Made by a program: the position numbers and the translations under genes. Below are positions 1-64,000 of a stretch of 64,000 bases of DNA, piece by piece; position 1 is the first letter of the stretch, and each line of letters opens with the position of its first letter. Source of the DNA: Chryseobacterium salipaludis (lineage in GTDB: Bacteria; Bacteroidota; Bacteroidia; Flavobacteriales; Weeksellaceae); assembly GCF_022968825.1 (NCBI RefSeq), contig NZ_JALHKS010000001.1:372001-436000 (forward strand), given 5' to 3'. Under the pieces are notes generated by a model. It made no database searches. It was not told the origin of the DNA and worked only from the letters and a program-made list of their open reading frames with translations.

Positions 1-1
1 G

Positions 2-1510
2 ACATGGCCAAGACATACGGGCGACTTTGCTATGTTCCGCGTATACGCCGATAAAAACAATATGCCGGCGGAATATTCCAAAGACAATGTTCCCTACAAA
101 CCAAAACACTTCCTGCCGATTTCCATTAAGGACAAAAAGGAAAACGATTTCACTTTTGTATTTGGGTTCCCGGGACGAACTACCGAATATCTTCCGGCCA
201 TCGCAGTAGAAAAAATCATGAATGAAACCGATCCGGCCATGATTTCTGTGCGTGAAGTAGCGTTGAAGATTCTGAACGAAAAGATGCGCGCCGATGATGA
301 AACGCGTATTAAGTACGCCTCCAAATATGCTTCGGTTGCCAACTACTGGAAAAAGTGGATCGGCGAAGTGGAAGGCCTGAAAAAATCTGATGCGGTCGGG
401 AAGAAAAAGCAATATGAACAAATGCTGGCCGGCAAAAACCCGGCGATCAGCAAGACGATTGACCAGCTGAATGCCTTGTACACCGAGCAAGGTCCGTATG
501 CCCTGAACCGTGCTTACTTCGGTGAACTAATGCGCAACGCGGAGACGCTTTCGCTGGCGAGCCAGTTCATTAATTATATTCAGAGTTACGAGGAAGGCAA
601 AGTGAATGAGCAGTCACTCAACAACTTTAAAAAACGCCTGACGAACATCTACCGCGACTACAGCGGCGAACTGGACGCAAAAGTAACCGCAGAGCTTTTG
701 GCTTTATATAATGCCAAAACACCCAAGCAGTTCCTGCCGGCAGGATTTGATCAGTTCAGCGACGGGAAGAAAAACCTGGAAACCGTGGAAAACTGGTCCC
801 GCAATTCTATCGTGAGCGGACGCGGCAGCCTGAATGGCGCTACTACGATTTCTGATATTGATAAGGTATTTGCAAACCAGGCGGAACTCATTAAAACACT
901 GAAAAACGATCCGCTGATCCAGTTGACTGCTGCAATCCGTAACCAGTACGCGGTAAATACAGAAGCGAAATACAATGCGCTGCAGCAGCAAATTGATGCA
1001 CTGCAGAAAACATACATGGCGCAGCAAATGGAAACCGACAAAGACCGCCAGTTCTTCCCGGATGCCAACTCTACGCTGCGTGTCACCTACGGACAGGTGA
1101 AAGGCAGTAATCCGCGTGACGCTGTATATTACGGCTACCAAACGCACCTAAGCGGCGTGATGGAAAAATACGTTCCAGGCGATTACGAGTTTGATGTGCC
1201 GGCCAAGCTGGTTAACCTGTACAATACCAAAGATTATGGGATGTATAAGGATCAAACGGGTGATGTTCCGGTTAACTTTACGGCCACGAATCACACGACC
1301 GGCGGCAATTCCGGTTCTCCGGCACTGGATGCAGAGGGTAATCTGATCGGCCTGAATTTCGACCGCCAGTGGGAAGGAACGATGAGCGACATTAACTTCG
1401 ATCCGCGCTTCAGCCGAAACATTATGGTGGATTCCAAATATATTCTGTTTATTGTTGATAAATACGCAGATGCCAAATGGCTGCTGAACGAGATGAAGAT
1501 TGTGAAATAA
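2..1510 (+). CDS. S46 family dipeptidyl-peptidase, DPP11-like (5' end outside window)
   Basis: C-terminal two thirds of a periplasmic S46 serine exopeptidase that removes dipeptides from peptide N-termini. The frame is already open at base 2 and reads TWPRHTGDFAMFRVYADK, a strongly conserved S46 stretch that carries the catalytic Asp, so the start and the catalytic His lie upstream of the window. The nucleophile is the Ser of GGNSGSPA (codon 1310-1312). Eighteen residues later, in FDRQWEG, there is an Arg (codon 1364-1366). In characterised enzymes Arg at this place gives preference for Asp/Glu at P1 (DPP11), while DPP7 has Gly. This fits the saccharide-independent, peptide-using metabolism of the group. 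A strong terminator follows. The family is certain; the acidic specificity is inferred from one residue. Confidence 0.93.
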   Translation, partial: TWPRHTGDFAMFRVYADKNNMPAEYSKDNVPYKPKHFLPISIKDKKENDFTFVFGFPGRTTEYLPAIAVEKIMNETDPAMISVREVALKILNEKMRADDETRIKYASKYASVANYWKKWIGEVEGLKKSDAVGKKKQYEQMLAGKNPAISKTIDQLNALYTEQGPYALNRAYFGELMRNAETLSLASQFINYIQSYEEGKVNEQSLNNFKKRLTNIYRDYSGELDAKVTAELLALYNAKTPKQFLPAGFDQFSDGKKNLETVENWSRNSIVSGRGSLNGATTISDIDKVFANQAELIKTLKNDPLIQLTAAIRNQYAVNTEAKYNALQQQIDALQKTYMAQQMETDKDRQFFPDANSTLRVTYGQVKGSNPRDAVYYGYQTHLSGVMEKYVPGDYEFDVPAKLVNLYNTKDYGMYKDQTGDVPVNFTATNHTTGGNSGSPALDAEGNLIGLNFDRQWEGTMSDINFDPRFSRNIMVDSKYILFIVDKYADAKWLLNEMKIVK

Positions 1511-1536
1511 TCTATATTAAGTAAGTACAAAAGAAA

Positions 1537-1565
1537 ACCTTGAAGCAAATGCTTCAAGGTTTTTA
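1537..1565 (+). terminator. Rho-independent terminator of the S46 peptidase gene
   Basis: A perfect 10-bp stem (1537-1546 with 1551-1560), a 4-nt loop and a following T run, 26 bases after the stop codon. Confidence 0.9.
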
Positions 1566-1750
1566 TACCTGAACTCGTCAGGTTGCGACAAGACCGGAGC
1601 GTGGTCCGCGATCAGGTTCGCACGGTTATTAGTTTCATCATTTGACTGGAACAAAGGTGCACAAAAGCAGATTTAGATTCAAGCTGAAAATCGCCCATTT
1701 TAGTATCGTTTAATCACCTGATTTTACCTCACCAAATAAAATATAACATA

Positions 1751-1779
1751 AAAAAAGCCGCTTTAATTACAAGCGGCTT
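1751..1779 (-). terminator. Terminator of the first M16 peptidase gene
   Basis: 8-bp stem AAGCCGCT/AGCGGCTT (1755-1762 with 1772-1779), followed on the minus strand by a T run. Between this and the previous terminator (1566-1750) I see no gene and no clear promoter box. Confidence 0.85.
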
Positions 1780-1798
1780 CCATTTGATTTAAATAAAA

Positions 1799-4714
1799 TT
1801 AATACCCAAAAATCTCCTCCAGACTCACTTCATGGAAAGTGCCCAGTTTAGCAAGTGCAGCCATATCCAAGTTTTCTTTTTTGCCAATGATGGCCGTGTT
1901 GTACTTCATCGGTTTCATTTGGTTATTGTAGAAATCGGTAAGTTCCGGCAGGGTCAGGTTTTCAATCTCAGCATAGAGATTTTTTCTGATGTCGTAATCC
2001 ACACCCAGCTTTTTCAGGTTTAACTGATTGAAGAATAAATTGGTTCTCGTAATGCGGCTGCTGGCAATCTGTTTCAGCGCGGAGTTGCGCGCATTTTCAA
2101 ACTGTGCCGGGATTTGCGGTAAATCTGCCATCAGTTCATCCATCGCGTGTACGGCCTGCGGAAGTTTGTTTGCCTGTGTGCCAATATAGGTAGTTACATA
2201 ATCAGCATACCCCAGTTCTGCGGCAGTTGCATAGGAAACGTAGGCGCTGTAGGCCAAGCTCTTACTCTCGCGGATTTCCTGGAAAACAATGGAGGACAAT
2301 CCGCGCCCGAAATATTCGTTGAAAACGCTGATCTTTCCGAAATTGTTCAGATTAACCACCGGTCCTTTGGCCACCCGCGCCATTTCCGTTTGCACCATAT
2401 CATAATTGGTGAAATAGACCTGGTTCTGGGTTGCCGGTTCCGGATAAACTTTCTTAGCCGGTGCTGTTTTGGTTTCTTTTTCTATGAAAGGTTTCGCATA
2501 ATTCTTAAATGAATTGAAATCCTGTCCGTAAAAGAAAATCTCATACGGCATCGCCAGCATTTCTTTAATTTTCGCTGTAAGCTGTGCGGGATTCATGGTT
2601 TTCATTTGCTCTGCAGAAATCACATCGGTAAAGCGGGAATTTTTGCCATATTTTGCATAATTACTCAATGCAGCCATAATGCGGCCTTTGTCCTTTTTCG
2701 CAACTTCGCGGCTTTCCAGAATGGTATTGACGGTTTTTTGATAAACCTCCTGATCGGCCTTGGCGGTACTCAGCCAGTCCTTTAATAAGGTAATGGCTTT
2801 TGGCATATTCTGCTCCAGTCCGCTCAGCGAAACGCGGATTTGATCCGGCATCACACGGATGTTATGCGAAATTCCAAGTTTGAAAAATTCTTCCTTCAGT
2901 TTTTCTGCGCTTAGCTTTTCAGTGCCGAGATAATCCAGATACTGTGCTGCCAGCGCCAGTTCCTTATCATTGTCGCTGCCGAATGGGAAAATAAAATAAG
3001 CCTGGGCAATATCATTGTACTTATTATGGACGAAACTTGCTTTCTTGCCGGCAATTTTATCGGTTTTAATCACCGCGTTGTAGTCAATGAACTCGGGACG
3101 GATGTCGGTGGATTTTGTACTCATCAAGTCCTTCAGGAAAACGGACTGGCTGTCGCGGTTGAGTTTAATCGGTGTAATACCGGGATTTTCCACGCGTACT
3201 AACTTATCATTTACACCTTTTTCTTTGCGGATCACCACATAATTATCCTTGAAGAAATCGTTTGCAAATTTCACCACATCTGCTTTGGTGATTTTTTCGT
3301 ATTCATTAATTTCATTCAGTTCATCCTGCCACGTGCGGTCGTTAATGTAGGCACCGTATAAACTGGTGGCCAGACCATCTGCCGTTTCATAGGTTTTCAT
3401 GCGCTGAATTTTCATATCTGTAACAATCGCCGGAATGAGCCAGTCCGGGAACTGTCCTTTTTTTACCAGATCGAGCTGCGCGAGCAACAGTTGTTTTGCT
3501 TCGTCCAGGGTTTGGTCATTTTTAGGCACAATCACCATGGAGAAGCCGCCGTATTGCTTGAACGCAGATTCGTAAGCAGCCGCTCTCAGCGCTTTCTGGC
3601 TTTGATTAATATTTAAGTCAATCAGTCCCGTTTCGCCGGAGTTCGTGAGGATGTTCGCCACCATATCTGCCAGGCGCGCTTCCTGTGTTCCGTACGAATC
3701 GGTTCTCCAGGCAAGCTGCAAACGTGGCGTGGATGGACTTTTGACGGTACGCTCCACAATTTTGGTCATCGGCTGTTCGGTAATTTTCGCTTTTTTTGGT
3801 AAATCTTTGTATTTAAAACTTCCAAAGTACTGATCGACCAGCTTGATGGTTTTGTCATAATCCAGATCACCTACGAGCACCATTGCGTAATTATTAGGCA
3901 CGTAATATTCATCGAAATATTTGTGAATCGCTTCCATGGAAGGATTTTTCAGGTGCTCGGATTTTCCGATGGTGGTTTGTTGTCCGTTGGGATGGGTCGG
4001 GAACAAAGCGTCCATCAATTCGTAGTTTACCAGGCGGCCATCATTGTCCTGCGCGCGGTTAAACTCTTCATACACTGCCTCCAGTTCTGTGTGGAACAAA
4101 CGCAAAGTAAGTTCCGAAAATCTTTCTTTTTCTACTTTGAGCCAGCGCTCTAGTTCATTGTTGGGAATATTGTTCTTGTAAACAGTCTCATCCAGCCAGG
4201 TATGGGCGTTGGTTCCGCTCGCCCCAAGGGAGGAGATGGCTTTGTCATATTCATTGGCAAGTGCATATTTACTTGCTTCCTGAGATACCGCATCGATTTG
4301 TTTATAAATCTCCTTTTTCTTTTCGGGATCTTTCTCGGCTTTGTGCTGCTCGTATAAATCCGAAATCTTTTTCAGCAAGGGTTTCTCCTTGTTCCAGTCG
4401 GAGCTGGCGAGTTTAGAAGTTCCTTTAAACATCATGTGCTCCAGGTAATGCGCCAAGCCGGTATTATTTGCCGGGTCATTATTGCTTCCGGTTCGAACAG
4501 GAATATAGGTTTGTATTCTGGGTGCATCATCATTTTTTGCCAGATACACTTTAAGGCCGTTTTTAAGCGTATAGATTCGTACGCCGGTTTTATCATTCAG
4601 TACCGTTTCGTAGCGGTAACCGGCAGGGTCTGTTGCGGTTTTGGTTTCAAATTGCTGTGCGTTGGTCATCATCAGGGTTCCAATCAGGGTTAAGGTGGTA
4701 ATGATTTTTTTCAT
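1799..4714 (-). CDS. Secreted M16 family zinc metallopeptidase (paralogue 1)
   Basis: 971-residue pitrilysin-type protease with the usual pair of M16 half-domains. Near residue 90 is HYLEH (the inverted HxxEH zinc motif), and the third ligand Glu lies in TELEAVYEE about 80 residues on. I place the start at the ATG at 4714, because this gives a signal peptide (MKKIITTLTLIGTLMMTNAQQ region); the frame stays open 25 codons further upstream to an ATG at 4789 abutting the aspartase stop, but those codons contain the aspA terminator. It probably degrades peptides in the periplasm. It is clearly paralogous to the M16 gene at 34686-37619, sharing the block order and the C-terminal EIFGY. No promoter box is visible, so transcription may come from its own unseen promoter or from read-through from aspA. 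Confidence 0.93.
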   Translation of the reverse strand: MKKIITTLTLIGTLMMTNAQQFETKTATDPAGYRYETVLNDKTGVRIYTLKNGLKVYLAKNDDAPRIQTYIPVRTGSNNDPANNTGLAHYLEHMMFKGTSKLASSDWNKEKPLLKKISDLYEQHKAEKDPEKKKEIYKQIDAVSQEASKYALANEYDKAISSLGASGTNAHTWLDETVYKNNIPNNELERWLKVEKERFSELTLRLFHTELEAVYEEFNRAQDNDGRLVNYELMDALFPTHPNGQQTTIGKSEHLKNPSMEAIHKYFDEYYVPNNYAMVLVGDLDYDKTIKLVDQYFGSFKYKDLPKKAKITEQPMTKIVERTVKSPSTPRLQLAWRTDSYGTQEARLADMVANILTNSGETGLIDLNINQSQKALRAAAYESAFKQYGGFSMVIVPKNDQTLDEAKQLLLAQLDLVKKGQFPDWLIPAIVTDMKIQRMKTYETADGLATSLYGAYINDRTWQDELNEINEYEKITKADVVKFANDFFKDNYVVIRKEKGVNDKLVRVENPGITPIKLNRDSQSVFLKDLMSTKSTDIRPEFIDYNAVIKTDKIAGKKASFVHNKYNDIAQAYFIFPFGSDNDKELALAAQYLDYLGTEKLSAEKLKEEFFKLGISHNIRVMPDQIRVSLSGLEQNMPKAITLLKDWLSTAKADQEVYQKTVNTILESREVAKKDKGRIMAALSNYAKYGKNSRFTDVISAEQMKTMNPAQLTAKIKEMLAMPYEIFFYGQDFNSFKNYAKPFIEKETKTAPAKKVYPEPATQNQVYFTNYDMVQTEMARVAKGPVVNLNNFGKISVFNEYFGRGLSSIVFQEIRESKSLAYSAYVSYATAAELGYADYVTTYIGTQANKLPQAVHAMDELMADLPQIPAQFENARNSALKQIASSRITRTNLFFNQLNLKKLGVDYDIRKNLYAEIENLTLPELTDFYNNQMKPMKYNTAIIGKKENLDMAALAKLGTFHEVSLEEIFGY

Positions 4715-4740
4715 GCAAAAGTTTTTATGGTTTGGTTTAT

Positions 4741-4780
4741 ATAGAAAAGCCGACCTGTATTTCTCTTTAGCCCGGCTTTT
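4741..4780 (-). terminator. Probable terminator after aspA
   Basis: 8-bp stem AAAAGCCG/CGGCTTTT (4745-4752 with 4773-4780) around a long 20-nt loop, directly after the aspA stop. The long loop makes it weaker than the other terminators here. Confidence 0.6.
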
Positions 4781-4789
4781 ATTTGTCAT

Positions 4790-6193
4790 TTACATCGGCT
4801 GATGCGGTTTCAGCATATTCACCGGATCAAGAATTTCATTGAGTCTTTCTTCAGATAAGATACCGCGCTCCAAAACGAGGTCATAAACGCTTCTTCCGGT
4901 TTCAAGTGCTTCCTTTGCAATCGTCGTGGAGGTTTTATACCCAATATAGGGGTTCAGCGCCGTCACAATTCCGATACTGTGGCGCACCATCTGCAGGCAG
5001 ATATCTTTATTGGCGGTGATCCCGGTGATACATTTTTCACGCAGCGTGTCCATTGCATTCCCCAGGAAATTGATGCTTTCCATAATGGAATGCGCCAGTA
5101 CCGGTTCCATCACATTCAGCTGTAATTGTCCGGCTTCCGCAGCGAAGGTTACGGTAAGATCATTCCCGATTACTTTAAAACATACCTGATTCACTACTTC
5201 CGGAATTACAGGATTCACTTTACCGGGCATAATGGAAGAACCGGGCTGCATCGCCGGAAGATTGATTTCAAACAAACCCGCACGCGGGCCCGACGCCAGT
5301 AAACGCAGGTCATTACAGATTTTCGATAACTTGACTGCCAGCCTTTTTAATGCAGAAGAATAGATTACATAAGAGCCGGTATCAGGCGTAGCTTCCACCA
5401 GATTCGGTGCGGACACGATCGGGAAACCGGTGATCGCAGCGAGATTTTCCGCACATTTTACTGCATATCCTACCGGTGCATTTAAGCCGGTTCCAATAGC
5501 GGTAGCACCCATATTAATTTCCACAAACAAACCGGCGTTGGCGTTGAGTTTTGAAATATCTTCCTCTAAGGTAGCAGCAAAGGCTTCGAACTCCTGCCCC
5601 AGCGTCATCGGAACCGCATCCTGCAGCTGGGTGCGCCCCATTTTAATCACTTCGGCAAACTCCTTCCCTTTTTCGCGGAAGGCTTGCACAATTTTTTCAA
5701 GCTTCTGAACCAGCGCTGCGTTCATGGTTAATAAAGCCATTTTAAGCGCTGTTGGATACGCATCATTGGTTGACTGCGACAGGTTTACATGGTCGTTGGG
5801 AGAGCAGTATTGGTACTCACCCTTCTGGTGGCCCATCATTTCGAGTACCCGGTTCGCTATCACTTCATTGGCATTCATGTTTACAGAAGTGCCGGCACCG
5901 CCCTGAATCATATCAATCGGAAACTGATCATGCAGTTCACCGCTCATGAGTTCGTCGCATGCTTTGACAATATCGCGGAACAGTTCTTCTTCCAGCAAGC
6001 CTAATTCATGATTCGTCTGTGCAGCAGCTTTCTTAACTGCGGCCAGCGCATTGATCATGTGCGGATAGGAAGACAGGGTTTGCCCTGATATTTTGAAATT
6101 ATGCATCGCGCGCTGCGTTTGCACGCCATAATATGCTTGTACCGGAACCTGAAGTGTGCCCAGCAAATCACTTTCATTTCTGTAGTTTTCCAT
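4790..6193 (-). CDS. aspA: Aspartate ammonia-lyase
   Basis: 467 residues, the normal length. Converts L-aspartate reversibly to fumarate and ammonia in the cytosol, feeding amino-acid nitrogen and carbon into the TCA cycle. It matches Escherichia coli aspartase nearly block by block as I remember it: GGAGTSVNMNANEV, NDHVNLSQSTNDAYPTA, KMGRTQLQDAVPMTLGQEF and the superfamily signature GSSIMPGKVNPV, which contains the catalytic flexible loop. Class II fumarase is the main alternative, but GHQKGEYQYCSPNDHVN and LEATPDTG resemble aspartase more. It starts 34 bases after the amidase gene with no promoter box between them, so the two are probably co-transcribed. The Asp/Glu-specific dipeptidase upstream would supply its substrate. 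Confidence 0.92.
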   Translation of the reverse strand: MENYRNESDLLGTLQVPVQAYYGVQTQRAMHNFKISGQTLSSYPHMINALAAVKKAAAQTNHELGLLEEELFRDIVKACDELMSGELHDQFPIDMIQGGAGTSVNMNANEVIANRVLEMMGHQKGEYQYCSPNDHVNLSQSTNDAYPTALKMALLTMNAALVQKLEKIVQAFREKGKEFAEVIKMGRTQLQDAVPMTLGQEFEAFAATLEEDISKLNANAGLFVEINMGATAIGTGLNAPVGYAVKCAENLAAITGFPIVSAPNLVEATPDTGSYVIYSSALKRLAVKLSKICNDLRLLASGPRAGLFEINLPAMQPGSSIMPGKVNPVIPEVVNQVCFKVIGNDLTVTFAAEAGQLQLNVMEPVLAHSIMESINFLGNAMDTLREKCITGITANKDICLQMVRHSIGIVTALNPYIGYKTSTTIAKEALETGRSVYDLVLERGILSEERLNEILDPVNMLKPHQPM

Positions 6194-6227
6194 AAAAGCA
6201 GGAATTGTATAGAGTTATAATTTAATT

Positions 6228-7256
6228 TTATTTACGCGGATATTTCTGCAGCAGTGCCTGCAGAATTGCCCAGGTTTCCGCATCCACCATACCGGAATAA
6301 TTCTGCGGCCGGAAATGATACTGGAATGCTTCCACTGTTTTTTTGGTTGCATCGTCATATATTCCCGTCGGGTTGACATCATAACCAAAATCGCGAAGTG
6401 CGGTTTGTATTTTAAAAACAAAAGAAGGTACCGTCATTTGCTGCACATAATCCTCTGTCATCGCGGTCTGCATGAAAAGATCTTTGGTGCTTTCATCATA
6501 CCACATCCCGATCTGATGTTTTTCATATAGCTGCTTCCAGGGGAATGTAGGTCCCGGATCCTGCTTGCGCGTTGGTGCAATATCGGAGTGCCCCAGGATA
6601 TTGGTAGCAGGAATCATATATCGTTCTGCGAGATCTTTTACGAGGGAGGCCACTTTATCCACTTGCTCCGGCGGGAACAGTGTGAAAATCTTCGTTCCGC
6701 CGGCATCAGTGGTATACCCTGCATTGACAATTTCAATACCGATCGAGGTATCATTTAAATTACGGTCATTTCGCCAGGCACTGATCCCTGCGTGGTATGC
6801 GCGTTTGTTTTCATCAACCAACTGATAGATTTCATTATCATCGAGTTCATTTACCAAATAGTGGGCACTGACGGCCTGCTGGGTGAGTACGCGAACGGAT
6901 TTCTCATGATCGAGCGCAGTGTAATGCAGAATAATATAGCGCTGACGGAAATTTTGCGCAATTGCCGGGAAGTAATCTTTCACCACTTTGTACCCTGGTG
7001 TTTCCGCCGTGACGATAGAACCGTAGCTGGCGGTGTTATCGTTCTTGCCTCGTTCTGCAATATTTTCCCGGAAAAACTCCGCTCCTGCCTGCCGCTGTAC
7101 TTTGGGTTTTTGGACCGGTTCGGCTTTAGGTTTAGGCGCCGGGGTTGGTGTTTTAACCGTGGTTGGTGCTTTTTTTACAGGTTGCTTCGCGGGCTTCTGA
7201 GTACCGCAGGAAATTGTTAAAATTCCTAAAGCTATGAGCGCGAATGGTTTACGCAT
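6228..7256 (-). CDS. N-acetylmuramoyl-L-alanine amidase lipoprotein with peptidoglycan-binding domain
   Basis: 342 residues. The N-terminus is a lipoprotein signal (LTISC, Cys17), followed by a Lys/Pro/Thr-rich linker to about residue 60. The amidase_2 domain (about 90-240) has the zinc ligands in IILHYTA and in NILGHSDIAPTRKQDPG; the first His, the second His and the late Asp/Lys pair fit the AmpD group. The C-terminal 70 residues (LRDFGYDVNPTGIYDDATK) are a peptidoglycan-binding type 1 repeat. It should cleave the amide bond between MurNAc and L-Ala in the periplasm, anchored to a membrane, in wall recycling or remodelling. First gene of a likely two-gene unit with aspA. Confidence 0.9.
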   Translation of the reverse strand: MRKPFALIALGILTISCGTQKPAKQPVKKAPTTVKTPTPAPKPKAEPVQKPKVQRQAGAEFFRENIAERGKNDNTASYGSIVTAETPGYKVVKDYFPAIAQNFRQRYIILHYTALDHEKSVRVLTQQAVSAHYLVNELDDNEIYQLVDENKRAYHAGISAWRNDRNLNDTSIGIEIVNAGYTTDAGGTKIFTLFPPEQVDKVASLVKDLAERYMIPATNILGHSDIAPTRKQDPGPTFPWKQLYEKHQIGMWYDESTKDLFMQTAMTEDYVQQMTVPSFVFKIQTALRDFGYDVNPTGIYDDATKKTVEAFQYHFRPQNYSGMVDAETWAILQALLQKYPRK

Positions 7257-7284
7257 ATATTCTGTGATTAATCGGTTATTAAGT

Positions 7285-7292
7285 CAAAAATA
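7285..7292 (-). promoter_or_regulatory. -7 box for the amidase/aspA unit
   Basis: Reads TATTTTTG on the minus strand, matching the Bacteroidota -7 consensus TAnnTTTG, 28 bases before the amidase ATG. Confidence 0.6.
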
Positions 7293-7314
7293 CAATTATT
7301 TTTTAGGAAAAAGT

Positions 7315-7346
7315 TTTGGTTTGTAATGAAAACTCTTCTATATTTG
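7315..7346 (+). promoter_or_regulatory. Promoter of the tRNA cluster
   Basis: TTTG at 7315-7318 and TATATTTG at 7339-7346 with a 20-nt spacer, matching the Bacteroidota -33/-7 pair. The predicted start lies about 35-40 bases before tRNA-Ser. This is the only promoter in the window with both elements well placed. Confidence 0.8.
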
Positions 7347-7387
7347 CACTCGCAATTACAGAGGAAACGTTCTTATAAATATTGCAA

Positions 7388-7471
7388 GGAGAGGTGCCGG
7401 AGTGGTAACGGAGCAGATTGCTAATCTGTCGACGGGCAACCGTCGCCAGGGTTCGAGTCCCTGTCTCTCCG
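7388..7471 (+). tRNA. tRNA-Ser (anticodon GCU)
   Basis: 84 nt with the long variable arm of a type II tRNA. Acceptor GGAGAGG pairs with TCTCTCC (one G-U). The anticodon arm has GCT at 7420-7422, and the T arm carries GTTCGAGTC. Reads AGC/AGU. CCA is not encoded. Confidence 0.96.
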
Positions 7472-7493
7472 CAATCCTTTGGACTGATTTTCT

Positions 7494-7568
7494 CGGGGCG
7501 TAGCGTAGTCCGGTCATCGCGCCTGGTTTGGGACCAGGAGGTCGCAGGTTCGAATCCTGCCGCCCCGA
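7494..7568 (+). tRNA. tRNA-Pro (anticodon UGG)
   Basis: 75 nt. Acceptor CGGGGCG pairs perfectly with CGCCCCG. The anticodon stem CCTGG/CCAGG encloses TGG at 7529-7531. The T arm is standard and CCA is not encoded. Confidence 0.97.
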
Positions 7569-7637
7569 CAATTTAAAAATTCCTTCGGGAATTTTTTAGT
7601 TTATACCCTGTTGGTAGACACTTTTTAAAGCACGAAG

Positions 7638-7713
7638 GGTGCGTAGCTCAGCTGGATAGAGCATCTGCCTTCTAAGCAGACGGTCCCAGGTTCGAATCCT
7701 GGCGCGCTCACCA
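7638..7713 (+). tRNA. tRNA-Arg (anticodon UCU)
   Basis: 76 nt including an encoded CCA at 7711-7713. Anticodon stem TCTGC/GCAGA encloses TCT at 7671-7673; T stem CCAGG/CCTGG. Reads AGA/AGG. The CCA end runs directly into the terminator, so it is the last tRNA of the transcript. Confidence 0.97.
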
Positions 7714-7747
7714 AGAGAAATCTATTTTTTAGGTTTCTCTTTTTTTT
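7713..7747 (+). terminator. Terminator of the tRNA cluster
   Basis: 8-bp stem AAGAGAAA/TTTCTCTT (7713-7720 with 7734-7741) followed by seven T. Confidence 0.88.
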
Positions 7748-7858
7748 ATGTTTACCGTTTATATTCTCTTTTCAGAAACAACAGCTAAATTCTACATTGG
7801 TTTTACCTCAGAACCGGCGGAAAAACGGTTGCAAAGAAACTTTGGAAAATTATTTTAG
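7748..7858 (+). pseudogene. GIY-YIG endonuclease N-terminal remnant
   Basis: A 36-codon frame starting directly at the end of the tRNA terminator. It reads VYILFSETTAKFYIGFTS then PAEKRLQRNFGK. This is the first half of a GIY-YIG domain: VYIL corresponds to GIY, FYIGFT to YIG, and the Arg of KRLQR to the catalytic Arg. Full stand-alone proteins of this type have about 80-100 residues and include a catalytic Glu helix, which is missing here. The frame ends in TAG and I do not find the rest downstream. Most likely a decayed gene beside a tRNA locus; too short to be an active nuclease. Confidence 0.7.
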
Positions 7859-7896
7859 AGTATAAGTAGCAGATCGAAATTGTACCCGTCTTTATG

Positions 7897-7904
7897 TACC
7901 TTTG
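7897..7904 (+). promoter_or_regulatory. -7 box for the ABC ATPase gene
   Basis: TACCTTTG, 16 bases before the ATG at 7921. No good -33 element was seen. Confidence 0.65.
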
Positions 7905-7920
7905 CGCAAACTGCTTATAA

Positions 7921-8616
7921 ATGTCGCTTCAGATTAATAACCTAACGAAGAACTACGGGAGCCAGACGGCACTTAACCAAATCAATCTGACCATCGATCG
8001 TCATGAAATCATCGGCTTGCTGGGTCCAAATGGTGCCGGAAAATCCACGTTGATGAAATCGATCGTCGGCGCGCTGGATATCGAAGCAGGTGAGATTATT
8101 TTTAACGGGGCAGATATTCGCACTAATCCCAAACAAACTAAAAAACAAATAGGATTCCTACCGGAAAATAATCCTTTGTACACTGATATGTACGTGCAGG
8201 AATTTTTGGGTTTTGCAGCGCAGCTCCATCAGGTACAGACTACAAGGGTTCAGGAAGTCATCGAACTGGTCGGACTGCAGCCGGAGCGAAACAAAAAAAT
8301 CGGGCAGTTATCCAAGGGATACCGTCAGCGCGTGGGCCTGGCACATGCCATTCTGCATGAGCCGGAACTGCTGATTCTGGACGAACCGACAAACGGTTTG
8401 GATCCGAACCAGATTCTGGAAATACGCAGCGTTATCCGCGAGATTGGTAGGCACAAAACGGTGCTGCTCTCCACCCATCTCATGCAGGAAGTGGACGCAC
8501 TGTGCACGCGCGTTATTTTGTTGCACAAAGGCTCGGTGATCCAGGATACGAGCATTGAGGATTTCCGAGGAAAATATGAAAGTCTGGAACAGGCTTTTGC
8601 CACCTATACCAACTAA
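7921..8616 (+). CDS. ABC transporter ATP-binding protein, GldA-like
   Basis: 231-residue nucleotide-binding domain. Walker A GPNGAGKST (about 35-43), Q-loop region FLPENNPLY, signature LSKGYRQRVG, Walker B LLILDEPTNGLDPNQ and switch His in LSTHLMQEVD. PENNPLY, QLSKGYRQRVGLA and GLDPNQ match the GldA subfamily (gliding-motility ABC ATPase) as I remember it, but GldA proteins are near 300 residues and this one stops after the catalytic domain. No permease gene is adjacent. It would energise an unidentified inner-membrane permease. The assignment to GldA itself is an inference; the ABC ATPase call is certain. Confidence 0.9.
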   Translation: MSLQINNLTKNYGSQTALNQINLTIDRHEIIGLLGPNGAGKSTLMKSIVGALDIEAGEIIFNGADIRTNPKQTKKQIGFLPENNPLYTDMYVQEFLGFAAQLHQVQTTRVQEVIELVGLQPERNKKIGQLSKGYRQRVGLAHAILHEPELLILDEPTNGLDPNQILEIRSVIREIGRHKTVLLSTHLMQEVDALCTRVILLHKGSVIQDTSIEDFRGKYESLEQAFATYTN

Positions 8617-8617
8617 A

Positions 8618-8640
8618 AAACTCCGGCGGGACCGGAGTTT
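8618..8640. terminator. Bidirectional terminator between ABC ATPase and SRPBCC genes
   Basis: 9-bp stem AAACTCCGG/CCGGAGTTT (8618-8626 with 8632-8640) and a 5-nt loop between convergent genes. The T run is better on the minus strand. Confidence 0.8.
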
Positions 8641-8662
8641 ATATATTGATTTAGAAGACGAA

Positions 8663-9049
8663 TTACAGTTTCTCGATATTATCTGTAAGAGTTTCCAGGA
8701 AAGATTTTAAAGGCTTCTCCACCATCATTTTGATAAAGGGATTGAATTTTCCTTCAAACAGCAACTGAACCTCGGTTTTATTGGCATCTAACGGAGTCAT
8801 CACGCCTCGCAGTTCGAAGTCCAGGCTGGGATTGGCAGATTTCAGGATGGCCTGCTGCTCATTAACTTCGGCAATCTTCAGGGCGATTTCCGGCATACCT
8901 TTAAGGCTGAATTTAAAGCCATCTTCACGTGCCTCGAAATTTTGCAGCGAATCCGGCATTAAGCTTTTATAATCCTCGGGATTCTTCAGCATTTCAACCA
9001 GTTCAGCCGGCGATTTATTTACTGTTATCTTACGTCCTTCTAAATTCAT
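8663..9049 (-). CDS. SRPBCC (START-like) family protein
   Basis: 128 residues with the layout of a small SRPBCC/polyketide-cyclase-like fold: an N-terminal strand (GRKITVNKSPAELVEML), central strands (LRGVMTPLDANKTEVQLLFEG) and a long C-terminal helix (KSFLETLTDNIEKL). This fold binds hydrophobic ligands, but I see no catalytic residues and cannot name a ligand. Cytosolic, no signal peptide. Divergent from the Nudix gene, with only 33 bases between them, so they share one promoter region. Confidence 0.75.
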   Translation of the reverse strand: MNLEGRKITVNKSPAELVEMLKNPEDYKSLMPDSLQNFEAREDGFKFSLKGMPEIALKIAEVNEQQAILKSANPSLDFELRGVMTPLDANKTEVQLLFEGKFNPFIKMMVEKPLKSFLETLTDNIEKL

Positions 9050-9054
9050 TTTTA

Positions 9055-9087
9055 TATTTTTGTATTAATTAAAGCCTTACAAATGTA
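9055..9087. promoter_or_regulatory. Divergent -7 boxes between SRPBCC and Nudix genes
   Basis: Plus strand TATTTTTG at 9055-9062, 20 bases before the Nudix ATG. Minus strand TACATTTG at 9080-9087, overlapping the Nudix start codon and 30 bases before the SRPBCC ATG. The two transcripts would overlap at their 5' ends. Confidence 0.6.
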
Positions 9088-9688
9088 TAAAGTTTTTGTG
9101 AATGAAAAAAAACTGACGCTGAGTAAATATCCGGAAGATATTGAAAAAAAGCTGCGTTTTGAAGGTTTTGCCACACTGGAAATCGGTGTGGATCTTTTAG
9201 AGAATACTTCGTGTCCGGAGCTGAATGTGTACGCTGATAATATCGAAGAAATGTGGGAAGATTTCACCCATATGTTCAAAGTGATCGAAGCAGCCGGCGG
9301 TGTGGTCTATAACCAAAAAAAGGAAGTACTTTTTATTCAGCGTCTCGGTCGCTGGGACTTGCCGAAAGGAAAAATTGAAGACGGTGAATCGCTGGAACAA
9401 ACTGCCCTGCGGGAAGTTGAAGAAGAAACAGCGCTGAAAGATCTGATGCTGGAAGAATATTTAAACACCACCTTTCATATTTATACCGAACGCAACGGAA
9501 CCAAGGTTTTGAAAACGACCCACTGGTTTCAGATGAAATATCTGGGCTCCGCCGAGCCTGTTCCCCAAACGGAAGAAGGAATTTCTGATGTGCAATGGAA
9601 AAATGAACAACAGATCCAGAAGGAAGTGTTTCCCGGTACTTTTGAAAACATAAAACTTATCCTGAATCAGTACTGGAATTACTGCTAA
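9083..9688 (+). CDS. Nudix hydrolase
   Basis: 201 residues. An N-terminal part of about 70 residues has no recognised motif; the Nudix domain follows. The Nudix box is GKIEDGESLEQTALREVEEE then TAL: Gly, Glu and the REVxEE metal-binding core are present, but the usual Gly near the end of the box is Ala. The entry strand AAGGVVYNQKKEVLFIQRLG and WDLPKG are typical of Ap4A/ADP-sugar/8-oxo-nucleotide hydrolases. The substrate cannot be read from sequence. The last 4 bases overlap the end of murF on the other strand, with no terminator between. Confidence 0.88.
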   Translation: MYKVFVNEKKLTLSKYPEDIEKKLRFEGFATLEIGVDLLENTSCPELNVYADNIEEMWEDFTHMFKVIEAAGGVVYNQKKEVLFIQRLGRWDLPKGKIEDGESLEQTALREVEEETALKDLMLEEYLNTTFHIYTERNGTKVLKTTHWFQMKYLGSAEPVPQTEEGISDVQWKNEQQIQKEVFPGTFENIKLILNQYWNYC

Positions 9689-10956
9689 ACCAGGTCCAGA
9701 ATTTTCTCGAGCGCAATCCCGCGTGAACCTTTTACCAAAACATTCTCGGCGGTAAGCGGGTGCTTTTTCAGATAATTCCCCAATTCAGTTACGGTATCGA
9801 AATGCTTTGTGGCTCCATGGGAATTTCCGAAATGCTTTCCTACCGTAAACATTGATTCGAAACTAAGTTCCTGTGCTAAATCAAGTATTTGCTGATGTTC
9901 GGTTTCTGCCTCCGTTCCCAATTCAAGCATATCCCCGATAATCACTATTTTAGTCCCTTTGAATTGCGAAAAATTCTGAAGCGCCTCACGCATCGAGCTT
10001 GGGTTGGCGTTGTAGGTATCCAAAACCCAGGTGGCGTTATTCTTTTTTAATAACTGAGAGCGCATGTTGGTTGGCGTATACTTTTCCAGCGCAGCCTTGA
10101 TCTCGGGGAAAGCGATTCCAAAATGTAAACCCAACGCCGCCGCCGCCGCCATATTCGTAAAATTATACTTCCCGGTGAGTTGCGACACCGCAGTTTCATT
10201 ATTATAATTTAGACCCACATAAGGTGGCTGACTGACTGGTTCAAAAATATAATTTCCGGCAGCGGTTCCGAAACTTATCGTATCTGCGTACTCCCCTGCT
10301 TTTTCCTGCTGTAAGGGGTCATCATTATTTATAAGAAGTGTCTGTTGGTTCTCCTTCAAAAAGTCATATAACTCCGACTTTCCTTTAATTACACCTTCAT
10401 AACCGCCAAATCCTTCGAGGTGCGCTTTTCCGAAATTAGTGATATAACCGATGGTTGGTCTTGCCAGCCCGGACAGAAAAGCGATTTCTCCCTGGTGGTT
10501 GGCACCCATTTCAACAACCGCCATTTCGTGTTGCCGGCGAATACTTAAGACCGTTAAAGGAACACCGATATGGTTATTCAGATTTCCTTTTGTGTACTGA
10601 ACGTTGAACTTGCGGCTGAGAACGGCGTGCATCAGTTCTTTGGTTGTCGTTTTGCCGTTGCTGCCGGTCAGGCCAATAACCGGAATTGACAGTTGCGCAC
10701 GGTGATGCCTGGCTAAATCCTGAAGAAACTGCAACGTGGACGGCACAAAATAAATATGCTGCTTGGGATCACTGAACTCTTCCCTTTCGACAATTACAGC
10801 CATGGCTCCGTTTGCTATCGCTTCCTGCGCTTTTTCAGCGGCATTAAAGTTTTCACCCGAAAACGCAAAAAACACAGAACCTTGCTGTGCCGTACGGCTG
10901 TCAATAGTTACCGAAGAAGACTCCAAAAAAAGCGGATAAAAAGCAGTTGCATTCAT
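9685..10956 (-). CDS. murF: UDP-N-acetylmuramoyl-tripeptide--D-alanyl-D-alanine ligase
   Basis: 423 residues. Adds D-Ala-D-Ala to UDP-MurNAc-tripeptide, the last cytosolic step of the peptidoglycan monomer. N-terminal UDP-binding domain with DSRTAQQGSVFFAFSGENF; ATP loop GLTGSNGKTTTKEL (about 98-111); central domain with EMGANHQGEI and NFGKAHLEGFG; C-terminal domain with DTYNANPSSMREAL and GDMLELG, the last two being good MurF signatures. It follows gldJ on the same strand, the order usual in flavobacteria, but with a terminator and its own -7 box in between. Confidence 0.95.
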   Translation of the reverse strand: MNATAFYPLFLESSSVTIDSRTAQQGSVFFAFSGENFNAAEKAQEAIANGAMAVIVEREEFSDPKQHIYFVPSTLQFLQDLARHHRAQLSIPVIGLTGSNGKTTTKELMHAVLSRKFNVQYTKGNLNNHIGVPLTVLSIRRQHEMAVVEMGANHQGEIAFLSGLARPTIGYITNFGKAHLEGFGGYEGVIKGKSELYDFLKENQQTLLINNDDPLQQEKAGEYADTISFGTAAGNYIFEPVSQPPYVGLNYNNETAVSQLTGKYNFTNMAAAAALGLHFGIAFPEIKAALEKYTPTNMRSQLLKKNNATWVLDTYNANPSSMREALQNFSQFKGTKIVIIGDMLELGTEAETEHQQILDLAQELSFESMFTVGKHFGNSHGATKHFDTVTELGNYLKKHPLTAENVLVKGSRGIALEKILDLV

Positions 10957-10960
10957 GCTG

Positions 10961-10968
10961 CAAAAATA
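10961..10968 (-). promoter_or_regulatory. -7 box directly before murF
   Basis: TATTTTTG on the minus strand, ending 4 bases before the murF ATG, so the mRNA would start at or within a base or two of the start codon. It lies in the T tail of the gldJ terminator. Confidence 0.55.
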
Positions 10969-10997
10969 AAGAATCCTTCCCGAAAGCGGGAAGGATT
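10961..10997 (-). terminator. Terminator of gldJ
   Basis: Perfect 11-bp stem AATCCTTCCCG/CGGGAAGGATT (10972-10982 with 10987-10997), 4-nt loop, T-rich tail on the minus strand. Confidence 0.88.
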
Positions 10998-11021
10998 TGT
11001 AAGTTGTTTACGGTTGAGATA

Positions 11022-12629
11022 TTATCTCTTGGTGCGTCCTTTGGAGTTGGATTTAGCATCCTGAGCGACCCGGAAGCCAACCCAGCCAAATGCTTTACCT
11101 TCATCACGGTAGCGGCGCTGTCCCGGATCCAGCCAGTATGCTGCATCCTGCCAGGAACCACCTTTGATGACACGAACCTCATTTGAAATTCGGGTGGTGC
11201 GCATAGAATTATCTTTCTCCAGAATCACACGTCCGCGGTCATCCACGAAGAACCGTTTTTGCTTAGAGTTGTACATGTTGTATCCAACCGTAGAACTGTC
11301 CTCTGCGCGGCCGTACCCTGCATCAAGTGAAGACTGGAAGTCACCATCACGGAAGTTGCGGTTATCCGCTACCACTTCGCGCTCATACTGACCCGGAAGC
11401 CCTCTGTACACCAAGCGCCCGTCAGCCAGCGTATCATACTTTACTTCGTCGATTTTCTTCACGGTGCCATCTGCATTCTTCACAACAGCGCGGCTTACAT
11501 TTCCGCGGTAGTAATTAAAGTCACTTGCTTCTTCATCGATAATCGGACGATACACGTCAGCGGTCCATTCGGACACGTTACCGAACATTCCGTAAATACC
11601 CAGGTTGTTGGACGGATACTGGCGAACATCAGAAGTGGTTGGTGAACCATCATTTTTCCAACCCGGCACGCCGGAGTAGTCACCACGCCCCTGTTTGAAG
11701 TTTTCCAGGTACATTCCGCGGTTGCGGCCTTTCTTGCCTTTCAGCTTTTCAATCTCCGGTTTTTTATTGGTGAAGAGGTTATACTCACGTTCTTTCTGCA
11801 TTCCCAGGGCAGCGAATTCCCACTCCACTTCTGTCGGAAGACGGAATTTGGTTACAACACCTGCATTGGCATTGCGGTTCGCGGCAAGAATTCTTTGATT
11901 AGTGGTTTTGATTCCCGTTTTTTGCTGGAGACGCTGCGTATTAATGTAGGCTTGCATTTCGGGATCATTGCCTTTAAATTTGTCCAAATTAAAAGCAGAA
12001 CCACCAACATTATTGCTTTCATTAAGATATAAGTCTTTGGAAAGCACTCCTTGATCCATCAAAGTTTTTTCTGCTGCCCGATCAGTTAACCATTCGCAAT
12101 AGCGCGACGCCTGCAACCAGGAAACACCTACTACCGGATAATAATCAAACTCCGGTGATCTAAAATAGGTCTCTGCAAAATCATTACGTGACAATTTATT
12201 ATTCCAAACTAAAGTATCTGGCAGCGCACCTGTATAAATATCCTTATAGTTCGGATCAGACGGTGGAAATACATATTTAAGCCAGGTTACATATTCACGG
12301 TATTCGTAGTTGGTAATCTCGGTTTCACCTATAAAGAAAGAGCTTACCTGCATTCTTTTCGGCGTGTTGTTCCAATCGTGCATCACATCATCCTTTACCA
12401 TACCCATAGTAAAAGTTCCTCCTTCCACATATACCATACCTGGCCACCCTTTTTGCTTTTGTTCCTTACCGCTAAAGAACCAACCTTTCGGATCGTTAGG
12501 TTTCCAACCGGTTTTACTGATAAACCTTTTTGTTCCCCCACCTTTTTTAGTGTTATTTCCGCTCCCACAACTAATAACAAGTGCAGATGCCATCAGTAAC
12601 AATAAGGGAAAGAGGTTAAATTTGTTCAT
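11022..12629 (-). CDS. gldJ: Gliding motility / type IX secretion lipoprotein GldJ
   Basis: 535 residues from the ATG at 12629; the nine codons before it are not needed and would bury the signal. Lipoprotein signal ending SALVISC (Cys about 21), then an FGE-sulfatase-type (SUMF1-like) fold: GGTFTMG, VGVSWLQASRYCEWL, FRLPTEVEWEFAA, GMFGNVSEWTADVY and VIKGGSW near the C-terminus. GldJ lacks formylglycine activity and serves the type IX secretion/gliding machine with GldK. Long basic insertions (KKPEIEKLKGKKGRNRG) are typical of GldJ. It is divergent from porU and followed by murF, the arrangement known for gldJ loci. Confidence 0.93.
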   Translation of the reverse strand: MNKFNLFPLLLLMASALVISCGSGNNTKKGGGTKRFISKTGWKPNDPKGWFFSGKEQKQKGWPGMVYVEGGTFTMGMVKDDVMHDWNNTPKRMQVSSFFIGETEITNYEYREYVTWLKYVFPPSDPNYKDIYTGALPDTLVWNNKLSRNDFAETYFRSPEFDYYPVVGVSWLQASRYCEWLTDRAAEKTLMDQGVLSKDLYLNESNNVGGSAFNLDKFKGNDPEMQAYINTQRLQQKTGIKTTNQRILAANRNANAGVVTKFRLPTEVEWEFAALGMQKEREYNLFTNKKPEIEKLKGKKGRNRGMYLENFKQGRGDYSGVPGWKNDGSPTTSDVRQYPSNNLGIYGMFGNVSEWTADVYRPIIDEEASDFNYYRGNVSRAVVKNADGTVKKIDEVKYDTLADGRLVYRGLPGQYEREVVADNRNFRDGDFQSSLDAGYGRAEDSSTVGYNMYNSKQKRFFVDDRGRVILEKDNSMRTTRISNEVRVIKGGSWQDAAYWLDPGQRRYRDEGKAFGWVGFRVAQDAKSNSKGRTKR

Positions 12630-12786
12630 AAATTTATATATAATTAGAAGATACAAAGAAAATAAATTTTAAAGACTAAGCAACCTATTATGTTATTTTG
12701 CAAAACGATAACCTCTTAATTTTATTGCACACTGAATATTATAATTTTTTTTTCGTTTAATTTGTAATCCTTCTAAAACAGCCTTG

Positions 12787-15700
12787 ATGAAACGTCTGCT
12801 TACGCTGGCCTTTTTTTGCAGTATCTGCTCTTTTATTCTTGCACAAAAAATTACTATCGACTGGAAAGGAACCACGGTAGTAGATTATGGAAGTTCACAG
12901 GTAACGCTTCCCCATTTCAGTAATGCGGGTTTCGCTTATGAAAACCATTCTGTGGTGATAAGAGTAACGCAGCCTTATACCGGCAGTTTAAAAACAGTCA
13001 GCAATTTAGTTTGGGAAGCTGTTTCGCCATCGGCTTTATATGATCTGAACGCGCAGTTTTTGCCGGAAGATGAAATAACCGATATTGCTGTAAATAAAAA
13101 TCCTTTTACCGGAGCGCACACCACTTCTATCCTCGTCAACACTTTTAGAAAAGAAAACGGAAAAGTCTACCGCCTGTCGTCTTTTACCATTACCGACCAA
13201 AGTACCGCCCGAGGTCTGGCAGAGCAAATTCCAGCTCCGCTCGGCACCACTGACAATCCGCTGAAGACCGGAACTTTTTATAAAATTAAAGTAGATAAAT
13301 CCGGAATATTCAAAATCACTTCCAAGTTCTTGAGAGATAATGGCATCAATCCAGCCAATATTAACCCGCAAAATTTCAGAATATACGGAAACGGTGGCCT
13401 GATGTTGCCCGAACACAACCTCGAGCCACGCTTTGGCGGCTTACAGGAAATGGCGATTCAAATAAATGATGAGGCAGCTACTACCTGGACTGAAAATACC
13501 TTTGCGCTTTTTTATGCGCAGGGCCCGCACGGCTTTCATGTCTTTGACAAAAACAGTCCCGGCCGAAGAAAACAGGATTTTCGAAGTGATAAGCCGGACA
13601 ATTTCATCAATATATATGATGACTTCGCCTATTACTTTATCAATTTTGATCTCGGACCAGGTAAAAGATTTCCGGAAGCAGCCGATATTGCCGGCGGTCC
13701 ACTGATTACGCGCTATGATGATTTTCAGTTTGTAAACGAGGAAAAATACAATCTGCTGAAGCTGGGCCGCATCTGGACAGGCGACATTATCAAGCCCAAT
13801 CAGGTCCAAACATTTACTACCCGTGAGCCCCTACAACCTACAGACGAGGTGAAATACCGGACTCGTGTAATTGCCTTCCAGTCGCAGGGAAATAAAATTT
13901 CGATAGGCTTCACCGGCGCGGAAACCTCTTCTCACGCTTCCGGAAACAGCGCCGGATATCCCTTTGCTTCTCCCCTAAAAGAAGGAACGGTCACCGGCGT
14001 TAGAGGAAACACCCTGACTTTTACCTACAATCCCGATACGTCAGCGAATCCCACCGGGAATTTCTATTTTGATTATGCCGAAGTTTCCTACCCGCAGAAC
14101 CTGACTTTTAACGGCAGCCAGATGAGTTTCAGGAAATTTAATCTTCCTTTGGGTAACGCGACTTTCGTTCTTTCCAACGCGGGAACTGCCGAACAGGTTT
14201 GGGATGTATCTGATCTTACCAATGCCGTGCGCACAAAAAACAATTCCGGTACGGCAGGAGTTCACCAGTTTAATTATCAGCAAACTGAAACGTTCCCTAA
14301 TGAGTTCGTGGCGTTTCGTCATCAGGACGCATATGCCCCTCAATTTGTCGGGAGGATCGACAATCAGGATTTGGCCGGACTTTCAGGGATTGATTATGTC
14401 ATGATTACCCAAACCGAAATGCTGGGCCAGGCGCAGCGGCTGGCAGATTATTATAAGGACCAGTTTAGTGTCGCTGTTGTAGACGTAAATAAGATTTATA
14501 ACGAATACAGCAGTGGCAGGAAAGACCTCACCGCTATCCGCGACTTCATCAGCCAGATGCACGAGAAAACGCCCTTAAAATATGTTTTCCTGTTGGGCGA
14601 TACCTCTTTTGATTTCCGTGGACGAATTTATCCTGGGTCTGATATTATTCCTTCCTACCAAAGTGAAGAAAGCGGCAGTTTCTCCACTTCTTTTGTCACC
14701 GATGATTATTTTGTGATGACAGAACCTCAGACTAACGGTAGCACCATGATCAGCAATCAGTTACCGGATATCCCGATCGGTCGCCTGCCGGCCTCTAACA
14801 TTTCGGAAGCAAAACTATTGATCGATAAAACGCTGGCCTATTATAACGCGTTGCCCGGGCAGTCTACACCTTTTGGAGAATGGCGGATGAAACTTGATTT
14901 TGTGGTAGATGATGACAAGGATGCCGGCACACCTTTCCACGAAACAATGGAAGAAACCCTGAAAGCAGAATTTGAGCAGGGAACCCGCAGCGAGTATAAT
15001 GTGCGCAAACTCTATATTGATGCCTTCCCGGCCGAAACAGCAGCCGGCGGGCAGCGTTACCCGGCTGTGAACCAGGCCATTTCCAATGATATGGGAAATA
15101 CTTTATATATGTTTTATTTCGGCCATGGCGGGATTAATGGCTGGGCGCAGGAGCGGATCCTGACCATTGATATGATCCGTAATTTCCGGAATTATAATAA
15201 TGTCTATTCCAGGCTTCCGCTGGTTTCCACCATCACCTGTGAATTTACCCTTTGGGATGAGCCGGGCACTTTCTCCGCAGGTGAACAGGTGATTAAATCG
15301 AAAGAAGGCGGTGCAGCTACGATGATTACTTCCAGCCGCGCTATTGGGGTTGGATACGGTGAAAGTTTCACCAAATTGTTTACCACCGAAATTTTCCGCT
15401 TCACGAACAATCATGATTTCGATACGCTGGGTAATGCTTTTTTAGAGGCAAAAGAGAAAAAAGGAACACAACAGGACCATCTTCGGGTTAATTTCCTGGG
15501 TGATCCCGCAATGAAACTGGCCCGGCCGACACAGAATATTATTATTAATGAAATTATTGCGGACGGACAATCCAATCCGGATAAACTCCGGGCGCTGGAT
15601 TTCGTCACTGTCAAAGGAATTGTTACAAAAGCTGATGGTAGTACCGATACTGATTTCACCGGACGAATTGCGGTAAACGTTTTTGATAAAAAAGTAAAAA

Positions 15701-16665
15701 AGAAAACTTTAAATAACGATGGCGGCATGGGTGTCATGGAGTTTCAGGAAGAGCCCGGTACCCTTGTGAAATCATCGGCCGAAGTAGTAAATGGCGAGTT
15801 CACCGTGGAGTTTTATATGCCCAAAGACATTAACTATACCGATGGTGACGGACGGATTTTGCTGTACGCAGATAATAAAAAGTTTGATGTTTTCACCAAT
15901 AAAGTTCAAAAAATCGGCGGTATCAATCCAAACGGAATTGATGACAATGAACCACCCAAGGTGAAGCTCTACATGAATAACACCAATTTTGCCGATGGTG
16001 GTATTACGGACCAAAACCCTACCCTGCTCGCCTGTGTGAGCGACAATACCGGAATTAATTCGACCGGCGCCGGTATCGGACACGATATTACGGTGGTACT
16101 TGATGGGAAAATCATCGATACAACTGTGCTCAATGATTTCTACTTTTCCGGAGATAATAACGGTTGCCTTAATCCTTCTTTAAAAGACTATCAGAAAGGC
16201 GCTGTTTCTTATCCGTTCCGCAACCTGAGCCCCGGCGAACACCAGCTGAGCTTTAAAGTATGGGACATCAATAATAATTCAACCACTGCTACGTTAAACT
16301 TTATAGTTCAGGACGAAGCTGACCGGAAACTGGTCTTAAACAGACTGCTGAACTGGCCGAATCCGTTCACCAGCAAAACATACGTTCATTTTGAACATAA
16401 TTGTGATGATATGCTGGATGTGCATGTGCAAATCTTTACCATCACCGGGAAACTGGTTCGCACACTGAATACCACGGTGACTGCGGAACCTTTTTTCCAA
16501 GGGTACCGTACACCGCGCACTGCAATTGAATGGGATGGCACCGATGATTTTGGTGATACCGTCGGGAAAGGAACTTATATTTTTAAGGTTTTTGCCCGCA
16601 GCCAGAATCAGGACAAATGCCCGGGCAGTGCTACGGCAGTGGAAAAAATGGTTTTACTTAAATAA
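12787..16665 (+). CDS. porU: Type IX secretion system C-terminal signal peptidase PorU
   Basis: 1292 residues. Start set at ATG 12787; a TTG one codon earlier is less likely. Signal peptide (LLTLAFFCSICSFILAQ), a long N-terminal beta-rich region, then the gingipain-like C25 cysteine peptidase domain (about 545-910). I see the catalytic pair as His780 (YFGHGG) and Cys818 (STITCEFT). The C-terminal 95 residues (NWPNPFTSKTYVHFEH to GTYIFKVFARS) are a FlgD-Ig/CTD-like domain. PorU sits on the outer face of the outer membrane, removes the CTD of cargo and joins them to A-LPS. It is followed 27 bases later by porV, its membrane anchor. Confidence 0.95.
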   Translation: MKRLLTLAFFCSICSFILAQKITIDWKGTTVVDYGSSQVTLPHFSNAGFAYENHSVVIRVTQPYTGSLKTVSNLVWEAVSPSALYDLNAQFLPEDEITDIAVNKNPFTGAHTTSILVNTFRKENGKVYRLSSFTITDQSTARGLAEQIPAPLGTTDNPLKTGTFYKIKVDKSGIFKITSKFLRDNGINPANINPQNFRIYGNGGLMLPEHNLEPRFGGLQEMAIQINDEAATTWTENTFALFYAQGPHGFHVFDKNSPGRRKQDFRSDKPDNFINIYDDFAYYFINFDLGPGKRFPEAADIAGGPLITRYDDFQFVNEEKYNLLKLGRIWTGDIIKPNQVQTFTTREPLQPTDEVKYRTRVIAFQSQGNKISIGFTGAETSSHASGNSAGYPFASPLKEGTVTGVRGNTLTFTYNPDTSANPTGNFYFDYAEVSYPQNLTFNGSQMSFRKFNLPLGNATFVLSNAGTAEQVWDVSDLTNAVRTKNNSGTAGVHQFNYQQTETFPNEFVAFRHQDAYAPQFVGRIDNQDLAGLSGIDYVMITQTEMLGQAQRLADYYKDQFSVAVVDVNKIYNEYSSGRKDLTAIRDFISQMHEKTPLKYVFLLGDTSFDFRGRIYPGSDIIPSYQSEESGSFSTSFVTDDYFVMTEPQTNGSTMISNQLPDIPIGRLPASNISEAKLLIDKTLAYYNALPGQSTPFGEWRMKLDFVVDDDKDAGTPFHETMEETLKAEFEQGTRSEYNVRKLYIDAFPAETAAGGQRYPAVNQAISNDMGNTLYMFYFGHGGINGWAQERILTIDMIRNFRNYNNVYSRLPLVSTITCEFTLWDEPGTFSAGEQVIKSKEGGAATMITSSRAIGVGYGESFTKLFTTEIFRFTNNHDFDTLGNAFLEAKEKKGTQQDHLRVNFLGDPAMKLARPTQNIIINEIIADGQSNPDKLRALDFVTVKGIVTKADGSTDTDFTGRIAVNVFDKKVKKKTLNNDGGMGVMEFQEEPGTLVKSSAEVVNGEFTVEFYMPKDINYTDGDGRILLYADNKKFDVFTNKVQKIGGINPNGIDDNEPPKVKLYMNNTNFADGGITDQNPTLLACVSDNTGINSTGAGIGHDITVVLDGKIIDTTVLNDFYFSGDNNGCLNPSLKDYQKGAVSYPFRNLSPGEHQLSFKVWDINNNSTTATLNFIVQDEADRKLVLNRLLNWPNPFTSKTYVHFEHNCDDMLDVHVQIFTITGKLVRTLNTTVTAEPFFQGYRTPRTAIEWDGTDDFGDTVGKGTYIFKVFARSQNQDKCPGSATAVEKMVLLK

Positions 16666-16692
16666 CAAACAACGATAAAAAAACTTTACTTT

Positions 16693-17823
16693 ATGGCAAT
16701 TACAAAAAAGCTCCTGTTGGGCCTGGGAATCGGGATGGGCGTTGCAGCACAGGCGCAGGTAGGCGACATTCAGCCTGTTCTTACCGGTGCTCCTTTCCTG
16801 CGTATTTCACCGGATGCCCGCGCAGGTGGAATGGGTGATCAGGGGGTAGCAACTACATCTGATGCATTCTCCCAGTTCTGGAACGCAGCGAAATATCCGT
16901 TCAGCAAAACAACTTCCGCCATCGGACTGAATTACACACCTTACATGGGTAAGGTAACCAATGATGTGTTCCTGCTTTACGGTGCGTACCATCAGTTTCT
17001 TGGTGATGAGGAGCGTTCCACCATTTCTGCGAGTATCTATTACTTCAATATGGGTTCTGTGGACCTGACAAAATTAGTAGGTTCCGAAGTAGTTACGGAA
17101 GGTACTGCCAAGCCAAACGAATTTTCAATCGACGTGGCGTATGGTCTGAAATTATCGGATTACTACTCCATGGCGGTTACCGGCCGATTTATCCGTTCCG
17201 ATTTGTCCGGCGGATTCAATTCAGATAACACTTTGAAAGCAGCAAATTCCTTTGCCGTAGATGTTTCGGGATATTTCCAGTCCGAAAAACACACTTCCTT
17301 CGGTGATTACGAAGGCCGCGCGCGTGGAGGTTTCGCAGTTCAAAATCTGGGGCCAAGGCTTGACTATACCGGCGATGATGAATCCCGCTCCTACCTGCCG
17401 ACCATGGCGAGAATCGGTGCGGGATATGACCTTTTCATTGATGACCTGAACCGCGTGGGCGTAAACCTGGAAGCTTCCAAACTGCTTGTAGCCGGACCGG
17501 ATGCTTCCGGAGACGTTCCGAATGTGGGCGTGATTGAAGGAATCGGAAAATCATTCAGCAATAAAAAAAGCTTGATGTTCAGCGGCGCGCTTGAATATGA
17601 GTATGATAATGCCTTCGCGGTGCGTGGTGGTTATTTTTATGAAAGTCCTGAGCAAGGTGCCAGACAATACGCTACCTTGGGCGTTGGTCTGAAATATCAG
17701 TCTTTTGGGCTGGATATGTCTTACCTGATCAACACGTCCAAATTAAATTCAGCATTGGATAACACACTTCGTTTCGGGCTGACCTGGAATATTGGTGAGG
17801 AATCTTCCAACGCAGACTATTAA
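16693..17823 (+). CDS. porV: Type IX secretion outer-membrane shuttle protein PorV (LptO)
   Basis: 376 residues. Signal peptide (KKLLLGLGIGMGVAAQAQ), then FadL-like beta-barrel strands; diagnostic N-terminal region GAPFLRISPDARAGGMGDQGVATTSDAFSQFWN is highly conserved in PorV, and DMSYL near the end fits the final strands. In the outer membrane it binds cargo leaving the Sov translocon and carries it to PorU. Operon partner of porU. A clear terminator ends the unit. Confidence 0.96.
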   Translation: MAITKKLLLGLGIGMGVAAQAQVGDIQPVLTGAPFLRISPDARAGGMGDQGVATTSDAFSQFWNAAKYPFSKTTSAIGLNYTPYMGKVTNDVFLLYGAYHQFLGDEERSTISASIYYFNMGSVDLTKLVGSEVVTEGTAKPNEFSIDVAYGLKLSDYYSMAVTGRFIRSDLSGGFNSDNTLKAANSFAVDVSGYFQSEKHTSFGDYEGRARGGFAVQNLGPRLDYTGDDESRSYLPTMARIGAGYDLFIDDLNRVGVNLEASKLLVAGPDASGDVPNVGVIEGIGKSFSNKKSLMFSGALEYEYDNAFAVRGGYFYESPEQGARQYATLGVGLKYQSFGLDMSYLINTSKLNSALDNTLRFGLTWNIGEESSNADY

Positions 17824-17847
17824 TATTATTGTTAAAAAAATTAACCC

Positions 17848-17875
17848 AAACCCGGAAACCTCATCCGGGTTTTTT
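17848..17875 (+). terminator. Terminator of porU-porV
   Basis: 9-bp stem AAACCCGGA/TCCGGGTTT (17848-17856 with 17864-17872) followed by T. Confidence 0.9.
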
Positions 17876-17888
17876 GTACTTAAAAACG

Positions 17889-17896
17889 TAGCTTTG
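17889..17896 (+). promoter_or_regulatory. -7 box directly before the FUSC gene
   Basis: TAGCTTTG ending 4 bases before ATG 17901; predicts a leaderless mRNA. No convincing -33 element. Confidence 0.55.
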
Positions 17897-17900
17897 TAAG

Positions 17901-20144
17901 ATGAACCTTGCCACAGAATTCAGAAAATTTGCCACCAGCCAGGCGATTTACTCTGCGGTACGGATTACTTTATCCATTGTGCTGCCCAGTGTCGTGCTGG
18001 CCCATTTCGGTGTACTGAAAGAATATTTCCTTTTTCCGCTGGCGACCAGTTTTGTGGGTCTTACCGATCAGGCCGGGCCGTTTGTCCGCCGGCGCAATGC
18101 TTTGCTCATTGCAGTCGCGCTGTTTTTTATAGTGGCGGTGACCGCCAACCTGCTGATGAATTATCCGCTGCTGATTTATGCGGAGCTTATTTTCTTCGGA
18201 ATTGTGCTGACGATGATTGGCGTTTTCGGACAACGGATGGCAGCGGTGGGCGGACTTGCGCTGGTGGTTTTAGCCATTTTTATTGATGGGCACCTAACGG
18301 GTGGTGATGTGATTCACAGTTCGCTGGTTTTTCTGGCCGGATCATTCTGCTATTTTTTTATTTTTCTCATCGTTTCTAAAATTCAGCCGTATAAACTCGC
18401 CGGACAGATGATCGGTGAAAATTATATGGCACTGGCCCGCTATCTAACTTTAAAATCAAAATTTTATAACCGTCAGCCGGATTTTGATGAACTCTACCGC
18501 GAAGTCATTTCGCAGCAGATTGCTATCAAAAATCTGCAGGAAGAAACGCGCGAAACCGTTTTTAAGACCAGACAAATCGTAAACGAATCCACACGTACCA
18601 GCCGTCTGCTGATGCTGATGTTCCTGAATTCCATTGACCTACACGAAAAGTTGATGACCTCTGAGAGTGATTACCGGAAGATCCACGAGCAGTTTGGCGA
18701 TTCCGGCTTTCTGGATCAGCTTAGTACCTATCTGCAGGAGATTGCGGAAGAAATGAACCACATCGGAGTAGCACTTCAGGGCGCACGCCGCGCCCGGCCA
18801 TTGTATGATCTGGATGAGGAACTGGAAAATATTTATAACCAATATTTCAATCTCAGAAACAGAAGGCTGAAACCCGAAAATCTGGAATATTTCATGACCT
18901 TGCGGCTGATTTTAAACCGGGTCACCTCTATTTCAGATGATATCAAAACCATCTATAAAGTTTTCGATCAGGAACAGTCGGTACAAAAAACCGGAAAAGA
19001 CAGACTGGATTACCAGAAGTTTGTGTCACCGGAAGAAAAACTGAACTGGCGGATTTTCCGCAGTAACTTTTCTTTGCAGTCCGCGCATTTCCGGCATGCC
19101 TTGCGCGTGACTACGGCGCTGGTGGTTGGCTATTTTATCTCTACGTTCGAAGTGCTGGGAATCGGGCATTCCTATTGGATTTTGATTACGGTGATTGCGA
19201 TTATGCGGCCGGCTTTTGCCACAACCAAACACCGGAACATGCTGCGGTTGTACGGTACCATCAGCGGTGCGATCGTTGCCTATGCCATGATTTACTTTAT
19301 CAGTAATTCCAGCGTGCTCTTCTCATTGTTGTTACTGTCCATGATTCTTTGCTTTTCAATGCTAAAAAACAAGTATGCCTGGGCTGTATTTTTTATGACC
19401 ATTTACATTTTCCTGGCCTTTAATTTTTTAAATCCCGGTAACTTAAATACTATTTTTAAAGACAGAATTCTGGATACTTTTATCGCCGGTGGTGTGGCGT
19501 ATCTGGTCTCCTACCTCGTCTTGCCTGTCTGGGAGCATACACACAACCGGCAGTTTATGAAGCGTGCGGCCCGCAGCAACCTTGCCTATTTCGAAAGCGC
19601 CGTGCGGCGATTCACCAGCGGCGTGAGTGAGGAGCAGCAGTACAAACTTACCAGAAAAGCGGCCGTAATAGATCTTGCCAATCTTTCGGATAATTTCCAG
19701 CGGATGATCTCCGATCCGAAAAACCAGCAGAAGAAAATGGAATACCTTCATCAGTTTGTGATTACCGCCCATTTGATCACGGCGTATATCGCTTCTTTTG
19801 CGCAGTATGCACGGCCCGGAAAATCCTATCCGGAAATTGATTTTGAAAGCTGGCATACGAAAATATCAGCGGAGCTCACACGAACTGATTTATTACTGAA
19901 CGAACTGAATGAAGACGAAACCGTGAAACAGGATGCTGCACTGCAACCCCATGACTCCGTGGAAAAACTTCTGCAAAAACGAAAAAAAGAACTTCAGGAA
20001 AATGAGTTTTTCGATCGCCGTGATCCTTCTCACATGACACATTTAACCGAAGTTAAGAGCCTGCGCGAGGTATTGGAACTCATCTTCGATGCCGCCCGGG
20101 AACAAAGAAAGGTAACGGAAAAAATTCATTCCGGGGGTCAGTGA
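17901..20144 (+). CDS. FUSC/YccS family membrane transporter
   Basis: 747 residues, two repeats of a membrane block and a cytosolic block. The first hydrophobic cluster covers about 20-160 (six segments) and the second about 395-545; between them lies a helical cytosolic domain with NESTRTSRLLMLMFLNSIDLHEKLMTS. The C-terminus (about 550-747) is soluble and highly charged. This is the YccS/YhfK type of the aromatic-acid/fusaric-acid resistance group, inner membrane, substrate not known. The last 7 bases overlap the end of the phosphopantetheinyl transferase gene on the opposite strand. Confidence 0.88.
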   Translation: MNLATEFRKFATSQAIYSAVRITLSIVLPSVVLAHFGVLKEYFLFPLATSFVGLTDQAGPFVRRRNALLIAVALFFIVAVTANLLMNYPLLIYAELIFFGIVLTMIGVFGQRMAAVGGLALVVLAIFIDGHLTGGDVIHSSLVFLAGSFCYFFIFLIVSKIQPYKLAGQMIGENYMALARYLTLKSKFYNRQPDFDELYREVISQQIAIKNLQEETRETVFKTRQIVNESTRTSRLLMLMFLNSIDLHEKLMTSESDYRKIHEQFGDSGFLDQLSTYLQEIAEEMNHIGVALQGARRARPLYDLDEELENIYNQYFNLRNRRLKPENLEYFMTLRLILNRVTSISDDIKTIYKVFDQEQSVQKTGKDRLDYQKFVSPEEKLNWRIFRSNFSLQSAHFRHALRVTTALVVGYFISTFEVLGIGHSYWILITVIAIMRPAFATTKHRNMLRLYGTISGAIVAYAMIYFISNSSVLFSLLLLSMILCFSMLKNKYAWAVFFMTIYIFLAFNFLNPGNLNTIFKDRILDTFIAGGVAYLVSYLVLPVWEHTHNRQFMKRAARSNLAYFESAVRRFTSGVSEEQQYKLTRKAAVIDLANLSDNFQRMISDPKNQQKKMEYLHQFVITAHLITAYIASFAQYARPGKSYPEIDFESWHTKISAELTRTDLLLNELNEDETVKQDAALQPHDSVEKLLQKRKKELQENEFFDRRDPSHMTHLTEVKSLREVLELIFDAAREQRKVTEKIHSGGQ

Positions 20145-20746
20145 ACGATGGTCAGGCAGTAATTGTCAAAAAATTCCACGCGCGCTTCGAACAGATCAGA
20201 AACAGTTTCATCGTGTACGCGGCATTTCAGCCGTTCAGATTGTCCTAAGGTAAAAGGCTTCACTTCGTAATGCTTCTTCAGCGACCAATAGTTGGAATGA
20301 TGCAATTTATAAAGGCTTTCCTTTACCGACCAAATAACGGTCAGGTATTCTGTTTGCTGTTCTTCCGGAAAAAAAGCATCTTCTTCGGGTTGAATAAACT
20401 TGTGGCGGATTCGCTTTATTTTTGGGTTGAAAGGTTCCACGTCAATACCGGTTTTGTCTTTTGAAACAGCCAGTGCGGCATAGGGAAACGAATGCGTGAT
20501 CGATATTTCCAATCCTGGCGGCGACAAATAAGGTTCACGGTCATTGTACAGAATTTTATGCTCCGGTAAAATCATTTTCAACAGCCCGCGCACCATCAGC
20601 ACTTCTTTAATTTTAACCGGATGATAGTCTAAAATCCGCTCTTTATTTTCCGGTTCCAGCAATTTTTCATCAAGCGCATCGTTATCATCATATTTCCACA
20701 CAAGTACTGTCGTTTGATCGTCGGAAAAATCACGGAAGAGTGGCAT
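20138..20746 (-). CDS. 4'-phosphopantetheinyl transferase superfamily protein
   Basis: 202 residues, the Sfp-like size class. Key motifs: PYLSPPGLEISITHSFPYAA (the substrate-binding ITHS), TGIDVEPFNPKI (Mg-binding Asp and Glu) and VIWSVKESLYKLH (WSxKESxxK). It transfers phosphopantetheine from CoA to a carrier-protein serine. Acyl carrier protein is the general candidate; flexirubin/aryl polyene carrier proteins are an alternative in this group, but no such genes are near. No signal, cytosolic. Confidence 0.9.
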   Translation of the reverse strand: MPLFRDFSDDQTTVLVWKYDDNDALDEKLLEPENKERILDYHPVKIKEVLMVRGLLKMILPEHKILYNDREPYLSPPGLEISITHSFPYAALAVSKDKTGIDVEPFNPKIKRIRHKFIQPEEDAFFPEEQQTEYLTVIWSVKESLYKLHHSNYWSLKKHYEVKPFTLGQSERLKCRVHDETVSDLFEARVEFFDNYCLTIVH

Positions 20747-20766
20747 ATTTTACTTTAATTTTAATA

Positions 20767-20774
20767 CAAAAATA
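20767..20774 (-). promoter_or_regulatory. -7 box for the phosphopantetheinyl transferase gene
   Basis: TATTTTTG on the minus strand, 20 bases before the ATG at 20746. Confidence 0.55.
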
Positions 20775-20891
20775 AACAGTTTTTATATTAATATAAGTTC
20801 GTCCACAACCTGCCGCTTCGTGCATCAGTTTATTCCTTATCATGGGCTCACGGCTACTGCACAGAATACAAAGCCTTCCGCACCTTTTCCG

Positions 20892-20899
20892 TATCTTTG
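20892..20899 (+). promoter_or_regulatory. -7 box for ahcY
   Basis: TATCTTTG, 18 bases before ATG 20918. A TTG codon inside this box is in frame with ahcY and can mislead start calling. Confidence 0.7.
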
Positions 20900-20917
20900 C
20901 ATCAAATTTTATTTCAA

Positions 20918-22231
20918 ATGGAAACCAAAACACAATATCTTCCTTACAAAGTAAAGGACATCTCCCTGGCAGATTGGGGGCGCAAGGAAATTGCACTGGC
21001 GGAAGCAGAAATGCCCGGCCTGATGGCAATTCGCGAAGAATACGGACCTTCCCAGCCACTGAAAGGTGCTCGCATCGCCGGCTGTCTTCACATGACGATC
21101 CAAACTGCCGTTTTGATTGAAACGCTGGTAGCGCTTGGTGCTGAAGTTACCTGGTCGTCCTGCAATATTTTCTCAACCCAGGACCACGCTGCCGCGGCAA
21201 TTGCGGCTGCCGGTATTCCGGTGTACGCCTGGAAAGGAATGAACGAGGAAGAATTTAACTGGTGTATCGAACAAACCTTATTTTTCGGGGAAGAAAGAAA
21301 ACCGCTGAACTTGATTCTGGATGACGGCGGCGACCTGACGAATATGGTTTTCGATCAATATCCTGAACTGGCTGAAGGCATCAAAGGTCTTTCGGAAGAA
21401 ACAACCACTGGTGTTCACCGTCTGTATGAGCGCATGAAAAACGGCACGCTGGTCATGCCCGCGATCAACGTAAACGATTCTGTAACAAAATCTAAATTCG
21501 ATAATAAATATGGCTGCCGTGAGTCTGCGGTTGATGCTATTCGTCGTGCAACCGATGTAATGCTGGCCGGCAAACGCGTGGTCGTTTGTGGTTATGGTGA
21601 CGTGGGCAAAGGAACGGCGGCTTCTTTCCGTGGCGCCGGTTCTATCGTAACCGTAACTGAAATTGACCCGATCTGCGCACTGCAGGCTGCGATGGAAGGT
21701 TTCGAAGTGAAGAAGCTGGAAACGGTAGTGGACAATGCTGATATCGTGATTACAACAACCGGTAACTATAATATCGTGAAAGCGGAGCACTTCAAAAAAA
21801 TGAAGGACAAAACCATCGTTTGTAATATCGGTCACTTCGATAATGAAATTGATATGGCGTGGCTGAATGAAAATTACGGCGATACCAAAACCGAGGTAAA
21901 ACCACAGGTTGACATCTATACGATTGACGGGAAAGAAATCATCATTCTGGCAGAAGGCCGTTTGGTGAACCTGGGCTGTGCTACCGGACACCCAAGTTTT
22001 GTGATGAGTAACTCCTTTACCAACCAAACGCTGGCGCAGATTGAACTGTGGACCAACCGCGAGGCATATGAAAATAAAGTGTATACTTTACCAAAACATC
22101 TGGATGAGAAAGTAGCTGCGTTGCACCTGAGCAAACTGGGTGTGGAACTGGAAACACTTTCGCAGGAACAGGCTGATTATATTGGTGTAACGGTAGATGG
22201 GCCATTCAAGCCGGAGTATTATCGTTATTAA
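20918..22231 (+). CDS. ahcY: Adenosylhomocysteinase
   Basis: 437 residues from ATG 20918 ([15 protein letters not shown]). Hydrolyses S-adenosylhomocysteine to adenosine and homocysteine, relieving inhibition of methyltransferases. N-terminal substrate region with [14 protein letters not shown] and [23 protein letters not shown] and [19 protein letters not shown]-binding Rossmann segment [20 protein letters not shown] (about 215-235); the C-terminus KPEYYRY is the conserved family tail that reaches into the neighbouring subunit. Single gene with its own promoter and terminator. I looked for an SAH or SAM riboswitch; the promoter box leaves only a very short leader, so none is present. Confidence 0.97.
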
Positions 22232-22264
22232 AATTTGCTTTTCTTAAAGCAAATTTTGCCATAC

Positions 22265-22293
22265 AACCGGACTTTTTCAGTCCGGTTTTTTTA
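22265..22293 (+). terminator. Terminator of ahcY
   Basis: 9-bp stem AACCGGACT/AGTCCGGTT (22265-22273 with 22279-22287) and T run. A second, weaker AT-rich hairpin (AAAATTTGCTT / AAGCAAATTTT) lies just before it at 22230-22256. Confidence 0.9.
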
Positions 22294-22354
22294 TTTAAAA
22301 AACTGCAATTCTATTTTTAATAAACCTTTAACGCAGCATCCGCGCATCATTTTG

Positions 22355-22362
22355 TAAATTTG
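22355..22362 (+). promoter_or_regulatory. -7 box for the alcohol dehydrogenase gene
   Basis: TAAATTTG, 16 bases before ATG 22379. Confidence 0.65.
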
Positions 22363-22378
22363 AGAAAAAGATATTACG

Positions 22379-23545
22379 ATGCTGAACTTCGAATTTAAAA
22401 ATCCGACAAAAATATTATTCGGCGCGGGACAAATTGCACACCTGCGCGATGAGATTTCTCCCCGCGAAAATATACTGATGCTGTATGGCGGCGGGAGCAT
22501 AAAAAAGAATGGCATTTACGAACAGGTTATGGAGGGCCTGCAGGGCTTTACGGTTCATGAATTTGGTGGTATTCCCGCCAATCCCGAATATGAAGTTTTG
22601 CTCGAGGCACTGGCTTATATTCGCGAACATCATATCACCTACCTATTAGCTGTTGGTGGCGGATCCGTAATCGACGGCACAAAGTTTCTGGCGGCAGCGG
22701 CAAAATATGAAGGTGCCGATCCGTGGGATATTTTAACGAAAAACATTCGTACGGCGGAAGGCGAAGGCCTGCCTTTTGCAACGGTGCTTACCATTCCCGC
22801 GACCGGCTCCGAGATGAATTCCGGCTATGTGGTTTCGCGTCGCAGCACCAATGAGAAACTCTCTACCGGCGGCCCGGGGCTGTTCCCGCAGTTTTCCGTA
22901 CTGGACCCGAACGTCATTTATTCACTGCCTAAAAAGCAGGTAGCCAATGGTATTGCTGATGCCTATTCCCATGTCCTGGAACAATACATGACCTTTCCGA
23001 CGTCGGCCACGTTGCAGGAACGTTTCATGGAAAGTATTTTCCAGACTTTGCAGGAAGTGGCTCCGAAAGTAATGGCGGATGAATTTAATTATGACGCCGC
23101 GGCTAATTTTATGTGGTGCTGTACCATGGCGCTCAATGGCCTGGTTTCAAAAGGCGTGAAAACCGACTGGGCTGTACACTCCATGGGCCACGAGCTTACC
23201 GCACACTTCGGCATCGACCATGCGCGCACACTGGCAATCATTGCACCTTCGCATTACCGCTATTTCTTTGATAATAAAAAAGAAAAACTCGCGCAGTACG
23301 CGGAGCGTGTCTGGAATGTGCAAAACGGAAGTCTGGAAGAAAAGGCAGAAGCCGGCATCCAAAAACTGACGGAGTTTTTCCAAAGTCTGGGAATTCAGAC
23401 TCGACTTTCGGATTACACCTCAGAATACCAGGGAACGGCCGAAAAAGTGGAACAGGCATTTGCCGGGCGTAACTGGACCGGACTTGGTGAACACAAAGCA
23501 CTTACCCCGCAGGATGCTGCGAAGATTGTGGAGATGAGTTACTAA
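22379..23545 (+). CDS. Iron-containing alcohol/aldehyde dehydrogenase, YqhD-like
   Basis: 388 residues. N-terminal nucleotide domain with PTKILFGAGQI and VGGGSVIDGTKF; catalytic domain with TIPATGSEMN and metal ligands Asp and His in ADAYSHVLEQY, then His in VHSMGHELTAHFGIDHA. GGGS and the lack of the NAD-specific Asp suggest NADPH use as in E. coli YqhD, which reduces short-chain and toxic aldehydes. The NADPH preference is inferred. Probably co-transcribed with the hemerythrin gene 27 bases downstream. Confidence 0.9.
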   Translation: MLNFEFKNPTKILFGAGQIAHLRDEISPRENILMLYGGGSIKKNGIYEQVMEGLQGFTVHEFGGIPANPEYEVLLEALAYIREHHITYLLAVGGGSVIDGTKFLAAAAKYEGADPWDILTKNIRTAEGEGLPFATVLTIPATGSEMNSGYVVSRRSTNEKLSTGGPGLFPQFSVLDPNVIYSLPKKQVANGIADAYSHVLEQYMTFPTSATLQERFMESIFQTLQEVAPKVMADEFNYDAAANFMWCCTMALNGLVSKGVKTDWAVHSMGHELTAHFGIDHARTLAIIAPSHYRYFFDNKKEKLAQYAERVWNVQNGSLEEKAEAGIQKLTEFFQSLGIQTRLSDYTSEYQGTAEKVEQAFAGRNWTGLGEHKALTPQDAAKIVEMSY

Positions 23546-23572
23546 TCATTTCTGCTTTAAAAAATAGTACTG

Positions 23573-24019
23573 ATGAAAAGACATGAAGCACTGGTTCAGC
23601 TCAGCCGCGATCATCATTTTGGCTTACTGCTCTGCTGGAAACTAAAAAAGGGGTTGAAGAAAGAAATCGACGTGGACAGGATGGCTAAATATATTGAGCT
23701 GTTTTACCACCATAATTTAAAGCCGCATTTTGCAGAAGAGGAGCAGGATTTATTTCCGCTGCTGGGCGCAGAACATCCGCTGATTGCGGAAGCCATTGCC
23801 GAGCATCATGAGTTTGCTGAAATGGTTGCCCGTGGATTCACGACAGCGGAAGAGATTCAGCATTTCCGGGATCTGCTGGAGAAACACATTCGTACCGAGG
23901 AACGGCAGATTTTTCCGGCCATTGAGGAAGCTGCTACCGAAGAACAGCTGCAGGCGCTACTCGAGCAGGAACATGCTGCGCTGAAAGAACCGGAATACGA
24001 TGATGAATTCTGGAAATAA
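23573..24019 (+). CDS. Hemerythrin-domain protein
   Basis: 148 residues, an all-helical four-helix bundle with the di-iron ligand pattern: LSRDHHFGLLL in helix 1, YHHNLKPHFAEEEQDLFP in helix 2, AEHHEFAE in helix 3 and LEKHIRTEERQIFP in helix 4. Such stand-alone proteins bind O2 or NO, or store/repair iron; the exact role is not visible. No signal peptide. Co-directional with the aldehyde reductase gene, so a joint stress function is possible. Confidence 0.9.
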   Translation: MKRHEALVQLSRDHHFGLLLCWKLKKGLKKEIDVDRMAKYIELFYHHNLKPHFAEEEQDLFPLLGAEHPLIAEAIAEHHEFAEMVARGFTTAEEIQHFRDLLEKHIRTEERQIFPAIEEAATEEQLQALLEQEHAALKEPEYDDEFWK

Positions 24020-24030
24020 ATGAAGGAACT

Positions 24031-24062
24031 AAGTCCGGCAAATAGGCCGGGCTTATTTTTTT
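24031..24062. terminator. Terminator between hemerythrin and DEAD-box genes
   Basis: 9-bp stem AAGTCCGGC/GCCGGGCTT with one G-U (24031-24039 with 24046-24054), then a long T run on the plus strand. The stem overlaps the helicase stop codon, so it may serve both convergent genes. Confidence 0.85.
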
Positions 24063-25405
24063 CGGCGTGCTTTGGATTTGGCTTTTTGCTGGGCACGATT
24101 GGCACCCACTTTTTTGGCAGGCTTACGTTTGTGCGGTCCGCCCCAATTTTCTTTTTTGTTTTTCTCTTTCTTTTCGTGAAACGCTCCGCCGCCTTCTTCC
24201 AGTTTTACAGTGTGTGCATTTTTCATCACCACTTCATCTTTCTCGGAAGCAATTTTCACCGGATTCACTTTGACTTGTTCCGGCAGAATTTGCAGCGGCA
24301 CTTCTTTATCCATCAGCACCTCAATTTCCAGCAGAGCGGCTTCTTCTTTTTTTGTCACAAAAGAGATAGCGATACCCGGTTTATCGGCACGGCCGGTTCG
24401 TCCGATACGGTGAATATATTGCTCGGGAACTTCCGGTATTTCGAAATTAATGACATGGGTAATATCTGTAATATCAAGCCCACGCGCCATAATATCCGTG
24501 GTAATAAGCCCGCGCACCTGCTGATTTTCAAACTGCCGCATGGCATTCAGCCGGTAGTTTTGTGATTTATTAGAATGGATCACATCAAACGCACCAGGGA
24601 AAAGTTCCTCGATTTTTGTGTACAGGTAATCCGCGTGTTTTTTGTTATTACAGAAAACCAGCACTTTCGAGAAATCCTCTTCTGTCTCCAGAAGATGTTG
24701 TAAGAGATTAATCTTGGTATTGAAATTCGTCACCTGATAGCCGTACTGCTCTATTTTTTCCAGTGGCGTTCCGGATTTGGCCAGGGAGATTTCTACCGGA
24801 TTCATGAAGTAGTCATCGAGCATGGCATCAACAGCCTCTGTCATGGTTGCGGAGAAGAGAATGTTCTGCCGCTTCTCCTTCATCATTTCAAAAATGTGGG
24901 TCAACTGTGCTTTGAATCCGAGATTCAGCATTTCATCAAACTCATCGATAATTAACTTCTGTACTTCACGCAAAGAAATGGCGTTGTCAATAGAAAGGTC
25001 CATCACACGCCCCGGCGTTCCTACCAGAATATCGCAGCCGTCATTAAATAATAATTTCTGCGTATTGATATTTTTACCACCATACACGCCAATGACTCTT
25101 GCCGTCAGATTTTCCGTAAGCTTTTCAAGAATTTCAGTCACCTGTACAACCAGTTCGCGCGTGGGAACCAGCACCAATACGGTGGGATTCCCGCTTTTGT
25201 TGTACTTCCAGAGATGAAGTACCGGCAGCAGATACGCCAGTGTCTTCCCGGTGCCGGTTTGAGCAATGCCCATTACATCCCGTCCGGAAAGAATCGGTTT
25301 AAAAGCCTTTTCCTGGATAGGGGTTGGTTCAAATAATTCAAGATCCGCAAGAACATCCAGGATTTTTCCAGATAAGTCGAAATCGGCAAAGGTGGTGGTA
25401 TTCAT
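24053..25405 (-). CDS. DEAD-box family ATP-dependent RNA helicase (DEFD variant)
   Basis: 450 residues. Q motif region LFEPTPIQEKAF, motif I AQTGTGKT, Ia PTRELVVQ, Ib TPGRVMDL, motif II DEFDEMLNLGF, motif III SATM, and in the second domain TTDIMARGLDI and HRIGRTGR. Motif II has Phe in place of Ala; the metal-binding Asp-Glu and the final Asp are kept, so it should be active. The C-terminal 65 residues are Lys/Arg-rich (KRKPAKKVGANRAQQKAKSKARRKK), a likely RNA-binding tail. Role probably in ribosome assembly or cold adaptation, not specified by context. Confidence 0.92.
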   Translation of the reverse strand: MNTTTFADFDLSGKILDVLADLELFEPTPIQEKAFKPILSGRDVMGIAQTGTGKTLAYLLPVLHLWKYNKSGNPTVLVLVPTRELVVQVTEILEKLTENLTARVIGVYGGKNINTQKLLFNDGCDILVGTPGRVMDLSIDNAISLREVQKLIIDEFDEMLNLGFKAQLTHIFEMMKEKRQNILFSATMTEAVDAMLDDYFMNPVEISLAKSGTPLEKIEQYGYQVTNFNTKINLLQHLLETEEDFSKVLVFCNNKKHADYLYTKIEELFPGAFDVIHSNKSQNYRLNAMRQFENQQVRGLITTDIMARGLDITDITHVINFEIPEVPEQYIHRIGRTGRADKPGIAISFVTKKEEAALLEIEVLMDKEVPLQILPEQVKVNPVKIASEKDEVVMKNAHTVKLEEGGGAFHEKKEKNKKENWGGPHKRKPAKKVGANRAQQKAKSKARRKK

Positions 25406-25409
25406 CCCG

Positions 25410-25417
25410 CAAAGATA
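25410..25417 (-). promoter_or_regulatory. -7 box directly before the DEAD-box helicase gene
   Basis: TATCTTTG on the minus strand, ending 4 bases before the ATG at 25405; predicts a leaderless mRNA. Confidence 0.6.
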
Positions 25418-25425
25418 CGCGAAAT

Positions 25426-27063
25426 CTATTTTTTCAGCAGGCGCAGCACTAAGACCGGAATCAGGATAGCCGAAAGCAATAAACTGAAAATAAGAAAACC
25501 TGCTTTGGAGGGATGCTCAGCCGGCCATCCGTCGGTTAATAACAAAGCTGATGAAACGATATTGGCGCACAACACCAAAGAAAGGATTAGATTAACCATC
25601 AGCGTTTTAAGCAGTTGTTGTTGCTTTTCCAGCCCTTTTTGTTCCGTCTGAATAGTGAAACGGTTTTCATCCAGTTTTAGTAATATCGATCGTAGTTCGG
25701 CCGGAATTTCCTCGAGGCTTTCTGCGAGCAGCGCCATCTTCTGAGTGCCGGATTTCAGCAAATGCTGTGGCGACAGTTTTTTAAATAGCATCTTTCTGGT
25801 GAAGGGTTGCAGACTCTTCACCACATCGAGATCGGGATTGATGGTTCGTCCGACGCCTTCAATTAAGCTGATTCCTTTCAATAACAAATACAGATACTCC
25901 GGCATCAGGATGCGGTTATTCTTCAGCGTGTCGGTCATCATTGCGAGCAACGCCGGCACTTCAATTTCCTGCAAAGAAGTACGGTGCACATAATCAAGTA
26001 CGGTTTGTACATCTTTCTGGAAACCGCGTTCGTCGGGAATATCGTATTCGATGGCCAACTTTTTCAAATACTTGACAATCCGGGAGGCATTGGCAGAAAC
26101 AAAAGCAATGATCAGCTGCTCCAGAATTTCCTTTTCATTGGGCTGAATACTTCCCACTGCACCAAAATCGATGAAGACAATCCGCCCATCCCGCAAGACC
26201 AGAATATTGCCGGCGTGCGGATCGGCATGAAAGAAACCATAATCCAGAATTTGTGAAACGAACAACTGCAAACCGGCTTCCGACAATTGTACCGGATTCA
26301 GGTCTGCTTCCTGCAACTGCGCAATATCGGTAATTTTGATTCCGTCAATAAACTCCATGCAAAGCACGCTGTTGCTGCAAAACTCATCGTACACTTTCGG
26401 CACATAGGTCTTCGGATTTTCACGGAAATTTAAAGCAAAACGACGGATATTATTTTTCTCATTCGAAAGTGAAAGTTCTTCCAGCAATGATTTTTCAAAA
26501 GTATTAATGGCCTGTTTCAGATTCAGCCGTTCACCGATATCGGAATAGGTTGTAATTACTTTAACCAGATCATGAATAAGCAGCAGGTCGTCCTGAATCT
26601 GCTCGTCCACACCGGGCTTTTTTATTTTCAGAATAACCGGTGAGCCATCTGTAAGCACGGCACGATACACTTGCGCAATGGAAGCCACGGCAATCGGAGC
26701 AGAATCTATTTCCTGAAAAAAATCAGCCGGCTCGATGTTGAACTGCTGCGCGAGCACACCAGACGGGTCCAGCGCTACCGGTTCCACCTTATCCTGCAGT
26801 TTCTGCAGTTCCAAAATAAGTTCAGGTGGCAGCAGATCTTCGCGATTGGAAAAAGCCTGGCCCAGTTTCACGAAAGTAGGTCCCAGCTCCTCGATGGCGA
26901 GGCGGATACGTTCATATACAGAATGATTGCCGGTCAGGTCATCAGCCGGCTCATTCCCGCTGCGTACATTCATACGCGCCAGGATATCCCGGAAACCATA
27001 TTTGCTGAGAATACCAATCAGTTTGGCGGAGCGGCGGAACTTGCGCTGCTGTTTATCGAACAT
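25426..27063 (-). CDS. AarF/UbiB (ABC1) family atypical kinase
   Basis: 545 residues from ATG 27063 (MFDKQQRKFRRSAKL). The longer open frame upstream runs through the guaA terminator and is not coding. Family motifs: GPTFVKLGQAFSNREDLLPPEL (KxGQ), PIAVASIAQVYRA (Ala-rich loop instead of a Gly-rich loop), a Lys in VILKIKKPG, HADPHAGNILVL and FIDFGAVG. Two C-terminal membrane helices (about 490-545). UbiB-type proteins are ATPases that support quinone biosynthesis or lipid transport at the membrane. This organism would make menaquinone, so the precise job is uncertain. Confidence 0.92.
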   Translation of the reverse strand: MFDKQQRKFRRSAKLIGILSKYGFRDILARMNVRSGNEPADDLTGNHSVYERIRLAIEELGPTFVKLGQAFSNREDLLPPELILELQKLQDKVEPVALDPSGVLAQQFNIEPADFFQEIDSAPIAVASIAQVYRAVLTDGSPVILKIKKPGVDEQIQDDLLLIHDLVKVITTYSDIGERLNLKQAINTFEKSLLEELSLSNEKNNIRRFALNFRENPKTYVPKVYDEFCSNSVLCMEFIDGIKITDIAQLQEADLNPVQLSEAGLQLFVSQILDYGFFHADPHAGNILVLRDGRIVFIDFGAVGSIQPNEKEILEQLIIAFVSANASRIVKYLKKLAIEYDIPDERGFQKDVQTVLDYVHRTSLQEIEVPALLAMMTDTLKNNRILMPEYLYLLLKGISLIEGVGRTINPDLDVVKSLQPFTRKMLFKKLSPQHLLKSGTQKMALLAESLEEIPAELRSILLKLDENRFTIQTEQKGLEKQQQLLKTLMVNLILSLVLCANIVSSALLLTDGWPAEHPSKAGFLIFSLLLSAILIPVLVLRLLKK

Positions 27064-27088
27064 AAAAAAGCTTTTGCAGGGTGCCGCA

Positions 27089-27119
27089 AAAAGTATTCCC
27101 CGACCATGGGCCGGGGAAT
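27089..27119 (-). terminator. Terminator of guaA
   Basis: 8-bp stem ATTCCCCG/CGGGGAAT (27095-27102 with 27112-27119) with a T run on the minus strand. Confidence 0.82.
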
Positions 27120-27139
27120 TTGTTAAGAAGGATGGTTTG

Positions 27140-28669
27140 TTATTCCCATTCAATCGTTGCAGGCGGTTTGCTGCTGATATCGTAGGTAACCCGGTTGATT
27201 CCGCGCACCTCATTGATAATCCGGCTGGAAACGGTATCCAGGAATTCGTATGGCAGGCGGCTCCAGGTGGCCGTCATAAAATCAATAGTATTAGCCGAGC
27301 GAACCACCGCCGTGTATTCATAAGTACGTTCATCACCCATTACGCCCACGGATTTAACCGGCAATAACACCACGAAGGCCTGAGAAACTGTGTCGTATAA
27401 TTTATTTTTATATAATTCTTCAATGAAGATATCATCGGCTTCCTGCAGAATGCGTACTTTTTCTGCATCCACTTCGCCCAAAATACGAATGCCCAGACCT
27501 GGGCCCGGGAACGGATGACGATGTACCAGATGCGCCGGAATGCCCAGCTCCTCGCCTACTTTGCGAACTTCATCTTTAAAGAGTTCACGCAGCGGTTCCA
27601 GTAACTCAAACTCCATTTCCTCCGGCAACCCGCCCACATTGTGGTGTGATTTAATGACAGAAGAAGGCCCTTTGACAGACTGGCTTTCTATCACATCAGG
27701 ATAAATAGTTCCCTGCGCCAGAAACTTAGCGCCGGCAAAATCATGTTTCTGTTCATCAAAAACAGCCACGAATTCATTGCCGATAATCTTCCGTTTCTCT
27801 TCCGGATCCGAAACGTCTTTCAGTTTGTTCAGAAAGCGGTCCGCAGCATCAATCATTTTAATGTTCAGATGAAAATGCTCGCCGTAATTTTCCATTACTT
27901 TTTTGCCTTCATCCTTGCGGAGTAAGCCGGTATCCACGAAGATGCACTGCAACTGGTCGCCAATTGCTTTGTGAATCAGTACGGCGGCCACAGAAGAATC
28001 CACCCCGCCGGAAAGGCCCAGAATAACTTTCTGGTCACCTACTTTCTCACGGATTTGTTCGATCGTCGTTTCAATATAATTGGTCAGTTTCCAGTTTTTC
28101 GGTGCCTGGCAGATCGTGAAGACAAAATTCTCGAGCATGCGCAAGCCTTCCTCGGTATGAGATACTTCAGGATGAAACTGAACGCCATAAATCTTGCGGG
28201 ACGGATCGCTGATGGCGGAAATCACATCACTGACGGCATTAATCGCAAAGCCGGACGGAACTTCCTGCACTTCATCAAAATGGCTCATCCAGACGGTAGA
28301 AAAGCGGCCAACACCGGCCAGCAAATCATTTGATCTCTGAATTTGCAAAGTAGCTTTGCCGTATTCGCCTTTCACGCCCTTTTTCACCACGCCGCCCAGG
28401 AGATGGGTGGTAAGCTGCATACCGTAGCAAATTCCCAGGATAGGAATACGCTGGTCAAAAATTTCCTTTTCGATGAGGTGGGCATTTTCTACATTGACGG
28501 AACTCGGTCCGCCGGACAAAATAATGCCCGAAGGTTCACGCGCCAGGATTTCGCTGAGCGGTGTGTAATACGGAAGGACTTCGGAGTACACACCCATTTC
28601 GCGGATTCTGCGGCCGATGAGCTGATTGTACTGGGAACCAAAGTCGAGGATGATAATTCCGTTTTGCAT
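27140..28669 (-). CDS. guaA: GMP synthase (glutamine-hydrolysing)
   Basis: 509 residues, fused form. The N-terminal glutamine amidotransferase domain has ILGICYGMQL (nucleophile Cys) and YGVQFHPEVSH (His/Glu); the ATP pyrophosphatase domain has LSGGVDSSVA (P-loop); the C-terminal dimer domain ends PPATIEWE, the family terminus. Converts XMP to GMP. It is the last gene of a minus-strand purine cluster, but 310 bases separate it from purD with a terminator, so it is likely expressed separately. Confidence 0.97.
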   Translation of the reverse strand: MQNGIIILDFGSQYNQLIGRRIREMGVYSEVLPYYTPLSEILAREPSGIILSGGPSSVNVENAHLIEKEIFDQRIPILGICYGMQLTTHLLGGVVKKGVKGEYGKATLQIQRSNDLLAGVGRFSTVWMSHFDEVQEVPSGFAINAVSDVISAISDPSRKIYGVQFHPEVSHTEEGLRMLENFVFTICQAPKNWKLTNYIETTIEQIREKVGDQKVILGLSGGVDSSVAAVLIHKAIGDQLQCIFVDTGLLRKDEGKKVMENYGEHFHLNIKMIDAADRFLNKLKDVSDPEEKRKIIGNEFVAVFDEQKHDFAGAKFLAQGTIYPDVIESQSVKGPSSVIKSHHNVGGLPEEMEFELLEPLRELFKDEVRKVGEELGIPAHLVHRHPFPGPGLGIRILGEVDAEKVRILQEADDIFIEELYKNKLYDTVSQAFVVLLPVKSVGVMGDERTYEYTAVVRSANTIDFMTATWSRLPYEFLDTVSSRIINEVRGINRVTYDISSKPPATIEWE

Positions 28670-28979
28670 AATGATGTTGATGGTTTTATATAAATGCGGA
28701 TACTTTGTAAGCGCCCTATTTTCTGAAGGGTTAAAGATACGACGGCCCGCGGTTTTTAAAAAGTATTTAAAGTAATAAAGAGCAGACTATAAACTGCACC
28801 TAAATATATTGCTGGTTTTTCAAAAGCAAACTACCCTCTTAGCCCGGCTCGAAATCTCATCCATAAACGAGACAAACTGGCATCCTTCTGCGAAACATCG
28901 TGGAGCAAAAGATACAGTGGAGAGCCGGAGGAAACTCCTGAAAAGAAAAGACGCGGAAAAATTCCCGCGTCCTGGTTTA
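28670..28979. other. Intergenic region between purD and guaA
   Basis: 310 bases without a supportable gene. It contains the purD terminator at its right end and must contain the guaA promoter. The best -7 candidate is TATCTTTA at 28732-28739 on the minus strand, one base off consensus and 62 bases before the guaA ATG. Open frames crossing it on both strands have no recognisable product. Confidence 0.5.
28942..28971 (-). terminator. Terminator of purD
   Basis: 7-bp GC-rich stem GACGCGG/CCGCGTC (28950-28956 with 28965-28971), then TTTTCTTTT on the minus strand, 8 bases after the purD stop. Confidence 0.82.
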
Positions 28980-30218
28980 TTAATAATCACCGATATCTTC
29001 CCGGTAATACTCATAATCATAGTGAATGGTTCGGGCATCAGTGTACACCTTATCACGTGCTTCCTGGAAGGAATTGGCGGTTGCCACGAGGCTGAGCACA
29101 CGGCCGCCGGTGGTCACAATACGGTCACCGCGGTGCTGTGCGCCCGCAAAGAGAATCTGACTATGCGTGACTTTCTCCGTATTGCGGATTTCAAAACCGG
29201 TTTCAATGCGGCGCGGGTAACCACCTGAGCACATCACGAGACAGACTGCTTTCTGTCCGCTGAAGCGAAGTTCAATATCGTTTCCAGCGAGACAGTCCGT
29301 AATAACATCATAAAGATTGTTTTCCAGGAGCGCGAAGATGACCTGCGTTTCCGGATCGCCGAGGCGCATGTTATATTCCAGTAAGTACGTTCCGCGGTCG
29401 GTAACCATCAGGCCAAAGAAAATAAACCCTTTGAAATGGATGTTGTGGGAATGCAAACCTTCCAGCGTGGGCTGCAGGATATGCTGCTCGAAATCCTGCA
29501 TATGCGCTTCGGTAAATTCGGGACTGGGAGCCACAGCACCCATACCACCGGTGTTCGGGCCGGTGTCGCCGTTTCCGGCTTTCTTGTAATCCTTGACCGG
29601 AATACACGGGAACAATTTCTTTCCGTTGGAAAACGCAATAATGGATGCTTCGAAGCCGCGAAGATATTCCTCGATCACCAGCTGAATGCCGGCATCGCCG
29701 TGAATACGTTCAATCATAAAGCTGTGAATGGTTGCTTCCGCTTCCTCCAAATCGTCGGCAATCACTACTCCTTTTCCGCCTGCCAGGCCGCTCGCCTTGA
29801 TGACGATCGGGAACTCCTGCTGTCGTACATAATCAATCGCATCATGATACGCATCGAACACCACGGCTTTTGCAGTCTTGATGTTGTGGGTCTGCATAAA
29901 GCGTTTAGAGAAAGCTTTGCTGCCTTCCAGTTCGGCGGTGCGTTTCCGCGGACCGAAGATATTCAGACTATGGCTTTTGAACTCGTCCACGATGCCTTCC
30001 ACTAAAGGAGCCTCGGGGCCCACGATGGTTAAATCTATCTGTTCTTTGATGGCAAAGTCGCGCAGACCTTCAATGCTCTCTTCATGCACATTCTGTCCAA
30101 GCAAATCCGTGGTCGCATTTCCTTTGGCAAAATAAAGTTTAGAAATGCGGGTATCGCTTTTCAGCTTCATGGCCAGCGCAGACTCACGTGCGCCGTTTCC
30201 TACGATTAATATTTTCAT
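28980..30218 (-). CDS. purD: Phosphoribosylamine--glycine ligase
   Basis: 412 residues. Second step of IMP synthesis: joins phosphoribosylamine and glycine with ATP. Motifs: MKILIVGNGARESAL at the N-terminus, VGPEAPLVEGIVD, ATP-grasp IVIKASGLAGGKGVVIA, the family signature GDTGPNTGGMGA and LLEYNMRLGDPE with metal-binding residues. Separated from purH by 96 bases that hold a strong hairpin. Confidence 0.97.
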   Translation of the reverse strand: MKILIVGNGARESALAMKLKSDTRISKLYFAKGNATTDLLGQNVHEESIEGLRDFAIKEQIDLTIVGPEAPLVEGIVDEFKSHSLNIFGPRKRTAELEGSKAFSKRFMQTHNIKTAKAVVFDAYHDAIDYVRQQEFPIVIKASGLAGGKGVVIADDLEEAEATIHSFMIERIHGDAGIQLVIEEYLRGFEASIIAFSNGKKLFPCIPVKDYKKAGNGDTGPNTGGMGAVAPSPEFTEAHMQDFEQHILQPTLEGLHSHNIHFKGFIFFGLMVTDRGTYLLEYNMRLGDPETQVIFALLENNLYDVITDCLAGNDIELRFSGQKAVCLVMCSGGYPRRIETGFEIRNTEKVTHSQILFAGAQHRGDRIVTTGGRVLSLVATANSFQEARDKVYTDARTIHYDYEYYREDIGDY

Positions 30219-30243
30219 TTTTTTAATGTTTATTATTACTGTT

Positions 30244-30296
30244 CAGGCAGATAGCACAAGCGGCGGTCAGTCCGCCGGCAGTACTCATTCTGCCTG
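30244..30296. other. Two-stem RNA hairpin between purH and purD
   Basis: Outer stem CAGGCAGA/TCTGCCTG (30244-30251 with 30289-30296) encloses inner stem CGGCGG/CCGCCG (30261-30266 with 30272-30277). There is no T run on the minus strand directly after it, so it looks more like an mRNA processing or stability element than a terminator. A 21-codon ATG frame lies inside it (minus, 30288 to 30223). Confidence 0.6.
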
Positions 30297-30314
30297 CCCG
30301 GATATACAGCAAAA

Positions 30315-31832
30315 TCAGTGCAGAAAATGACGCATGCCGGTAAACTGCATCGGAATCTGATGTTCATCAGCTGCCTGGATACTCTCCTCATCGCGCATGC
30401 TGCCGCCGGGCTGGATAATCGCGGTAATGCCTTCTGCGGCACAGAAATCCACCACATCGCGGAAAGGGAAGAAAGCATCGGAAGCCAGTACCAGCTCACC
30501 ATCGAACTTTGCTTTGGCTCTTTCCACGGCGTGCTGCGTAGCCCAGATGCGGTTCACCTGCCCGCCGCCGATGCCCAGCGCCTGGCGACCATCTGAAACA
30601 ACAATCGCATTGGACTTCACATATTTAACTACACGCTGCGCGAACAAAAGAGCTGATTTCTGCGCGTCGGTAGGTTCAGTTTTGGTAACGGTTTTTATGT
30701 CTTCCGAGAACTGATTGTCATTATCCTGTACCAGCATTCCGCCATCAGTTTTCACCCAGGTTTGCTTATCGGATACCGGATTTTTTATCTTAATAATCCG
30801 AAGGTTCTTTTTCTGACGCAGAATTTCCAGCGCTTCATCCTCAAAATCGGGAGCCATTACGATTTCCAGAAATGTTTTGTTCAGTTCTTCGGCAGTGGCT
30901 GCATCCACAGTAAAGTTCATCCCGACAATGCCGCCGAAAATAGAAACGGGGTCGCATTCAAAAGTCAGTTTATAAGTTTCCACCGCGGTATTGCCGGTAG
31001 CTACACCACAAGGCGTAGAATGTTTTACGGCACAACACGCCATTTCATTTTTAAATTCCTGCACGACTTTCCAGCATAAGTCCATATCGCGCAGGTTATT
31101 AAAGGAAAGTTCCTTTCCGCCGAGAATTTCGAAATCCTTCATTGCACCGTTTTCAGTGGTCGAAACGTAATAGGCAGCAGACTGATGCGGATTTTCACCG
31201 TAGCGCAGGTCCGACACTTTGCGATAGGAAGCATTCAGGTACTGCGGATAGTTTTCTTCTAAAAGAATATCTGCAATGGCAGCGTCATAAGCGGAAGTCA
31301 GATTAAATACTTTACCGGCCAGGCGGCGGCGGGTTTCCAGTGTGGTTTCTCCGTTTGCAGCCAATTCCTGTTGCACAGTTTCATAATCGTTTACATCGGT
31401 AATTACGGTCACGGACTTGAAATTCTTCGCGCCGGAACGCAACATGGAGGGACCGCCAATATCAATGAATTCCACTTTTTCGTCCAGTGAAATATCCTCG
31501 GTAGCATGGTCAAAGAAGGGATAGAGATTTACGATCACCATATCGATCAGGCCGATTCCGTGTTCTTCCGCCGTACGCATGTGTTCCGCATTATCGCGCA
31601 CAGCCAGCAATCCGCCGTGAACTTTAGGGTGAAGTGTTTTCACGCGGCCGTCCAGCATTTCGGGAAATCCGGTGACCTCATCAATCTGAATGGGATGCAA
31701 ACCCGCTTCCTCCAGATGGCGAAAGGTGCCGCCAGTGGAAACGAGTTCGTAGCCGCGCTTTTCTAAAAATTCAGCAAAAGCCAGCAAGCCGCTTTTGTCT
31801 GATACTGAAATAAGTGCTCTTTTCTTTGACAT
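30315..31832 (-). CDS. purH: Bifunctional AICAR formyltransferase / IMP cyclohydrolase
   Basis: 505 residues; catalyses the last two steps of IMP synthesis. The N-terminal MGS-like cyclohydrolase domain has [15 protein letters not shown] and [10 protein letters not shown]; the transformylase domain has [27 protein letters not shown] and [11 protein letters not shown], then GGGQVNR. Slightly shorter than the 530-residue proteobacterial form, normal for this phylum. Within the purM-purN-purH-purD run. Confidence 0.97.
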
Positions 31833-31886
31833 TTCTTTTTCTTTCTTTTTACTTTTTATATGGACAGCCGGAGCTGATCTTTCTTT

Positions 31887-32456
31887 TTAAGAAGTTTCGT
31901 TTAAAACTTTTTCGATGGCCTGCGGATAGATCCGGTGTTCCACTTGCTGCACTTTTCGGGCAAGTGCCGCCAAATCGTCACCAGGTTCCACGGTAAAACA
32001 TTCCTGGAGGATAACAGCGCCCTCATCAATTCCGGCTGTAACGTAATGCACGGTGGCGCCACTTTGTAGTTCCTGTGCATTTAAAACTGCCTGGTGTACA
32101 TGATGGCCCCACATCCCTTTACCACCATATTTAGGTAAAAGTGCCGGGTGTATATTGATGATTTTGCCTGCGTGGGCGCGACAGAATTCTTCACTGAGGA
32201 TGGAAAGGAAACCGGCTAGCACAATCAGTGCGGTATCTTCCGGCAACGCAGCCTCCAATTGTGCGGAAAAATCTTTACCGCGAGGAATGAGCAGAGTTTT
32301 GAAACCCTGTGCTGCTGCGCGCTCAATCCCATAGCAAGCCCGGTCTGCCACTACCAGAGCGATTTCAGCGTTGGTAATTTCTTCTGCAGCTACCGCCTCA
32401 ATGATGCGCTGCAAATTAGAGCCACTCCCCGAAACCAGAATAACCAGCTTTTTCAT
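31887..32456 (-). CDS. purN: Phosphoribosylglycinamide formyltransferase (folate-dependent)
   Basis: 189 residues. Transfers the formyl group from 10-formyltetrahydrofolate to GAR. Motifs: VSGSGSNLQRI for phosphate binding, the active-site segment IINIHPALLPKYGGKGMWGHHVH with the catalytic Asn-His, and VTAGIDEGAVILQ with the catalytic Asp. Starts 5 bases after the purM stop, so it is translationally close-coupled to purM. Confidence 0.96.
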   Translation of the reverse strand: MKKLVILVSGSGSNLQRIIEAVAAEEITNAEIALVVADRACYGIERAAAQGFKTLLIPRGKDFSAQLEAALPEDTALIVLAGFLSILSEEFCRAHAGKIINIHPALLPKYGGKGMWGHHVHQAVLNAQELQSGATVHYVTAGIDEGAVILQECFTVEPGDDLAALARKVQQVEHRIYPQAIEKVLNETS

Positions 32457-32461
32457 TGTTT

Positions 32462-33451
32462 TTAGACCAATTCTATTTTCTCGGCTCCTTCTGTGATTTC
32501 GCCGATCAGGTACGCATCTTCCAACAGGTTCAGCACTTTGCCGTAATGCTTTTCATCTGCAACGATAACCATCCCCACGCCCATATTGAAGGTGCCATAC
32601 ATTTCCATACGGTCAATATTTCCGCGACGCTCCAGTTCGAGCATCACGGAAGGGATTTTAATTTTATCGGTTTCCACACGGGCGCACAAACCTTCGGGAA
32701 TGACACGCGGGATATTCTCAATAATTCCCCCGCCGGTGATATGCGCAATGCCGCACACCTTCATTTCTTCCAGAATTTTATGTACCGGCTGATAATATAA
32801 TCTCGTTGGTTCGAGCAGCGTTTCATACAGCGGCCTGCCTTCAAACTCTTCATTAAAATCCGTGAATATTTTGCGTACGAGCGAGAAACCATTGGAATGA
32901 AAACCGGAACTCGGCAAGGCAATGATTTTGCAACCGGCTTTAATGGCTGAACCATCGATGATTCGGTTATTTTCGACAATACCTACACAGAAACCTGCCA
33001 CGTCATAATCGCCCGGCTGGTACATGCCCGGCATTTCGGCTGTTTCGCCACCAATGAGAGCGCACTGGTTGTCTTTGCAAGCTTTTACCATTCCCAAAAC
33101 GATCTCTGCTGCGATATCAGCATCGAGCTTTCCGCAGGCCAGGTAATCCAGAAAGAACAGTGGTTTCGCGCCATGACATAAGATATCATTGGCACACATG
33201 GCAAAGCAGTCAATCCCTATTGAATCGTATTTCTTCGCATCCAGCGCTACTTTCAGTTTGGTACCTACCCCATCGGTGCCGCTAACGAGAACGGGATTCT
33301 GGTAGCCGGCAATTTCATAGAAAGCACCAAAACTGCCCAGGCTGTTCAGCACATGGCTGTTATGGGTTTCAGCAACCGCAGATTTAATTTTATCTACCGT
33401 TCTGTAGCCTTCTTCTTTATCGACACCGGCGGATTTATATGTATTGCTCAT
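32462..33451 (-). CDS. purM: Phosphoribosylformylglycinamidine cyclo-ligase
   Basis: 329 residues. ATP-dependent ring closure of FGAM to AIR. Motifs: SGTDGVGTKLKVA, GIDCFAMCANDILCHGAKPLFFLDY, GGETAEMPGMY and the C-terminal GGGIIENIPRVIPEG and NMGVGM. First gene of the purM-N-H-D run. No -7 box was found before it; its leader contains a terminator-like hairpin 24-60 bases ahead of the ATG. Confidence 0.96.
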   Translation of the reverse strand: MSNTYKSAGVDKEEGYRTVDKIKSAVAETHNSHVLNSLGSFGAFYEIAGYQNPVLVSGTDGVGTKLKVALDAKKYDSIGIDCFAMCANDILCHGAKPLFFLDYLACGKLDADIAAEIVLGMVKACKDNQCALIGGETAEMPGMYQPGDYDVAGFCVGIVENNRIIDGSAIKAGCKIIALPSSGFHSNGFSLVRKIFTDFNEEFEGRPLYETLLEPTRLYYQPVHKILEEMKVCGIAHITGGGIIENIPRVIPEGLCARVETDKIKIPSVMLELERRGNIDRMEMYGTFNMGVGMVIVADEKHYGKVLNLLEDAYLIGEITEGAEKIELV

Positions 33452-33474
33452 GACTGTTTTTTTCTCTGGTTAAG

Positions 33475-33513
33475 GTAAATAAAAAGGCCGACAATCATTC
33501 AGACGGTCGGCTT
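33475..33513 (-). terminator. Terminator-like hairpin in the purM leader
   Basis: 8-bp stem (33506-33513 with 33485-33492, one G-U) with a 13-nt loop and CTTTTTATTT tail on the minus strand, ending about 25 bases before purM. It would stop transcripts coming from the 33514-33730 region before they reach purM, so it is either the terminator of a small gene or an attenuator. Confidence 0.65.
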
Positions 33514-33638
33514 GCATTTATTTTATTTTTGCGGCGCAGCTTGTATTTCCATAATCCTGGAACGGTTCGTTCGGAGATGATACGCAGGTACGCTTCACTT
33601 TTATTAATATTAAGTGTTGCGAAAATACGGCTTTTATG
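33495..33638 (-). other. Open frame without ATG upstream of purM (possible small gene or gene remnant)
   Basis: 47 open codons between stop codons, with codon use like neighbouring genes and a basic C-terminal half (YLRIISERTVPGLWKYKL, then RRKNK). There is no ATG, GTG or TTG in frame, so it would need an ATT start, or it is the 3' remnant of a lost gene, or chance. The stop falls in the loop of the terminator-like hairpin. I do not recognise the product. Confidence 0.3.
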
Positions 33639-33732
33639 TCAAAACTGAAAATTTATATTTTAAAAATGTGCGACACAGCCAGGGCGGTACTATGCTTGCT
33701 AATAACTTAGATTAAAAATAAAAACTACAAAT

Positions 33733-34605
33733 ATGGCTTCAGGATTTTTTGCAGTACTGGATGATATCGCTGCACTGATGGACGACGTGGCTGTTTCCTC
33801 GAAAATCGCCACGCGGCAAACAGCAGGTATTCTGGGAGATGACCTGGCGGTGAACGCGGAAAAAGCCACAGGGTTTCTGGCCTCGCGTGAACTGCCGGTA
33901 CTGTGGGCGATCACCAAAGGTTCTTTTTTAAATAAACTGATTATTATTCCGCTGGCTTTTATTCTGCAGGCGATCTACGCGCCGGCAATACAAATTGTTC
34001 TTATTCTGGGTGGGTTATACCTCGCTTATGAAGGGATGGAAAAAATTGTGGAAGCCATTTTCCACCGGGCAGAAAAAGCCGAAGAAGTGGAAGAAGAACT
34101 TATCGGCGCCGATGCAGCCACCATTGAAAAAAGCAAAGTGAAATCGGCGATTGCCACGGATTTTATTTTATCGCTGGAGATTGTGATTATCGCCTTAGGG
34201 TCCGTATTGCATCAAAGCCTGATTACCCAGATTGTAACGGTGGCCATCGTCGCCATTCTTGCTACAGTCGGCGTCTATGGCATTGTGGCCCTTATTGTCC
34301 GGATGGATGATGCAGGACGCCACCTGATTCGCAAGTCAAAAAACAAAGGATTTTTCACCTCGCTGGGCACGTTACTGGTGAAGGCATTGCCGGTCGTCAT
34401 AAAAACACTTGGAATTGTGGGAACCATCGCCCTGCTACTGGTTTCGGGCGGCATCTTTGAGCATAATATTCCCGCTGTTCATCACTGGCTGCCGGAAGTA
34501 CCGGGAATGCTGAAGCAGGCAATTTTGGGAATCTTAGCGGGACTGGCCATGGTACTGATTATAACGGTATTTAAAAAAGTAAAAAACAGTTTTGCAAAAC
34601 AATAA
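33733..34605 (+). CDS. DUF808 family inner-membrane protein (YedI-like)
   Basis: 290 residues. Typical start ASGFFAVLDDIAALMDDVAV, then ATRQTAGILGDDLAVNAEKATGF, a family hallmark. Hydrophobic segments near 75-110, 145-195, 215-245 and 262-285. The function of the family is not established. Single gene, divergent from purM, ended by a terminator. Confidence 0.92.
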   Translation: MASGFFAVLDDIAALMDDVAVSSKIATRQTAGILGDDLAVNAEKATGFLASRELPVLWAITKGSFLNKLIIIPLAFILQAIYAPAIQIVLILGGLYLAYEGMEKIVEAIFHRAEKAEEVEEELIGADAATIEKSKVKSAIATDFILSLEIVIIALGSVLHQSLITQIVTVAIVAILATVGVYGIVALIVRMDDAGRHLIRKSKNKGFFTSLGTLLVKALPVVIKTLGIVGTIALLLVSGGIFEHNIPAVHHWLPEVPGMLKQAILGILAGLAMVLIITVFKKVKNSFAKQ

Positions 34606-34633
34606 CATCCTGAACTTTTACATTTAAATAAGA

Positions 34634-34661
34634 AAGGCTGCCTTGTTTCCAAGACAGCCTT
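34634..34661. terminator. Terminator between DUF808 and M16 genes
   Basis: AAGGCTG/CAGCCTT outer stem (34634-34640 with 34655-34661) extended by CTTG/CAAG with small bulges; T-rich sequence follows on both strands between convergent genes. Confidence 0.8.
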
Positions 34662-34685
34662 CCTTTTCACTTTTACTTATTTATA

Positions 34686-37619
34686 TTAATATCCGAAGAT
34701 TTCTTTCAAGCTTAATTTGCGGTAAGCACCAAGCTTTTGCAGATCTGCTTTGGACAGATTTTTCTCGGACGCTACCACAGAATACGTGTACGGTCTAACG
34801 GCAATATTCTTTTTATAGAACTCATTCAGTTCTGCGAGTGTAATCGTACCTGCTTTTTCGTACACCTTACGGCGGATATCATAATTGATGCCCAGATCGC
34901 GTGCGGCGAGGTAATCAAAGATGATATCATCCTGAGTGATACGCTCATTCTCAATATCCTGCAGGGTCTGACTTTTTGCCAGCGCCAGGTTTTCCGGGTA
35001 TTGTGGGAACGTGGTGAGCAATTCGTTCATCGCTTTTGAGGCTTCGGGGAATTTATCTGCCTGAGAACCCACATAAGCGGTCACGAAATAATGGTCGTTC
35101 TTTTTCTTTGGTGTCACAAACACCGCATATGTACTATATGCCAGCGCTTTACTTTCGCGAATCGTCTGGTTAACAATGGTACCCATACCACCGCCGAAAT
35201 AATTATTAAATACAGTTACTTCGGGCTGCAGGTCCGGATTAAATGTTCCGGCTGTGCGGGTCCACTGGGTTTCAGACTGCACCATATCATAATCTGCAAA
35301 AAGCACTTCAGCGGTTTTCGGAGTTTGCTGCCTGAACACTTTTGGTTCCGGCGAAGTGGCAAATCTGGACGGTACTTTGTGCATTTTCTTCAGACTTTTC
35401 TGAAGTTTCGCCAAAGGCTCCGGCCCATAATACAATACCGATTGCTGATAGCTGTTAAGGCTTTTTATAATGGAAACCAGCTCTTCCGCGGTTACAGCCT
35501 GCAGTTGTTCATCGGTGAAGGTATAGTTGAACTTATTCTCCGGGCCGTACATGGAGTAGTTAATCAGGCCCTGCATGATGGCACCTTTATTCTTTTTCAG
35601 GTCGCCGCGGGATTTCATCATGCGTGCCTTTAAAGATTGCAAAGCTTCAGCATCGGGCTTTGCATTGCGCACCAGGTCTTCATATAAAGCCACCGCTTTG
35701 GTGAAATTCTCCTGCAAACCTTCGATGGTAACCAGGGTAAAATCTTCGCCGGTGAAAATGCTGAAACTGCCCGCAATATCGTAAAACTCTTTCGAGATTT
35801 GTTCCGCAGACTTTTTGTTCGTGCCCAGGAACTGCAGATATTTCGCGGCAAGGTCCAGTTTCAGGTTGTTATTCTTGCCGATATCATAACGGTAGCGCAG
35901 GCGGAATAACTGGTTTGTGGTATTAGGTACATACAGAATTTCTGCTTTGCCTAAGGTACTGTGCTTAATATCTTTATCATAATCCAGGAACAAAGGCTCA
36001 ATCTTAGTGGACGGCATTTCCTCAATCATTTTTACAAAAGCACTTTGCTTATCAGCATTGGTTTCTACCGGTGTGATGGCCGGTTTTTCAATTTTAGCCA
36101 TTGCCGGACTTTCGCCCTGTCTTTTATAGACCGCTACATAATTATTTTTAAAATAACGGTTCGCGAAGTCCACTACCTGCTGTTTGGTAATTTTAGACAT
36201 GGTTTCAGTAGCCGCAATCTGGTCGCGCCAATCGAGTTCGCTGGTGAACGCTTCCATCAGAGCATTGGCCCGCGTGCTGTAATGCTCGCTTTCTGTGATT
36301 TCGCTTTTCTTGATATTATTGACGATGGAGGTAATCAGGCTTTCATCAAAATCACCTGCTTTCAGTTTAGCAATCTGCTCCATCAGGAGCGCCTGTACCT
36401 GTTCCAGTGTCTGGCCCTCTGTGGGTGCGGCCTGAACGGTGAAAATTCCGTAGTCAATCAGTGGCATCACACTCACGGAGGCCCACAGTACTTTCTGTTT
36501 TTTAACCAGGTTTAAATCCAATAATCCTGCGCGGCCATTGCTTAAAATTTCGCCCACGAGTTCGGCAATCAGAATGTCTTTGTCCTTATTATTTGGCAAA
36601 CGGTAGCCGAGCATCAGTTTCTCCGCATTCGGGCCGGTTACTTCTTTAATGATCGGCTGCTCCAGTGCTTTTTCGGGTGTAAATTTATACGGCTGCACCG
36701 GCTTGTTTTTCAGGAAAGAAAAATCGCGATCGATATCAGCAATGACCTGATCGGGATTAAAATCACCCGATAAAATCAGTCCGATATTGTTCGGCACGTA
36801 GTAGTTATTAAAATATTTGCGGATTTCCAGCAACGATGGATTCTTCAGGTGTTCCACCACACCGATGGTGGTCTGCTGCCCGTAATTATGATTCTGGAAC
36901 ATATTTTCCAGCATGGTTTCGAAAGCACGCGCGCCATCATTATCTAGATTGCGGTTCTTCTCTTCGTACACGGCTTCCAGCTCCGTATGGAAAATACGGA
37001 ATACCGGATTGCGCAATCTTTCTGCCTGCACGGCCAGGTATTTATTTAATGAATTGCCGGGAACATCATCGGTGTACACCGTTTCCTCAAAACTGGTCCA
37101 GGCATTGGTGCCTTGTGCGCCCATGGAGGACATTAATTTATCATACTCATTCGCAATGGCATATTTGGAAGCTACGCCGGAGATAGAATCAATCTGATGA
37201 TAAATCTGCTTGCGGCGGCTTTCATCTTTGGTTTTGTTGTACTGCTCGTACAGCGCATCGATTTTATCGAGTTCCGGTTTTTCTTTTGCCCAGTTTAGAG
37301 ATCCGTATTTATCTGTTCCTTTAAACATCAGGTGCTCCAGATAGTGCGCAAGACCGGTGTGCGTGGACGGGTCGGTTTTGCTTCCCGCTTTCACGGCGAC
37401 GAATGCCTGCACGCGCGGATCTTTTTTGGTGGGACTCAGGATGACGGTCAGGCCGTTTTTTAAAGTATAAAAGCGCGCCTGCATCGGGTCATTGGTCACA
37501 TACCGATACGTGTAGCCGCCGGAAGTTGCTGTTTTCCATTCATGCTGCTGCTGCGCGCTGAGCTGCATAAAAAAGCCCACTAACAGCGACAACATGCTGA
37601 ATTTTGAGATAAGTTTCAT
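34686..37619 (-). CDS. Secreted M16 family zinc metallopeptidase (paralogue 2)
   Basis: 977 residues with signal peptide (SMLSLLVGFFMQLSAQQ). Zinc motif HYLEH (about residue 90) with the third ligand in TELEAVYEE; second half-domain from about 540; ends SLKEIFGY. Its start codon directly follows the dsbD-like stop with no spacing, so the two are translated from one mRNA. Paralogous over its whole length with the M16 gene at 1799-4714. In this position it likely cleaves peptides brought in by the SusC/SusD pair upstream; that role is inferred from context. No sequence sign of inactivity: all zinc ligands are present. Confidence 0.94.
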   Translation of the reverse strand: MKLISKFSMLSLLVGFFMQLSAQQQHEWKTATSGGYTYRYVTNDPMQARFYTLKNGLTVILSPTKKDPRVQAFVAVKAGSKTDPSTHTGLAHYLEHLMFKGTDKYGSLNWAKEKPELDKIDALYEQYNKTKDESRRKQIYHQIDSISGVASKYAIANEYDKLMSSMGAQGTNAWTSFEETVYTDDVPGNSLNKYLAVQAERLRNPVFRIFHTELEAVYEEKNRNLDNDGARAFETMLENMFQNHNYGQQTTIGVVEHLKNPSLLEIRKYFNNYYVPNNIGLILSGDFNPDQVIADIDRDFSFLKNKPVQPYKFTPEKALEQPIIKEVTGPNAEKLMLGYRLPNNKDKDILIAELVGEILSNGRAGLLDLNLVKKQKVLWASVSVMPLIDYGIFTVQAAPTEGQTLEQVQALLMEQIAKLKAGDFDESLITSIVNNIKKSEITESEHYSTRANALMEAFTSELDWRDQIAATETMSKITKQQVVDFANRYFKNNYVAVYKRQGESPAMAKIEKPAITPVETNADKQSAFVKMIEEMPSTKIEPLFLDYDKDIKHSTLGKAEILYVPNTTNQLFRLRYRYDIGKNNNLKLDLAAKYLQFLGTNKKSAEQISKEFYDIAGSFSIFTGEDFTLVTIEGLQENFTKAVALYEDLVRNAKPDAEALQSLKARMMKSRGDLKKNKGAIMQGLINYSMYGPENKFNYTFTDEQLQAVTAEELVSIIKSLNSYQQSVLYYGPEPLAKLQKSLKKMHKVPSRFATSPEPKVFRQQTPKTAEVLFADYDMVQSETQWTRTAGTFNPDLQPEVTVFNNYFGGGMGTIVNQTIRESKALAYSTYAVFVTPKKKNDHYFVTAYVGSQADKFPEASKAMNELLTTFPQYPENLALAKSQTLQDIENERITQDDIIFDYLAARDLGINYDIRRKVYEKAGTITLAELNEFYKKNIAVRPYTYSVVASEKNLSKADLQKLGAYRKLSLKEIFGY

Positions 37620-39611
37620 TTATTTATTATAATTATTTTTAAAGTAATCCAAGCCGCATTGCAGGAAATTCCGGAAATCTTCTTTCGGCATATATCCGGA
37701 AACCGGCGTGTTGATCAACTGACCCTCCGGTGTTAGCAATACGTAGTGTGGCTGGGAATTATTATTGAAGTTAATCTGCTGGAACAAACTCCATTTGTCG
37801 CCGATGGATTTCATCTTCTTCAGTTTACCATTGCCCATGTCAATCATTTTCTGATCTGCTTCGGGCAGCGCTTCCTTATCATCCACATACAGAGAAGCGA
37901 GAATAAATTCGTTCTGAAGCAAAGGCAAAACATCCGGCTGGTTCCAGACGAATTCTTCCATCTTACGGCAGTTTTCGCAACCGTAGCCGGTGAAGTCGAT
38001 CAGGATCGGTTTGTTTTGTTTGGAAGCTTCGGCCAGCGCAGCATCAAAGTCATGTTTTGGCTCAAGTCCGAAGAGACCTTCATCTGCATCGTGGAAATAA
38101 CTCACATTTAGCGGCGGCAAAATACCGGAGAGCATCTGCAGCTTCGGCTTTTCAGAAGGGATAAGCCCCTGAATTAAATACACTAAAAATGCAACACTGA
38201 TCAAACCGAAAATTTTACGGCCGGTGCTGATTTTAGGTTTGCGGGCGTCATGCGGAAATCTGATTAATCCGAACAGATACAGCACCAACCCAATGGTGAT
38301 GATGATCCACAGAACGATAAACAATTCACGCTTCAGCAAGAAGGTTTTTGTAACCAGGTCTGCTTTTGATAAAAACTTCAGCGCCAGGCCCAGTTCGATA
38401 AATCCTAAAACTACTTTCACGGTATTCATCCAGCCGCCGGACTTCGGCAAAGACTGCAATGCCTGCGGGAACAGTGCTAACAAGCCAAAGACAATTGCCC
38501 AGGAAAAACCAAAGCCTGCCAGTGCAAAGGTCAGCAGCATGGGCACATCAGACGAACCCGTCACGGCGCTTCCCAGCAAACTGCCCAAAATAGGACCTGT
38601 ACAGGAAAAAGAAACGATGACCAGCGTGAGTGCCATGAAGAAAATACCAATCAGTCCGCCTGCTTCTTCCGCGCGGGAGGATTTATTGGCAATCGCGCTT
38701 GGCAGCGTAATATCATAATATCCGAAGAAGCTTCCCGCAAAGAACAGGAAGATAACAAAGAAGAAGATATTCAGCCAGACTGAGGTAGATATTTCATTAA
38801 ATATATTTCCGGCAATACCATCAATCAAATGGAAAGGCACACTCAGCAGAACGAAAATCAACAGGATAAAGAAACCATATAATAACGCATCTTTTTTCCC
38901 TTTTCCGTTGGCACCTTTATCGGCACTTTTCGTGAAGAAGGAGACTGTGAGCGGAATCATCGGGAAAACGCAAGGGGTGAGCAAAGCAATCAGTCCACCG
39001 ATAAAACCTAGCAGCAGGTAAGACCAGTAATTTTCAGAGCTTTCCTGTGCGGCAATTCCGCAGTCGGTGAGTGGTGAATCCACTTTCAGATTAGAAAGAC
39101 GCAGATCATCGCCGGTACCGGCATTTTCAGCGGCAGCAGCGGCAGCTTCAACGACCTGTCCGTTCTCAATTTTCTTCTGGAACACCAGTGTATTGGGCGC
39201 GAGACAGATTTTATCATCACAGGTCTGGTAATAAATTTCTGCCTCAACTTCAGTGACTTTGGACGGATCAGTGAGTTTAAATTTCTGAACAATATCCACC
39301 GTATTGGAATAATAGACAATACGTGCTTTGAAGGCTTCTGAATATTCATCTATCTTCTCACCGCGTTCTTCAACGCTGCCCACGAGTTCCACCCCGTCGC
39401 CGGAAACCGTAATTTCCGTTGGGATCCCGGAATCGGGCGGCAGGTCTTTGGAATAAATGTGCCAGCCATTGTCGATCTTGGCGTGAAATACAGCTTCATA
39501 AACATCGTCGCCCAGAGAATTGATTTTAAAATCTACCTTCACGGGATCCTTGACCTGCGCGGTAAACAGATAGCTTACCAAGGCCATAAAGATCAGGAGT
39601 AATTTCTTCAT
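37620..39611 (-). CDS. DsbD-like thiol:disulfide interchange protein
   Basis: 663 residues. Signal peptide, an N-terminal DsbD alpha-type domain with the redox pair in YYQTCDDKICLAP, eight membrane helices (about 195-490) with the buried Cys pair in LLTPCVFPM and SFSCTGPIL, then a C-terminal thioredoxin domain with GYGCENCRKMEEFVW (CxxC). It passes electrons from cytosolic thioredoxin through the membrane to periplasmic thiol proteins. The neighbouring TlpA-type lipoprotein is the natural electron acceptor (inference). Directly coupled to the M16 gene. Confidence 0.93.
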   Translation of the reverse strand: MKKLLLIFMALVSYLFTAQVKDPVKVDFKINSLGDDVYEAVFHAKIDNGWHIYSKDLPPDSGIPTEITVSGDGVELVGSVEERGEKIDEYSEAFKARIVYYSNTVDIVQKFKLTDPSKVTEVEAEIYYQTCDDKICLAPNTLVFQKKIENGQVVEAAAAAAENAGTGDDLRLSNLKVDSPLTDCGIAAQESSENYWSYLLLGFIGGLIALLTPCVFPMIPLTVSFFTKSADKGANGKGKKDALLYGFFILLIFVLLSVPFHLIDGIAGNIFNEISTSVWLNIFFFVIFLFFAGSFFGYYDITLPSAIANKSSRAEEAGGLIGIFFMALTLVIVSFSCTGPILGSLLGSAVTGSSDVPMLLTFALAGFGFSWAIVFGLLALFPQALQSLPKSGGWMNTVKVVLGFIELGLALKFLSKADLVTKTFLLKRELFIVLWIIITIGLVLYLFGLIRFPHDARKPKISTGRKIFGLISVAFLVYLIQGLIPSEKPKLQMLSGILPPLNVSYFHDADEGLFGLEPKHDFDAALAEASKQNKPILIDFTGYGCENCRKMEEFVWNQPDVLPLLQNEFILASLYVDDKEALPEADQKMIDMGNGKLKKMKSIGDKWSLFQQINFNNNSQPHYVLLTPEGQLINTPVSGYMPKEDFRNFLQCGLDYFKNNYNK

Positions 39612-39629
39612 TAGAGTAAAAATCTTGGA

Positions 39630-39712
39630 AATAAAAAACTGCCGGAAGAAGGAGCGGGTTACAGTGAAAAAAAGCGATATGAAGTCACCCGTATTCCTGC
39701 AGCCGGCAGTTT
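39630..39712 (-). terminator. Long-loop hairpin between the TlpA and DsbD genes
   Basis: Perfect 10-bp stem AAACTGCCGG/CCGGCAGTTT (39636-39645 with 39703-39712) followed by six T on the minus strand. The 57-nt loop holds an inner CGGGT/ACCCG stem. Works as a terminator by appearance, but may allow read-through since genes on both sides look functionally linked. Confidence 0.6.
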
Positions 39713-39724
39713 CGTTTTTATATG

Positions 39725-40879
39725 TTATTTAAGATGCTGAGACAGTGTGCGGTCCAGCGCGAACTCACGAAGTTCATCATTGGATGCCACGATGGTCCCG
39801 TTCTGATCAATCAGGTAAGAAGCAGGAATTCCCACGATACCGTATTTTGCTACTTCAGGGTTGCGGAACTCACCTTCCACCAGCACGTTTGGCCAGTTTT
39901 GTTTTTCCTCGTCCATTGCTTTCAGCCAGGCAGCTTCTTTGGAGTCCAGGGAAACGGAATAGATTTCCAGTCCTTTGTCCTTGTATTTGCCATAGGCTGC
40001 TTTCAGGTTCGGAATTTCACCACGGCACGGTCCGCACCAGCTGGCCCAGAATTCCAGGATGGTGTATTTATTTTTCGCTACCAGGTCTGATAGTTTGATT
40101 ACGTTTCCATCACGGTCTTTCCCGGAGATGTCCATATACTTATTTCCAACGGAAGCGTTTTTGGCGTTTTCTTCCATCTGCTGATATTCCTTCATCATTT
40201 TCTCGTAATACGTAATATAGCCGTTCTCCCCAGTTTCTTTTTTATATTTCTCCAGGTTCGCCAGCATTTTATCAGCGGTGTATTCGCGGTCGCTGTACAT
40301 GGTTGCTGCAATTGCTTTGGCGATGGCAGGATTGTTTCCCTCCATTACTTCCTTAAGGCTCGCATTTTTGATTTTAAACATTTTATCAGCCACTGTATTC
40401 ACGATTTTGCGGGCTTCTTCCACCTTCGCTTCGTCGTTCATGTCCAGGTTGGTGAAATGCTTTTTCATCAGTTCCTTACGCTCGGCATCCAGCTTTTGGT
40501 ATTCCGGATTATTCTCGTATTTATATACAAGCTCATGAATTTTACCCCCTTTGATATCAGTGGTTTTTTGTTTATCCTTTACATTGATCGTAATATCATC
40601 ATTTTCAAGAATGAAGGGAATATAGAGATTGGATTTTTCATGCAGAATTCCGGCTGGCACAATCTCTTTGGCTTTTCCTTTAAATACGAATTGCTTTTCT
40701 GCATTGGGTGCCGCACCCTGCATTTTTTCACCCTCGTAGTTTACCAGGTACAGAGAGTCTACCTGAATTTCGGCCGGCATTGTTACCGTTACCTGATAAT
40801 CTGATTTCTCCTTGTTACAGGACGCGAGTAGCAAAGCGACCAGCGACATAACAAGAAATACTCCTTTAAATTTATTCAT
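39725..40879 (-). CDS. TlpA-type thioredoxin lipoprotein with DUF4369 domain
   Basis: 384 residues. Lipoprotein signal LLLASC (Cys about 21), an N-terminal DUF4369 beta domain (about 28-125), a helical middle, and a C-terminal TlpA/redoxin domain with FWASWCGPCRGEIP (CxxC) and GIPASYLIDQNG (cis-Pro). Membrane-anchored periplasmic disulfide reductase. This domain pair is common beside SusC/SusD genes in Bacteroidota. Starts 31 bases after susD, so it is in that operon. Confidence 0.94.
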   Translation of the reverse strand: MNKFKGVFLVMSLVALLLASCNKEKSDYQVTVTMPAEIQVDSLYLVNYEGEKMQGAAPNAEKQFVFKGKAKEIVPAGILHEKSNLYIPFILENDDITINVKDKQKTTDIKGGKIHELVYKYENNPEYQKLDAERKELMKKHFTNLDMNDEAKVEEARKIVNTVADKMFKIKNASLKEVMEGNNPAIAKAIAATMYSDREYTADKMLANLEKYKKETGENGYITYYEKMMKEYQQMEENAKNASVGNKYMDISGKDRDGNVIKLSDLVAKNKYTILEFWASWCGPCRGEIPNLKAAYGKYKDKGLEIYSVSLDSKEAAWLKAMDEEKQNWPNVLVEGEFRNPEVAKYGIVGIPASYLIDQNGTIVASNDELREFALDRTLSQHLK

Positions 40880-40910
40880 TTTTTATTTTAAATTTCTGAT
40901 TGATAATTTT

Positions 40911-42305
40911 TTAATTCTGTGGCATGCTCGGGTTGAACTTCAGCACCTGCGCAGGAATAGGCAAAATGAGCTTGCCGCTGTTGGGTTCAGCTGTAATTTC
41001 CAACGGGTTATTTCCTACCACTTTGTGCACGGTTGTTTTCGCGTAAGCACTTTCCAGATTTTCACGTTTCAGGTCGAAAAGGCGTGTATTGGTATACACC
41101 ATTTCACGTCGGCGTTCCTCTAAGCAGAATTTCACCAGATCGGTCTGACCCGCGAAATCTCCCAGCGTAAGTTCCACGTTGCCATCCACGCGGTTATTGC
41201 GAAGTGTATTCAGCAAGGTTACGGCTGTCCCGAGATTGCCCAAACGCGCTTCGGCTTCTGCCAGCGTAATGTACATTTCCGGCACCGAAACGGAAGTGGA
41301 ACCTCGGTAATTGTAATCATAGGATCCCATCGTGTAGCGTACGCCAACCACCTGACCGTCTTCGGTTACCTCTCTCGGAATAAACTGCTCAGACAGACGC
41401 TTGTCATCAAAACCACTTTCTTCGAAAAGTGACACCATTTCATCATTCAGGAAACCGCTGCCGGGCAGCGCCATATAATGTTGTGTGTACTGCTCAGCAT
41501 ATTTCAGTGACAGGGAATAATTGCTGAAATCCGGCTGGGTATAATCTACCAGATCAGATTTTTCTTCCAGCGCCATTTCCGCATACTTTTTTGCATTAGC
41601 GTAGTCACTTTGATACAGATAGGTTCGCGCCATCAGGGCATAACCCGCACCCAATGTCGGCAGCAATTGAATCTGAGATTCCTCCGGCAGATATTTCACT
41701 GCTTCACCCAGATCGCTCAGGATTTGGTTATACACTCCTTCCACCGTTCCGCGGGACGGCAAAGTCTGGGTCACATCTGCCTGCAAAACCAGCGGAACAC
41801 CCGGATCAGAACCGGCTGTGGACTGATTGTACTGCTTGGCAAAGGTATTTACCAGAAATAGGTATTCATACGCGCGGCCGTAATACGCCTGTGCTTTCAC
41901 GCGCCGGCGTTTTTCTTCGGTATCTCCTACTTCAAAAGTAGCTTCATCAATTTCATTGATGATTTTGTTATAGGTATAAATATTCTTGTATCCGTCATTC
42001 CAGGCAGGATTGGGAACGGAAGAATCCGAAAAGCGGTAATTGCTCCAGGAATACAGCGCAAAATTGATGTTGCCGGTATTGTTGGTATCCCCTACTTCCT
42101 GAGAAGTCAGGAAGAAGTTATCATTGGTCAGGTGCAGAACCGTTTCATTTTTGGTACGGTGCGGCCCGTTGTCACCACCGATCAGCAGCAATTCATACTC
42201 CTTCACCGAGGTCGGGATCACATATCCTTTGGGTACTACGTCCAGGTAATCGCGGCAGGAAAAAAGCAGCAGCGAACCGGCGAGCAGAGTGAGATATTTT
42301 TTCAT
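40911..42305 (-). CDS. SusD/RagB family outer-membrane lipoprotein
   Basis: 464 residues, at the short end for the family. Signal LLLFSC, then CRDYLDVVPKGYVIPTSVKEYE, typical of the SusD_RagB N-terminus. TPR-like helices (AYYGRAYEYLFLVNTFAKQY; ALMARTYLYQSDYANAKKYAEMAL) and the C-terminal signature YITLAEAEARLGN, EERRREMVYTNTRLFDLKR. Acts as the lid of the SusC channel and binds substrate at the cell surface. The neighbours (TlpA, DsbD, M16 peptidase; no glycosidases) point to peptides, as for RagB. Confidence 0.94.
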   Translation of the reverse strand: MKKYLTLLAGSLLLFSCRDYLDVVPKGYVIPTSVKEYELLLIGGDNGPHRTKNETVLHLTNDNFFLTSQEVGDTNNTGNINFALYSWSNYRFSDSSVPNPAWNDGYKNIYTYNKIINEIDEATFEVGDTEEKRRRVKAQAYYGRAYEYLFLVNTFAKQYNQSTAGSDPGVPLVLQADVTQTLPSRGTVEGVYNQILSDLGEAVKYLPEESQIQLLPTLGAGYALMARTYLYQSDYANAKKYAEMALEEKSDLVDYTQPDFSNYSLSLKYAEQYTQHYMALPGSGFLNDEMVSLFEESGFDDKRLSEQFIPREVTEDGQVVGVRYTMGSYDYNYRGSTSVSVPEMYITLAEAEARLGNLGTAVTLLNTLRNNRVDGNVELTLGDFAGQTDLVKFCLEERRREMVYTNTRLFDLKRENLESAYAKTTVHKVVGNNPLEITAEPNSGKLILPIPAQVLKFNPSMPQN

Positions 42306-42326
42306 TGTCTTTTTAAAATTAATAGG

Positions 42327-45300
42327 TTAGAAAGTAACATTTAAACCAAGGCTCACCGTGCGCGGAATTTTGTAATAGCGCATTCCAAGGCCGTGAGATT
42401 CCGGATCAATTCCTTCTTTGTTTTTGGTCCAAAGTGCCAGGTTATTTCCGCGAAGGTTAACTGTGAACTCAGAGAAACCAAAGCTTTTGCTCATTTCCTG
42501 TGGAATGGTATAGCTCAGGATCACGTCTCTCAAACGAATGAAGTCACCATCCACGATATTCTTTGTAGAATATGCCACGTACGAGTACGGGAAGGTACTG
42601 TTCAGGCGCGGAACATCAGTAAAGGCTTCATCACCCGGCGCTGCCCAGGCGTTGGCTGCATCTTTATTGATCATCGCAATTTCATCCATTACAGACTCTC
42701 CGTTGTAGCTATCCTTCAGCAGGGAGAAGCCACCCTGATACACAAACATAAATGATAAACCGAATCCTTTATAGAACAGGTTATTGTTCAGGGAAGCGGT
42801 ATACTTCGGCAAGGTAGTTCCACCGGAAATCAGGTCGCTCTGCGCAAATCGCACACTGAAAGTATCATCATTCACGCGAACCAGTGAACCGTCTGCTTTA
42901 CGGATCAAACCGTACCCTTCGTCATCCAGGCCGGCATAATCCAGCACCAGAATAGAATTAGGTTCAAAGCCTTTCACATTCTGCACGCGGCCCAGCACGG
43001 TGCGCACTTCGGTATTATTGGTATAAGACTCCGTTACTTTTCCTTTGTTATAGCGGAAGTTGAATTGAGTATCCCAACGCAAGTTTTCCGTATCCACGTT
43101 GCGTGAAGTTAAAGACGCTTCATATCCGTTGTTAATGATAGAGGCCGTGTTCTTGAATACCGGTGAAGCTCCCAAAGTCGGATCCGCTTCGATAATCGAT
43201 AACAGGTCATGAGAATCTTTTCGGTAATAATCCAGGTTCAGGTTGAGACGCTTGTTTAATAAAGACAAGTCAGCTCCCACGTTCAGGATATCAGTACGTT
43301 CCCAGCGCAGGTCAGAGATTTTATAGTTCTCAATCTGCAGTCCCGGAATATAATTGGTGATAGAACCTTGCACGATACGGCCCACATCATAGGGTCCGTA
43401 CTTATTGGCAATGTTACCATTCACCCCATAAGAAGCACGCAGGTCAATGGTTTGCTTACCGTTTCCGGCAAACTCTTCATTCCCCAAACGCCATTTCGCA
43501 GCCACGGACCAGAATGGTTTGTACCGGTAGTTAGGATCCGTTCCGAAGAAGTTGGACTGATCAATACGCGCACTACCAGTCAGGATATATTTATTCTTAA
43601 AGGAATAATTCGCATTGGCATAGAAGGAAACAAAACGGTCATCAATGTCCACAAGTTCATCAAAGAAGCGAATACCTTCGATATATTCTCCCGGATTGTA
43701 CACAAAGAAAATAAGATCCTGAGAAGCCAGTTGCTTATTCACCGGCACGAAAGTATTGCTCGCTCGGTTGTACCCGAACTTATCTGTTACGGTGCTGGTC
43801 GTGTGCTGGCGCTGGACTTCAGAACCTGCAATGGCACTCAGATAGTGATCGCCGAAACGCTTGTCATAATCTGCCTGCAAACGAAGCAAATAGTTCGTCT
43901 GGTCGGTACGTGTCTCAATCATGCGGCCACCTTCCGGCAACAGCATTTCCTTCACCCCGCCGGTGTATTCCAGCATGGTGGTGGTATTGTTCAGCAAAGA
44001 GGCCATTTCCCAGGAATCACCATCAGCGATACGCCGGTTGGTGAAGCTGTTACGCATGAACTGTCCGCCGAAGTTCAGTTTCAGGTCATTGGTGATTTTA
44101 TAATTGAAAAGCCCTTGCACGCGGGAGGTCCAGGTATCTGTGGTGTTAGTATACTTTCCAAAGTCAGCAGCCGGACGATAGGTTTCATCATATAAACCCA
44201 AATCCTTCAAACGCTGAATTTCATACGGCTCCTTTCCACCAAAACTATATGTGGTGTCATAGTTGAAAGGTTTATACACAGCCAGTGCGGAAGCGTCCGG
44301 GCCATAGAAATTCTGGTAGGAGCTGATATCAAAAACACTGCTCAGATCATCCGGATTCACGTTGTAGAAGTCAATTGGTTTTGAATCTTCTTTCTGCAAA
44401 GAGAAATTCGTTTCCAGATCAAGGGTTAATCTTGGCGAAAGACGGGCTTCGGTAACAAAGTCGAAAATTCCTTTATTGTCTTCCGAACCATTAATGTTTC
44501 CAAACTGCTTGGTATAATTTAAGGACGTACGGTACTTAAATCCTTCCGTACCACCGGAGGCAGACAGGTTGTGCTGCGCAATCATCGGGGTCTGCAGATA
44601 CAGCTTACGGATATCATTGGTATTGTCGCGGGTACGAAGCAACGCCAGGCGCGCATTCAGTTCCGCTTCGGTGATACGCCCCTGCTGATAACTTGCATAC
44701 AATAAATACACTTCGTTCTTAGCATAAGCAAACATGTTTCCGAAGAAATTATACGGATCATTGAATTCACTTTCATAATCCGTGAGCAAACCACCGGACT
44801 CAATCACAGATCTTGGGTAAGCACTTTGGGCATCTACCAGTTGCGAAGAGTTTACGCGGTTCATGGCATATCCCAGATCAATTTTATCACTGATGGAATA
44901 ATTGGTTGTATAGCGGAACACCGTATCGCCTTTGCGGCCTTTCTTGGTAGAAATTACGATTACCCCGTTGCTGGACTTAGCACCATAGATCGAAGCAGAG
45001 GCCGCATCTTTCAGTAAAGTAATGCTTTCCACTTCATAAGGGTTAATGCTGCTGAGATCGCCATCATACTGGAAGCCATCCACTACAATCAGGGGCTTGG
45101 TATTTCCGGAAAGGGTGGCCACGCCACGCAGGTTAAACAATTTGGAGCCTGGATTTGAGGGATCAGAATATACCGTAAGTGCCGGCGTGAGTCCTTCCAG
45201 AGAAGAGACAATATCCGGATTTCCGCGGCGCTCGAAGTTCTGCATATTCACCGTGGTGTAGGAAGCAGCGGCGCGGTTCGGATCCACCTTCTGGTATCCA

Positions 45301-45890
45301 GTAATCAGTACGCCTTCAATGGCGGTTTCATTATCGCTTTCGGTAACGGCAAACTGTGGTTGCAGTGTCACCTCTACGGCGTTGCCGTCAACCGTTGCAT
45401 TTTCTGCATACACCCCATTGCTGATCTGCAGGCGGTCACCCAGTTTTGCCTGAATCGTGAAATTACCGCTTGCATCGGAGGTAGCAGTAGTTCCGCCGGT
45501 CAGGTTGGTAATCTTCGCATTGGCAATTCCCTGTTGTGCCGCATCGGAAACAGTACCGGTTACGGACATCGCTTCGATTTCGCTGGCGATAATCTGCTTA
45601 CCGATCACGGTAAATTTCAGACCGGTTTTGCGGGTCAGTTCGGCCAGGTAGGCCTCAATGTCGCCATTGTGGTCCTGCAGGCTGATGCGCGCATCGGCAT
45701 TCAGCAGTTCTTTTTTGTAAAAGATGCTGTAGCCGGTTTTTTGTTCCACCTTTTTAAATGCATTTTCGATCGTCATAGTCCGACTGCTGTCGGTGATTTG
45801 CGCCTGCGAGAGACCGAAAATCAAAAAACTGGCAGCAATTCCCAGTCGCACATTCGGGATGCGCGTTGGGCGGTACTTCGTTTTCTTCAT
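42327..45890 (-). CDS. SusC/RagA family TonB-dependent outer-membrane transporter with STN domain
   Basis: 1187 residues. Order: signal peptide (to about 30), STN secretin/TonB N-terminal domain (about 40-105, ENAFKKVEQKTGYSIFYKKE), carboxypeptidase-regulatory-like beta sandwich (about 112-180), plug with SusC signature ESITLLKDAASASIYGAK (about 285-320) and the 22-strand barrel. The STN domain is what contacts the FecR anti-sigma factor, so substrate binding outside can switch on the divergent ECF sigma gene product. Forms the import channel with SusD 21 bases downstream. Confidence 0.95.
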   Translation of the reverse strand: MKKTKYRPTRIPNVRLGIAASFLIFGLSQAQITDSSRTMTIENAFKKVEQKTGYSIFYKKELLNADARISLQDHNGDIEAYLAELTRKTGLKFTVIGKQIIASEIEAMSVTGTVSDAAQQGIANAKITNLTGGTTATSDASGNFTIQAKLGDRLQISNGVYAENATVDGNAVEVTLQPQFAVTESDNETAIEGVLITGYQKVDPNRAAASYTTVNMQNFERRGNPDIVSSLEGLTPALTVYSDPSNPGSKLFNLRGVATLSGNTKPLIVVDGFQYDGDLSSINPYEVESITLLKDAASASIYGAKSSNGVIVISTKKGRKGDTVFRYTTNYSISDKIDLGYAMNRVNSSQLVDAQSAYPRSVIESGGLLTDYESEFNDPYNFFGNMFAYAKNEVYLLYASYQQGRITEAELNARLALLRTRDNTNDIRKLYLQTPMIAQHNLSASGGTEGFKYRTSLNYTKQFGNINGSEDNKGIFDFVTEARLSPRLTLDLETNFSLQKEDSKPIDFYNVNPDDLSSVFDISSYQNFYGPDASALAVYKPFNYDTTYSFGGKEPYEIQRLKDLGLYDETYRPAADFGKYTNTTDTWTSRVQGLFNYKITNDLKLNFGGQFMRNSFTNRRIADGDSWEMASLLNNTTTMLEYTGGVKEMLLPEGGRMIETRTDQTNYLLRLQADYDKRFGDHYLSAIAGSEVQRQHTTSTVTDKFGYNRASNTFVPVNKQLASQDLIFFVYNPGEYIEGIRFFDELVDIDDRFVSFYANANYSFKNKYILTGSARIDQSNFFGTDPNYRYKPFWSVAAKWRLGNEEFAGNGKQTIDLRASYGVNGNIANKYGPYDVGRIVQGSITNYIPGLQIENYKISDLRWERTDILNVGADLSLLNKRLNLNLDYYRKDSHDLLSIIEADPTLGASPVFKNTASIINNGYEASLTSRNVDTENLRWDTQFNFRYNKGKVTESYTNNTEVRTVLGRVQNVKGFEPNSILVLDYAGLDDEGYGLIRKADGSLVRVNDDTFSVRFAQSDLISGGTTLPKYTASLNNNLFYKGFGLSFMFVYQGGFSLLKDSYNGESVMDEIAMINKDAANAWAAPGDEAFTDVPRLNSTFPYSYVAYSTKNIVDGDFIRLRDVILSYTIPQEMSKSFGFSEFTVNLRGNNLALWTKNKEGIDPESHGLGMRYYKIPRTVSLGLNVTF

Positions 45891-45910
45891 GTTTAATGGA
45901 TTGGTTTTTA

Positions 45911-46999
45911 TTAATTTTTAGAAAGAAGGATCAGCTTATGACCATCTTTCCGGATTTTGCAGTTGAGCAGCACTTCCAGGCTGTGGGTAATTTCGTCCAG
46001 ATTTTCAATTTTAAAGGTTCCGGAGAAATGGAAGTTTTCTACTTCCACGCGGTTGCGGATAATCTGCAGGCCGTAGACCCGTTCGATTTTTGTCAGCACT
46101 TCGTCGGTCGTATTATTATCAAAGGCGATTTCGCGGTGCAGCCAGTCCATATCCTGAACCGGACGCGCGGGCTGAACTACCGCTGTTTTTTCTTCAGGAA
46201 TAAAAGTCATCTTCTGGCCGGGCGTCAGCACCTTGGAAGTTCCGCTGTTTCCCTGCACAGCAATGCTGCCTTCCACGAGGTTCACATACGGCTGTCTTTC
46301 ATTCTTATAGGAAGATACATTGAACTTAGTTCCGAGTACTTTGGTGGTGAACTCATCCGTTTTCACATAAAAAGGATGCGCTTTATCCGAAGCCACATGA
46401 AAGAAAGCCTGCCCGGAAAGGCTGACTTCGCGCGGGCCTTTTTTGCCAAAGTCAGCATCAAAGGACAAGCGCGTACCAGCATTAAGCAAGATTTTAGAAC
46501 CATCGGAAAGAAGAACTTTCAGGTTTTTGCCGTTGGGTACGTGAACGGTCATTTCATTGGACGACGAATTCCGGAGCAACTCCAGCGTTCCTTTTTCCAC
46601 TTTGGCAAGCTGTACTTTATTTTTATCATCAATGCGTTGAGAAGTTTCCACATCTTGGAGCACGGTATAATTTCCATTAATACCTACACTGACAAATTCG
46701 TTGCTTGGCGCCTGTTTTTCGGGCAGACTCCATCTCCAGATTCCGGCCGCGGACAGTAACAGCAGCAGCACCGCCGCAATTCTAAGCAGCGGGCGAAGCG
46801 TCCGTAGTTTTCCGATCTTTTTTTCTTCTTCCTGATATGGTGTGGCCGCCGCCAGATAATTGGCTTTGGCGTAGGATTTAAAAAGCTCTTTATTTGCCGG
46901 GTTCTTCAGCCATTCGTTTAAGTTTTCACGCTGCCGGTCTGAAATTTCTCCCGTAAAATAACCGGTTATTATGCTGAAAATTTCCGGGTTATCATTCAT
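45911..46999 (-). CDS. FecR family anti-sigma factor
   Basis: 362 residues. Cytosolic N-terminal sigma-binding part (1-90), one membrane helix (LRIAAVLLLLLSAAGIWRW, about 92-110), periplasmic FecR domain with VLLSDGSKILLNAGTRLSF and AFFHVASDKAHPFYV, and a C-terminal DUF4974 domain (about 285-362) that contacts the STN domain of SusC-type transporters. Its sigma partner is encoded divergently, not upstream in the same operon as is usual. Confidence 0.94.
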   Translation of the reverse strand: MNDNPEIFSIITGYFTGEISDRQRENLNEWLKNPANKELFKSYAKANYLAAATPYQEEEKKIGKLRTLRPLLRIAAVLLLLLSAAGIWRWSLPEKQAPSNEFVSVGINGNYTVLQDVETSQRIDDKNKVQLAKVEKGTLELLRNSSSNEMTVHVPNGKNLKVLLSDGSKILLNAGTRLSFDADFGKKGPREVSLSGQAFFHVASDKAHPFYVKTDEFTTKVLGTKFNVSSYKNERQPYVNLVEGSIAVQGNSGTSKVLTPGQKMTFIPEEKTAVVQPARPVQDMDWLHREIAFDNNTTDEVLTKIERVYGLQIIRNRVEVENFHFSGTFKIENLDEITHSLEVLLNCKIRKDGHKLILLSKN

Positions 47000-47068
47000 A
47001 AGGTTTACTTTTGTTTAATGATATGATGCAGCCGTTTTGATAATCCCCTATCTTTTTTTGAAAAATTA

Positions 47069-47076
47069 TAATTTTG
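47069..47076 (+). promoter_or_regulatory. -7 box for the ECF sigma gene
   Basis: TAATTTTG, 19 bases before the proposed TTG start. The fecR promoter must lie in the same 96-base divergent region (47000-47095), but I see no TAnnTTTG for it, which fits control by an alternative sigma factor. Confidence 0.6.
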
Positions 47077-47095
47077 TCTTAAATTTTTATCCGCT

Positions 47096-47629
47096 TTGTT
47101 TGGCATAACCAACGATATTGCCCTTTTTAACTCGATAAAGAATAATTCAGAACCTGCGTTTAAGGTTGTTTATAATGAATACTTTGGGCAGTTGCAGCAA
47201 TTTATTTCGAGGATGAGCCAGGACCAGGATCTGGCCGAGGAAGTTGTGCAGCGCACGATGGTGAAAGTCTGGGAACAACGAGATAAAATTGTGCTGAAAA
47301 CATCGCTCAAGGCGTATCTTTATAAAATAGCCTACCACGAATACCTGATGTATCTGCGCAAAAAAAGCCGGTTTCCCGCCATTGAAGATGCCGCTATGGA
47401 AGCGATTGATGAAATAGAAGATGAACAGGAGAATCAGCTCCTGCTTGAAAAGATCCGGCAGGAGATTGATAAACTGCCGCCCAAGTGCCGCGAAGTTTTT
47501 ATCATGAGCAAAGTACGCGGAATGAAATACAAGGAAATCGCTGAAGAACTCGGCATCTCGACCAAGACGATTGAAAATCACATGACCAAAGCCGTGCGCA
47601 GCATCCGCGAGGCGCTTTCACAATCTTAG
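47096..47629 (+). CDS. ECF RNA polymerase sigma factor (FecI-like), TTG start
   Basis: 177 residues. Sigma region 2: DLAEEVVQRTMVKVWEQRD with preceding FIDRM-like core; region 4: LPPKCREVFIMSKVRGMKYKEIAEELGISTKTIENHM, a full HTH of the Bacteroidota SusC-linked ECF group. There is no ATG until well inside region 2, and TTG at 47096, 19 bases from a good promoter box, is the best start. It should direct transcription of the fecR-susC-susD operon when FecR is released. The last 4 bases overlap the end of the next gene on the other strand. Confidence 0.9.
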   Translation: MFGITNDIALFNSIKNNSEPAFKVVYNEYFGQLQQFISRMSQDQDLAEEVVQRTMVKVWEQRDKIVLKTSLKAYLYKIAYHEYLMYLRKKSRFPAIEDAAMEAIDEIEDEQENQLLLEKIRQEIDKLPPKCREVFIMSKVRGMKYKEIAEELGISTKTIENHMTKAVRSIREALSQS

Positions 47630-48147
47630 TGTTTCATTTCTTCGATCAGCGGTTCTTCCAGAGGCGTTTTCAGTTTCACGACTTCTTTGCTTAAAGCATT
47701 CGGAATTGCCATGGACAGCACGTATTGCCGCACTTTCCAGCCTTCTTTTGTCTTTTCGAGCACACCGCTGCCGCGGCAGATTTTCATTTGGGTATCCAAC
47801 ATTTCATCGAACCAGGCGATGGTGCCGTCGTTGCTGAGCGTTACCTGCCTTTTCAGTGGGGTGAAAGACCAGGAGCGGCCTTTATCGAAGTGTGGTTTTG
47901 CATACGCCATAAACTGGGCCTTGGTCCAGACTTCAGTCGCATCAGTCCCGATGAACACTGACTCATCAGCATATAAATTGAAATAATCATTAAAGTTTGC
48001 TGCCGCCGCGAGCCGGTGTAAGTCATCCAGCACAGCATTCACCGGAGCTACAGCCTCAGCACCGGAAGATTTATTGGTTGGGGAAACAGAACAGGAACTT
48101 ATGACAACAGACAGAAAAAAGAAGACGAAAAGCCGGCGCAGATTCAT
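47626..48147 (-). CDS. NTF2/SnoaL-like lipoprotein
   Basis: 173 residues. Lipoprotein signal VVISSC (Cys about 19), then a SnoaL_3-type cone fold: LHRLAAAANFNDYFNLYADESVFIGTD, FMAYAKPHFDKGRSWSFTP and WFDEMLDTQMKICRGSGVLEK. Proteins of this kind bind or modify small molecules; no catalytic assignment is possible. Convergent with the sigma gene, no terminator between. Confidence 0.85.
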   Translation of the reverse strand: MNLRRLFVFFFLSVVISSCSVSPTNKSSGAEAVAPVNAVLDDLHRLAAAANFNDYFNLYADESVFIGTDATEVWTKAQFMAYAKPHFDKGRSWSFTPLKRQVTLSNDGTIAWFDEMLDTQMKICRGSGVLEKTKEGWKVRQYVLSMAIPNALSKEVVKLKTPLEEPLIEEMKH

Positions 48148-48259
48148 AACGAAATATTTGATGGCAATTTAAGGCATCCTCCGTTAACATTCTTTCATTT
48201 ATTATAAAGATTTCTGCAGGCGTTGCTTCTTGCTGTTTTCGCGGACAGGCCAGAACCCT

Positions 48260-48267
48260 TATCTTTG
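48260..48267 (+). promoter_or_regulatory. -7 box for metG
   Basis: TATCTTTG, 16 bases before ATG 48284; TTTT at 48236-48239 stands where the -33 TTTG would be. Confidence 0.7.
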
Positions 48268-48283
48268 CAAAAAATTAAAAAGC

Positions 48284-50317
48284 ATGTCTCAAAAGAAGAT
48301 TATTACGGCAGCCCTTCCCTATGCCAACGGCCCGGTGCATATCGGCCATCTTGCAGGAGTGTATATTCCGGCAGATGTGTATGCGCGTTTTCAGCGGCGG
48401 CAGGGGCGCGAAGTTGCTTTCATCTGCGGTTCCGATGAGCATGGGATTCCCATTACCATCCGCGCCAAGAAAGAAGGAGTAACGCCACAGGATATTGTAG
48501 ATAAATACCACGTCCTGATCAAAGATTCTTTTGAGCAACTGGGGATTTCCTTTGATGAATATTCCCGCACCACTTCGCCGCGGCACCATGAAGTGAGCCA
48601 GGATTTTTTCAGGACGCTGTATGATAAAGGTGCGTTTACCGAGGAAGTTTCTGAGCAGTATTATGATGAGCAGGCCCAGGAGTTTCTGGCGGACCGTTAC
48701 ATTACCGGAACCTGCCCAAGTTGCGGAAATGATAATGCGTACGGTGACCAGTGCGAGAAGTGCGGTGCCACCCTGTCGCCCACAGAACTCATTAATCCTA
48801 AATCAGCCCTCAGCGGAAATGTGCCCGTTTTAAAAGAAACCAAAAACTGGTATCTGCCACTGAATCAATATGAAGATTTTCTGAACGATTGGATTATTAA
48901 AGGTCATCAGGAAGACTGGAAAACCAATGTGTACGGACAGGTGAAATCCTGGCTGAATGACGGGCTGAAGCCGCGTGCCATGACCCGCGACCTGAACTGG
49001 GGCGTGCCGGTACCATTGCCGGGTGCAGACGGGAAAGTATTATATGTCTGGTTTGATGCACCTATCGGCTATATCTCTTTCACGCAGGAATGGGCGGAGA
49101 AAAACGGCAAGAACTGGAAGGACTTCTGGCAAAGCGATGAGGCAGATTTAATCCACTTTATCGGAAAAGACAATATTGTGTTTCACTGTATTATTTTCCC
49201 GATTATGATGAAAGCGCACGGCGATTACAAAATGCCGGTAAATGTACCTGCTTTTGAATTTCTGAACTTGGAAAATGATAAAATTTCCACTTCCCGAAAC
49301 TGGGCTGTCTGGGCACATGAATATTTGCAGGACTTCCCGGGACAGCAGGATGTGCTGCGCTATGCTCTTCTTTCCTCCGCGCCGGAAACCAAGGATAATA
49401 ACTTTACATGGAAAGATTTCCAGACTAAAAACAACTCTGAACTGGTCGGCATTTTTGGCAACTTTATTAACCGCGTGGCAGTGCTGATGCATAAATATTA
49501 CGACGGTGTCATTCCCGAGGCGACAATTCAGCCGGAAATGCTGGAGCAGATTGCTCAGACAGCAAAAGAGATTGAACACGCGCTGGAACATTATGAATTC
49601 AGAAACGCGTTGACAGCGCTGATGAATCTGGCGCGCACCGGAAACCAGTATCTGCAGACCGAAGAGCCATGGAAAACAATCAAAGACCAGCCTGAAAAAG
49701 CAGCTGAAGCCTTGGCAACGGCAGCGCAAATTGCGGTGGGACTCGCGCAGATGTGCGAACCATTCCTGCCTTTCAGCGCTGAAAAATTACTGACGATGTT
49801 TAACGTCCCGGCAGCTAACTGGCCCGCATTGAAAGAAGCACATATTCTGATCGAACCGGGCCACAAAATTAATCCGGCGGAACTGCTCTTTTCCAAAATC
49901 GAAGACAACGCCATTGAGGCACAGCTGCAGAAGCTGGAACAAACCAAACAAAATAACAAGCGCACCAATCCTAACGCAAAACCTATGAAAGACGAAATAC
50001 AATACGACGATTTTACCAAAGTGGACCTGCGCACCGCCACCATTCTGGAAGCTGAGAAAGTTGAAAAAGCAGACAAGCTTTTAAAGTTTAAAGTGGATAC
50101 CGGTGTGGACGTACGCACTGTAATTTCGGGCGTAGCAGAAAGCTTTACTCCCGAAGAATGTGTGGGCAAGCAGGTGATGATATTGCTGAATCTGGCACCG
50201 CGCAAAATCCGTGGGATTGAATCGCAGGGCATGCTGCTGCTCACGACAAAACCTGACGGAAAACTGGCTTTTGTAACGCCTGAAGTTCCGGTAGAAAATG
50301 GAATTGAAATCAGCTAA
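48284..50317 (+). CDS. metG: Methionyl-tRNA synthetase
   Basis: 677 residues from ATG 48284; an upstream in-frame TTG (48230) lies before the promoter box and cannot be used. HIGH at 19-22 (PVHIGHLAG), the zinc knuckle CPSC and CEKC in the CP insertion, WFDAPIGYISF, KISTS as the KMSKS equivalent, the anticodon-binding helical domain, and a C-terminal tRNA-binding OB domain (FTKVDLRTATILEAEKVEKA) that also dimerises. Charges tRNA-Met. Ends in a strong terminator. Confidence 0.97.
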   Translation: MSQKKIITAALPYANGPVHIGHLAGVYIPADVYARFQRRQGREVAFICGSDEHGIPITIRAKKEGVTPQDIVDKYHVLIKDSFEQLGISFDEYSRTTSPRHHEVSQDFFRTLYDKGAFTEEVSEQYYDEQAQEFLADRYITGTCPSCGNDNAYGDQCEKCGATLSPTELINPKSALSGNVPVLKETKNWYLPLNQYEDFLNDWIIKGHQEDWKTNVYGQVKSWLNDGLKPRAMTRDLNWGVPVPLPGADGKVLYVWFDAPIGYISFTQEWAEKNGKNWKDFWQSDEADLIHFIGKDNIVFHCIIFPIMMKAHGDYKMPVNVPAFEFLNLENDKISTSRNWAVWAHEYLQDFPGQQDVLRYALLSSAPETKDNNFTWKDFQTKNNSELVGIFGNFINRVAVLMHKYYDGVIPEATIQPEMLEQIAQTAKEIEHALEHYEFRNALTALMNLARTGNQYLQTEEPWKTIKDQPEKAAEALATAAQIAVGLAQMCEPFLPFSAEKLLTMFNVPAANWPALKEAHILIEPGHKINPAELLFSKIEDNAIEAQLQKLEQTKQNNKRTNPNAKPMKDEIQYDDFTKVDLRTATILEAEKVEKADKLLKFKVDTGVDVRTVISGVAESFTPEECVGKQVMILLNLAPRKIRGIESQGMLLLTTKPDGKLAFVTPEVPVENGIEIS

Positions 50318-50342
50318 TAGGTTGAATTTAAAATAAAAGATG

Positions 50343-50373
50343 AAACGCGCGGCCTGACGGCCGCGCGTTTTTT
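50343..50373 (+). terminator. Terminator of metG
   Basis: 11-bp GC-rich stem AACGCGCGGCC/GGCCGCGCGTT (50344-50354 with 50359-50369), 4-nt loop and T run. Confidence 0.93.
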
Positions 50374-50435
50374 AATAATACTTTTAACACAACCATTTCT
50401 GGAACTTCACTACATGTTCAGCTGGTTTTTTAAGA

Positions 50436-50468
50436 TAAGTTTGTATAAATTTGTATCCAGGTGAATAC
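50436..50468 (+). promoter_or_regulatory. Tandem -7 boxes and candidate operator of the toxin-antitoxin operon
   Basis: TAAGTTTG (50436-50443) and TAAATTTG (50446-50453), 10 bases apart, then an imperfect palindrome GTATCCAGGTGAATAC (50453-50468; 6 of 8 pairs). The palindrome overlaps the end of the second box, a good site for autorepression by the antitoxin. Confidence 0.55.
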
Positions 50469-50476
50469 ATTTCGAG

Positions 50477-50785
50477 ATGTTTCAAATTGAAAAGACAGCT
50501 GAATTCGACAAGTGGTTTCGCAGGCTTAAAGATCTGAAAGCAAAAGCAAAAATTTTGTTCCGGCTTCAGAAGTTAGCTGAGGATGAGCATTTTGGTGATT
50601 ATAAAAATATCCGGGAAGGCATCAAAGAATTAAGAATAAATTATGCGAAAGGATATAGAATATACTTTGTTGAAAAAAGTGGAAAGATCATAATACTCCT
50701 CACAGGCGGTGATAAATCCACGCAGGAAAAAGATATTGAAAAAGCACTAAAAATCTGGAATACTTTAAAAGCAAACAGAAAATGA
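50477..50785 (+). CDS. RelE/ParE-superfamily toxin (HigB/Gp49-like)
   Basis: 102 residues. Starts MFQIEKTAEFDKWFRRLKDLKAKAKIL, then GIKELRINYAKGYRIYFVEKSGKIIILLTGGDKSTQEKDIEKA; the GYRIYF and LLxGGDKSTQ blocks are the signature of the addiction-module killer protein group. By family it is a ribosome-dependent mRNA interferase or related translation inhibitor. Gene order toxin then antitoxin, with a 4-base ATGA overlap to the antitoxin. Confidence 0.92.
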   Translation: MFQIEKTAEFDKWFRRLKDLKAKAKILFRLQKLAEDEHFGDYKNIREGIKELRINYAKGYRIYFVEKSGKIIILLTGGDKSTQEKDIEKALKIWNTLKANRK

Positions 50786-51066
50786 ATACGACAACATTTG
50801 ATATTACAGATTACCTCGACAGTCAGGAAATGATTGCAGAATACCTTAATACGGTCCTGGAAGAAGGCACAGATAAAGATATTATTGTGGCCATTGGAAA
50901 TGTTGCAAAAGCTATAGGAATGACCAAGATTGCCGAGGAAACAGGACTGAGCCGGCCAAGCCTTTATAAAGCATTGTCCGAAGACGCAAAGCCTCAGTTT
51001 ACGACCATCATGAAAGTGTTAAAAGCAATTGGCGGACAACTACAGATAAATCCAACGGCCGTTTAG
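50782..51066 (+). CDS. HigA-like antitoxin (addiction module antidote)
   Basis: 94 residues. N-terminal DITDYLDSQEMIAEYLNTVLEEG, then the HTH AKAIGMTKIAEETGLSRPSLYKALS and the C-terminal PQFTTIMKVLKAIGGQLQI. This matches the group of antidotes paired with Gp49-like toxins. It neutralises the toxin and should bind the operator in front of the operon. Convergent with the methylase gene, 2 bases apart. Confidence 0.93.
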   Translation: MNTTTFDITDYLDSQEMIAEYLNTVLEEGTDKDIIVAIGNVAKAIGMTKIAEETGLSRPSLYKALSEDAKPQFTTIMKVLKAIGGQLQINPTAV

Positions 51067-51068
51067 CT

Positions 51069-51767
51069 CTAATTTCCCAACACAAACACCACCGGAACCT
51101 TATGCAAATCCGGCTTTTCTTTTTGCCACAGTTTTATCGGTAAGGTACGGATGTATTCTCCTCCGGGATTATTAATATCTGCTGCGATGCACAACTGCGT
51201 TTTGGGTGATAAGATTTTGCACAAATCTTCCAACAGCTGGAGGTTTCGGTAAGGGGTTTCCATAAAAATCTGCGTATAACCTGTCTTTTGTACCTGCGCT
51301 TCCAGCCATTGGATTTTAGCTTTTTTCTCGGCTTTATCAATCGGCAGATATCCGTGAAAAGTAAACTGCTGGCCATTAAATCCGCTCGAAATCAGCGCCA
51401 GAATAATCGATGAAGGCCCGTTAACCGGCACCACGCGGATGTTTTGCTCATGGCACCACTTCACCATGATATTTCCCGGATCTGCAATACATGGCAGGCC
51501 CGCCTCGGAAAGCAGTCCGAAATCCTGTCCTTTCTTCATCAGCTCTCTGGCTTCATGCAGGTCTTCTGCCGCCGAATGCTTATTGAGCAGAAATAATTTC
51601 AGGTCCGGCTGTTTCTTCTCCGGCGCGAAAAATTTGATGACACGCCGCGAGGTTTTTTCATTTTCCACGAAAAAATAATCGGTCTTCATGATATACTCTT
51701 GGATGACCGGCGCAAAATGGGTGAGCGGCGACTTTTCGGAAAGGTAGGCAGGAATCAGAAACAACAT
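51069..51767 (-). CDS. SAM-dependent tetrapyrrole-methylase-fold methyltransferase (RsmI-like)
   Basis: 232 residues. FFVENEKTSRRVIKFF, GLLSEAGLPCIADPG (the SAM-pocket loop), VPVNGPSSIILALISSGF and FMETPYRNLQLLEDL match the RsmI group, which 2'-O-methylates C1402 of 16S rRNA. Flavobacteria usually also carry a second, closer RsmI, so this shorter form may have another target. Follows the phosphatase gene by 9 bases and is probably co-transcribed. Confidence 0.85.
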   Translation of the reverse strand: MLFLIPAYLSEKSPLTHFAPVIQEYIMKTDYFFVENEKTSRRVIKFFAPEKKQPDLKLFLLNKHSAAEDLHEARELMKKGQDFGLLSEAGLPCIADPGNIMVKWCHEQNIRVVPVNGPSSIILALISSGFNGQQFTFHGYLPIDKAEKKAKIQWLEAQVQKTGYTQIFMETPYRNLQLLEDLCKILSPKTQLCIAADINNPGGEYIRTLPIKLWQKEKPDLHKVPVVFVLGN

Positions 51768-51776
51768 GGGCAGAAC

Positions 51777-52211
51777 TTATGATTGCAGCAGTTCAGCTGC
51801 TATTTTTTTGGACGCGTCATCCAGTAGTTTGTACACATCTTCGAAGTCAGCATGTTCGCCCCAATACGGATCCGGCACTTCTGCGTCGGGTAAAATTAAT
51901 TCCACTTTTCGGCGGTCTTCTTCATTACGTGCTAATTTTAAGACATCATTCAGGTTGCTGCGGTCCATGCAGTAAATACGGTCATACGCATCAAAATCTT
52001 CTACCGTAAACGGCCGCGACTGCTGCGCGGAAATGTCCAGGCCGAACTGGTCTGCTACTTTAATGGAACGGTGGTCAGGGACCTGCCCCTGGTGCATATC
52101 AATTGTGCCGGCAGAATCCACGGTGTACCCTTCCGGTAGTTTTGATTGCAGGATTCCCTCTGCCAGCGGACTGCGGCAAATATTGCCTAAACAAACCATC
52201 AGTATCTTCAT
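51777..52211 (-). CDS. Low-molecular-weight protein-tyrosine phosphatase
   Basis: 144 residues from ATG 52211 (MKILMVCLGNICRSPLAEG); eleven upstream codons are not supported. The phosphate loop C7-x5-R13-S lies at the N-terminus and the general acid is in DPYWG (ADAEVPDPYWG region). Dephosphorylates tyrosine residues, often on kinases of capsule synthesis, or acts on arginine phosphate; the context does not choose. Forms a unit with the RsmI-like gene. Confidence 0.93.
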   Translation of the reverse strand: MKILMVCLGNICRSPLAEGILQSKLPEGYTVDSAGTIDMHQGQVPDHRSIKVADQFGLDISAQQSRPFTVEDFDAYDRIYCMDRSNLNDVLKLARNEEDRRKVELILPDAEVPDPYWGEHADFEDVYKLLDDASKKIAAELLQS

Positions 52212-52223
52212 AGTCGTTTTTTT

Positions 52224-52254
52224 ATATAAAAAAAGGAACCGCACCGTTCCTTTT
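52224..52254 (-). terminator. Terminator of dnaA
   Basis: Perfect 9-bp stem AAAAGGAAC/GTTCCTTTT (52231-52239 with 52246-52254) with a T run on the minus strand. Confidence 0.85.
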
Positions 52255-52266
52255 ATGTTTATTTCA

Positions 52267-53721
52267 TTATTGTTTAATTCTTTCGGTGAGGTCTTTCACA
52301 TATTTCTTGACCTCTTTATCAATCTTGGAAACATCCTTAATCGTGTCGCAGGCGTACATCACCGTAGAGTGGTCTTTACCGCCCATTTCTTCACCGATTT
52401 TATTATAGGTCGCATTGGTGTATTCTTTTGCAAAATACATGGCCAGCTGACGCGGCAAAGCGATTTCACGTTTGCGCGTTTTAGACAGCAACTGCTCGCG
52501 CTGGATGCCAAAATATTCGCAAACGACTTCCTGAATGTACGGAATATTGATCACCTTCTTCTGATTAGAGGCAATTTTATTAATCGTCTCCTTCAGCAGT
52601 TCCAGCGACAAATCCGATTTGTAAATCGTGGAATAGGCAATCACCGAATTGATCACACCGATGAGTTCGCGCACGTTGGTCTTCACTTCCGAGGCCAGAA
52701 AATCCAGCATATCTTCGGTCAGTTCAATTCCGTCGCGGCTTAATTTATCGACAATAATTTTACGTCGCGTCTCGAAGTCCGGCGATTTAATTTCGGCACT
52801 TAAACCCCATTTAAAGCGGGAAACAATCCGGTCCTGAATATCCAGGATGTCCACCGGCGCTTTATCAGAAGTCAGGATAATCTGCTTTCCGTTCTGGTGC
52901 AGGTAATCAAAAATGTGGAAGAAACTGTCCTGGGTAGATTTTTTACCGGAGAGGAACTGAATATCATCGATAATCAGCACATCCACCATTTGGTAAAAAT
53001 TGGCAAATTCTGTTTGCTTATGCGCTTTGGCGGCAGCAACGAACTGCTGAATAAATTTTTCGGACGAAAGATATAAAACAACTTTATCGGGAAAAGAGTT
53101 TTTCACTTCCAGACCTACGGCATGTCCCAGGTGGGTTTTTCCGACACCATACCCACCGTATAAAAACAAGGGGTTAAAAGCCGTAGCACCCGGACGCTTG
53201 GCGATCGAGCGTGCTACCTTTGCCGCAAAACTATTGCTCTCGCCTTCCACATAACTGTCGAAAGAAAAATCAGCTTTCAAGTTGGAATCAATGGTAACTT
53301 TCTTAGGTTCCGGCGCGGTAAAAGGATTGACAACATTGGTGGCGAACTGCGGCGGAATGGTTTCCTGCACGCGTGGTGTGGCTACGCTCTTCCCCTTCAT
53401 GTTCATGGTGACCTGCTTTTCCTGGGCGGCCGGTTTATTTTCCATGACACTGTACCACAGTTTTACGCCACGACCGATGTTCTTTTTCAGCGCAGCGGAC
53501 AGCAACGAAAGATAATTATCCTCAATATATTCTTTATAAAAATCACTGGGAACCAGCAGCGTAAGATTATTATTGACCAATGACACGGGCTGCACATTGT
53601 CAAATAATAAATCAAAGGAATTTTCAAGTTTTTTCAGGTCCGAACTGTCTTCCGCAGCATTGAGATTGTCTCTCATAAACTGCAGACACCGTCCCCAAAT
53701 CAAAGTTAAATTATCATCCAT
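52267..53721 (-). CDS. dnaA: Chromosomal replication initiator protein DnaA
   Basis: 484 residues from ATG 53721; a TTG four codons earlier is not needed. Domain I (1-85, IWGRCLQFMRDNL), a linker, AAA+ domain III with Walker A GGYGVGKTHLGHA and Walker B VLIIDDIQFL, sensor 2 region, and domain IV with the DNA-binding signature GGKDHSTVMYACDTI near the C-terminus. Initiates replication at oriC. I found no cluster of DnaA boxes in the 132 bases upstream, so oriC is probably elsewhere. Confidence 0.97.
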   Translation of the reverse strand: MDDNLTLIWGRCLQFMRDNLNAAEDSSDLKKLENSFDLLFDNVQPVSLVNNNLTLLVPSDFYKEYIEDNYLSLLSAALKKNIGRGVKLWYSVMENKPAAQEKQVTMNMKGKSVATPRVQETIPPQFATNVVNPFTAPEPKKVTIDSNLKADFSFDSYVEGESNSFAAKVARSIAKRPGATAFNPLFLYGGYGVGKTHLGHAVGLEVKNSFPDKVVLYLSSEKFIQQFVAAAKAHKQTEFANFYQMVDVLIIDDIQFLSGKKSTQDSFFHIFDYLHQNGKQIILTSDKAPVDILDIQDRIVSRFKWGLSAEIKSPDFETRRKIIVDKLSRDGIELTEDMLDFLASEVKTNVRELIGVINSVIAYSTIYKSDLSLELLKETINKIASNQKKVINIPYIQEVVCEYFGIQREQLLSKTRKREIALPRQLAMYFAKEYTNATYNKIGEEMGGKDHSTVMYACDTIKDVSKIDKEVKKYVKDLTERIKQ

Positions 53722-53824
53722 TTTCTGCTGCAATTAGTCCTTCTTTCGTTAAATTTCACGGGAAGACAAATATGAGCTTTTATATCCTTAAAAAAAAGTT
53801 TTTGCGGTATTGGTTATTTCAAAA

Positions 53825-53832
53825 TATATTTG
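53825..53832 (+). promoter_or_regulatory. -7 box for the thioesterase gene
   Basis: TATATTTG, 21 bases before ATG 53854. Its TTG is in frame with the gene, a false start. Confidence 0.65.
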
Positions 53833-53853
53833 TATGATTATATACAACCGCCT

Positions 53854-54267
53854 ATGATTCACACAAAACACTCAATACGAGTACGTTACAGCGAAACCGA
53901 TTCCATGAAATATGTGTATTACGGCAACTATGCAACCTACTTTGAGGTGGCCCGTGTGGAGCTGTTCCGCACCCTCGGAATGTCCTATGCGGAGATCGAA
54001 GAGCGCGGCATCTGGCTGCCCGTGGCGGACTATAAAATCAAATATCTGAAGCCGGCTTTTTATGATCAGGAGCTGCAGATTCATACCACCATCCGCACCC
54101 TGCCCGGTGTCAAAATTTTATTTGAATACGAAGTGTATAATCCCGAGGGAATCAAAATTACCGAAGCCAGCACAACCCTCTTTTTCCTCGATGCGGTGAC
54201 CGGAAAAGTGACGCGTTGCCCTGAGTTTTTATTAGAGTTAATGAAACCTTACTTCGAAAATCAGTAA
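53854..54267 (+). CDS. Acyl-CoA thioesterase, 4-hydroxybenzoyl-CoA thioesterase (YbgC-like) family
   Basis: 137 residues from ATG 53854 (MIHTKHSIRVRYSETDSMK). Hotdog fold: the active-site segment YSETDSMKYVYYGNYATYFEVAR sits before the long central helix, and IKYLKPAFYDQELQI follows. Hydrolyses acyl-CoA thioesters; chain length unknown. The stop codon is directly adjacent to the pepE stop on the other strand, with no terminator between. Confidence 0.92.
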   Translation: MIHTKHSIRVRYSETDSMKYVYYGNYATYFEVARVELFRTLGMSYAEIEERGIWLPVADYKIKYLKPAFYDQELQIHTTIRTLPGVKILFEYEVYNPEGIKITEASTTLFFLDAVTGKVTRCPEFLLELMKPYFENQ

Positions 54268-54963
54268 CTAACTCAATACACTTCCTGGTTCGATTTCATA
54301 CGGTTCTTTATTGCGCTCAAAAATCCGGGTGCTTTCGCTGCCCTGCACCGTCATGTGATTTCCTTCGCGGCGGATCCAGTTTCCTTCCCGCAACCCGACC
54401 ACTTTTGTATCGTTTTGCGTTAAAAATTCCAGAATGCGGGTTTCGCGGGTTTCGCCATTGTGCTGCAGATCCGGATTCGGGTCCAGGTAATGCGGATTCA
54501 GGTTAAACGGAACCAAGCCCATACAGTCAAAACTTGGCGGATATACAATCGGCATATCATTGGTCGTTTTCATATTCAGCCCGCCAATATTGGAACCTGC
54601 GCTGGTGCCCAGGTATGGTTTTCCCCTCTTTACTTCATCTGCCAGCACATTCATCAAACCATGTTCATGCAAAGTGCGGACGAGCAGAAAGGTATTTCCA
54701 CCACCGGTAAAATAAGCTTCCGCATTGGTGATGGCGGCCGCCATATCTTCGAATTCATGCAGACCGCGCACAGAGAGGCCCAGCTCTGCGAAAAAGCTTC
54801 CCGCCTTTTCCGTGTACGCTTCGTGAGAAATCCCGCCCGGACGGGCAAAAGGAACGAATAAAATTTCAGAAACGCCGCGAAATAAAACCGGAAGTTCATC
54901 GCGCAAATAGTCCAGATATTTCCCACCGTAGAGTGTGGAAGTAGAAGCCAGCAAAATATTCAT
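54268..54963 (-). CDS. pepE: Dipeptidase E
   Basis: 231 residues, S51 family. Cleaves Asp-X dipeptides in the cytosol. The nucleophile elbow is GTSAGSNIGGLNM (Ser about 120), with FTGGGNTFLLVRTL before and LNPHYLDPNP (His) after. Asp-X specificity complements the acidic-specific S46 peptidase and aspartase at the left end of the window, although the genes are distant. Confidence 0.94.
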   Translation of the reverse strand: MNILLASTSTLYGGKYLDYLRDELPVLFRGVSEILFVPFARPGGISHEAYTEKAGSFFAELGLSVRGLHEFEDMAAAITNAEAYFTGGGNTFLLVRTLHEHGLMNVLADEVKRGKPYLGTSAGSNIGGLNMKTTNDMPIVYPPSFDCMGLVPFNLNPHYLDPNPDLQHNGETRETRILEFLTQNDTKVVGLREGNWIRREGNHMTVQGSESTRIFERNKEPYEIEPGSVLS

Positions 54964-54986
54964 AAATTGAAATGTAAGTGTAGAGA

Positions 54987-54994
54987 CAAAGGTA
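54987..54994 (-). promoter_or_regulatory. -7 box for pepE
   Basis: TACCTTTG on the minus strand, 23 bases before the ATG at 54963. Confidence 0.62.
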
Positions 54995-55090
54995 AGAAAT
55001 CAGTACACAATGCTGCGCCAGACCATAGCCGGCTGTTCGCAAATACATTTCGGAACCGGATTCTGTGCGCTGCAAAGATTTATAAAACTG

Positions 55091-55098
55091 TATTTTTG
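55091..55098 (+). promoter_or_regulatory. -7 box for the serine hydrolase gene
   Basis: TATTTTTG, 31 bases before ATG 55130. Confidence 0.55.
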
Positions 55099-55129
55099 CT
55101 TCTTTTAATTTGAATTTTCCTTACCTTAA

Positions 55130-56341
55130 ATGATAAATATGACGTTCACCAGAACTTTATTTTTTATACTTGTTACAGCCGTTTGTTTCCGCGCGCAACA
55201 GCCTGGCGCAGCCAAATTTAATGCGGCACGGGAACGGCAAACCATTCCCGGTCAGACGATGGGACAGAAAATGGAAAGCCTGCTGTTCTGGACACAACCG
55301 GAAAAAAACGATCGCTTTCCGCAGATGCACACCATTTTTCCAAGCTTTGAAGTACCGACCGGCAAAACAACAAAACCCTTGTCCAAGGGAGTTTCACTTG
55401 AAAAGACAATGGGCGGTGATAAATTAGACACATACTTTAAAGAAAATCATATTGCAGGAGTCGTTGTTTTAAAGAACGGAAAAATACGGCTGGAGAAATA
55501 TGGCCCGAACGCGGACCAAAGTACAAAGTGGACGTCCTTCTCTGTGGCAAAATCAGTCACCTCGATGCTATTGGGTGCAGCGCTCAAAGATGGCTCTATT
55601 CAAAATATGGATGATCCGCTGGAAAAGTACATTAAAGCCTTTGTAAACGAAGATTACGGAAAAGTAACCGTTCGCCAGCTGCTCACCATGACCTCCGGCA
55701 TTGCGTGGAATGAAGATTACGCTGATGCGCATTCCGATGTGGCTCAAATGTACCGCGAGCCGTGCCACGGAAAGGAAGCGCACATTATCAGTTATATGAA
55801 AAAACTAAAATCTGCGCAGCCGGCCGGCAGTGCATTTAATTACAGTACCGGCGAAACTGATTTGCTGGGCATTCTGATTCAGGAAGCGACCGGTAAAAAC
55901 CTGGCGGCCTATTTATCCGAAAAGATCTGGCAGCCGTGGGGCATGGAACACAGTGCGTACTGGCTCGCCGACGAATGCAGCGGACAGAATATCGGTGGCA
56001 GCGGCCTTTCAGCTACCTTGCGGGATTTTGCGCGCCTGGGCGAAGCGATGCTCTATCGCGATACGAACGGACATCACCCCTTCCTGGCTGATGAATACCT
56101 GCAAAATGCCACTTCGCTTTTAATTCCGACCGGAAAAGACGGTAGTGGTTACGGGTATTTGTGGTGGCGTTTCCCGAACGGAAGTTATGCCGCATTTGGA
56201 ATTTTCGGGCAGATGATTTACATCAATCCGGCCACCAAGGTAGTGATTGCCCAGAATGCAGCCTGGCCGGCAGCCGGCTCGAAGGAACTTTCAGCAAGAC
56301 GGGCGGCATTTATTGAGGAAGTTGAACGCGCTTTGAAATAG
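55130..56341 (+). CDS. Secreted serine hydrolase, class C beta-lactamase / PBP4* fold
   Basis: 403 residues; ATG 55139 (three codons later) is an equally good start. Signal peptide (RTLFFILVTAVCFRAQQ). Active-site SxxK in SFSVAKSVTSML, second motif FNYSTGETDLLG (Tyr-Ser-Thr rather than YxN), and GYGYLWWRF in place of the KTG strand. A periplasmic or surface esterase, D-aminopeptidase or carboxypeptidase; beta-lactam hydrolysis is not implied. Stand-alone gene; no clear terminator follows. Confidence 0.88.
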   Translation: MINMTFTRTLFFILVTAVCFRAQQPGAAKFNAARERQTIPGQTMGQKMESLLFWTQPEKNDRFPQMHTIFPSFEVPTGKTTKPLSKGVSLEKTMGGDKLDTYFKENHIAGVVVLKNGKIRLEKYGPNADQSTKWTSFSVAKSVTSMLLGAALKDGSIQNMDDPLEKYIKAFVNEDYGKVTVRQLLTMTSGIAWNEDYADAHSDVAQMYREPCHGKEAHIISYMKKLKSAQPAGSAFNYSTGETDLLGILIQEATGKNLAAYLSEKIWQPWGMEHSAYWLADECSGQNIGGSGLSATLRDFARLGEAMLYRDTNGHHPFLADEYLQNATSLLIPTGKDGSGYGYLWWRFPNGSYAAFGIFGQMIYINPATKVVIAQNAAWPAAGSKELSARRAAFIEEVERALK

Positions 56342-56449
56342 AGAAGTGTCTGTTATTTTGTTTTATTTATGATTTTTCGGAAAAATGTTTTGTTTACGCT
56401 TTCGTCACATACGGTTTTCAGCGTCACCATATCCTGTGTAAACCAACCT

Positions 56450-57010
56450 CTAATTTTTCCATTCCGTGTAGGTAACAGGCTCTGCAGCTCCCTCCCATAA
56501 AATAACCAGCTGCTGATGTGTTAGCGACAGAATGCTTCCCTTTTGAACGTGGCTGTCATAGAAGACAGAAAGCTGATTGCCATCCACTTTATATTTACGG
56601 GAACCGTTTCCGTCAAAGTCGACTACATAAAACTCATGAGGTTTTATAACAAAATCAGCATGTGGCGCCTGAGGATCTGCGGTCCATATTTTGAAGAGTA
56701 AAGAATTGTTAACCGGTACGATTTTTTTGCTTATATTTAAATTATGGTCAGCTCTGCTTTCGTTTCTTCGCGCGGTATCCGATTTTTCTTCTACTAAAAT
56801 TCGCCGGACTGGCGCTATCTTGTTAGTAAATGCTTTTAGCTTTTTTTGTTCTATCTCGCAGTTGCAATTACTTGTTTTTTCGTTCCAACTGCAACCTTTG
56901 TCGAGACATTCATTCTGTGCAATATAAGTGCGAATTGTTGGATAGCATACTACTGCAACCAGCACTAACACAATCGCTGAACAGAAGGCAATAAATATAA
57001 TCTTGCGCAT
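56450..57010 (-). CDS. Hypothetical single-pass membrane protein with Cys cluster
   Basis: 186 residues, not recognised. One N-terminal membrane helix (IIFIAFCSAIVLVLVAVVCYP, about 4-24), then ECLDKGCSWNEKTSNCNCE with four cysteines in 17 residues, a basic middle region (KLKAFTNKIAPVRRILVEEK), and a C-terminal beta-rich part (FYVVDFDGNGSRKYKVDGNQ then LSVFYDSHVQKGSIL). The Cys cluster probably faces the periplasm and forms disulfides. Codon use is more AT-rich than in surrounding genes. Confidence 0.75.
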   Translation of the reverse strand: MRKIIFIAFCSAIVLVLVAVVCYPTIRTYIAQNECLDKGCSWNEKTSNCNCEIEQKKLKAFTNKIAPVRRILVEEKSDTARRNESRADHNLNISKKIVPVNNSLLFKIWTADPQAPHADFVIKPHEFYVVDFDGNGSRKYKVDGNQLSVFYDSHVQKGSILSLTHQQLVILWEGAAEPVTYTEWKN

Positions 57011-57143
57011 GAAAGAATATTTTCCGTGAAATTTTCCCTTAAATGTATAAAGCTAAATGTAATAATTTAACCGTACTTTAAATTTAATTTTAAAATCTAA
57101 ATTATTGTACAGAAAGATCTGCAAATATCAGCGCTCGCAACCT

Positions 57144-57683
57144 TTAATCCGCCAGAATTTCTTCGATTTGCCCAATATGCCGTTTCATATGATATACATA
57201 AAACTGCAGGAAATCGCCCAACCGCAATCTTATCAGGCTTGAAAAAGACGTGGTAATTTTAATCCTATTTAAATTCTTATCCTCCGCAAGTTTTAAAATT
57301 TTCTGCAAAGAATACTGCTGCAGAAGAAAGGTATGGATTATATCCTTGTTCACTGTGTAATTAAGCGGATCCATTTGAGCAAGTGTTTTCATCGGTTTCA
57401 TTTTTCTGTCCGATAATATCATTTTAATAAAATACCTGCCAAGCAGCCCTGACTTTAAAAAATCGTCAGCAGGATCTGTTGACTGCTCTAATGCACTTTC
57501 AATTTCTGGCAAATAATGTTCTGCATAAAGTGTTAAATGCTTTAAACATTCCAAAACATTCCAACTACCAGCAGTTTTCCTTTTGCATAAAATATCCTCA
57601 GGGTAAGTCTGAAGCCGTTGTATGCTTTCTGTTATTTCATTTACTGTTTGCTGCAATTCATAAAGGCAAGCCACTGTTTTCAT
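57144..57683 (-). CDS. DinB family protein
   Basis: 179 residues from ATG 57683 (MKTVACLYELQQTVNEI). Four-helix DinB/YfiT-like fold: SWNVLECLKHLTLYAEHYLPEIESAL with a metal-type His, and FLQFYVYHMKRHIGQIEEIL with the two closing His. These proteins bind a metal and some act as thiol transferases; function here is unknown. Follows the Crp-type regulator gene by 57 bases on the same strand, so they may form one unit. Confidence 0.85.
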   Translation of the reverse strand: MKTVACLYELQQTVNEITESIQRLQTYPEDILCKRKTAGSWNVLECLKHLTLYAEHYLPEIESALEQSTDPADDFLKSGLLGRYFIKMILSDRKMKPMKTLAQMDPLNYTVNKDIIHTFLLQQYSLQKILKLAEDKNLNRIKITTSFSSLIRLRLGDFLQFYVYHMKRHIGQIEEILAD

Positions 57684-57740
57684 AGGGATGATATTTTTTT
57701 GCAATCTACAGCTGATGTATGAAATAATTCTTGATTACAG

Positions 57741-58253
57741 TCAAGATTTCCGAAGCCGTGACAATGTTTCTGCTGTTACACCTATGTAATTAGCTATATA
57801 TTTTAAAGGTATATGTTGAAACAACTGTGGACTTCGGTCAAGTACGCTTTTGTAACGCTCTGCAGGGTTATCTTTAAGTAAATCCATCTCCCGTTCAAAT
57901 TGCTGCAGTGCGAGTTCCTCAAGTAGTAGGATCCATTTTTCACGGAAGGTTGGATCCTTTAGCTTTTGTAAAAGATCTTCCTTTGTGATAATCTTAACTG
58001 CAGTTTTCTTTAAGGCTTGAATATATAAATCAGAAGGCCTGCCGGTCAGAAAGGAATCCAACGCAACGAGAATATTATCGTCATATGCAAAACGCACGGT
58101 CCTTTCTATATTGTCATTGACGATGTACATCCGCAGACTACCTTTTATAATGTAATACAAGTTTCCATCTGCTGTTCCTCCGGTTTTCAGGTAATAGTTT
58201 CTTGCAAAGGTTACTGTTTTACCGGCCATATTTTTGAGTTCATCTGTAATCAT
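57741..58253 (-). CDS. Crp/Fnr family transcriptional regulator
   Basis: 170 residues from ATG 58253. N-terminal cyclic-nucleotide-type beta roll (YYIIKGSLRMYIVNDNIERTVRFAYDD), a dimer helix, and a C-terminal winged HTH with LKYIANYIGVTAETLSRLRKS. Shorter than typical Crp (about 200-210) and near the 190 usual for this Bacteroidota subgroup; it has no Fe-S cysteines. Probably regulates the DinB gene or itself; the effector is unknown. Confidence 0.88.
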   Translation of the reverse strand: MITDELKNMAGKTVTFARNYYLKTGGTADGNLYYIIKGSLRMYIVNDNIERTVRFAYDDNILVALDSFLTGRPSDLYIQALKKTAVKIITKEDLLQKLKDPTFREKWILLLEELALQQFEREMDLLKDNPAERYKSVLDRSPQLFQHIPLKYIANYIGVTAETLSRLRKS

Positions 58254-58320
58254 CAATACAGCTTTTGTAAAATATATTCGTTGCTTTTAAGAAGCCTAAA
58301 AACATTGTAAAATAAATGTA

Positions 58321-59604
58321 TCATTTATACTTCCCCTTCCACTTTTCCTCCAGCTGTTTCGCGATCTTGTCTTCGGTGGAGTTGCGGCCCGGTGTGTAGA
58401 AACGGGTACCGCTGACTTCTTCCGGCAGAAATTCCTGATCCACGAAATTGCCTTCGTGCGCGTGTGCATAACCGTAGTTTTTGCCGTAATCCAAATCTTT
58501 CATCAGTTTGGTAGGCGCATTGCGCAGGTGCAAAGGCACGGGCAGGTTTCCGGTTTTTTTCACGAAAGCCAAAGCTTCGTTGATGGCTGTGTAGGTGGAA
58601 TTGCTCTTGGGTGACACGGCAAGATAGACTGCTGTTTCGCTCAGGATAATGCGCGCTTCGGGATTACCGATCACGTTTACCGCCTGGAAACAGGCGTTGG
58701 CCATCATCAGGCCATTTGGATTGGCCAAACCAATATCTTCGGAAGCGAGAATCACGAGCCGCCGCGCAATAAATTTAATATCCTCACCGCCGGCCAGCAT
58801 CCGTGCCAGCCAGTACACTGCAGCATTTGGATCGGAACCGCGAATGGACTTAATAAAAGCCGAAATAATGTCATAATGCTGCTCGCCGTTTTTGTCATAA
58901 AGCGCCATATTCTCCTGCAGCACCTCCAGCACTTCTTCATTACCAATTTGCTGGGTTTTGGTGTTCAGATATTGGTTCAGCACATTCTCTACGGCATTGA
59001 TGAGTTTACGCGCATCCCCGCCGGAATACTGAATCAGCGCTTCATGTTCGGTAATCGTGAATTGCGAGCAGTGCAGCTGATTGTATTTTTCTAAAGCCGT
59101 GGTCAGCAATTCTTCCAGTTGCGTGTAGTCCAGCGCTTTTAAAATATAAACCTGCGAACGGGACAATAAGGCGGACACAATCTCAAAACTCGGATTTTCG
59201 GTAGTGGCGCCCATCAGAATTACCCAGCCTTTTTCCACCGCGTGCAATAGCGAATCCTGTTGCGATTTATTAAAACGGTGAATTTCATCAATAAAAAGAA
59301 TCGGTGATTTTCCAGAAAATAAGTGCTGTTTCTTCGCATCCTCGATGACTTCCCGCACATCTTTCACGCCGCTGGAAACGGCGGATAACTTATAAAACCG
59401 TCTGCCTGAAGTTTCGGAGATAATTTCAGCCAATGTGGTTTTTCCGGTACCGGGCGGCCCCCAGAAAATCAGCGAATTCAGGGTGTCGTTTTGCAGCATT
59501 TTCCGGATCGGGCCATTCGGGCCGGTGAGATGCTGCTGGCCTACCACCTGGTCGAGCGTTTTCGGGCGCAGGATTTCTGCCAAAGGCGTATTGCTATTCT
59601 GCAT
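58321..59604 (-). CDS. rarA: Replication-associated recombination protein RarA (MgsA)
   Basis: 427 residues. LAEILRPKTLDQVVGQQHLTG at the start, Walker A WGPPGTGKTTLA, Walker B ILFIDEIHRFNKSQQD, sensor 1 GATTENPSF, then SAFIKSIRGSDPNAAVYWLARML and the C-terminal tetramer part with LRNAPTKLMKDLDYGKNY. AAA+ ATPase acting at stalled replication forks, related to clamp-loader subunits. Confidence 0.96.
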   Translation of the reverse strand: MQNSNTPLAEILRPKTLDQVVGQQHLTGPNGPIRKMLQNDTLNSLIFWGPPGTGKTTLAEIISETSGRRFYKLSAVSSGVKDVREVIEDAKKQHLFSGKSPILFIDEIHRFNKSQQDSLLHAVEKGWVILMGATTENPSFEIVSALLSRSQVYILKALDYTQLEELLTTALEKYNQLHCSQFTITEHEALIQYSGGDARKLINAVENVLNQYLNTKTQQIGNEEVLEVLQENMALYDKNGEQHYDIISAFIKSIRGSDPNAAVYWLARMLAGGEDIKFIARRLVILASEDIGLANPNGLMMANACFQAVNVIGNPEARIILSETAVYLAVSPKSNSTYTAINEALAFVKKTGNLPVPLHLRNAPTKLMKDLDYGKNYGYAHAHEGNFVDQEFLPEEVSGTRFYTPGRNSTEDKIAKQLEEKWKGKYK

Positions 59605-59621
59605 TCTGATAGTCTAAAGTA

Positions 59622-59629
59622 CAAAGGTA
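59622..59629 (-). promoter_or_regulatory. -7 box for rarA
   Basis: TACCTTTG on the minus strand, 17 bases before the ATG at 59604. Confidence 0.65.
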
Positions 59630-59690
59630 AGTGAACTCTCAGGAATTCTAAATTTATGCCGCCTTGCCGGAAGATTTGCAACTATTTGGT

Positions 59691-59698
59691 TACTTTTG
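59691..59698 (+). promoter_or_regulatory. -7 box directly before yidD
   Basis: TACTTTTG ending 5 bases before ATG 59704; predicts a leaderless or near-leaderless mRNA. Confidence 0.58.
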
Positions 59699-59703
59699 CA
59701 CCT

Positions 59704-59940
59704 ATGCTGAACAGGATTCTCACATTCCCGCTGATTCTGCTGGTGCGGTTCTACCAGGGCGCGATTTCGCCACTGCTGCCGAAAAGCTGCCGCTACGAAC
59801 CCACTTGTTCGCAGTATATGGTGACCGCGCTGCAGCGCCACGGCCTCATCAAAGGACTCTGGCTGGGAACCAAACGTATTGCACGCTGCCATCCATGGGG
59901 CGGCGAAGGGTACGACCCGGTTCCACCGAAAAAAATGTAA
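59704..59940 (+). CDS. yidD: Membrane protein insertion efficiency factor YidD
   Basis: 78 residues from ATG 59704 ([19 protein letters not shown]). The longer frame upstream passes through the promoter box and is rejected. Conserved core [23 protein letters not shown] with the three family cysteines, then [18 protein letters not shown] small amphipathic inner-membrane protein that helps YidC-mediated insertion. It is not in the common rnpA-yidC setting but next to lgt, 33 bases downstream, so the two are probably co-transcribed. Confidence 0.95.
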
Positions 59941-59973
59941 TCATTCCTAAATTTTAATAAAAGAAACTATTAT

Positions 59974-60843
59974 ATGCTCACATTGCTCTACACTACCTGG
60001 GACCCGTCTACCGGCATACCTCTGGGGCCGATCACACTTCACTATTACAGTCTGATGTTCATTCTGGCGTTCGGGTTGGGTTATATGCTGATGACCAAAA
60101 TTTACAAAATCGACAATGTAAATGAAAAATATGTAGAGCCGCTTTTTACCTGGACATTAATCGGAACCATTCTGGGAGCCCGGCTGGGACATGTGATTTT
60201 TTATCAGCCGGAACTTTTTAAGGAAGATTTCTGGTCTGTCTTTCTGCCTATCCGGACCAAGCCTACTTTGGAGTTTACCGGATTTATGGGACTTGCAAGC
60301 CACGGAGCAACCATTGCTTTAATTTTCACGACACTTTATTACGCTTATAAAATTATCCGCAAAAATCCGTTCTGGGTGTACGACCGCATCGGAATTCCGG
60401 TGGCGCTGGGCGGTGCTTTTGTGCGGATGGGAAACTTTTTCAATTCCGAAATTATCGGGAAACCGGCACCGGCGGACTCACCTTTTGCCATTCTCTTTCC
60501 GCAACAAAGTTCGGAATACGGCGCTATCGTGCCGCGATATCCCACCCAGTTATTTGAAGCGACCGGCTATTTTCTGCTCTTTATTTTGCTTTGGATCCTT
60601 TACCGGTACACACGCAAAAAATACCAGCAAGGCTGGCTGTTTGGTTTATTCTTCATCATCCTTTGGGCAGTACGTTTCTTTGTGGAATTCCTGAAAGAAC
60701 CGCAAGGCGATGAGTTTATTCAGCTGGGCGGCCTGAACACCGGACAGGTACTTTCGATTCCGTTTATGCTGGCCGGCTTTGTGATCATGTACACCTCTAA
60801 AAACCGGACGATTACCGAAGCAGAAAACGAAAAACCGGAATAA
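59974..60843 (+). CDS. lgt: Prolipoprotein diacylglyceryl transferase
   Basis: 289 residues with seven membrane segments. GPITLHYYSLMFILAFGLGY, GARLGHVIFYQPELF, TGFMGLASHGATIAL (essential His), GGAFVRMGNFFNSEIIGKP (the Lgt signature with Arg and Asn) and RFFVEFLKEPQGDE, all family hallmarks. Attaches diacylglycerol to the lipobox Cys of prolipoproteins, needed for the many lipoproteins of this window (GldJ, SusD, TlpA, amidase). Confidence 0.96.
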   Translation: MLTLLYTTWDPSTGIPLGPITLHYYSLMFILAFGLGYMLMTKIYKIDNVNEKYVEPLFTWTLIGTILGARLGHVIFYQPELFKEDFWSVFLPIRTKPTLEFTGFMGLASHGATIALIFTTLYYAYKIIRKNPFWVYDRIGIPVALGGAFVRMGNFFNSEIIGKPAPADSPFAILFPQQSSEYGAIVPRYPTQLFEATGYFLLFILLWILYRYTRKKYQQGWLFGLFFIILWAVRFFVEFLKEPQGDEFIQLGGLNTGQVLSIPFMLAGFVIMYTSKNRTITEAENEKPE

Positions 60844-60856
60844 TTAATAATAGTAT

Positions 60857-60887
60857 AATCCACTTCTCACAAGGTGGATTTTTTCTT
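60857..60887. terminator. Terminator between lgt and nnrE/nnrD
   Basis: AATCCAC/GTGGATT stem (60857-60863 with 60874-60880) and a T run on the plus strand. It overlaps the 3' end of the convergent gene. Confidence 0.75.
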
Positions 60888-62405
60888 TGCAAGCTGCCGG
60901 AATACTTCTCCTATCGAATCGATCAGATTTCCGGGCAGCATGGCTTCCTGAGAATAACGGGCAGCTGCAACGTCGCCGGCAGCGCCATGCAACCAGACAC
61001 CGAACAAAGCAGTTTCTGCCGGCGAATAATTTTGTGCCAGTAAAGAAACGAGCATTCCGGTCAGCACATCACCGCTTCCGCCTTTTGCCATGCCGGCATT
61101 GCCAGTCGTGTTATAACAAACAGTACCATCCGGCAGAATAACCTGTGTGCGATGTCCCTTGAGAATAATGATTAACTGATGTTCCGCCGCTTTTTCGGAA
61201 GCCAGTTTTTGCTGCTCCATTGAATTTTCTGTCGGGCTAAATAGCCGTTCAAATTCCTTCGGATGCGGCGTCAGAATGCTTTGGGCAGGGATGTAGTTAA
61301 GAAGCTCCGGTTCTTTTGCAATTAAATTTAAAGCATCTGCATCGAGCACGCAGGGCTTTTTCCATCCTTTTAGAAATTTCTCCAGTGCTTTTGCCGTTTC
61401 GGGTTCTGTGCCAATACCGGGCCCGACGGCAACGGTCAGTTCCTCCCCTGGCTCAATGGTAGTGAGATGTTTTTCACCGCCGGCAGTAAACATCGCTTCG
61501 GGACAAGATATTTGCAGGATTTCATGCCCGCAGGAAGGTGCCAATGTTGTCGTCAGGCCCGCGCCGGTATGCAGCGCGGCGCGCGTTGCCAGAACGGCAG
61601 CGCCCATTTTGCCGTAACTGCCGGCAGCTATGAGCACTTTGCCAAAAGTGCCTTTGTGAGAAAAAGACGGCCGCGGCCGGTATATATTTTCTGCCGCCTG
61701 CTGATTGAAAGCAAACAAATAAGTTTGCGGCGCGAGGCTTCTTTCAAATCCTAGATCCAGCAAGGTAATTTTGCCGTACAGCGGCGCCGTTTCCGGCTGC
61801 AGCATGGTTTTCTTGAGTGACTGGAAAGTAAAGGTTTCATTTGCACAGAAAATAGCTGACTCTTTTTCAGGAACAGTATCAGCAGACATCCCGGACGGAA
61901 GATCGACCGCTATTTTATATTGAGTGGAATTATTTGCTGCCTTGATAACCACTGCAAACATTCCGGTGAACGGCCGATTGAGTCCGAGGCCAAAAAGCGC
62001 ATCAATCAACAGCGCGGACGCATTGGAGGACGCTGGAAAGTTTTCCAGGGGATAAATATTTGTGTTGTCATGTGCTTTATATTGCTGACGGTAATATTCC
62101 GCGGCATTGCTTTGTTTCGCGCCGGAATCTGCAAAAACTGAAACTGCTACCCCTTCCCTTTTAAGCAGCGCAGCAATCGCCCAGCCATCTGCTCCGTTGT
62201 TGCCATTACCGCAAAGCATCTGCACAGGTTTTTCTTTTCCGAACTGCTGCAGAAATTTGTCGGTAAAGGCCGCTGCGGCTTGTTGCACCAAATCAATTTC
62301 AGTGCAGTGCGTTTCCTTCATCACAGTGTCCTCCCAGTTGCGGATTTGAATGGCGCTGTAAATCGGGTAGCAGTTCTCTTTTATTGTTTCTGCACGGTTG
62401 TTCAT
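60867..62405 (-). CDS. nnrD: Bifunctional NAD(P)H-hydrate epimerase / ADP-dependent dehydratase
   Basis: 512 residues, fusion of NnrE (YjeF_N, about 1-225) and NnrD (YjeF_C, about 235-512). The epimerase half has MLCGNGNNGADGWAIAALL and IDALFGLGLNR; the dehydratase half has KVLIAAGSYGKMGAAVLATRAAL, TPHPKEFERLF and NTTGNAGMAKGGSGDVLTGML. It repairs hydrated NADH/NADPH. Cytosolic. No promoter box was found. Confidence 0.95.
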   Translation of the reverse strand: MNNRAETIKENCYPIYSAIQIRNWEDTVMKETHCTEIDLVQQAAAAFTDKFLQQFGKEKPVQMLCGNGNNGADGWAIAALLKREGVAVSVFADSGAKQSNAAEYYRQQYKAHDNTNIYPLENFPASSNASALLIDALFGLGLNRPFTGMFAVVIKAANNSTQYKIAVDLPSGMSADTVPEKESAIFCANETFTFQSLKKTMLQPETAPLYGKITLLDLGFERSLAPQTYLFAFNQQAAENIYRPRPSFSHKGTFGKVLIAAGSYGKMGAAVLATRAALHTGAGLTTTLAPSCGHEILQISCPEAMFTAGGEKHLTTIEPGEELTVAVGPGIGTEPETAKALEKFLKGWKKPCVLDADALNLIAKEPELLNYIPAQSILTPHPKEFERLFSPTENSMEQQKLASEKAAEHQLIIILKGHRTQVILPDGTVCYNTTGNAGMAKGGSGDVLTGMLVSLLAQNYSPAETALFGVWLHGAAGDVAAARYSQEAMLPGNLIDSIGEVFRQLAKKKSTL

Positions 62406-62516
62406 CTTTTTATTTTTAAGGTCAGTTTAAAAATACAAGAAGTTCACCAGCCGTACACCATGCGATTTTTTTAATTAAAATAAATATCTTAGCCCTCGTT
62501 TTTAAGAATAAACAGA

Positions 62517-62915
62517 ATGAAACTTTTAGATGAATTTAAGGCGTTTGCCTTCAAGGGAAATGTCATGGACCTGGCGGTGGGTGTGATTATCGGGGCAGCG
62601 TTTGGCAAAATTGTCTCGTCGCTGGTGGAAGATGTCATCACACCTTTGCTGCTGAATCCTGCGCTGAAGGCAGCCGGCGCAGAAAACATTGCCAAGCTGA
62701 GCTGGAACGGCGTTGCGTACGGAAACTTCCTGTCAGCGGTGATCAGTTTTCTGTGTATTGCCGTGGTGCTGTTCTGGCTCATGAAAGGTGCCCACAGCCT
62801 GCAGCGCAGCGCCGAAGCCAAGAAAGCGGAAGAGCCGGCCAAACCGGTACAGCCCACCCAGGAAGAACTGCTGATGCAGATCCGCGATATCCTGAAGGAA
62901 AAACAAACACCTTAA
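62517..62915 (+). CDS. mscL: Large-conductance mechanosensitive channel
   Basis: 132 residues. N-terminal amphipathic helix MKLLDEFKAFAFKGNVMDLAVGV, first pore helix VIIGAAFGKIVSSLVEDVITPLL, short periplasmic loop, second helix YGNFLSAVISFLCIAVVLFWLM and a charged C-terminal helix ending EELLMQIRDILKEKQ. A homopentameric inner-membrane valve that opens on osmotic downshock. Start fixed by the conserved N-terminus. Confidence 0.97.
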   Translation: MKLLDEFKAFAFKGNVMDLAVGVIIGAAFGKIVSSLVEDVITPLLLNPALKAAGAENIAKLSWNGVAYGNFLSAVISFLCIAVVLFWLMKGAHSLQRSAEAKKAEEPAKPVQPTQEELLMQIRDILKEKQTP

Positions 62916-62984
62916 CCGAAAAACAAACACAACGTTTGCTCCTTACGCACCGGAATAATATTTCGGCAATCGCGTAATTAACGC

Positions 62985-62992
62985 TACTTTTG
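62985..62992 (+). promoter_or_regulatory. -7 box directly before idi
   Basis: TACTTTTG ending 5 bases before ATG 62998; predicts a leaderless or near-leaderless mRNA. TTTC at 62961-62964 is a weak -33 candidate at 20-nt spacing. Confidence 0.58.
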
Positions 62993-62997
62993 TAAGG

Positions 62998-63507
62998 ATG
63001 GAAGAACAAGTTGTTTTAATCTCGGAACAGGATGAAGTCCTGGGCCTGATGGATAAGATGCAGGCACACCAAAGCGGCCTGCTACACCGCGCTTTCTCGG
63101 TATTTTTATTTAATGATACCGGCGAACTTCTGCTTCAGCGCCGCGCCGACAGCAAATACCACTCACCCGGCCAATGGACCAATGCGGTTTGCTCCCACCC
63201 GCGCGATGGTGAAACTTATGAAGAGGCAGCGCACCGCCGGCTACAGGAAGAACTGGGTATTGAGGCGGAACTCACTCACCGTTTCTTTTTTATTTATAAA
63301 GCAGAAGTGGGCGGCAATCTCTGGGAACACGAGCTGGATCATGTGTTCACCGGAACGTATAACGGCGCTTTCCAGCTTAATCCGGAAGAAGTTTCCGAAA
63401 TCCGTTTTATCACTATGGAAGACCTGGATCGTGAAATGGCGGCGCACCCGGAACAGTTCACCGAATGGTTTAAGATTATCCTGAACGAATACAAACATCA
63501 TTTATAA
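62998..63507 (+). CDS. idi: Isopentenyl-diphosphate delta-isomerase, type I
   Basis: 169 residues, Nudix fold. Conserved QWTNAVCSHPRDGETYEEAA with the catalytic Cys and metal His, Nudix helix RRLQEELGIEAELTHRF, and NLWEHELDHVFTGTY with the catalytic Glu and metal ligands. Interconverts IPP and DMAPP for menaquinone, carotenoid and undecaprenyl synthesis. Start fixed by MEEQVVLISEQDEVLG. Confidence 0.95.
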   Translation: MEEQVVLISEQDEVLGLMDKMQAHQSGLLHRAFSVFLFNDTGELLLQRRADSKYHSPGQWTNAVCSHPRDGETYEEAAHRRLQEELGIEAELTHRFFFIYKAEVGGNLWEHELDHVFTGTYNGAFQLNPEEVSEIRFITMEDLDREMAAHPEQFTEWFKIILNEYKHHL

Positions 63508-63510
63508 AAA

Positions 63511-63650
63511 ACTGCAGGTACAGCACGAGGCGACCACAATAGCCCCGATTGCAGCGGGTACCCCGCAGCAGGCAGCTGGGCAGGCGCGGGCGCGAGGAGT
63601 ATGAGCGGAAAGCGGGACTGTACTTTAAAAGAGGCGTACCCTGCCTGCTC
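63511..63650. other. GC-rich, highly self-complementary intergenic element between idi and gcvT
   Basis: No gene. Visible pairings: GTACAG/CTGTAC (63518-63523 with 63618-63623), GCGGG/CCCGC hairpin (63554-63558 with 63562-63566), AGCAGGCAG/CTGCCTGCT, 9 bp perfect (63567-63575 with 63641-63649), and CCCG/CGGG (63544-63547 with 63613-63616). The 9-bp and 6-bp stems cross and may be alternatives. Base composition is far more GC-rich than other spacers here. It looks like a structured RNA or a repeated element. Confidence 0.6.
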
Positions 63651-63679
63651 CTAACAAGAAAAATCTAATTATAAGTTAT

Positions 63680-64000
63680 ATGAAAAAGACGGCTTTATTT
63701 GATAAGCATCAGGCGCTGGGCGCAAAAATAGTAGATTTTGCCGGTTTTGAAATGCCGGTGCAATATGCGGGTGTCACGCAGGAACACTTTGCGGTGCGCG
63801 AAAAAGCAGGACTGTTTGACGTGTCGCACATGGGACAGTTTTATGTGGAAGGGCCTGAAGCCAAGGATTTGCTGCAATATGTAGGGACGAACAACATCGA
63901 AACGCTGCATGACGGCAAGGCGCAATATACCTGCTGGCCGAACGGCGAGGGCGGAATTGTGGATGACCTGATCATCTATAAAATGGGAGATGAAAAATAT
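63680..64000 (+). CDS. gcvT: Glycine cleavage system T protein (aminomethyltransferase), 3' end outside window
   Basis: 107 codons from ATG 63680, still open at the window edge. [46 protein letters not shown] and [19 protein letters not shown] match the N-terminal folate-binding domain of GcvT, which transfers the methylene group from the H-protein-bound aminomethyl to tetrahydrofolate. About 250 residues should follow. No -7 box was seen in front; transcription could come through the structured spacer. Confidence 0.95.

Follow-up and report, generated by a model that had tools for sequence, protein, structure and literature searches.

Gene content and regulatory features of the cassette

The analysed stretch of 64,000 nucleotides (the window) contains a seven-gene block at positions 34686–47629, in which a sigma factor gene diverges from the consecutive genes fecR, susC, susD, tlpA, dsbD, and M16. 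This is the arrangement described in the initial annotation: each of the seven ORFs is open at the position and on the strand given there, the intergenic gaps from fecR to the M16 gene are 20, 21, 31, 113, and 0 bases, and the family assignments are supported by Pfam and NCBIfam models. The ECF sigma factor gene (47096–47629, forward strand; TIGR02985 score 146.1, cut-off 126.4) begins with TTG, the start required in frame, and TTGTTTGG is found in all 5 cassette copies (those of the window and of 4 relatives, described below). The other six genes lie on the reverse strand. The fecR gene (45911–46999) encodes an anti-sigma/sensor protein that matches PF04773 (59.1 bits, cut-off 24) and PF16344 (FecR_C). 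The product of susC (42327–45890) is a cysteine-free TonB-dependent outer-membrane transporter of the SusC/RagA type, which exceeds the curated cut-offs of TIGR04056 (517.8 vs. 368.25) and of the TIGR04057 signature (48.1 vs. 46.2). Its N-terminal STN-like domain, which had been annotated without qualification, is probable rather than certain: the PF07660 match has an E-value of 1.6e-5, but its 25.0 bits lie below the cut-off of 28.4.

The adjoining susD gene (40911–42305; PF14322 and PF07980) encodes a SusD-like lipoprotein and is followed by tlpA (39725–40879), whose product is a TlpA-like thiol:disulfide oxidoreductase (PF00578) with a DUF4369 domain (PF14289, 34.1, cut-off 25), a lipobox-like LASC21 recognised by eye, and a WCGPC motif at residues 281–285. 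The cassette DsbD (37620–39611) includes the nDsbD (DsbD_N, PF11412), TM (DsbD_TM, PF02683), and thioredoxin (Thioredoxin_7, PF13899) domains; all three domain models exceed their cut-offs, the NCBIfam whole-protein DsbD model stays under its own (130.9 vs. 330), and eight cysteines are common to this protein and its paralogue elsewhere in the genome. The cysteine-free M16 protein (34686–37619; PF00675 and PF05193, M16_C) is a predicted metallopeptidase with an intact catalytic motif, the HYLEH zinc motif (HxxEH) at residue 92, and its N-terminus resembles a signal peptide by eye. A Pfam search of the seven genes found neither carbohydrate-active domains nor a metal transporter or ferredoxin-like gene, and no Rfam element in the cassette reached its gathering score.

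A promoter-like motif, TAGGGGATT-N11-TGCATCATA, lies 5′ of fecR (47022–47050, reverse strand) and is kept in 5/5 copies. The genome has a single exact site, and every other site for the 27-base form has at least 2 mismatches. We infer that this motif is the promoter recognised by the sigma factor itself. As a clade-wide signal the motif was rejected: a looser form precedes just 8 of 98 FecR genes, and 7 of these 8 are Kaistella rows, three of them double-counted. The tlpA–dsbD gap (39612–39724, reverse strand) holds a terminator-like stem-loop with a T run in 5/5 copies, with one compensatory pair change. This hairpin may uncouple the expression of dsbD and M16 from that of the genes before them, and most transcripts could stop ahead of these last two genes. 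A strong terminator-like hairpin with a T run marks the cassette end (34600–34690, reverse strand), and a comparable hairpin follows M16 in 5/5 copies. The promoter consensus TAnnTTTG is absent from all 10 stretches scanned upstream of dsbD and M16; generic scans were near chance (promoters, 29 vs. 22.1; terminators, 15 vs. 14.9). The conserved motif ahead of fecR and the terminator-like hairpin in the tlpA–dsbD gap are new here.

Distribution of the cassette and origin of its DsbD and M16 copies

Among 35 same-genus genomes examined, 4 carry an orthologue of the window SusD, and all 4 keep the full gene order; the linkage thus exceeds chance. The presence of the cassette is patchy (4/35), and its insertion site is optional: (i) in three loci without the cassette, MFS and pirin genes lie 158–257 bases apart; (ii) this site is occupied by the cassette in three relatives; and (iii) in genome G023, the cassette lies at another place and the native site is empty. 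Recent horizontal transfer is unsupported by GC content, which is 45.9 in the window cassette and 45.9 and 45.5 in its flanks (cassette vs. flanks in the four relatives: 34.2 vs. 34.3, 36.2 vs. 34.4, 36.3 vs. 36.0, and 36.1 vs. 34.3).

The cassette dsbD is an extra copy beside one kept elsewhere in the genome, and the same holds for the M16 gene in 4 of the 5 genomes; genome G029 has the cassette M16 and none of the 63–67% paralogues. In phylogenetic trees, the cassette DsbDs and the cassette M16s each form one clade (100/100) separate from the non-cassette copies. The two DsbDs within one genome are 52% identical in nDsbD and 88% in the TM domain. Among the five genomes, the corresponding identities are 77% and 91% for the cassette DsbDs and 71% and 93% for the non-cassette DsbDs, which indicates that the electron-exit domain of the cassette DsbD diverged and was afterwards retained.

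Sets of TlpA, M16, and DsbD also occur beyond the genus (L098, L099, L102/L236, L123, and L140), and their M16s belong to different subfamilies from the window M16. A single clade for ten cassette DsbDs was rejected (AU p = 1.1e-5, for a group chosen after viewing the tree and excluding L151, which is in the tree, and L133, which is outside it); nine rows of the DsbD tree are long-branched, and the joins between them are flagged. Since the cassette DsbDs do not form one clade and the M16s come from differing subfamilies, the set was assembled at least twice. The locus had been proposed to be a coherent system, and the conserved promoter-like motif, the cassette's own DsbD and M16 copies, and the separate assembly of similar sets support this.

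Neighbors of related SusD genes

The genes downstream of SusD relatives (same strand, gaps of at most 400 bases, at most 8 genes) were counted in the best 80 of 301 GTDB loci, picked by SusD alone, and in 20 control SusD loci from only two Flavobacterium genomes, among which L229, L235, L239, and L242 have no counted gene and L236 is itself part of a full set. Neighbor classes were taken from protein clusters, with Pfam run on cluster representatives; in L123, M16 and DsbD were included manually despite gaps of 451 and 409 bases, three of the 80 loci are Kaistella loci also present in the analysis as L095–L097, and L184 is probably the same contig as L101. A TlpA-like reductase is present in 43 of these best 80 of 301 loci vs. 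1 of 20 controls (Fisher p = 4e-5), a peptidase-like gene in 70 vs. 5 (p = 1e-7), and both in 35 of the 80. By contrast, neither M16 (7/80 vs. 2/20) nor DsbD (7/80 vs. 1/20) is enriched (p = 1.0 each). Across the wider SusD clade, enrichment is clear for TlpA and for a peptidase of some kind, and DsbD and M16 are minority options. The reading in the initial annotation thus stands in part: coherence, non-sugar content, and linkage among the orthologues (4/4) are supported, but linkage to DsbD and M16 does not rise above the controls in the wider clade.

After one cut-off ORF had been dropped from each set, the Pfam tallies covered 95 neighbor proteins (of 96, from 40 of the 80 loci) and 57 control proteins (of 58). 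Among the 25 families listed of 54, the 95 neighbor genes gave no carbohydrate-active family, whereas the 57 control proteins gave GH30 (3), GH43 (2), and GH16 (2). The control proteins also gave thioredoxin (2), Peptidase_Mx1 (2), and S51 (2), classes that are missing from the cluster count. In L181, TlpA and an alpha/beta-hydrolase form one fusion protein; in L118, a rhamnosidase gene lies further downstream; and in L141, one gene clusters with sulfatases. The alpha/beta-hydrolases scored as peptidase-like may be esterases. DUF3347 and multicopper oxidases occur in Met-zincin relatives of this SusD clade.

Relation to known systems and proposed function

The closest solved SusC and SusD by sequence are those of the BfUbb–ButCD entries (8ypt/8ypu), and all 9 solved SusC matches are of the SusC/RagA type. 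By fold, the window SusD comes closest among solved structures to that of 8ypt (structural alignment with 25% identity), which, by its entry title, was solved with the small-protein ligand BfUbb of Bacteroides fragilis. ButCD was rejected as an orthologue of the window SusCD because the 8ypt SusD is better matched in the window genome by a different SusD (G000:C5, 38%). Among the open-access literature matches listed, no paper names ButCD, and none was found for the closest structure entries. RagAB, the SusCD-type peptide transporter of Porphyromonas gingivalis, is not the nearest by sequence; the RagB match to the window SusD (4.7e-15) is weaker than those of several SusDs annotated as sugar-binding. 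Unlike RagAB, the window locus has FecR, a sigma factor, and a probable STN domain, and we know of no TlpA–DsbD–M16 set linked to RagAB.

In FecIRA-type cell-surface signalling, an ECF sigma factor and FecR act with an STN-bearing transporter; the window locus has the ECF sigma factor and FecR, and a transporter whose STN-like domain is probable, but differs in that the transporter is SusCD and processing genes lie downstream. In the DsbD–TlpA/CcmG pathway, an inner-membrane electron carrier feeds a membrane-anchored thioredoxin-fold protein. The key cysteines are present in the cassette DsbD and TlpA, but in the cassette an extra DsbD copy with a diverged nDsbD is linked to genes for a peptidase and an outer-membrane importer. 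As in Fus and PqqL–YddB, a TonB-dependent transporter gene is linked to an M16 gene. Fus transporters, however, belong to the FusA family of Proteobacteria, whereas the window transporter is a SusC above cut-off and has a SusD. The window M16 also lies outside the FusC/PqqL subfamily, its best match being 5euf (1.5e-27; PqqL, 8.6e-11; 6brs, 1.9e-6), whereas the M16 of the sister cassette L099 is of the PqqL type over its full length (3.6e-73) and matches 6b03 (6.6e-45) and 6brs (3.1e-44), both of which we take to be FusC structures. In Fus, the transporter is coupled to a periplasmic M16 protease, the cargo being imported and then cleaved, and redox release through associated peroxidases is proposed for some systems (PMC6793856). 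The S1 legend of that paper separates FusA from SusC, the words thiol, disulfide, and SusD are absent from its main text, and the entries 6b03 and 6brs are not mentioned in it by name. No paper on a SusCD–TlpA–DsbD–M16 locus was found among the open-access matches listed, which fits the earlier description of the system as little described; PMC10434189, as far as its matching text goes, uses several of the same words for scattered iron-regulated genes.

The reading that we prefer, to which we give an even chance, is an induced import-and-processing cassette. SusCD would bind a peptide or small protein outside the cell and move it through the outer membrane, and occupancy would be signalled via the STN-like domain and FecR to the ECF sigma factor, which would transcribe fecR and the following genes from its own promoter. 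The dedicated DsbD would carry electrons across the inner membrane and keep the lipoprotein TlpA reduced, TlpA would open cargo disulfides (or thiol–metal bonds) in the periplasm, and the Zn-dependent M16 peptidase would afterwards cleave the unfolded chain. The peptide or protein nature of the cargo, the action of the relay on it, the order of the steps, and induction by the cargo are what we infer from the genes. The kept gene order, the cassette-specific DsbD and M16 clades, the TlpA fusion in L181, and the proximity to BfUbb–ButCD speak for this reading; the absent enrichment of M16 and DsbD, the lack of M16 paralogues in G029, the hairpin after tlpA, the better 8ypt match elsewhere in the genome, the weak RagB match, and the L118 and L141 genes speak against it.

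Cysteine content points to the client of the relay. In the window, SusC and M16 have no cysteine and SusD has one besides its lipid cysteine; in the other four genomes, each of these proteins has at most one additional cysteine. Since no cysteine pair is present in the cassette SusC, SusD, or mature M16, a relay for the cassette's own proteins is unlikely, and the client of TlpA–DsbD is probably the cargo. Low cysteine content is not rare (32 of 121 SusCs have none), and the sister M16s of L099 and L119 have four cysteines, which limits this argument to the genus cassette.

Fus-like piracy of metals or cofactors, in which the relay would break metal–thiolate or Fe–S bonds of a metal-binding cargo and M16 would free the metal, is unlikely. 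The pairing of transporter and M16 and the proposed peroxidase release in Fus, the PqqL-type M16 of L099, and the DUF3347 and multicopper oxidases of the Met-zincin relatives speak for it; the 5euf-like window M16 and the absence of ferredoxin-like and metal-transporter genes from the seven-gene block speak against it. It is also unlikely that the cassette serves in defence or opportunism by importing antimicrobial peptides or protein toxins made by competitors, to be disarmed by TlpA–DsbD and digested by M16. According to PMC5705921, BfUbb, the ligand named in the title of the nearest solved SusCD entry, is secreted and mediates antagonism within the species, and the patchy presence of the cassette fits; feeding, however, predicts the same anatomy.

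We regard it as very unlikely that the block comprises two units, a sigma–fecR–susCD–tlpA importer and a dsbD–M16 pair for periplasmic redox or quality control that is adjacent by chance. The terminator-like hairpin in the 113-base gap, the paralogues elsewhere, and the lack of DsbD and M16 enrichment beside related SusDs are as expected for two units, but the gene order is kept in 5/5 copies, TAnnTTTG is missing upstream of both genes, and comparable sets arose separately elsewhere. Glycan import is the role for which SusCD pairs are best known and which they are mostly assigned; several of the close solved SusDs carry a sugar-binding annotation, and L118 has its downstream rhamnosidase. An ordinary polysaccharide utilisation locus is nevertheless extremely improbable: the seven genes hold no carbohydrate-active domain, on which ground a sugar locus was rejected for the window in agreement with the initial annotation, and the listed families near 40 of the 80 relatives include none, in contrast to the controls.

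Beyond the proposed import-and-processing cassette of the window, one SusCD branch is linked to proteases and reductases, with some loci having their own dsbD and M16 copies. This branch may, tentatively, represent a widespread Bacteroidota class of ECF-controlled SusCDs that import disulfide-closed peptides or small folded proteins and are equipped with a reductase relay and an exchangeable protease, DsbD and M16 having been recruited separately at least twice. The exchangeable proteases would be a Met-zincin without the reductase, or an S9/S15/S33-type hydrolase, S41, trypsin-like, M13, or M16 peptidase with TlpA. Such a class would correspond in Bacteroidota to Fus, with an added reductive unfolding step, and would suggest in testable form how these bacteria exploit cysteine-bridged proteins (keratin peptides, defence peptides, and bacteriocins), explain the role of some TlpA/DUF4369 lipoproteins, and allow the neighboring protease to predict SusCD cargo. 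The full set occurs in named Kaistella strains (by their records, K. jeonii, K. antarctica, and K. gelatinilytica), so genetics may be feasible there.

Cassette anatomy and genomic context

The cassette (window 34686–47629) comprises a sigma gene on the forward strand and divergent fecR, susC, susD, tlpA, dsbD and M16 peptidase genes on the reverse strand. The positions and intergenic gaps of these seven genes in the initial annotation were borne out by an ORF check of the window, and their family assignments by domain-family matches; the sigma gene starts with TTG. The STN domain claimed for SusC was matched, but with a score below the curated cut-off. The reported absence of glycosidases held, with zero carbohydrate-active domains among the seven genes.

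The genome (2.53 Mb, 22 contigs; the window is C1:372001–436000) was compared within a set of 60 that included 35 others of the same genus. Four of these 35 (G005, G023, G029 and G030) carry a SusD orthologue with 68–70% identity; the next match by E-value (1.1e-45, 31% identity) is in a different family. All four retain the full gene order, sigma gene included, at 58–80% identity. In three of them, the cassette is flanked by an MFS gene and a pirin-like gene, beside DUF808. The window copy instead has DUF808 on one side and a SnoaL gene on the other, and the window contains no MFS or pirin match. Ten regions were fetched for the empty-site comparison, of which 3 were clear, 1 had a larger gap and 6 lacked at least one marker gene. 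In the three clear regions, the MFS–pirin spacing is 251 and 158 bases in G006 and G031, which lack the cassette, and 257 bases at the empty native site of G023, where the cassette sits elsewhere in the genome. GC composition gave no sign of recent cassette arrival. The DUF808-side site is a candidate insertion hot spot, because two same-genus genomes without the cassette (loci L244 and L250) hold a different SusC/SusD pair near DUF808.

Separate assembly and the wider SusD clade

The genome encodes another DsbD on contig C2 (70% over 674 positions against the cassette DsbD) and two further large M16 proteins (67% and 40% against the cassette M16). A second DsbD is present in 5/5 cassette genomes, and the 63–67% M16 paralogue in 21 of the 35 other same-genus genomes among the matches listed, G029 not being one of them. 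Within the window itself, positions 1799–4789 encode a second M16 peptidase that shares 40% identity with the cassette enzyme; among the matches listed, 37–40% hits occur in each of the 35 other same-genus genomes (split in G031). In a tree of the genus DsbDs, whose deeper forks lack resolution, the five cassette copies group together (support 100/100); the five cassette M16s likewise make up a clade (100/100), beside the 63–67% paralogue. Identities in the nDsbD, TM and thioredoxin domains are 52%, 88% and 78% between the cassette DsbD and the other DsbD of one genome, 71%, 93% and 90% among the non-cassette DsbDs of the five genomes, and 77%, 91% and 84% among the cassette DsbDs. All eight cysteines are retained in both. 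Since nDsbD is the domain passing electrons to partners, this pattern fits a change of partner that was afterwards conserved.

Sets of TlpA, M16 and DsbD outside the genus were found at L098 and L099 (both G038), L102/L236 (G053), L123 (Winogradskyella) and L140 (Allomuricauda). Constraining ten cassette DsbDs to one clade cost 409.7 log-likelihood units and was rejected (AU p 1.1e-5), and the non-Kaistella cassette DsbDs possibly form a single clade (94/82); on these grounds, the cassette DsbD appears to have been recruited separately at least twice. The M16s of L098, L139 and L140 belong to a subfamily other than the cassette's; those of L099, L102, L123 and L224 carry the HFLEHMAFNGT motif, and that of L099 matches PqqL at 3.6e-73. 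The M16 loci are dispersed over a quick SusD tree having several long branches.

A SusD profile scan of GTDB contigs yielded 301 loci, the best 80 of which were taken with neighbours ignored in selection. Downstream of SusD, these 80 hold TlpA-like genes in 43, peptidase-like genes in 70 and both in 35; 2 have neither (L118, with thioredoxin-like genes, and L154, at a contig end). A Met-zincin (DUF4953/DUF5117) occurs in 35/80, never together with TlpA, and sigma plus fecR in 70 of the 78 loci having SusC in view. Twenty control loci with distant SusDs (two Flavobacterium genomes; one locus, L236, also belongs to a TlpA, M16 and DsbD set) contained TlpA in 1, M16 in 2 and S9 in 3. The SusD clade is thus linked to reductases and peptidases (Fisher 4e-5 for TlpA and 1e-7 for peptidases, 80 relatives versus 20 controls), not to M16 (7 versus 2) or DsbD (7 versus 1) per se, neither of which was enriched (1.0 each). 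M16 and DsbD occur together in 5/80, 3 of them Kaistella. The claimed linkage of the SusC/SusD pair to DsbD and M16 stood in 4/4 orthologous loci and is a minority arrangement in the wider clade (7/80 each). GH30, GH43 and GH16 were found beside controls, and none of these three among the families listed for the relatives' neighbours; L118 has a rhamnosidase further along, and one gene at L141 falls into a cluster with sulfatases.

In L181, a 983-aa ORF downstream of SusD fuses a TlpA-type protein (1–648) to an alpha/beta-hydrolase (648–977) 45% identical to a stand-alone gene in L124. Six Met-zincin loci of the clade (L101, L170, L176, L178, L184 and L193) have DUF3347-cluster proteins next, together with a gene that groups with a multicopper oxidase; these neighbours hint at a role in copper handling.

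Regulation

The motif TAGGGGATT-N11-TGCATCATA lies upstream of fecR in 5/5 copies and has one exact site in the genome; we infer that it is the sigma factor's promoter. A scan with its 27-base form found no other site below 2 mismatches, and at 3 mismatches 14 more, versus 4 for the reversed control pattern. The consensus TAnnTTTG was absent from 10/10 stretches upstream of dsbD and M16 and matched twice before the sigma gene. The tlpA–dsbD gap (window 39612–39724) contains a ten-pair stem and T run kept in 5/5 copies, with one compensatory change and some G–T pairs. This hairpin may be an attenuator or terminator, and the dsbD–M16 operon tail may therefore be expressed less or apart. Its loop exceeds 40 bases, long for a plain terminator, and includes a stretch with ATAT and a T run that is conserved. 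Downstream of M16, 5/5 copies have a terminator-like hairpin.

Client of the relay and proposed function

The window SusC and M16 have 0 cysteines, and SusD has 1 besides the lipidated cysteine. In the four same-genus loci (L094–L097), mature M16 has 0, 0, 1 and 0, SusC 0, 0, 0 and 1, and SusD one each besides the lipid cysteine, with signal peptides assigned by eye. Because none can form an intramolecular bridge, SusC, SusD and mature M16 are unlikely clients of the DsbD–TlpA relay, judging from these counts; the remaining candidates are imported cargo or periplasmic proteins unrelated to the cassette. Low cysteine numbers are not unusual in other loci (zero in 32/121 SusCs, at most two in 30/116 SusDs), and the M16s of L099 and L119 have four.

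Given the anatomy and its repeated assembly, the best reading, to which we give about an even chance, is that a peptide or small protein would be imported, reduced and cleaved. Less probable readings are metal piracy of the Fus type, in which a TonB-dependent transporter acts with an M16 protease, toxin disposal and an arrangement of two independent units. The individual parts are of known kinds; their union was not found in open-access searches of the literature.

Two other loci were noted. The best own-genome match to the SusD of 8ypt (BfUbb-ButCD), 38% identical, is G000:C5:207107–208369 (L103, L284), a SusCD locus other than the cassette with 0 TlpA or peptidase genes counted downstream. 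At window 12784–17823, a C25 peptidase gene is followed by PorV, which we take to be probably a type IX secretion pair.
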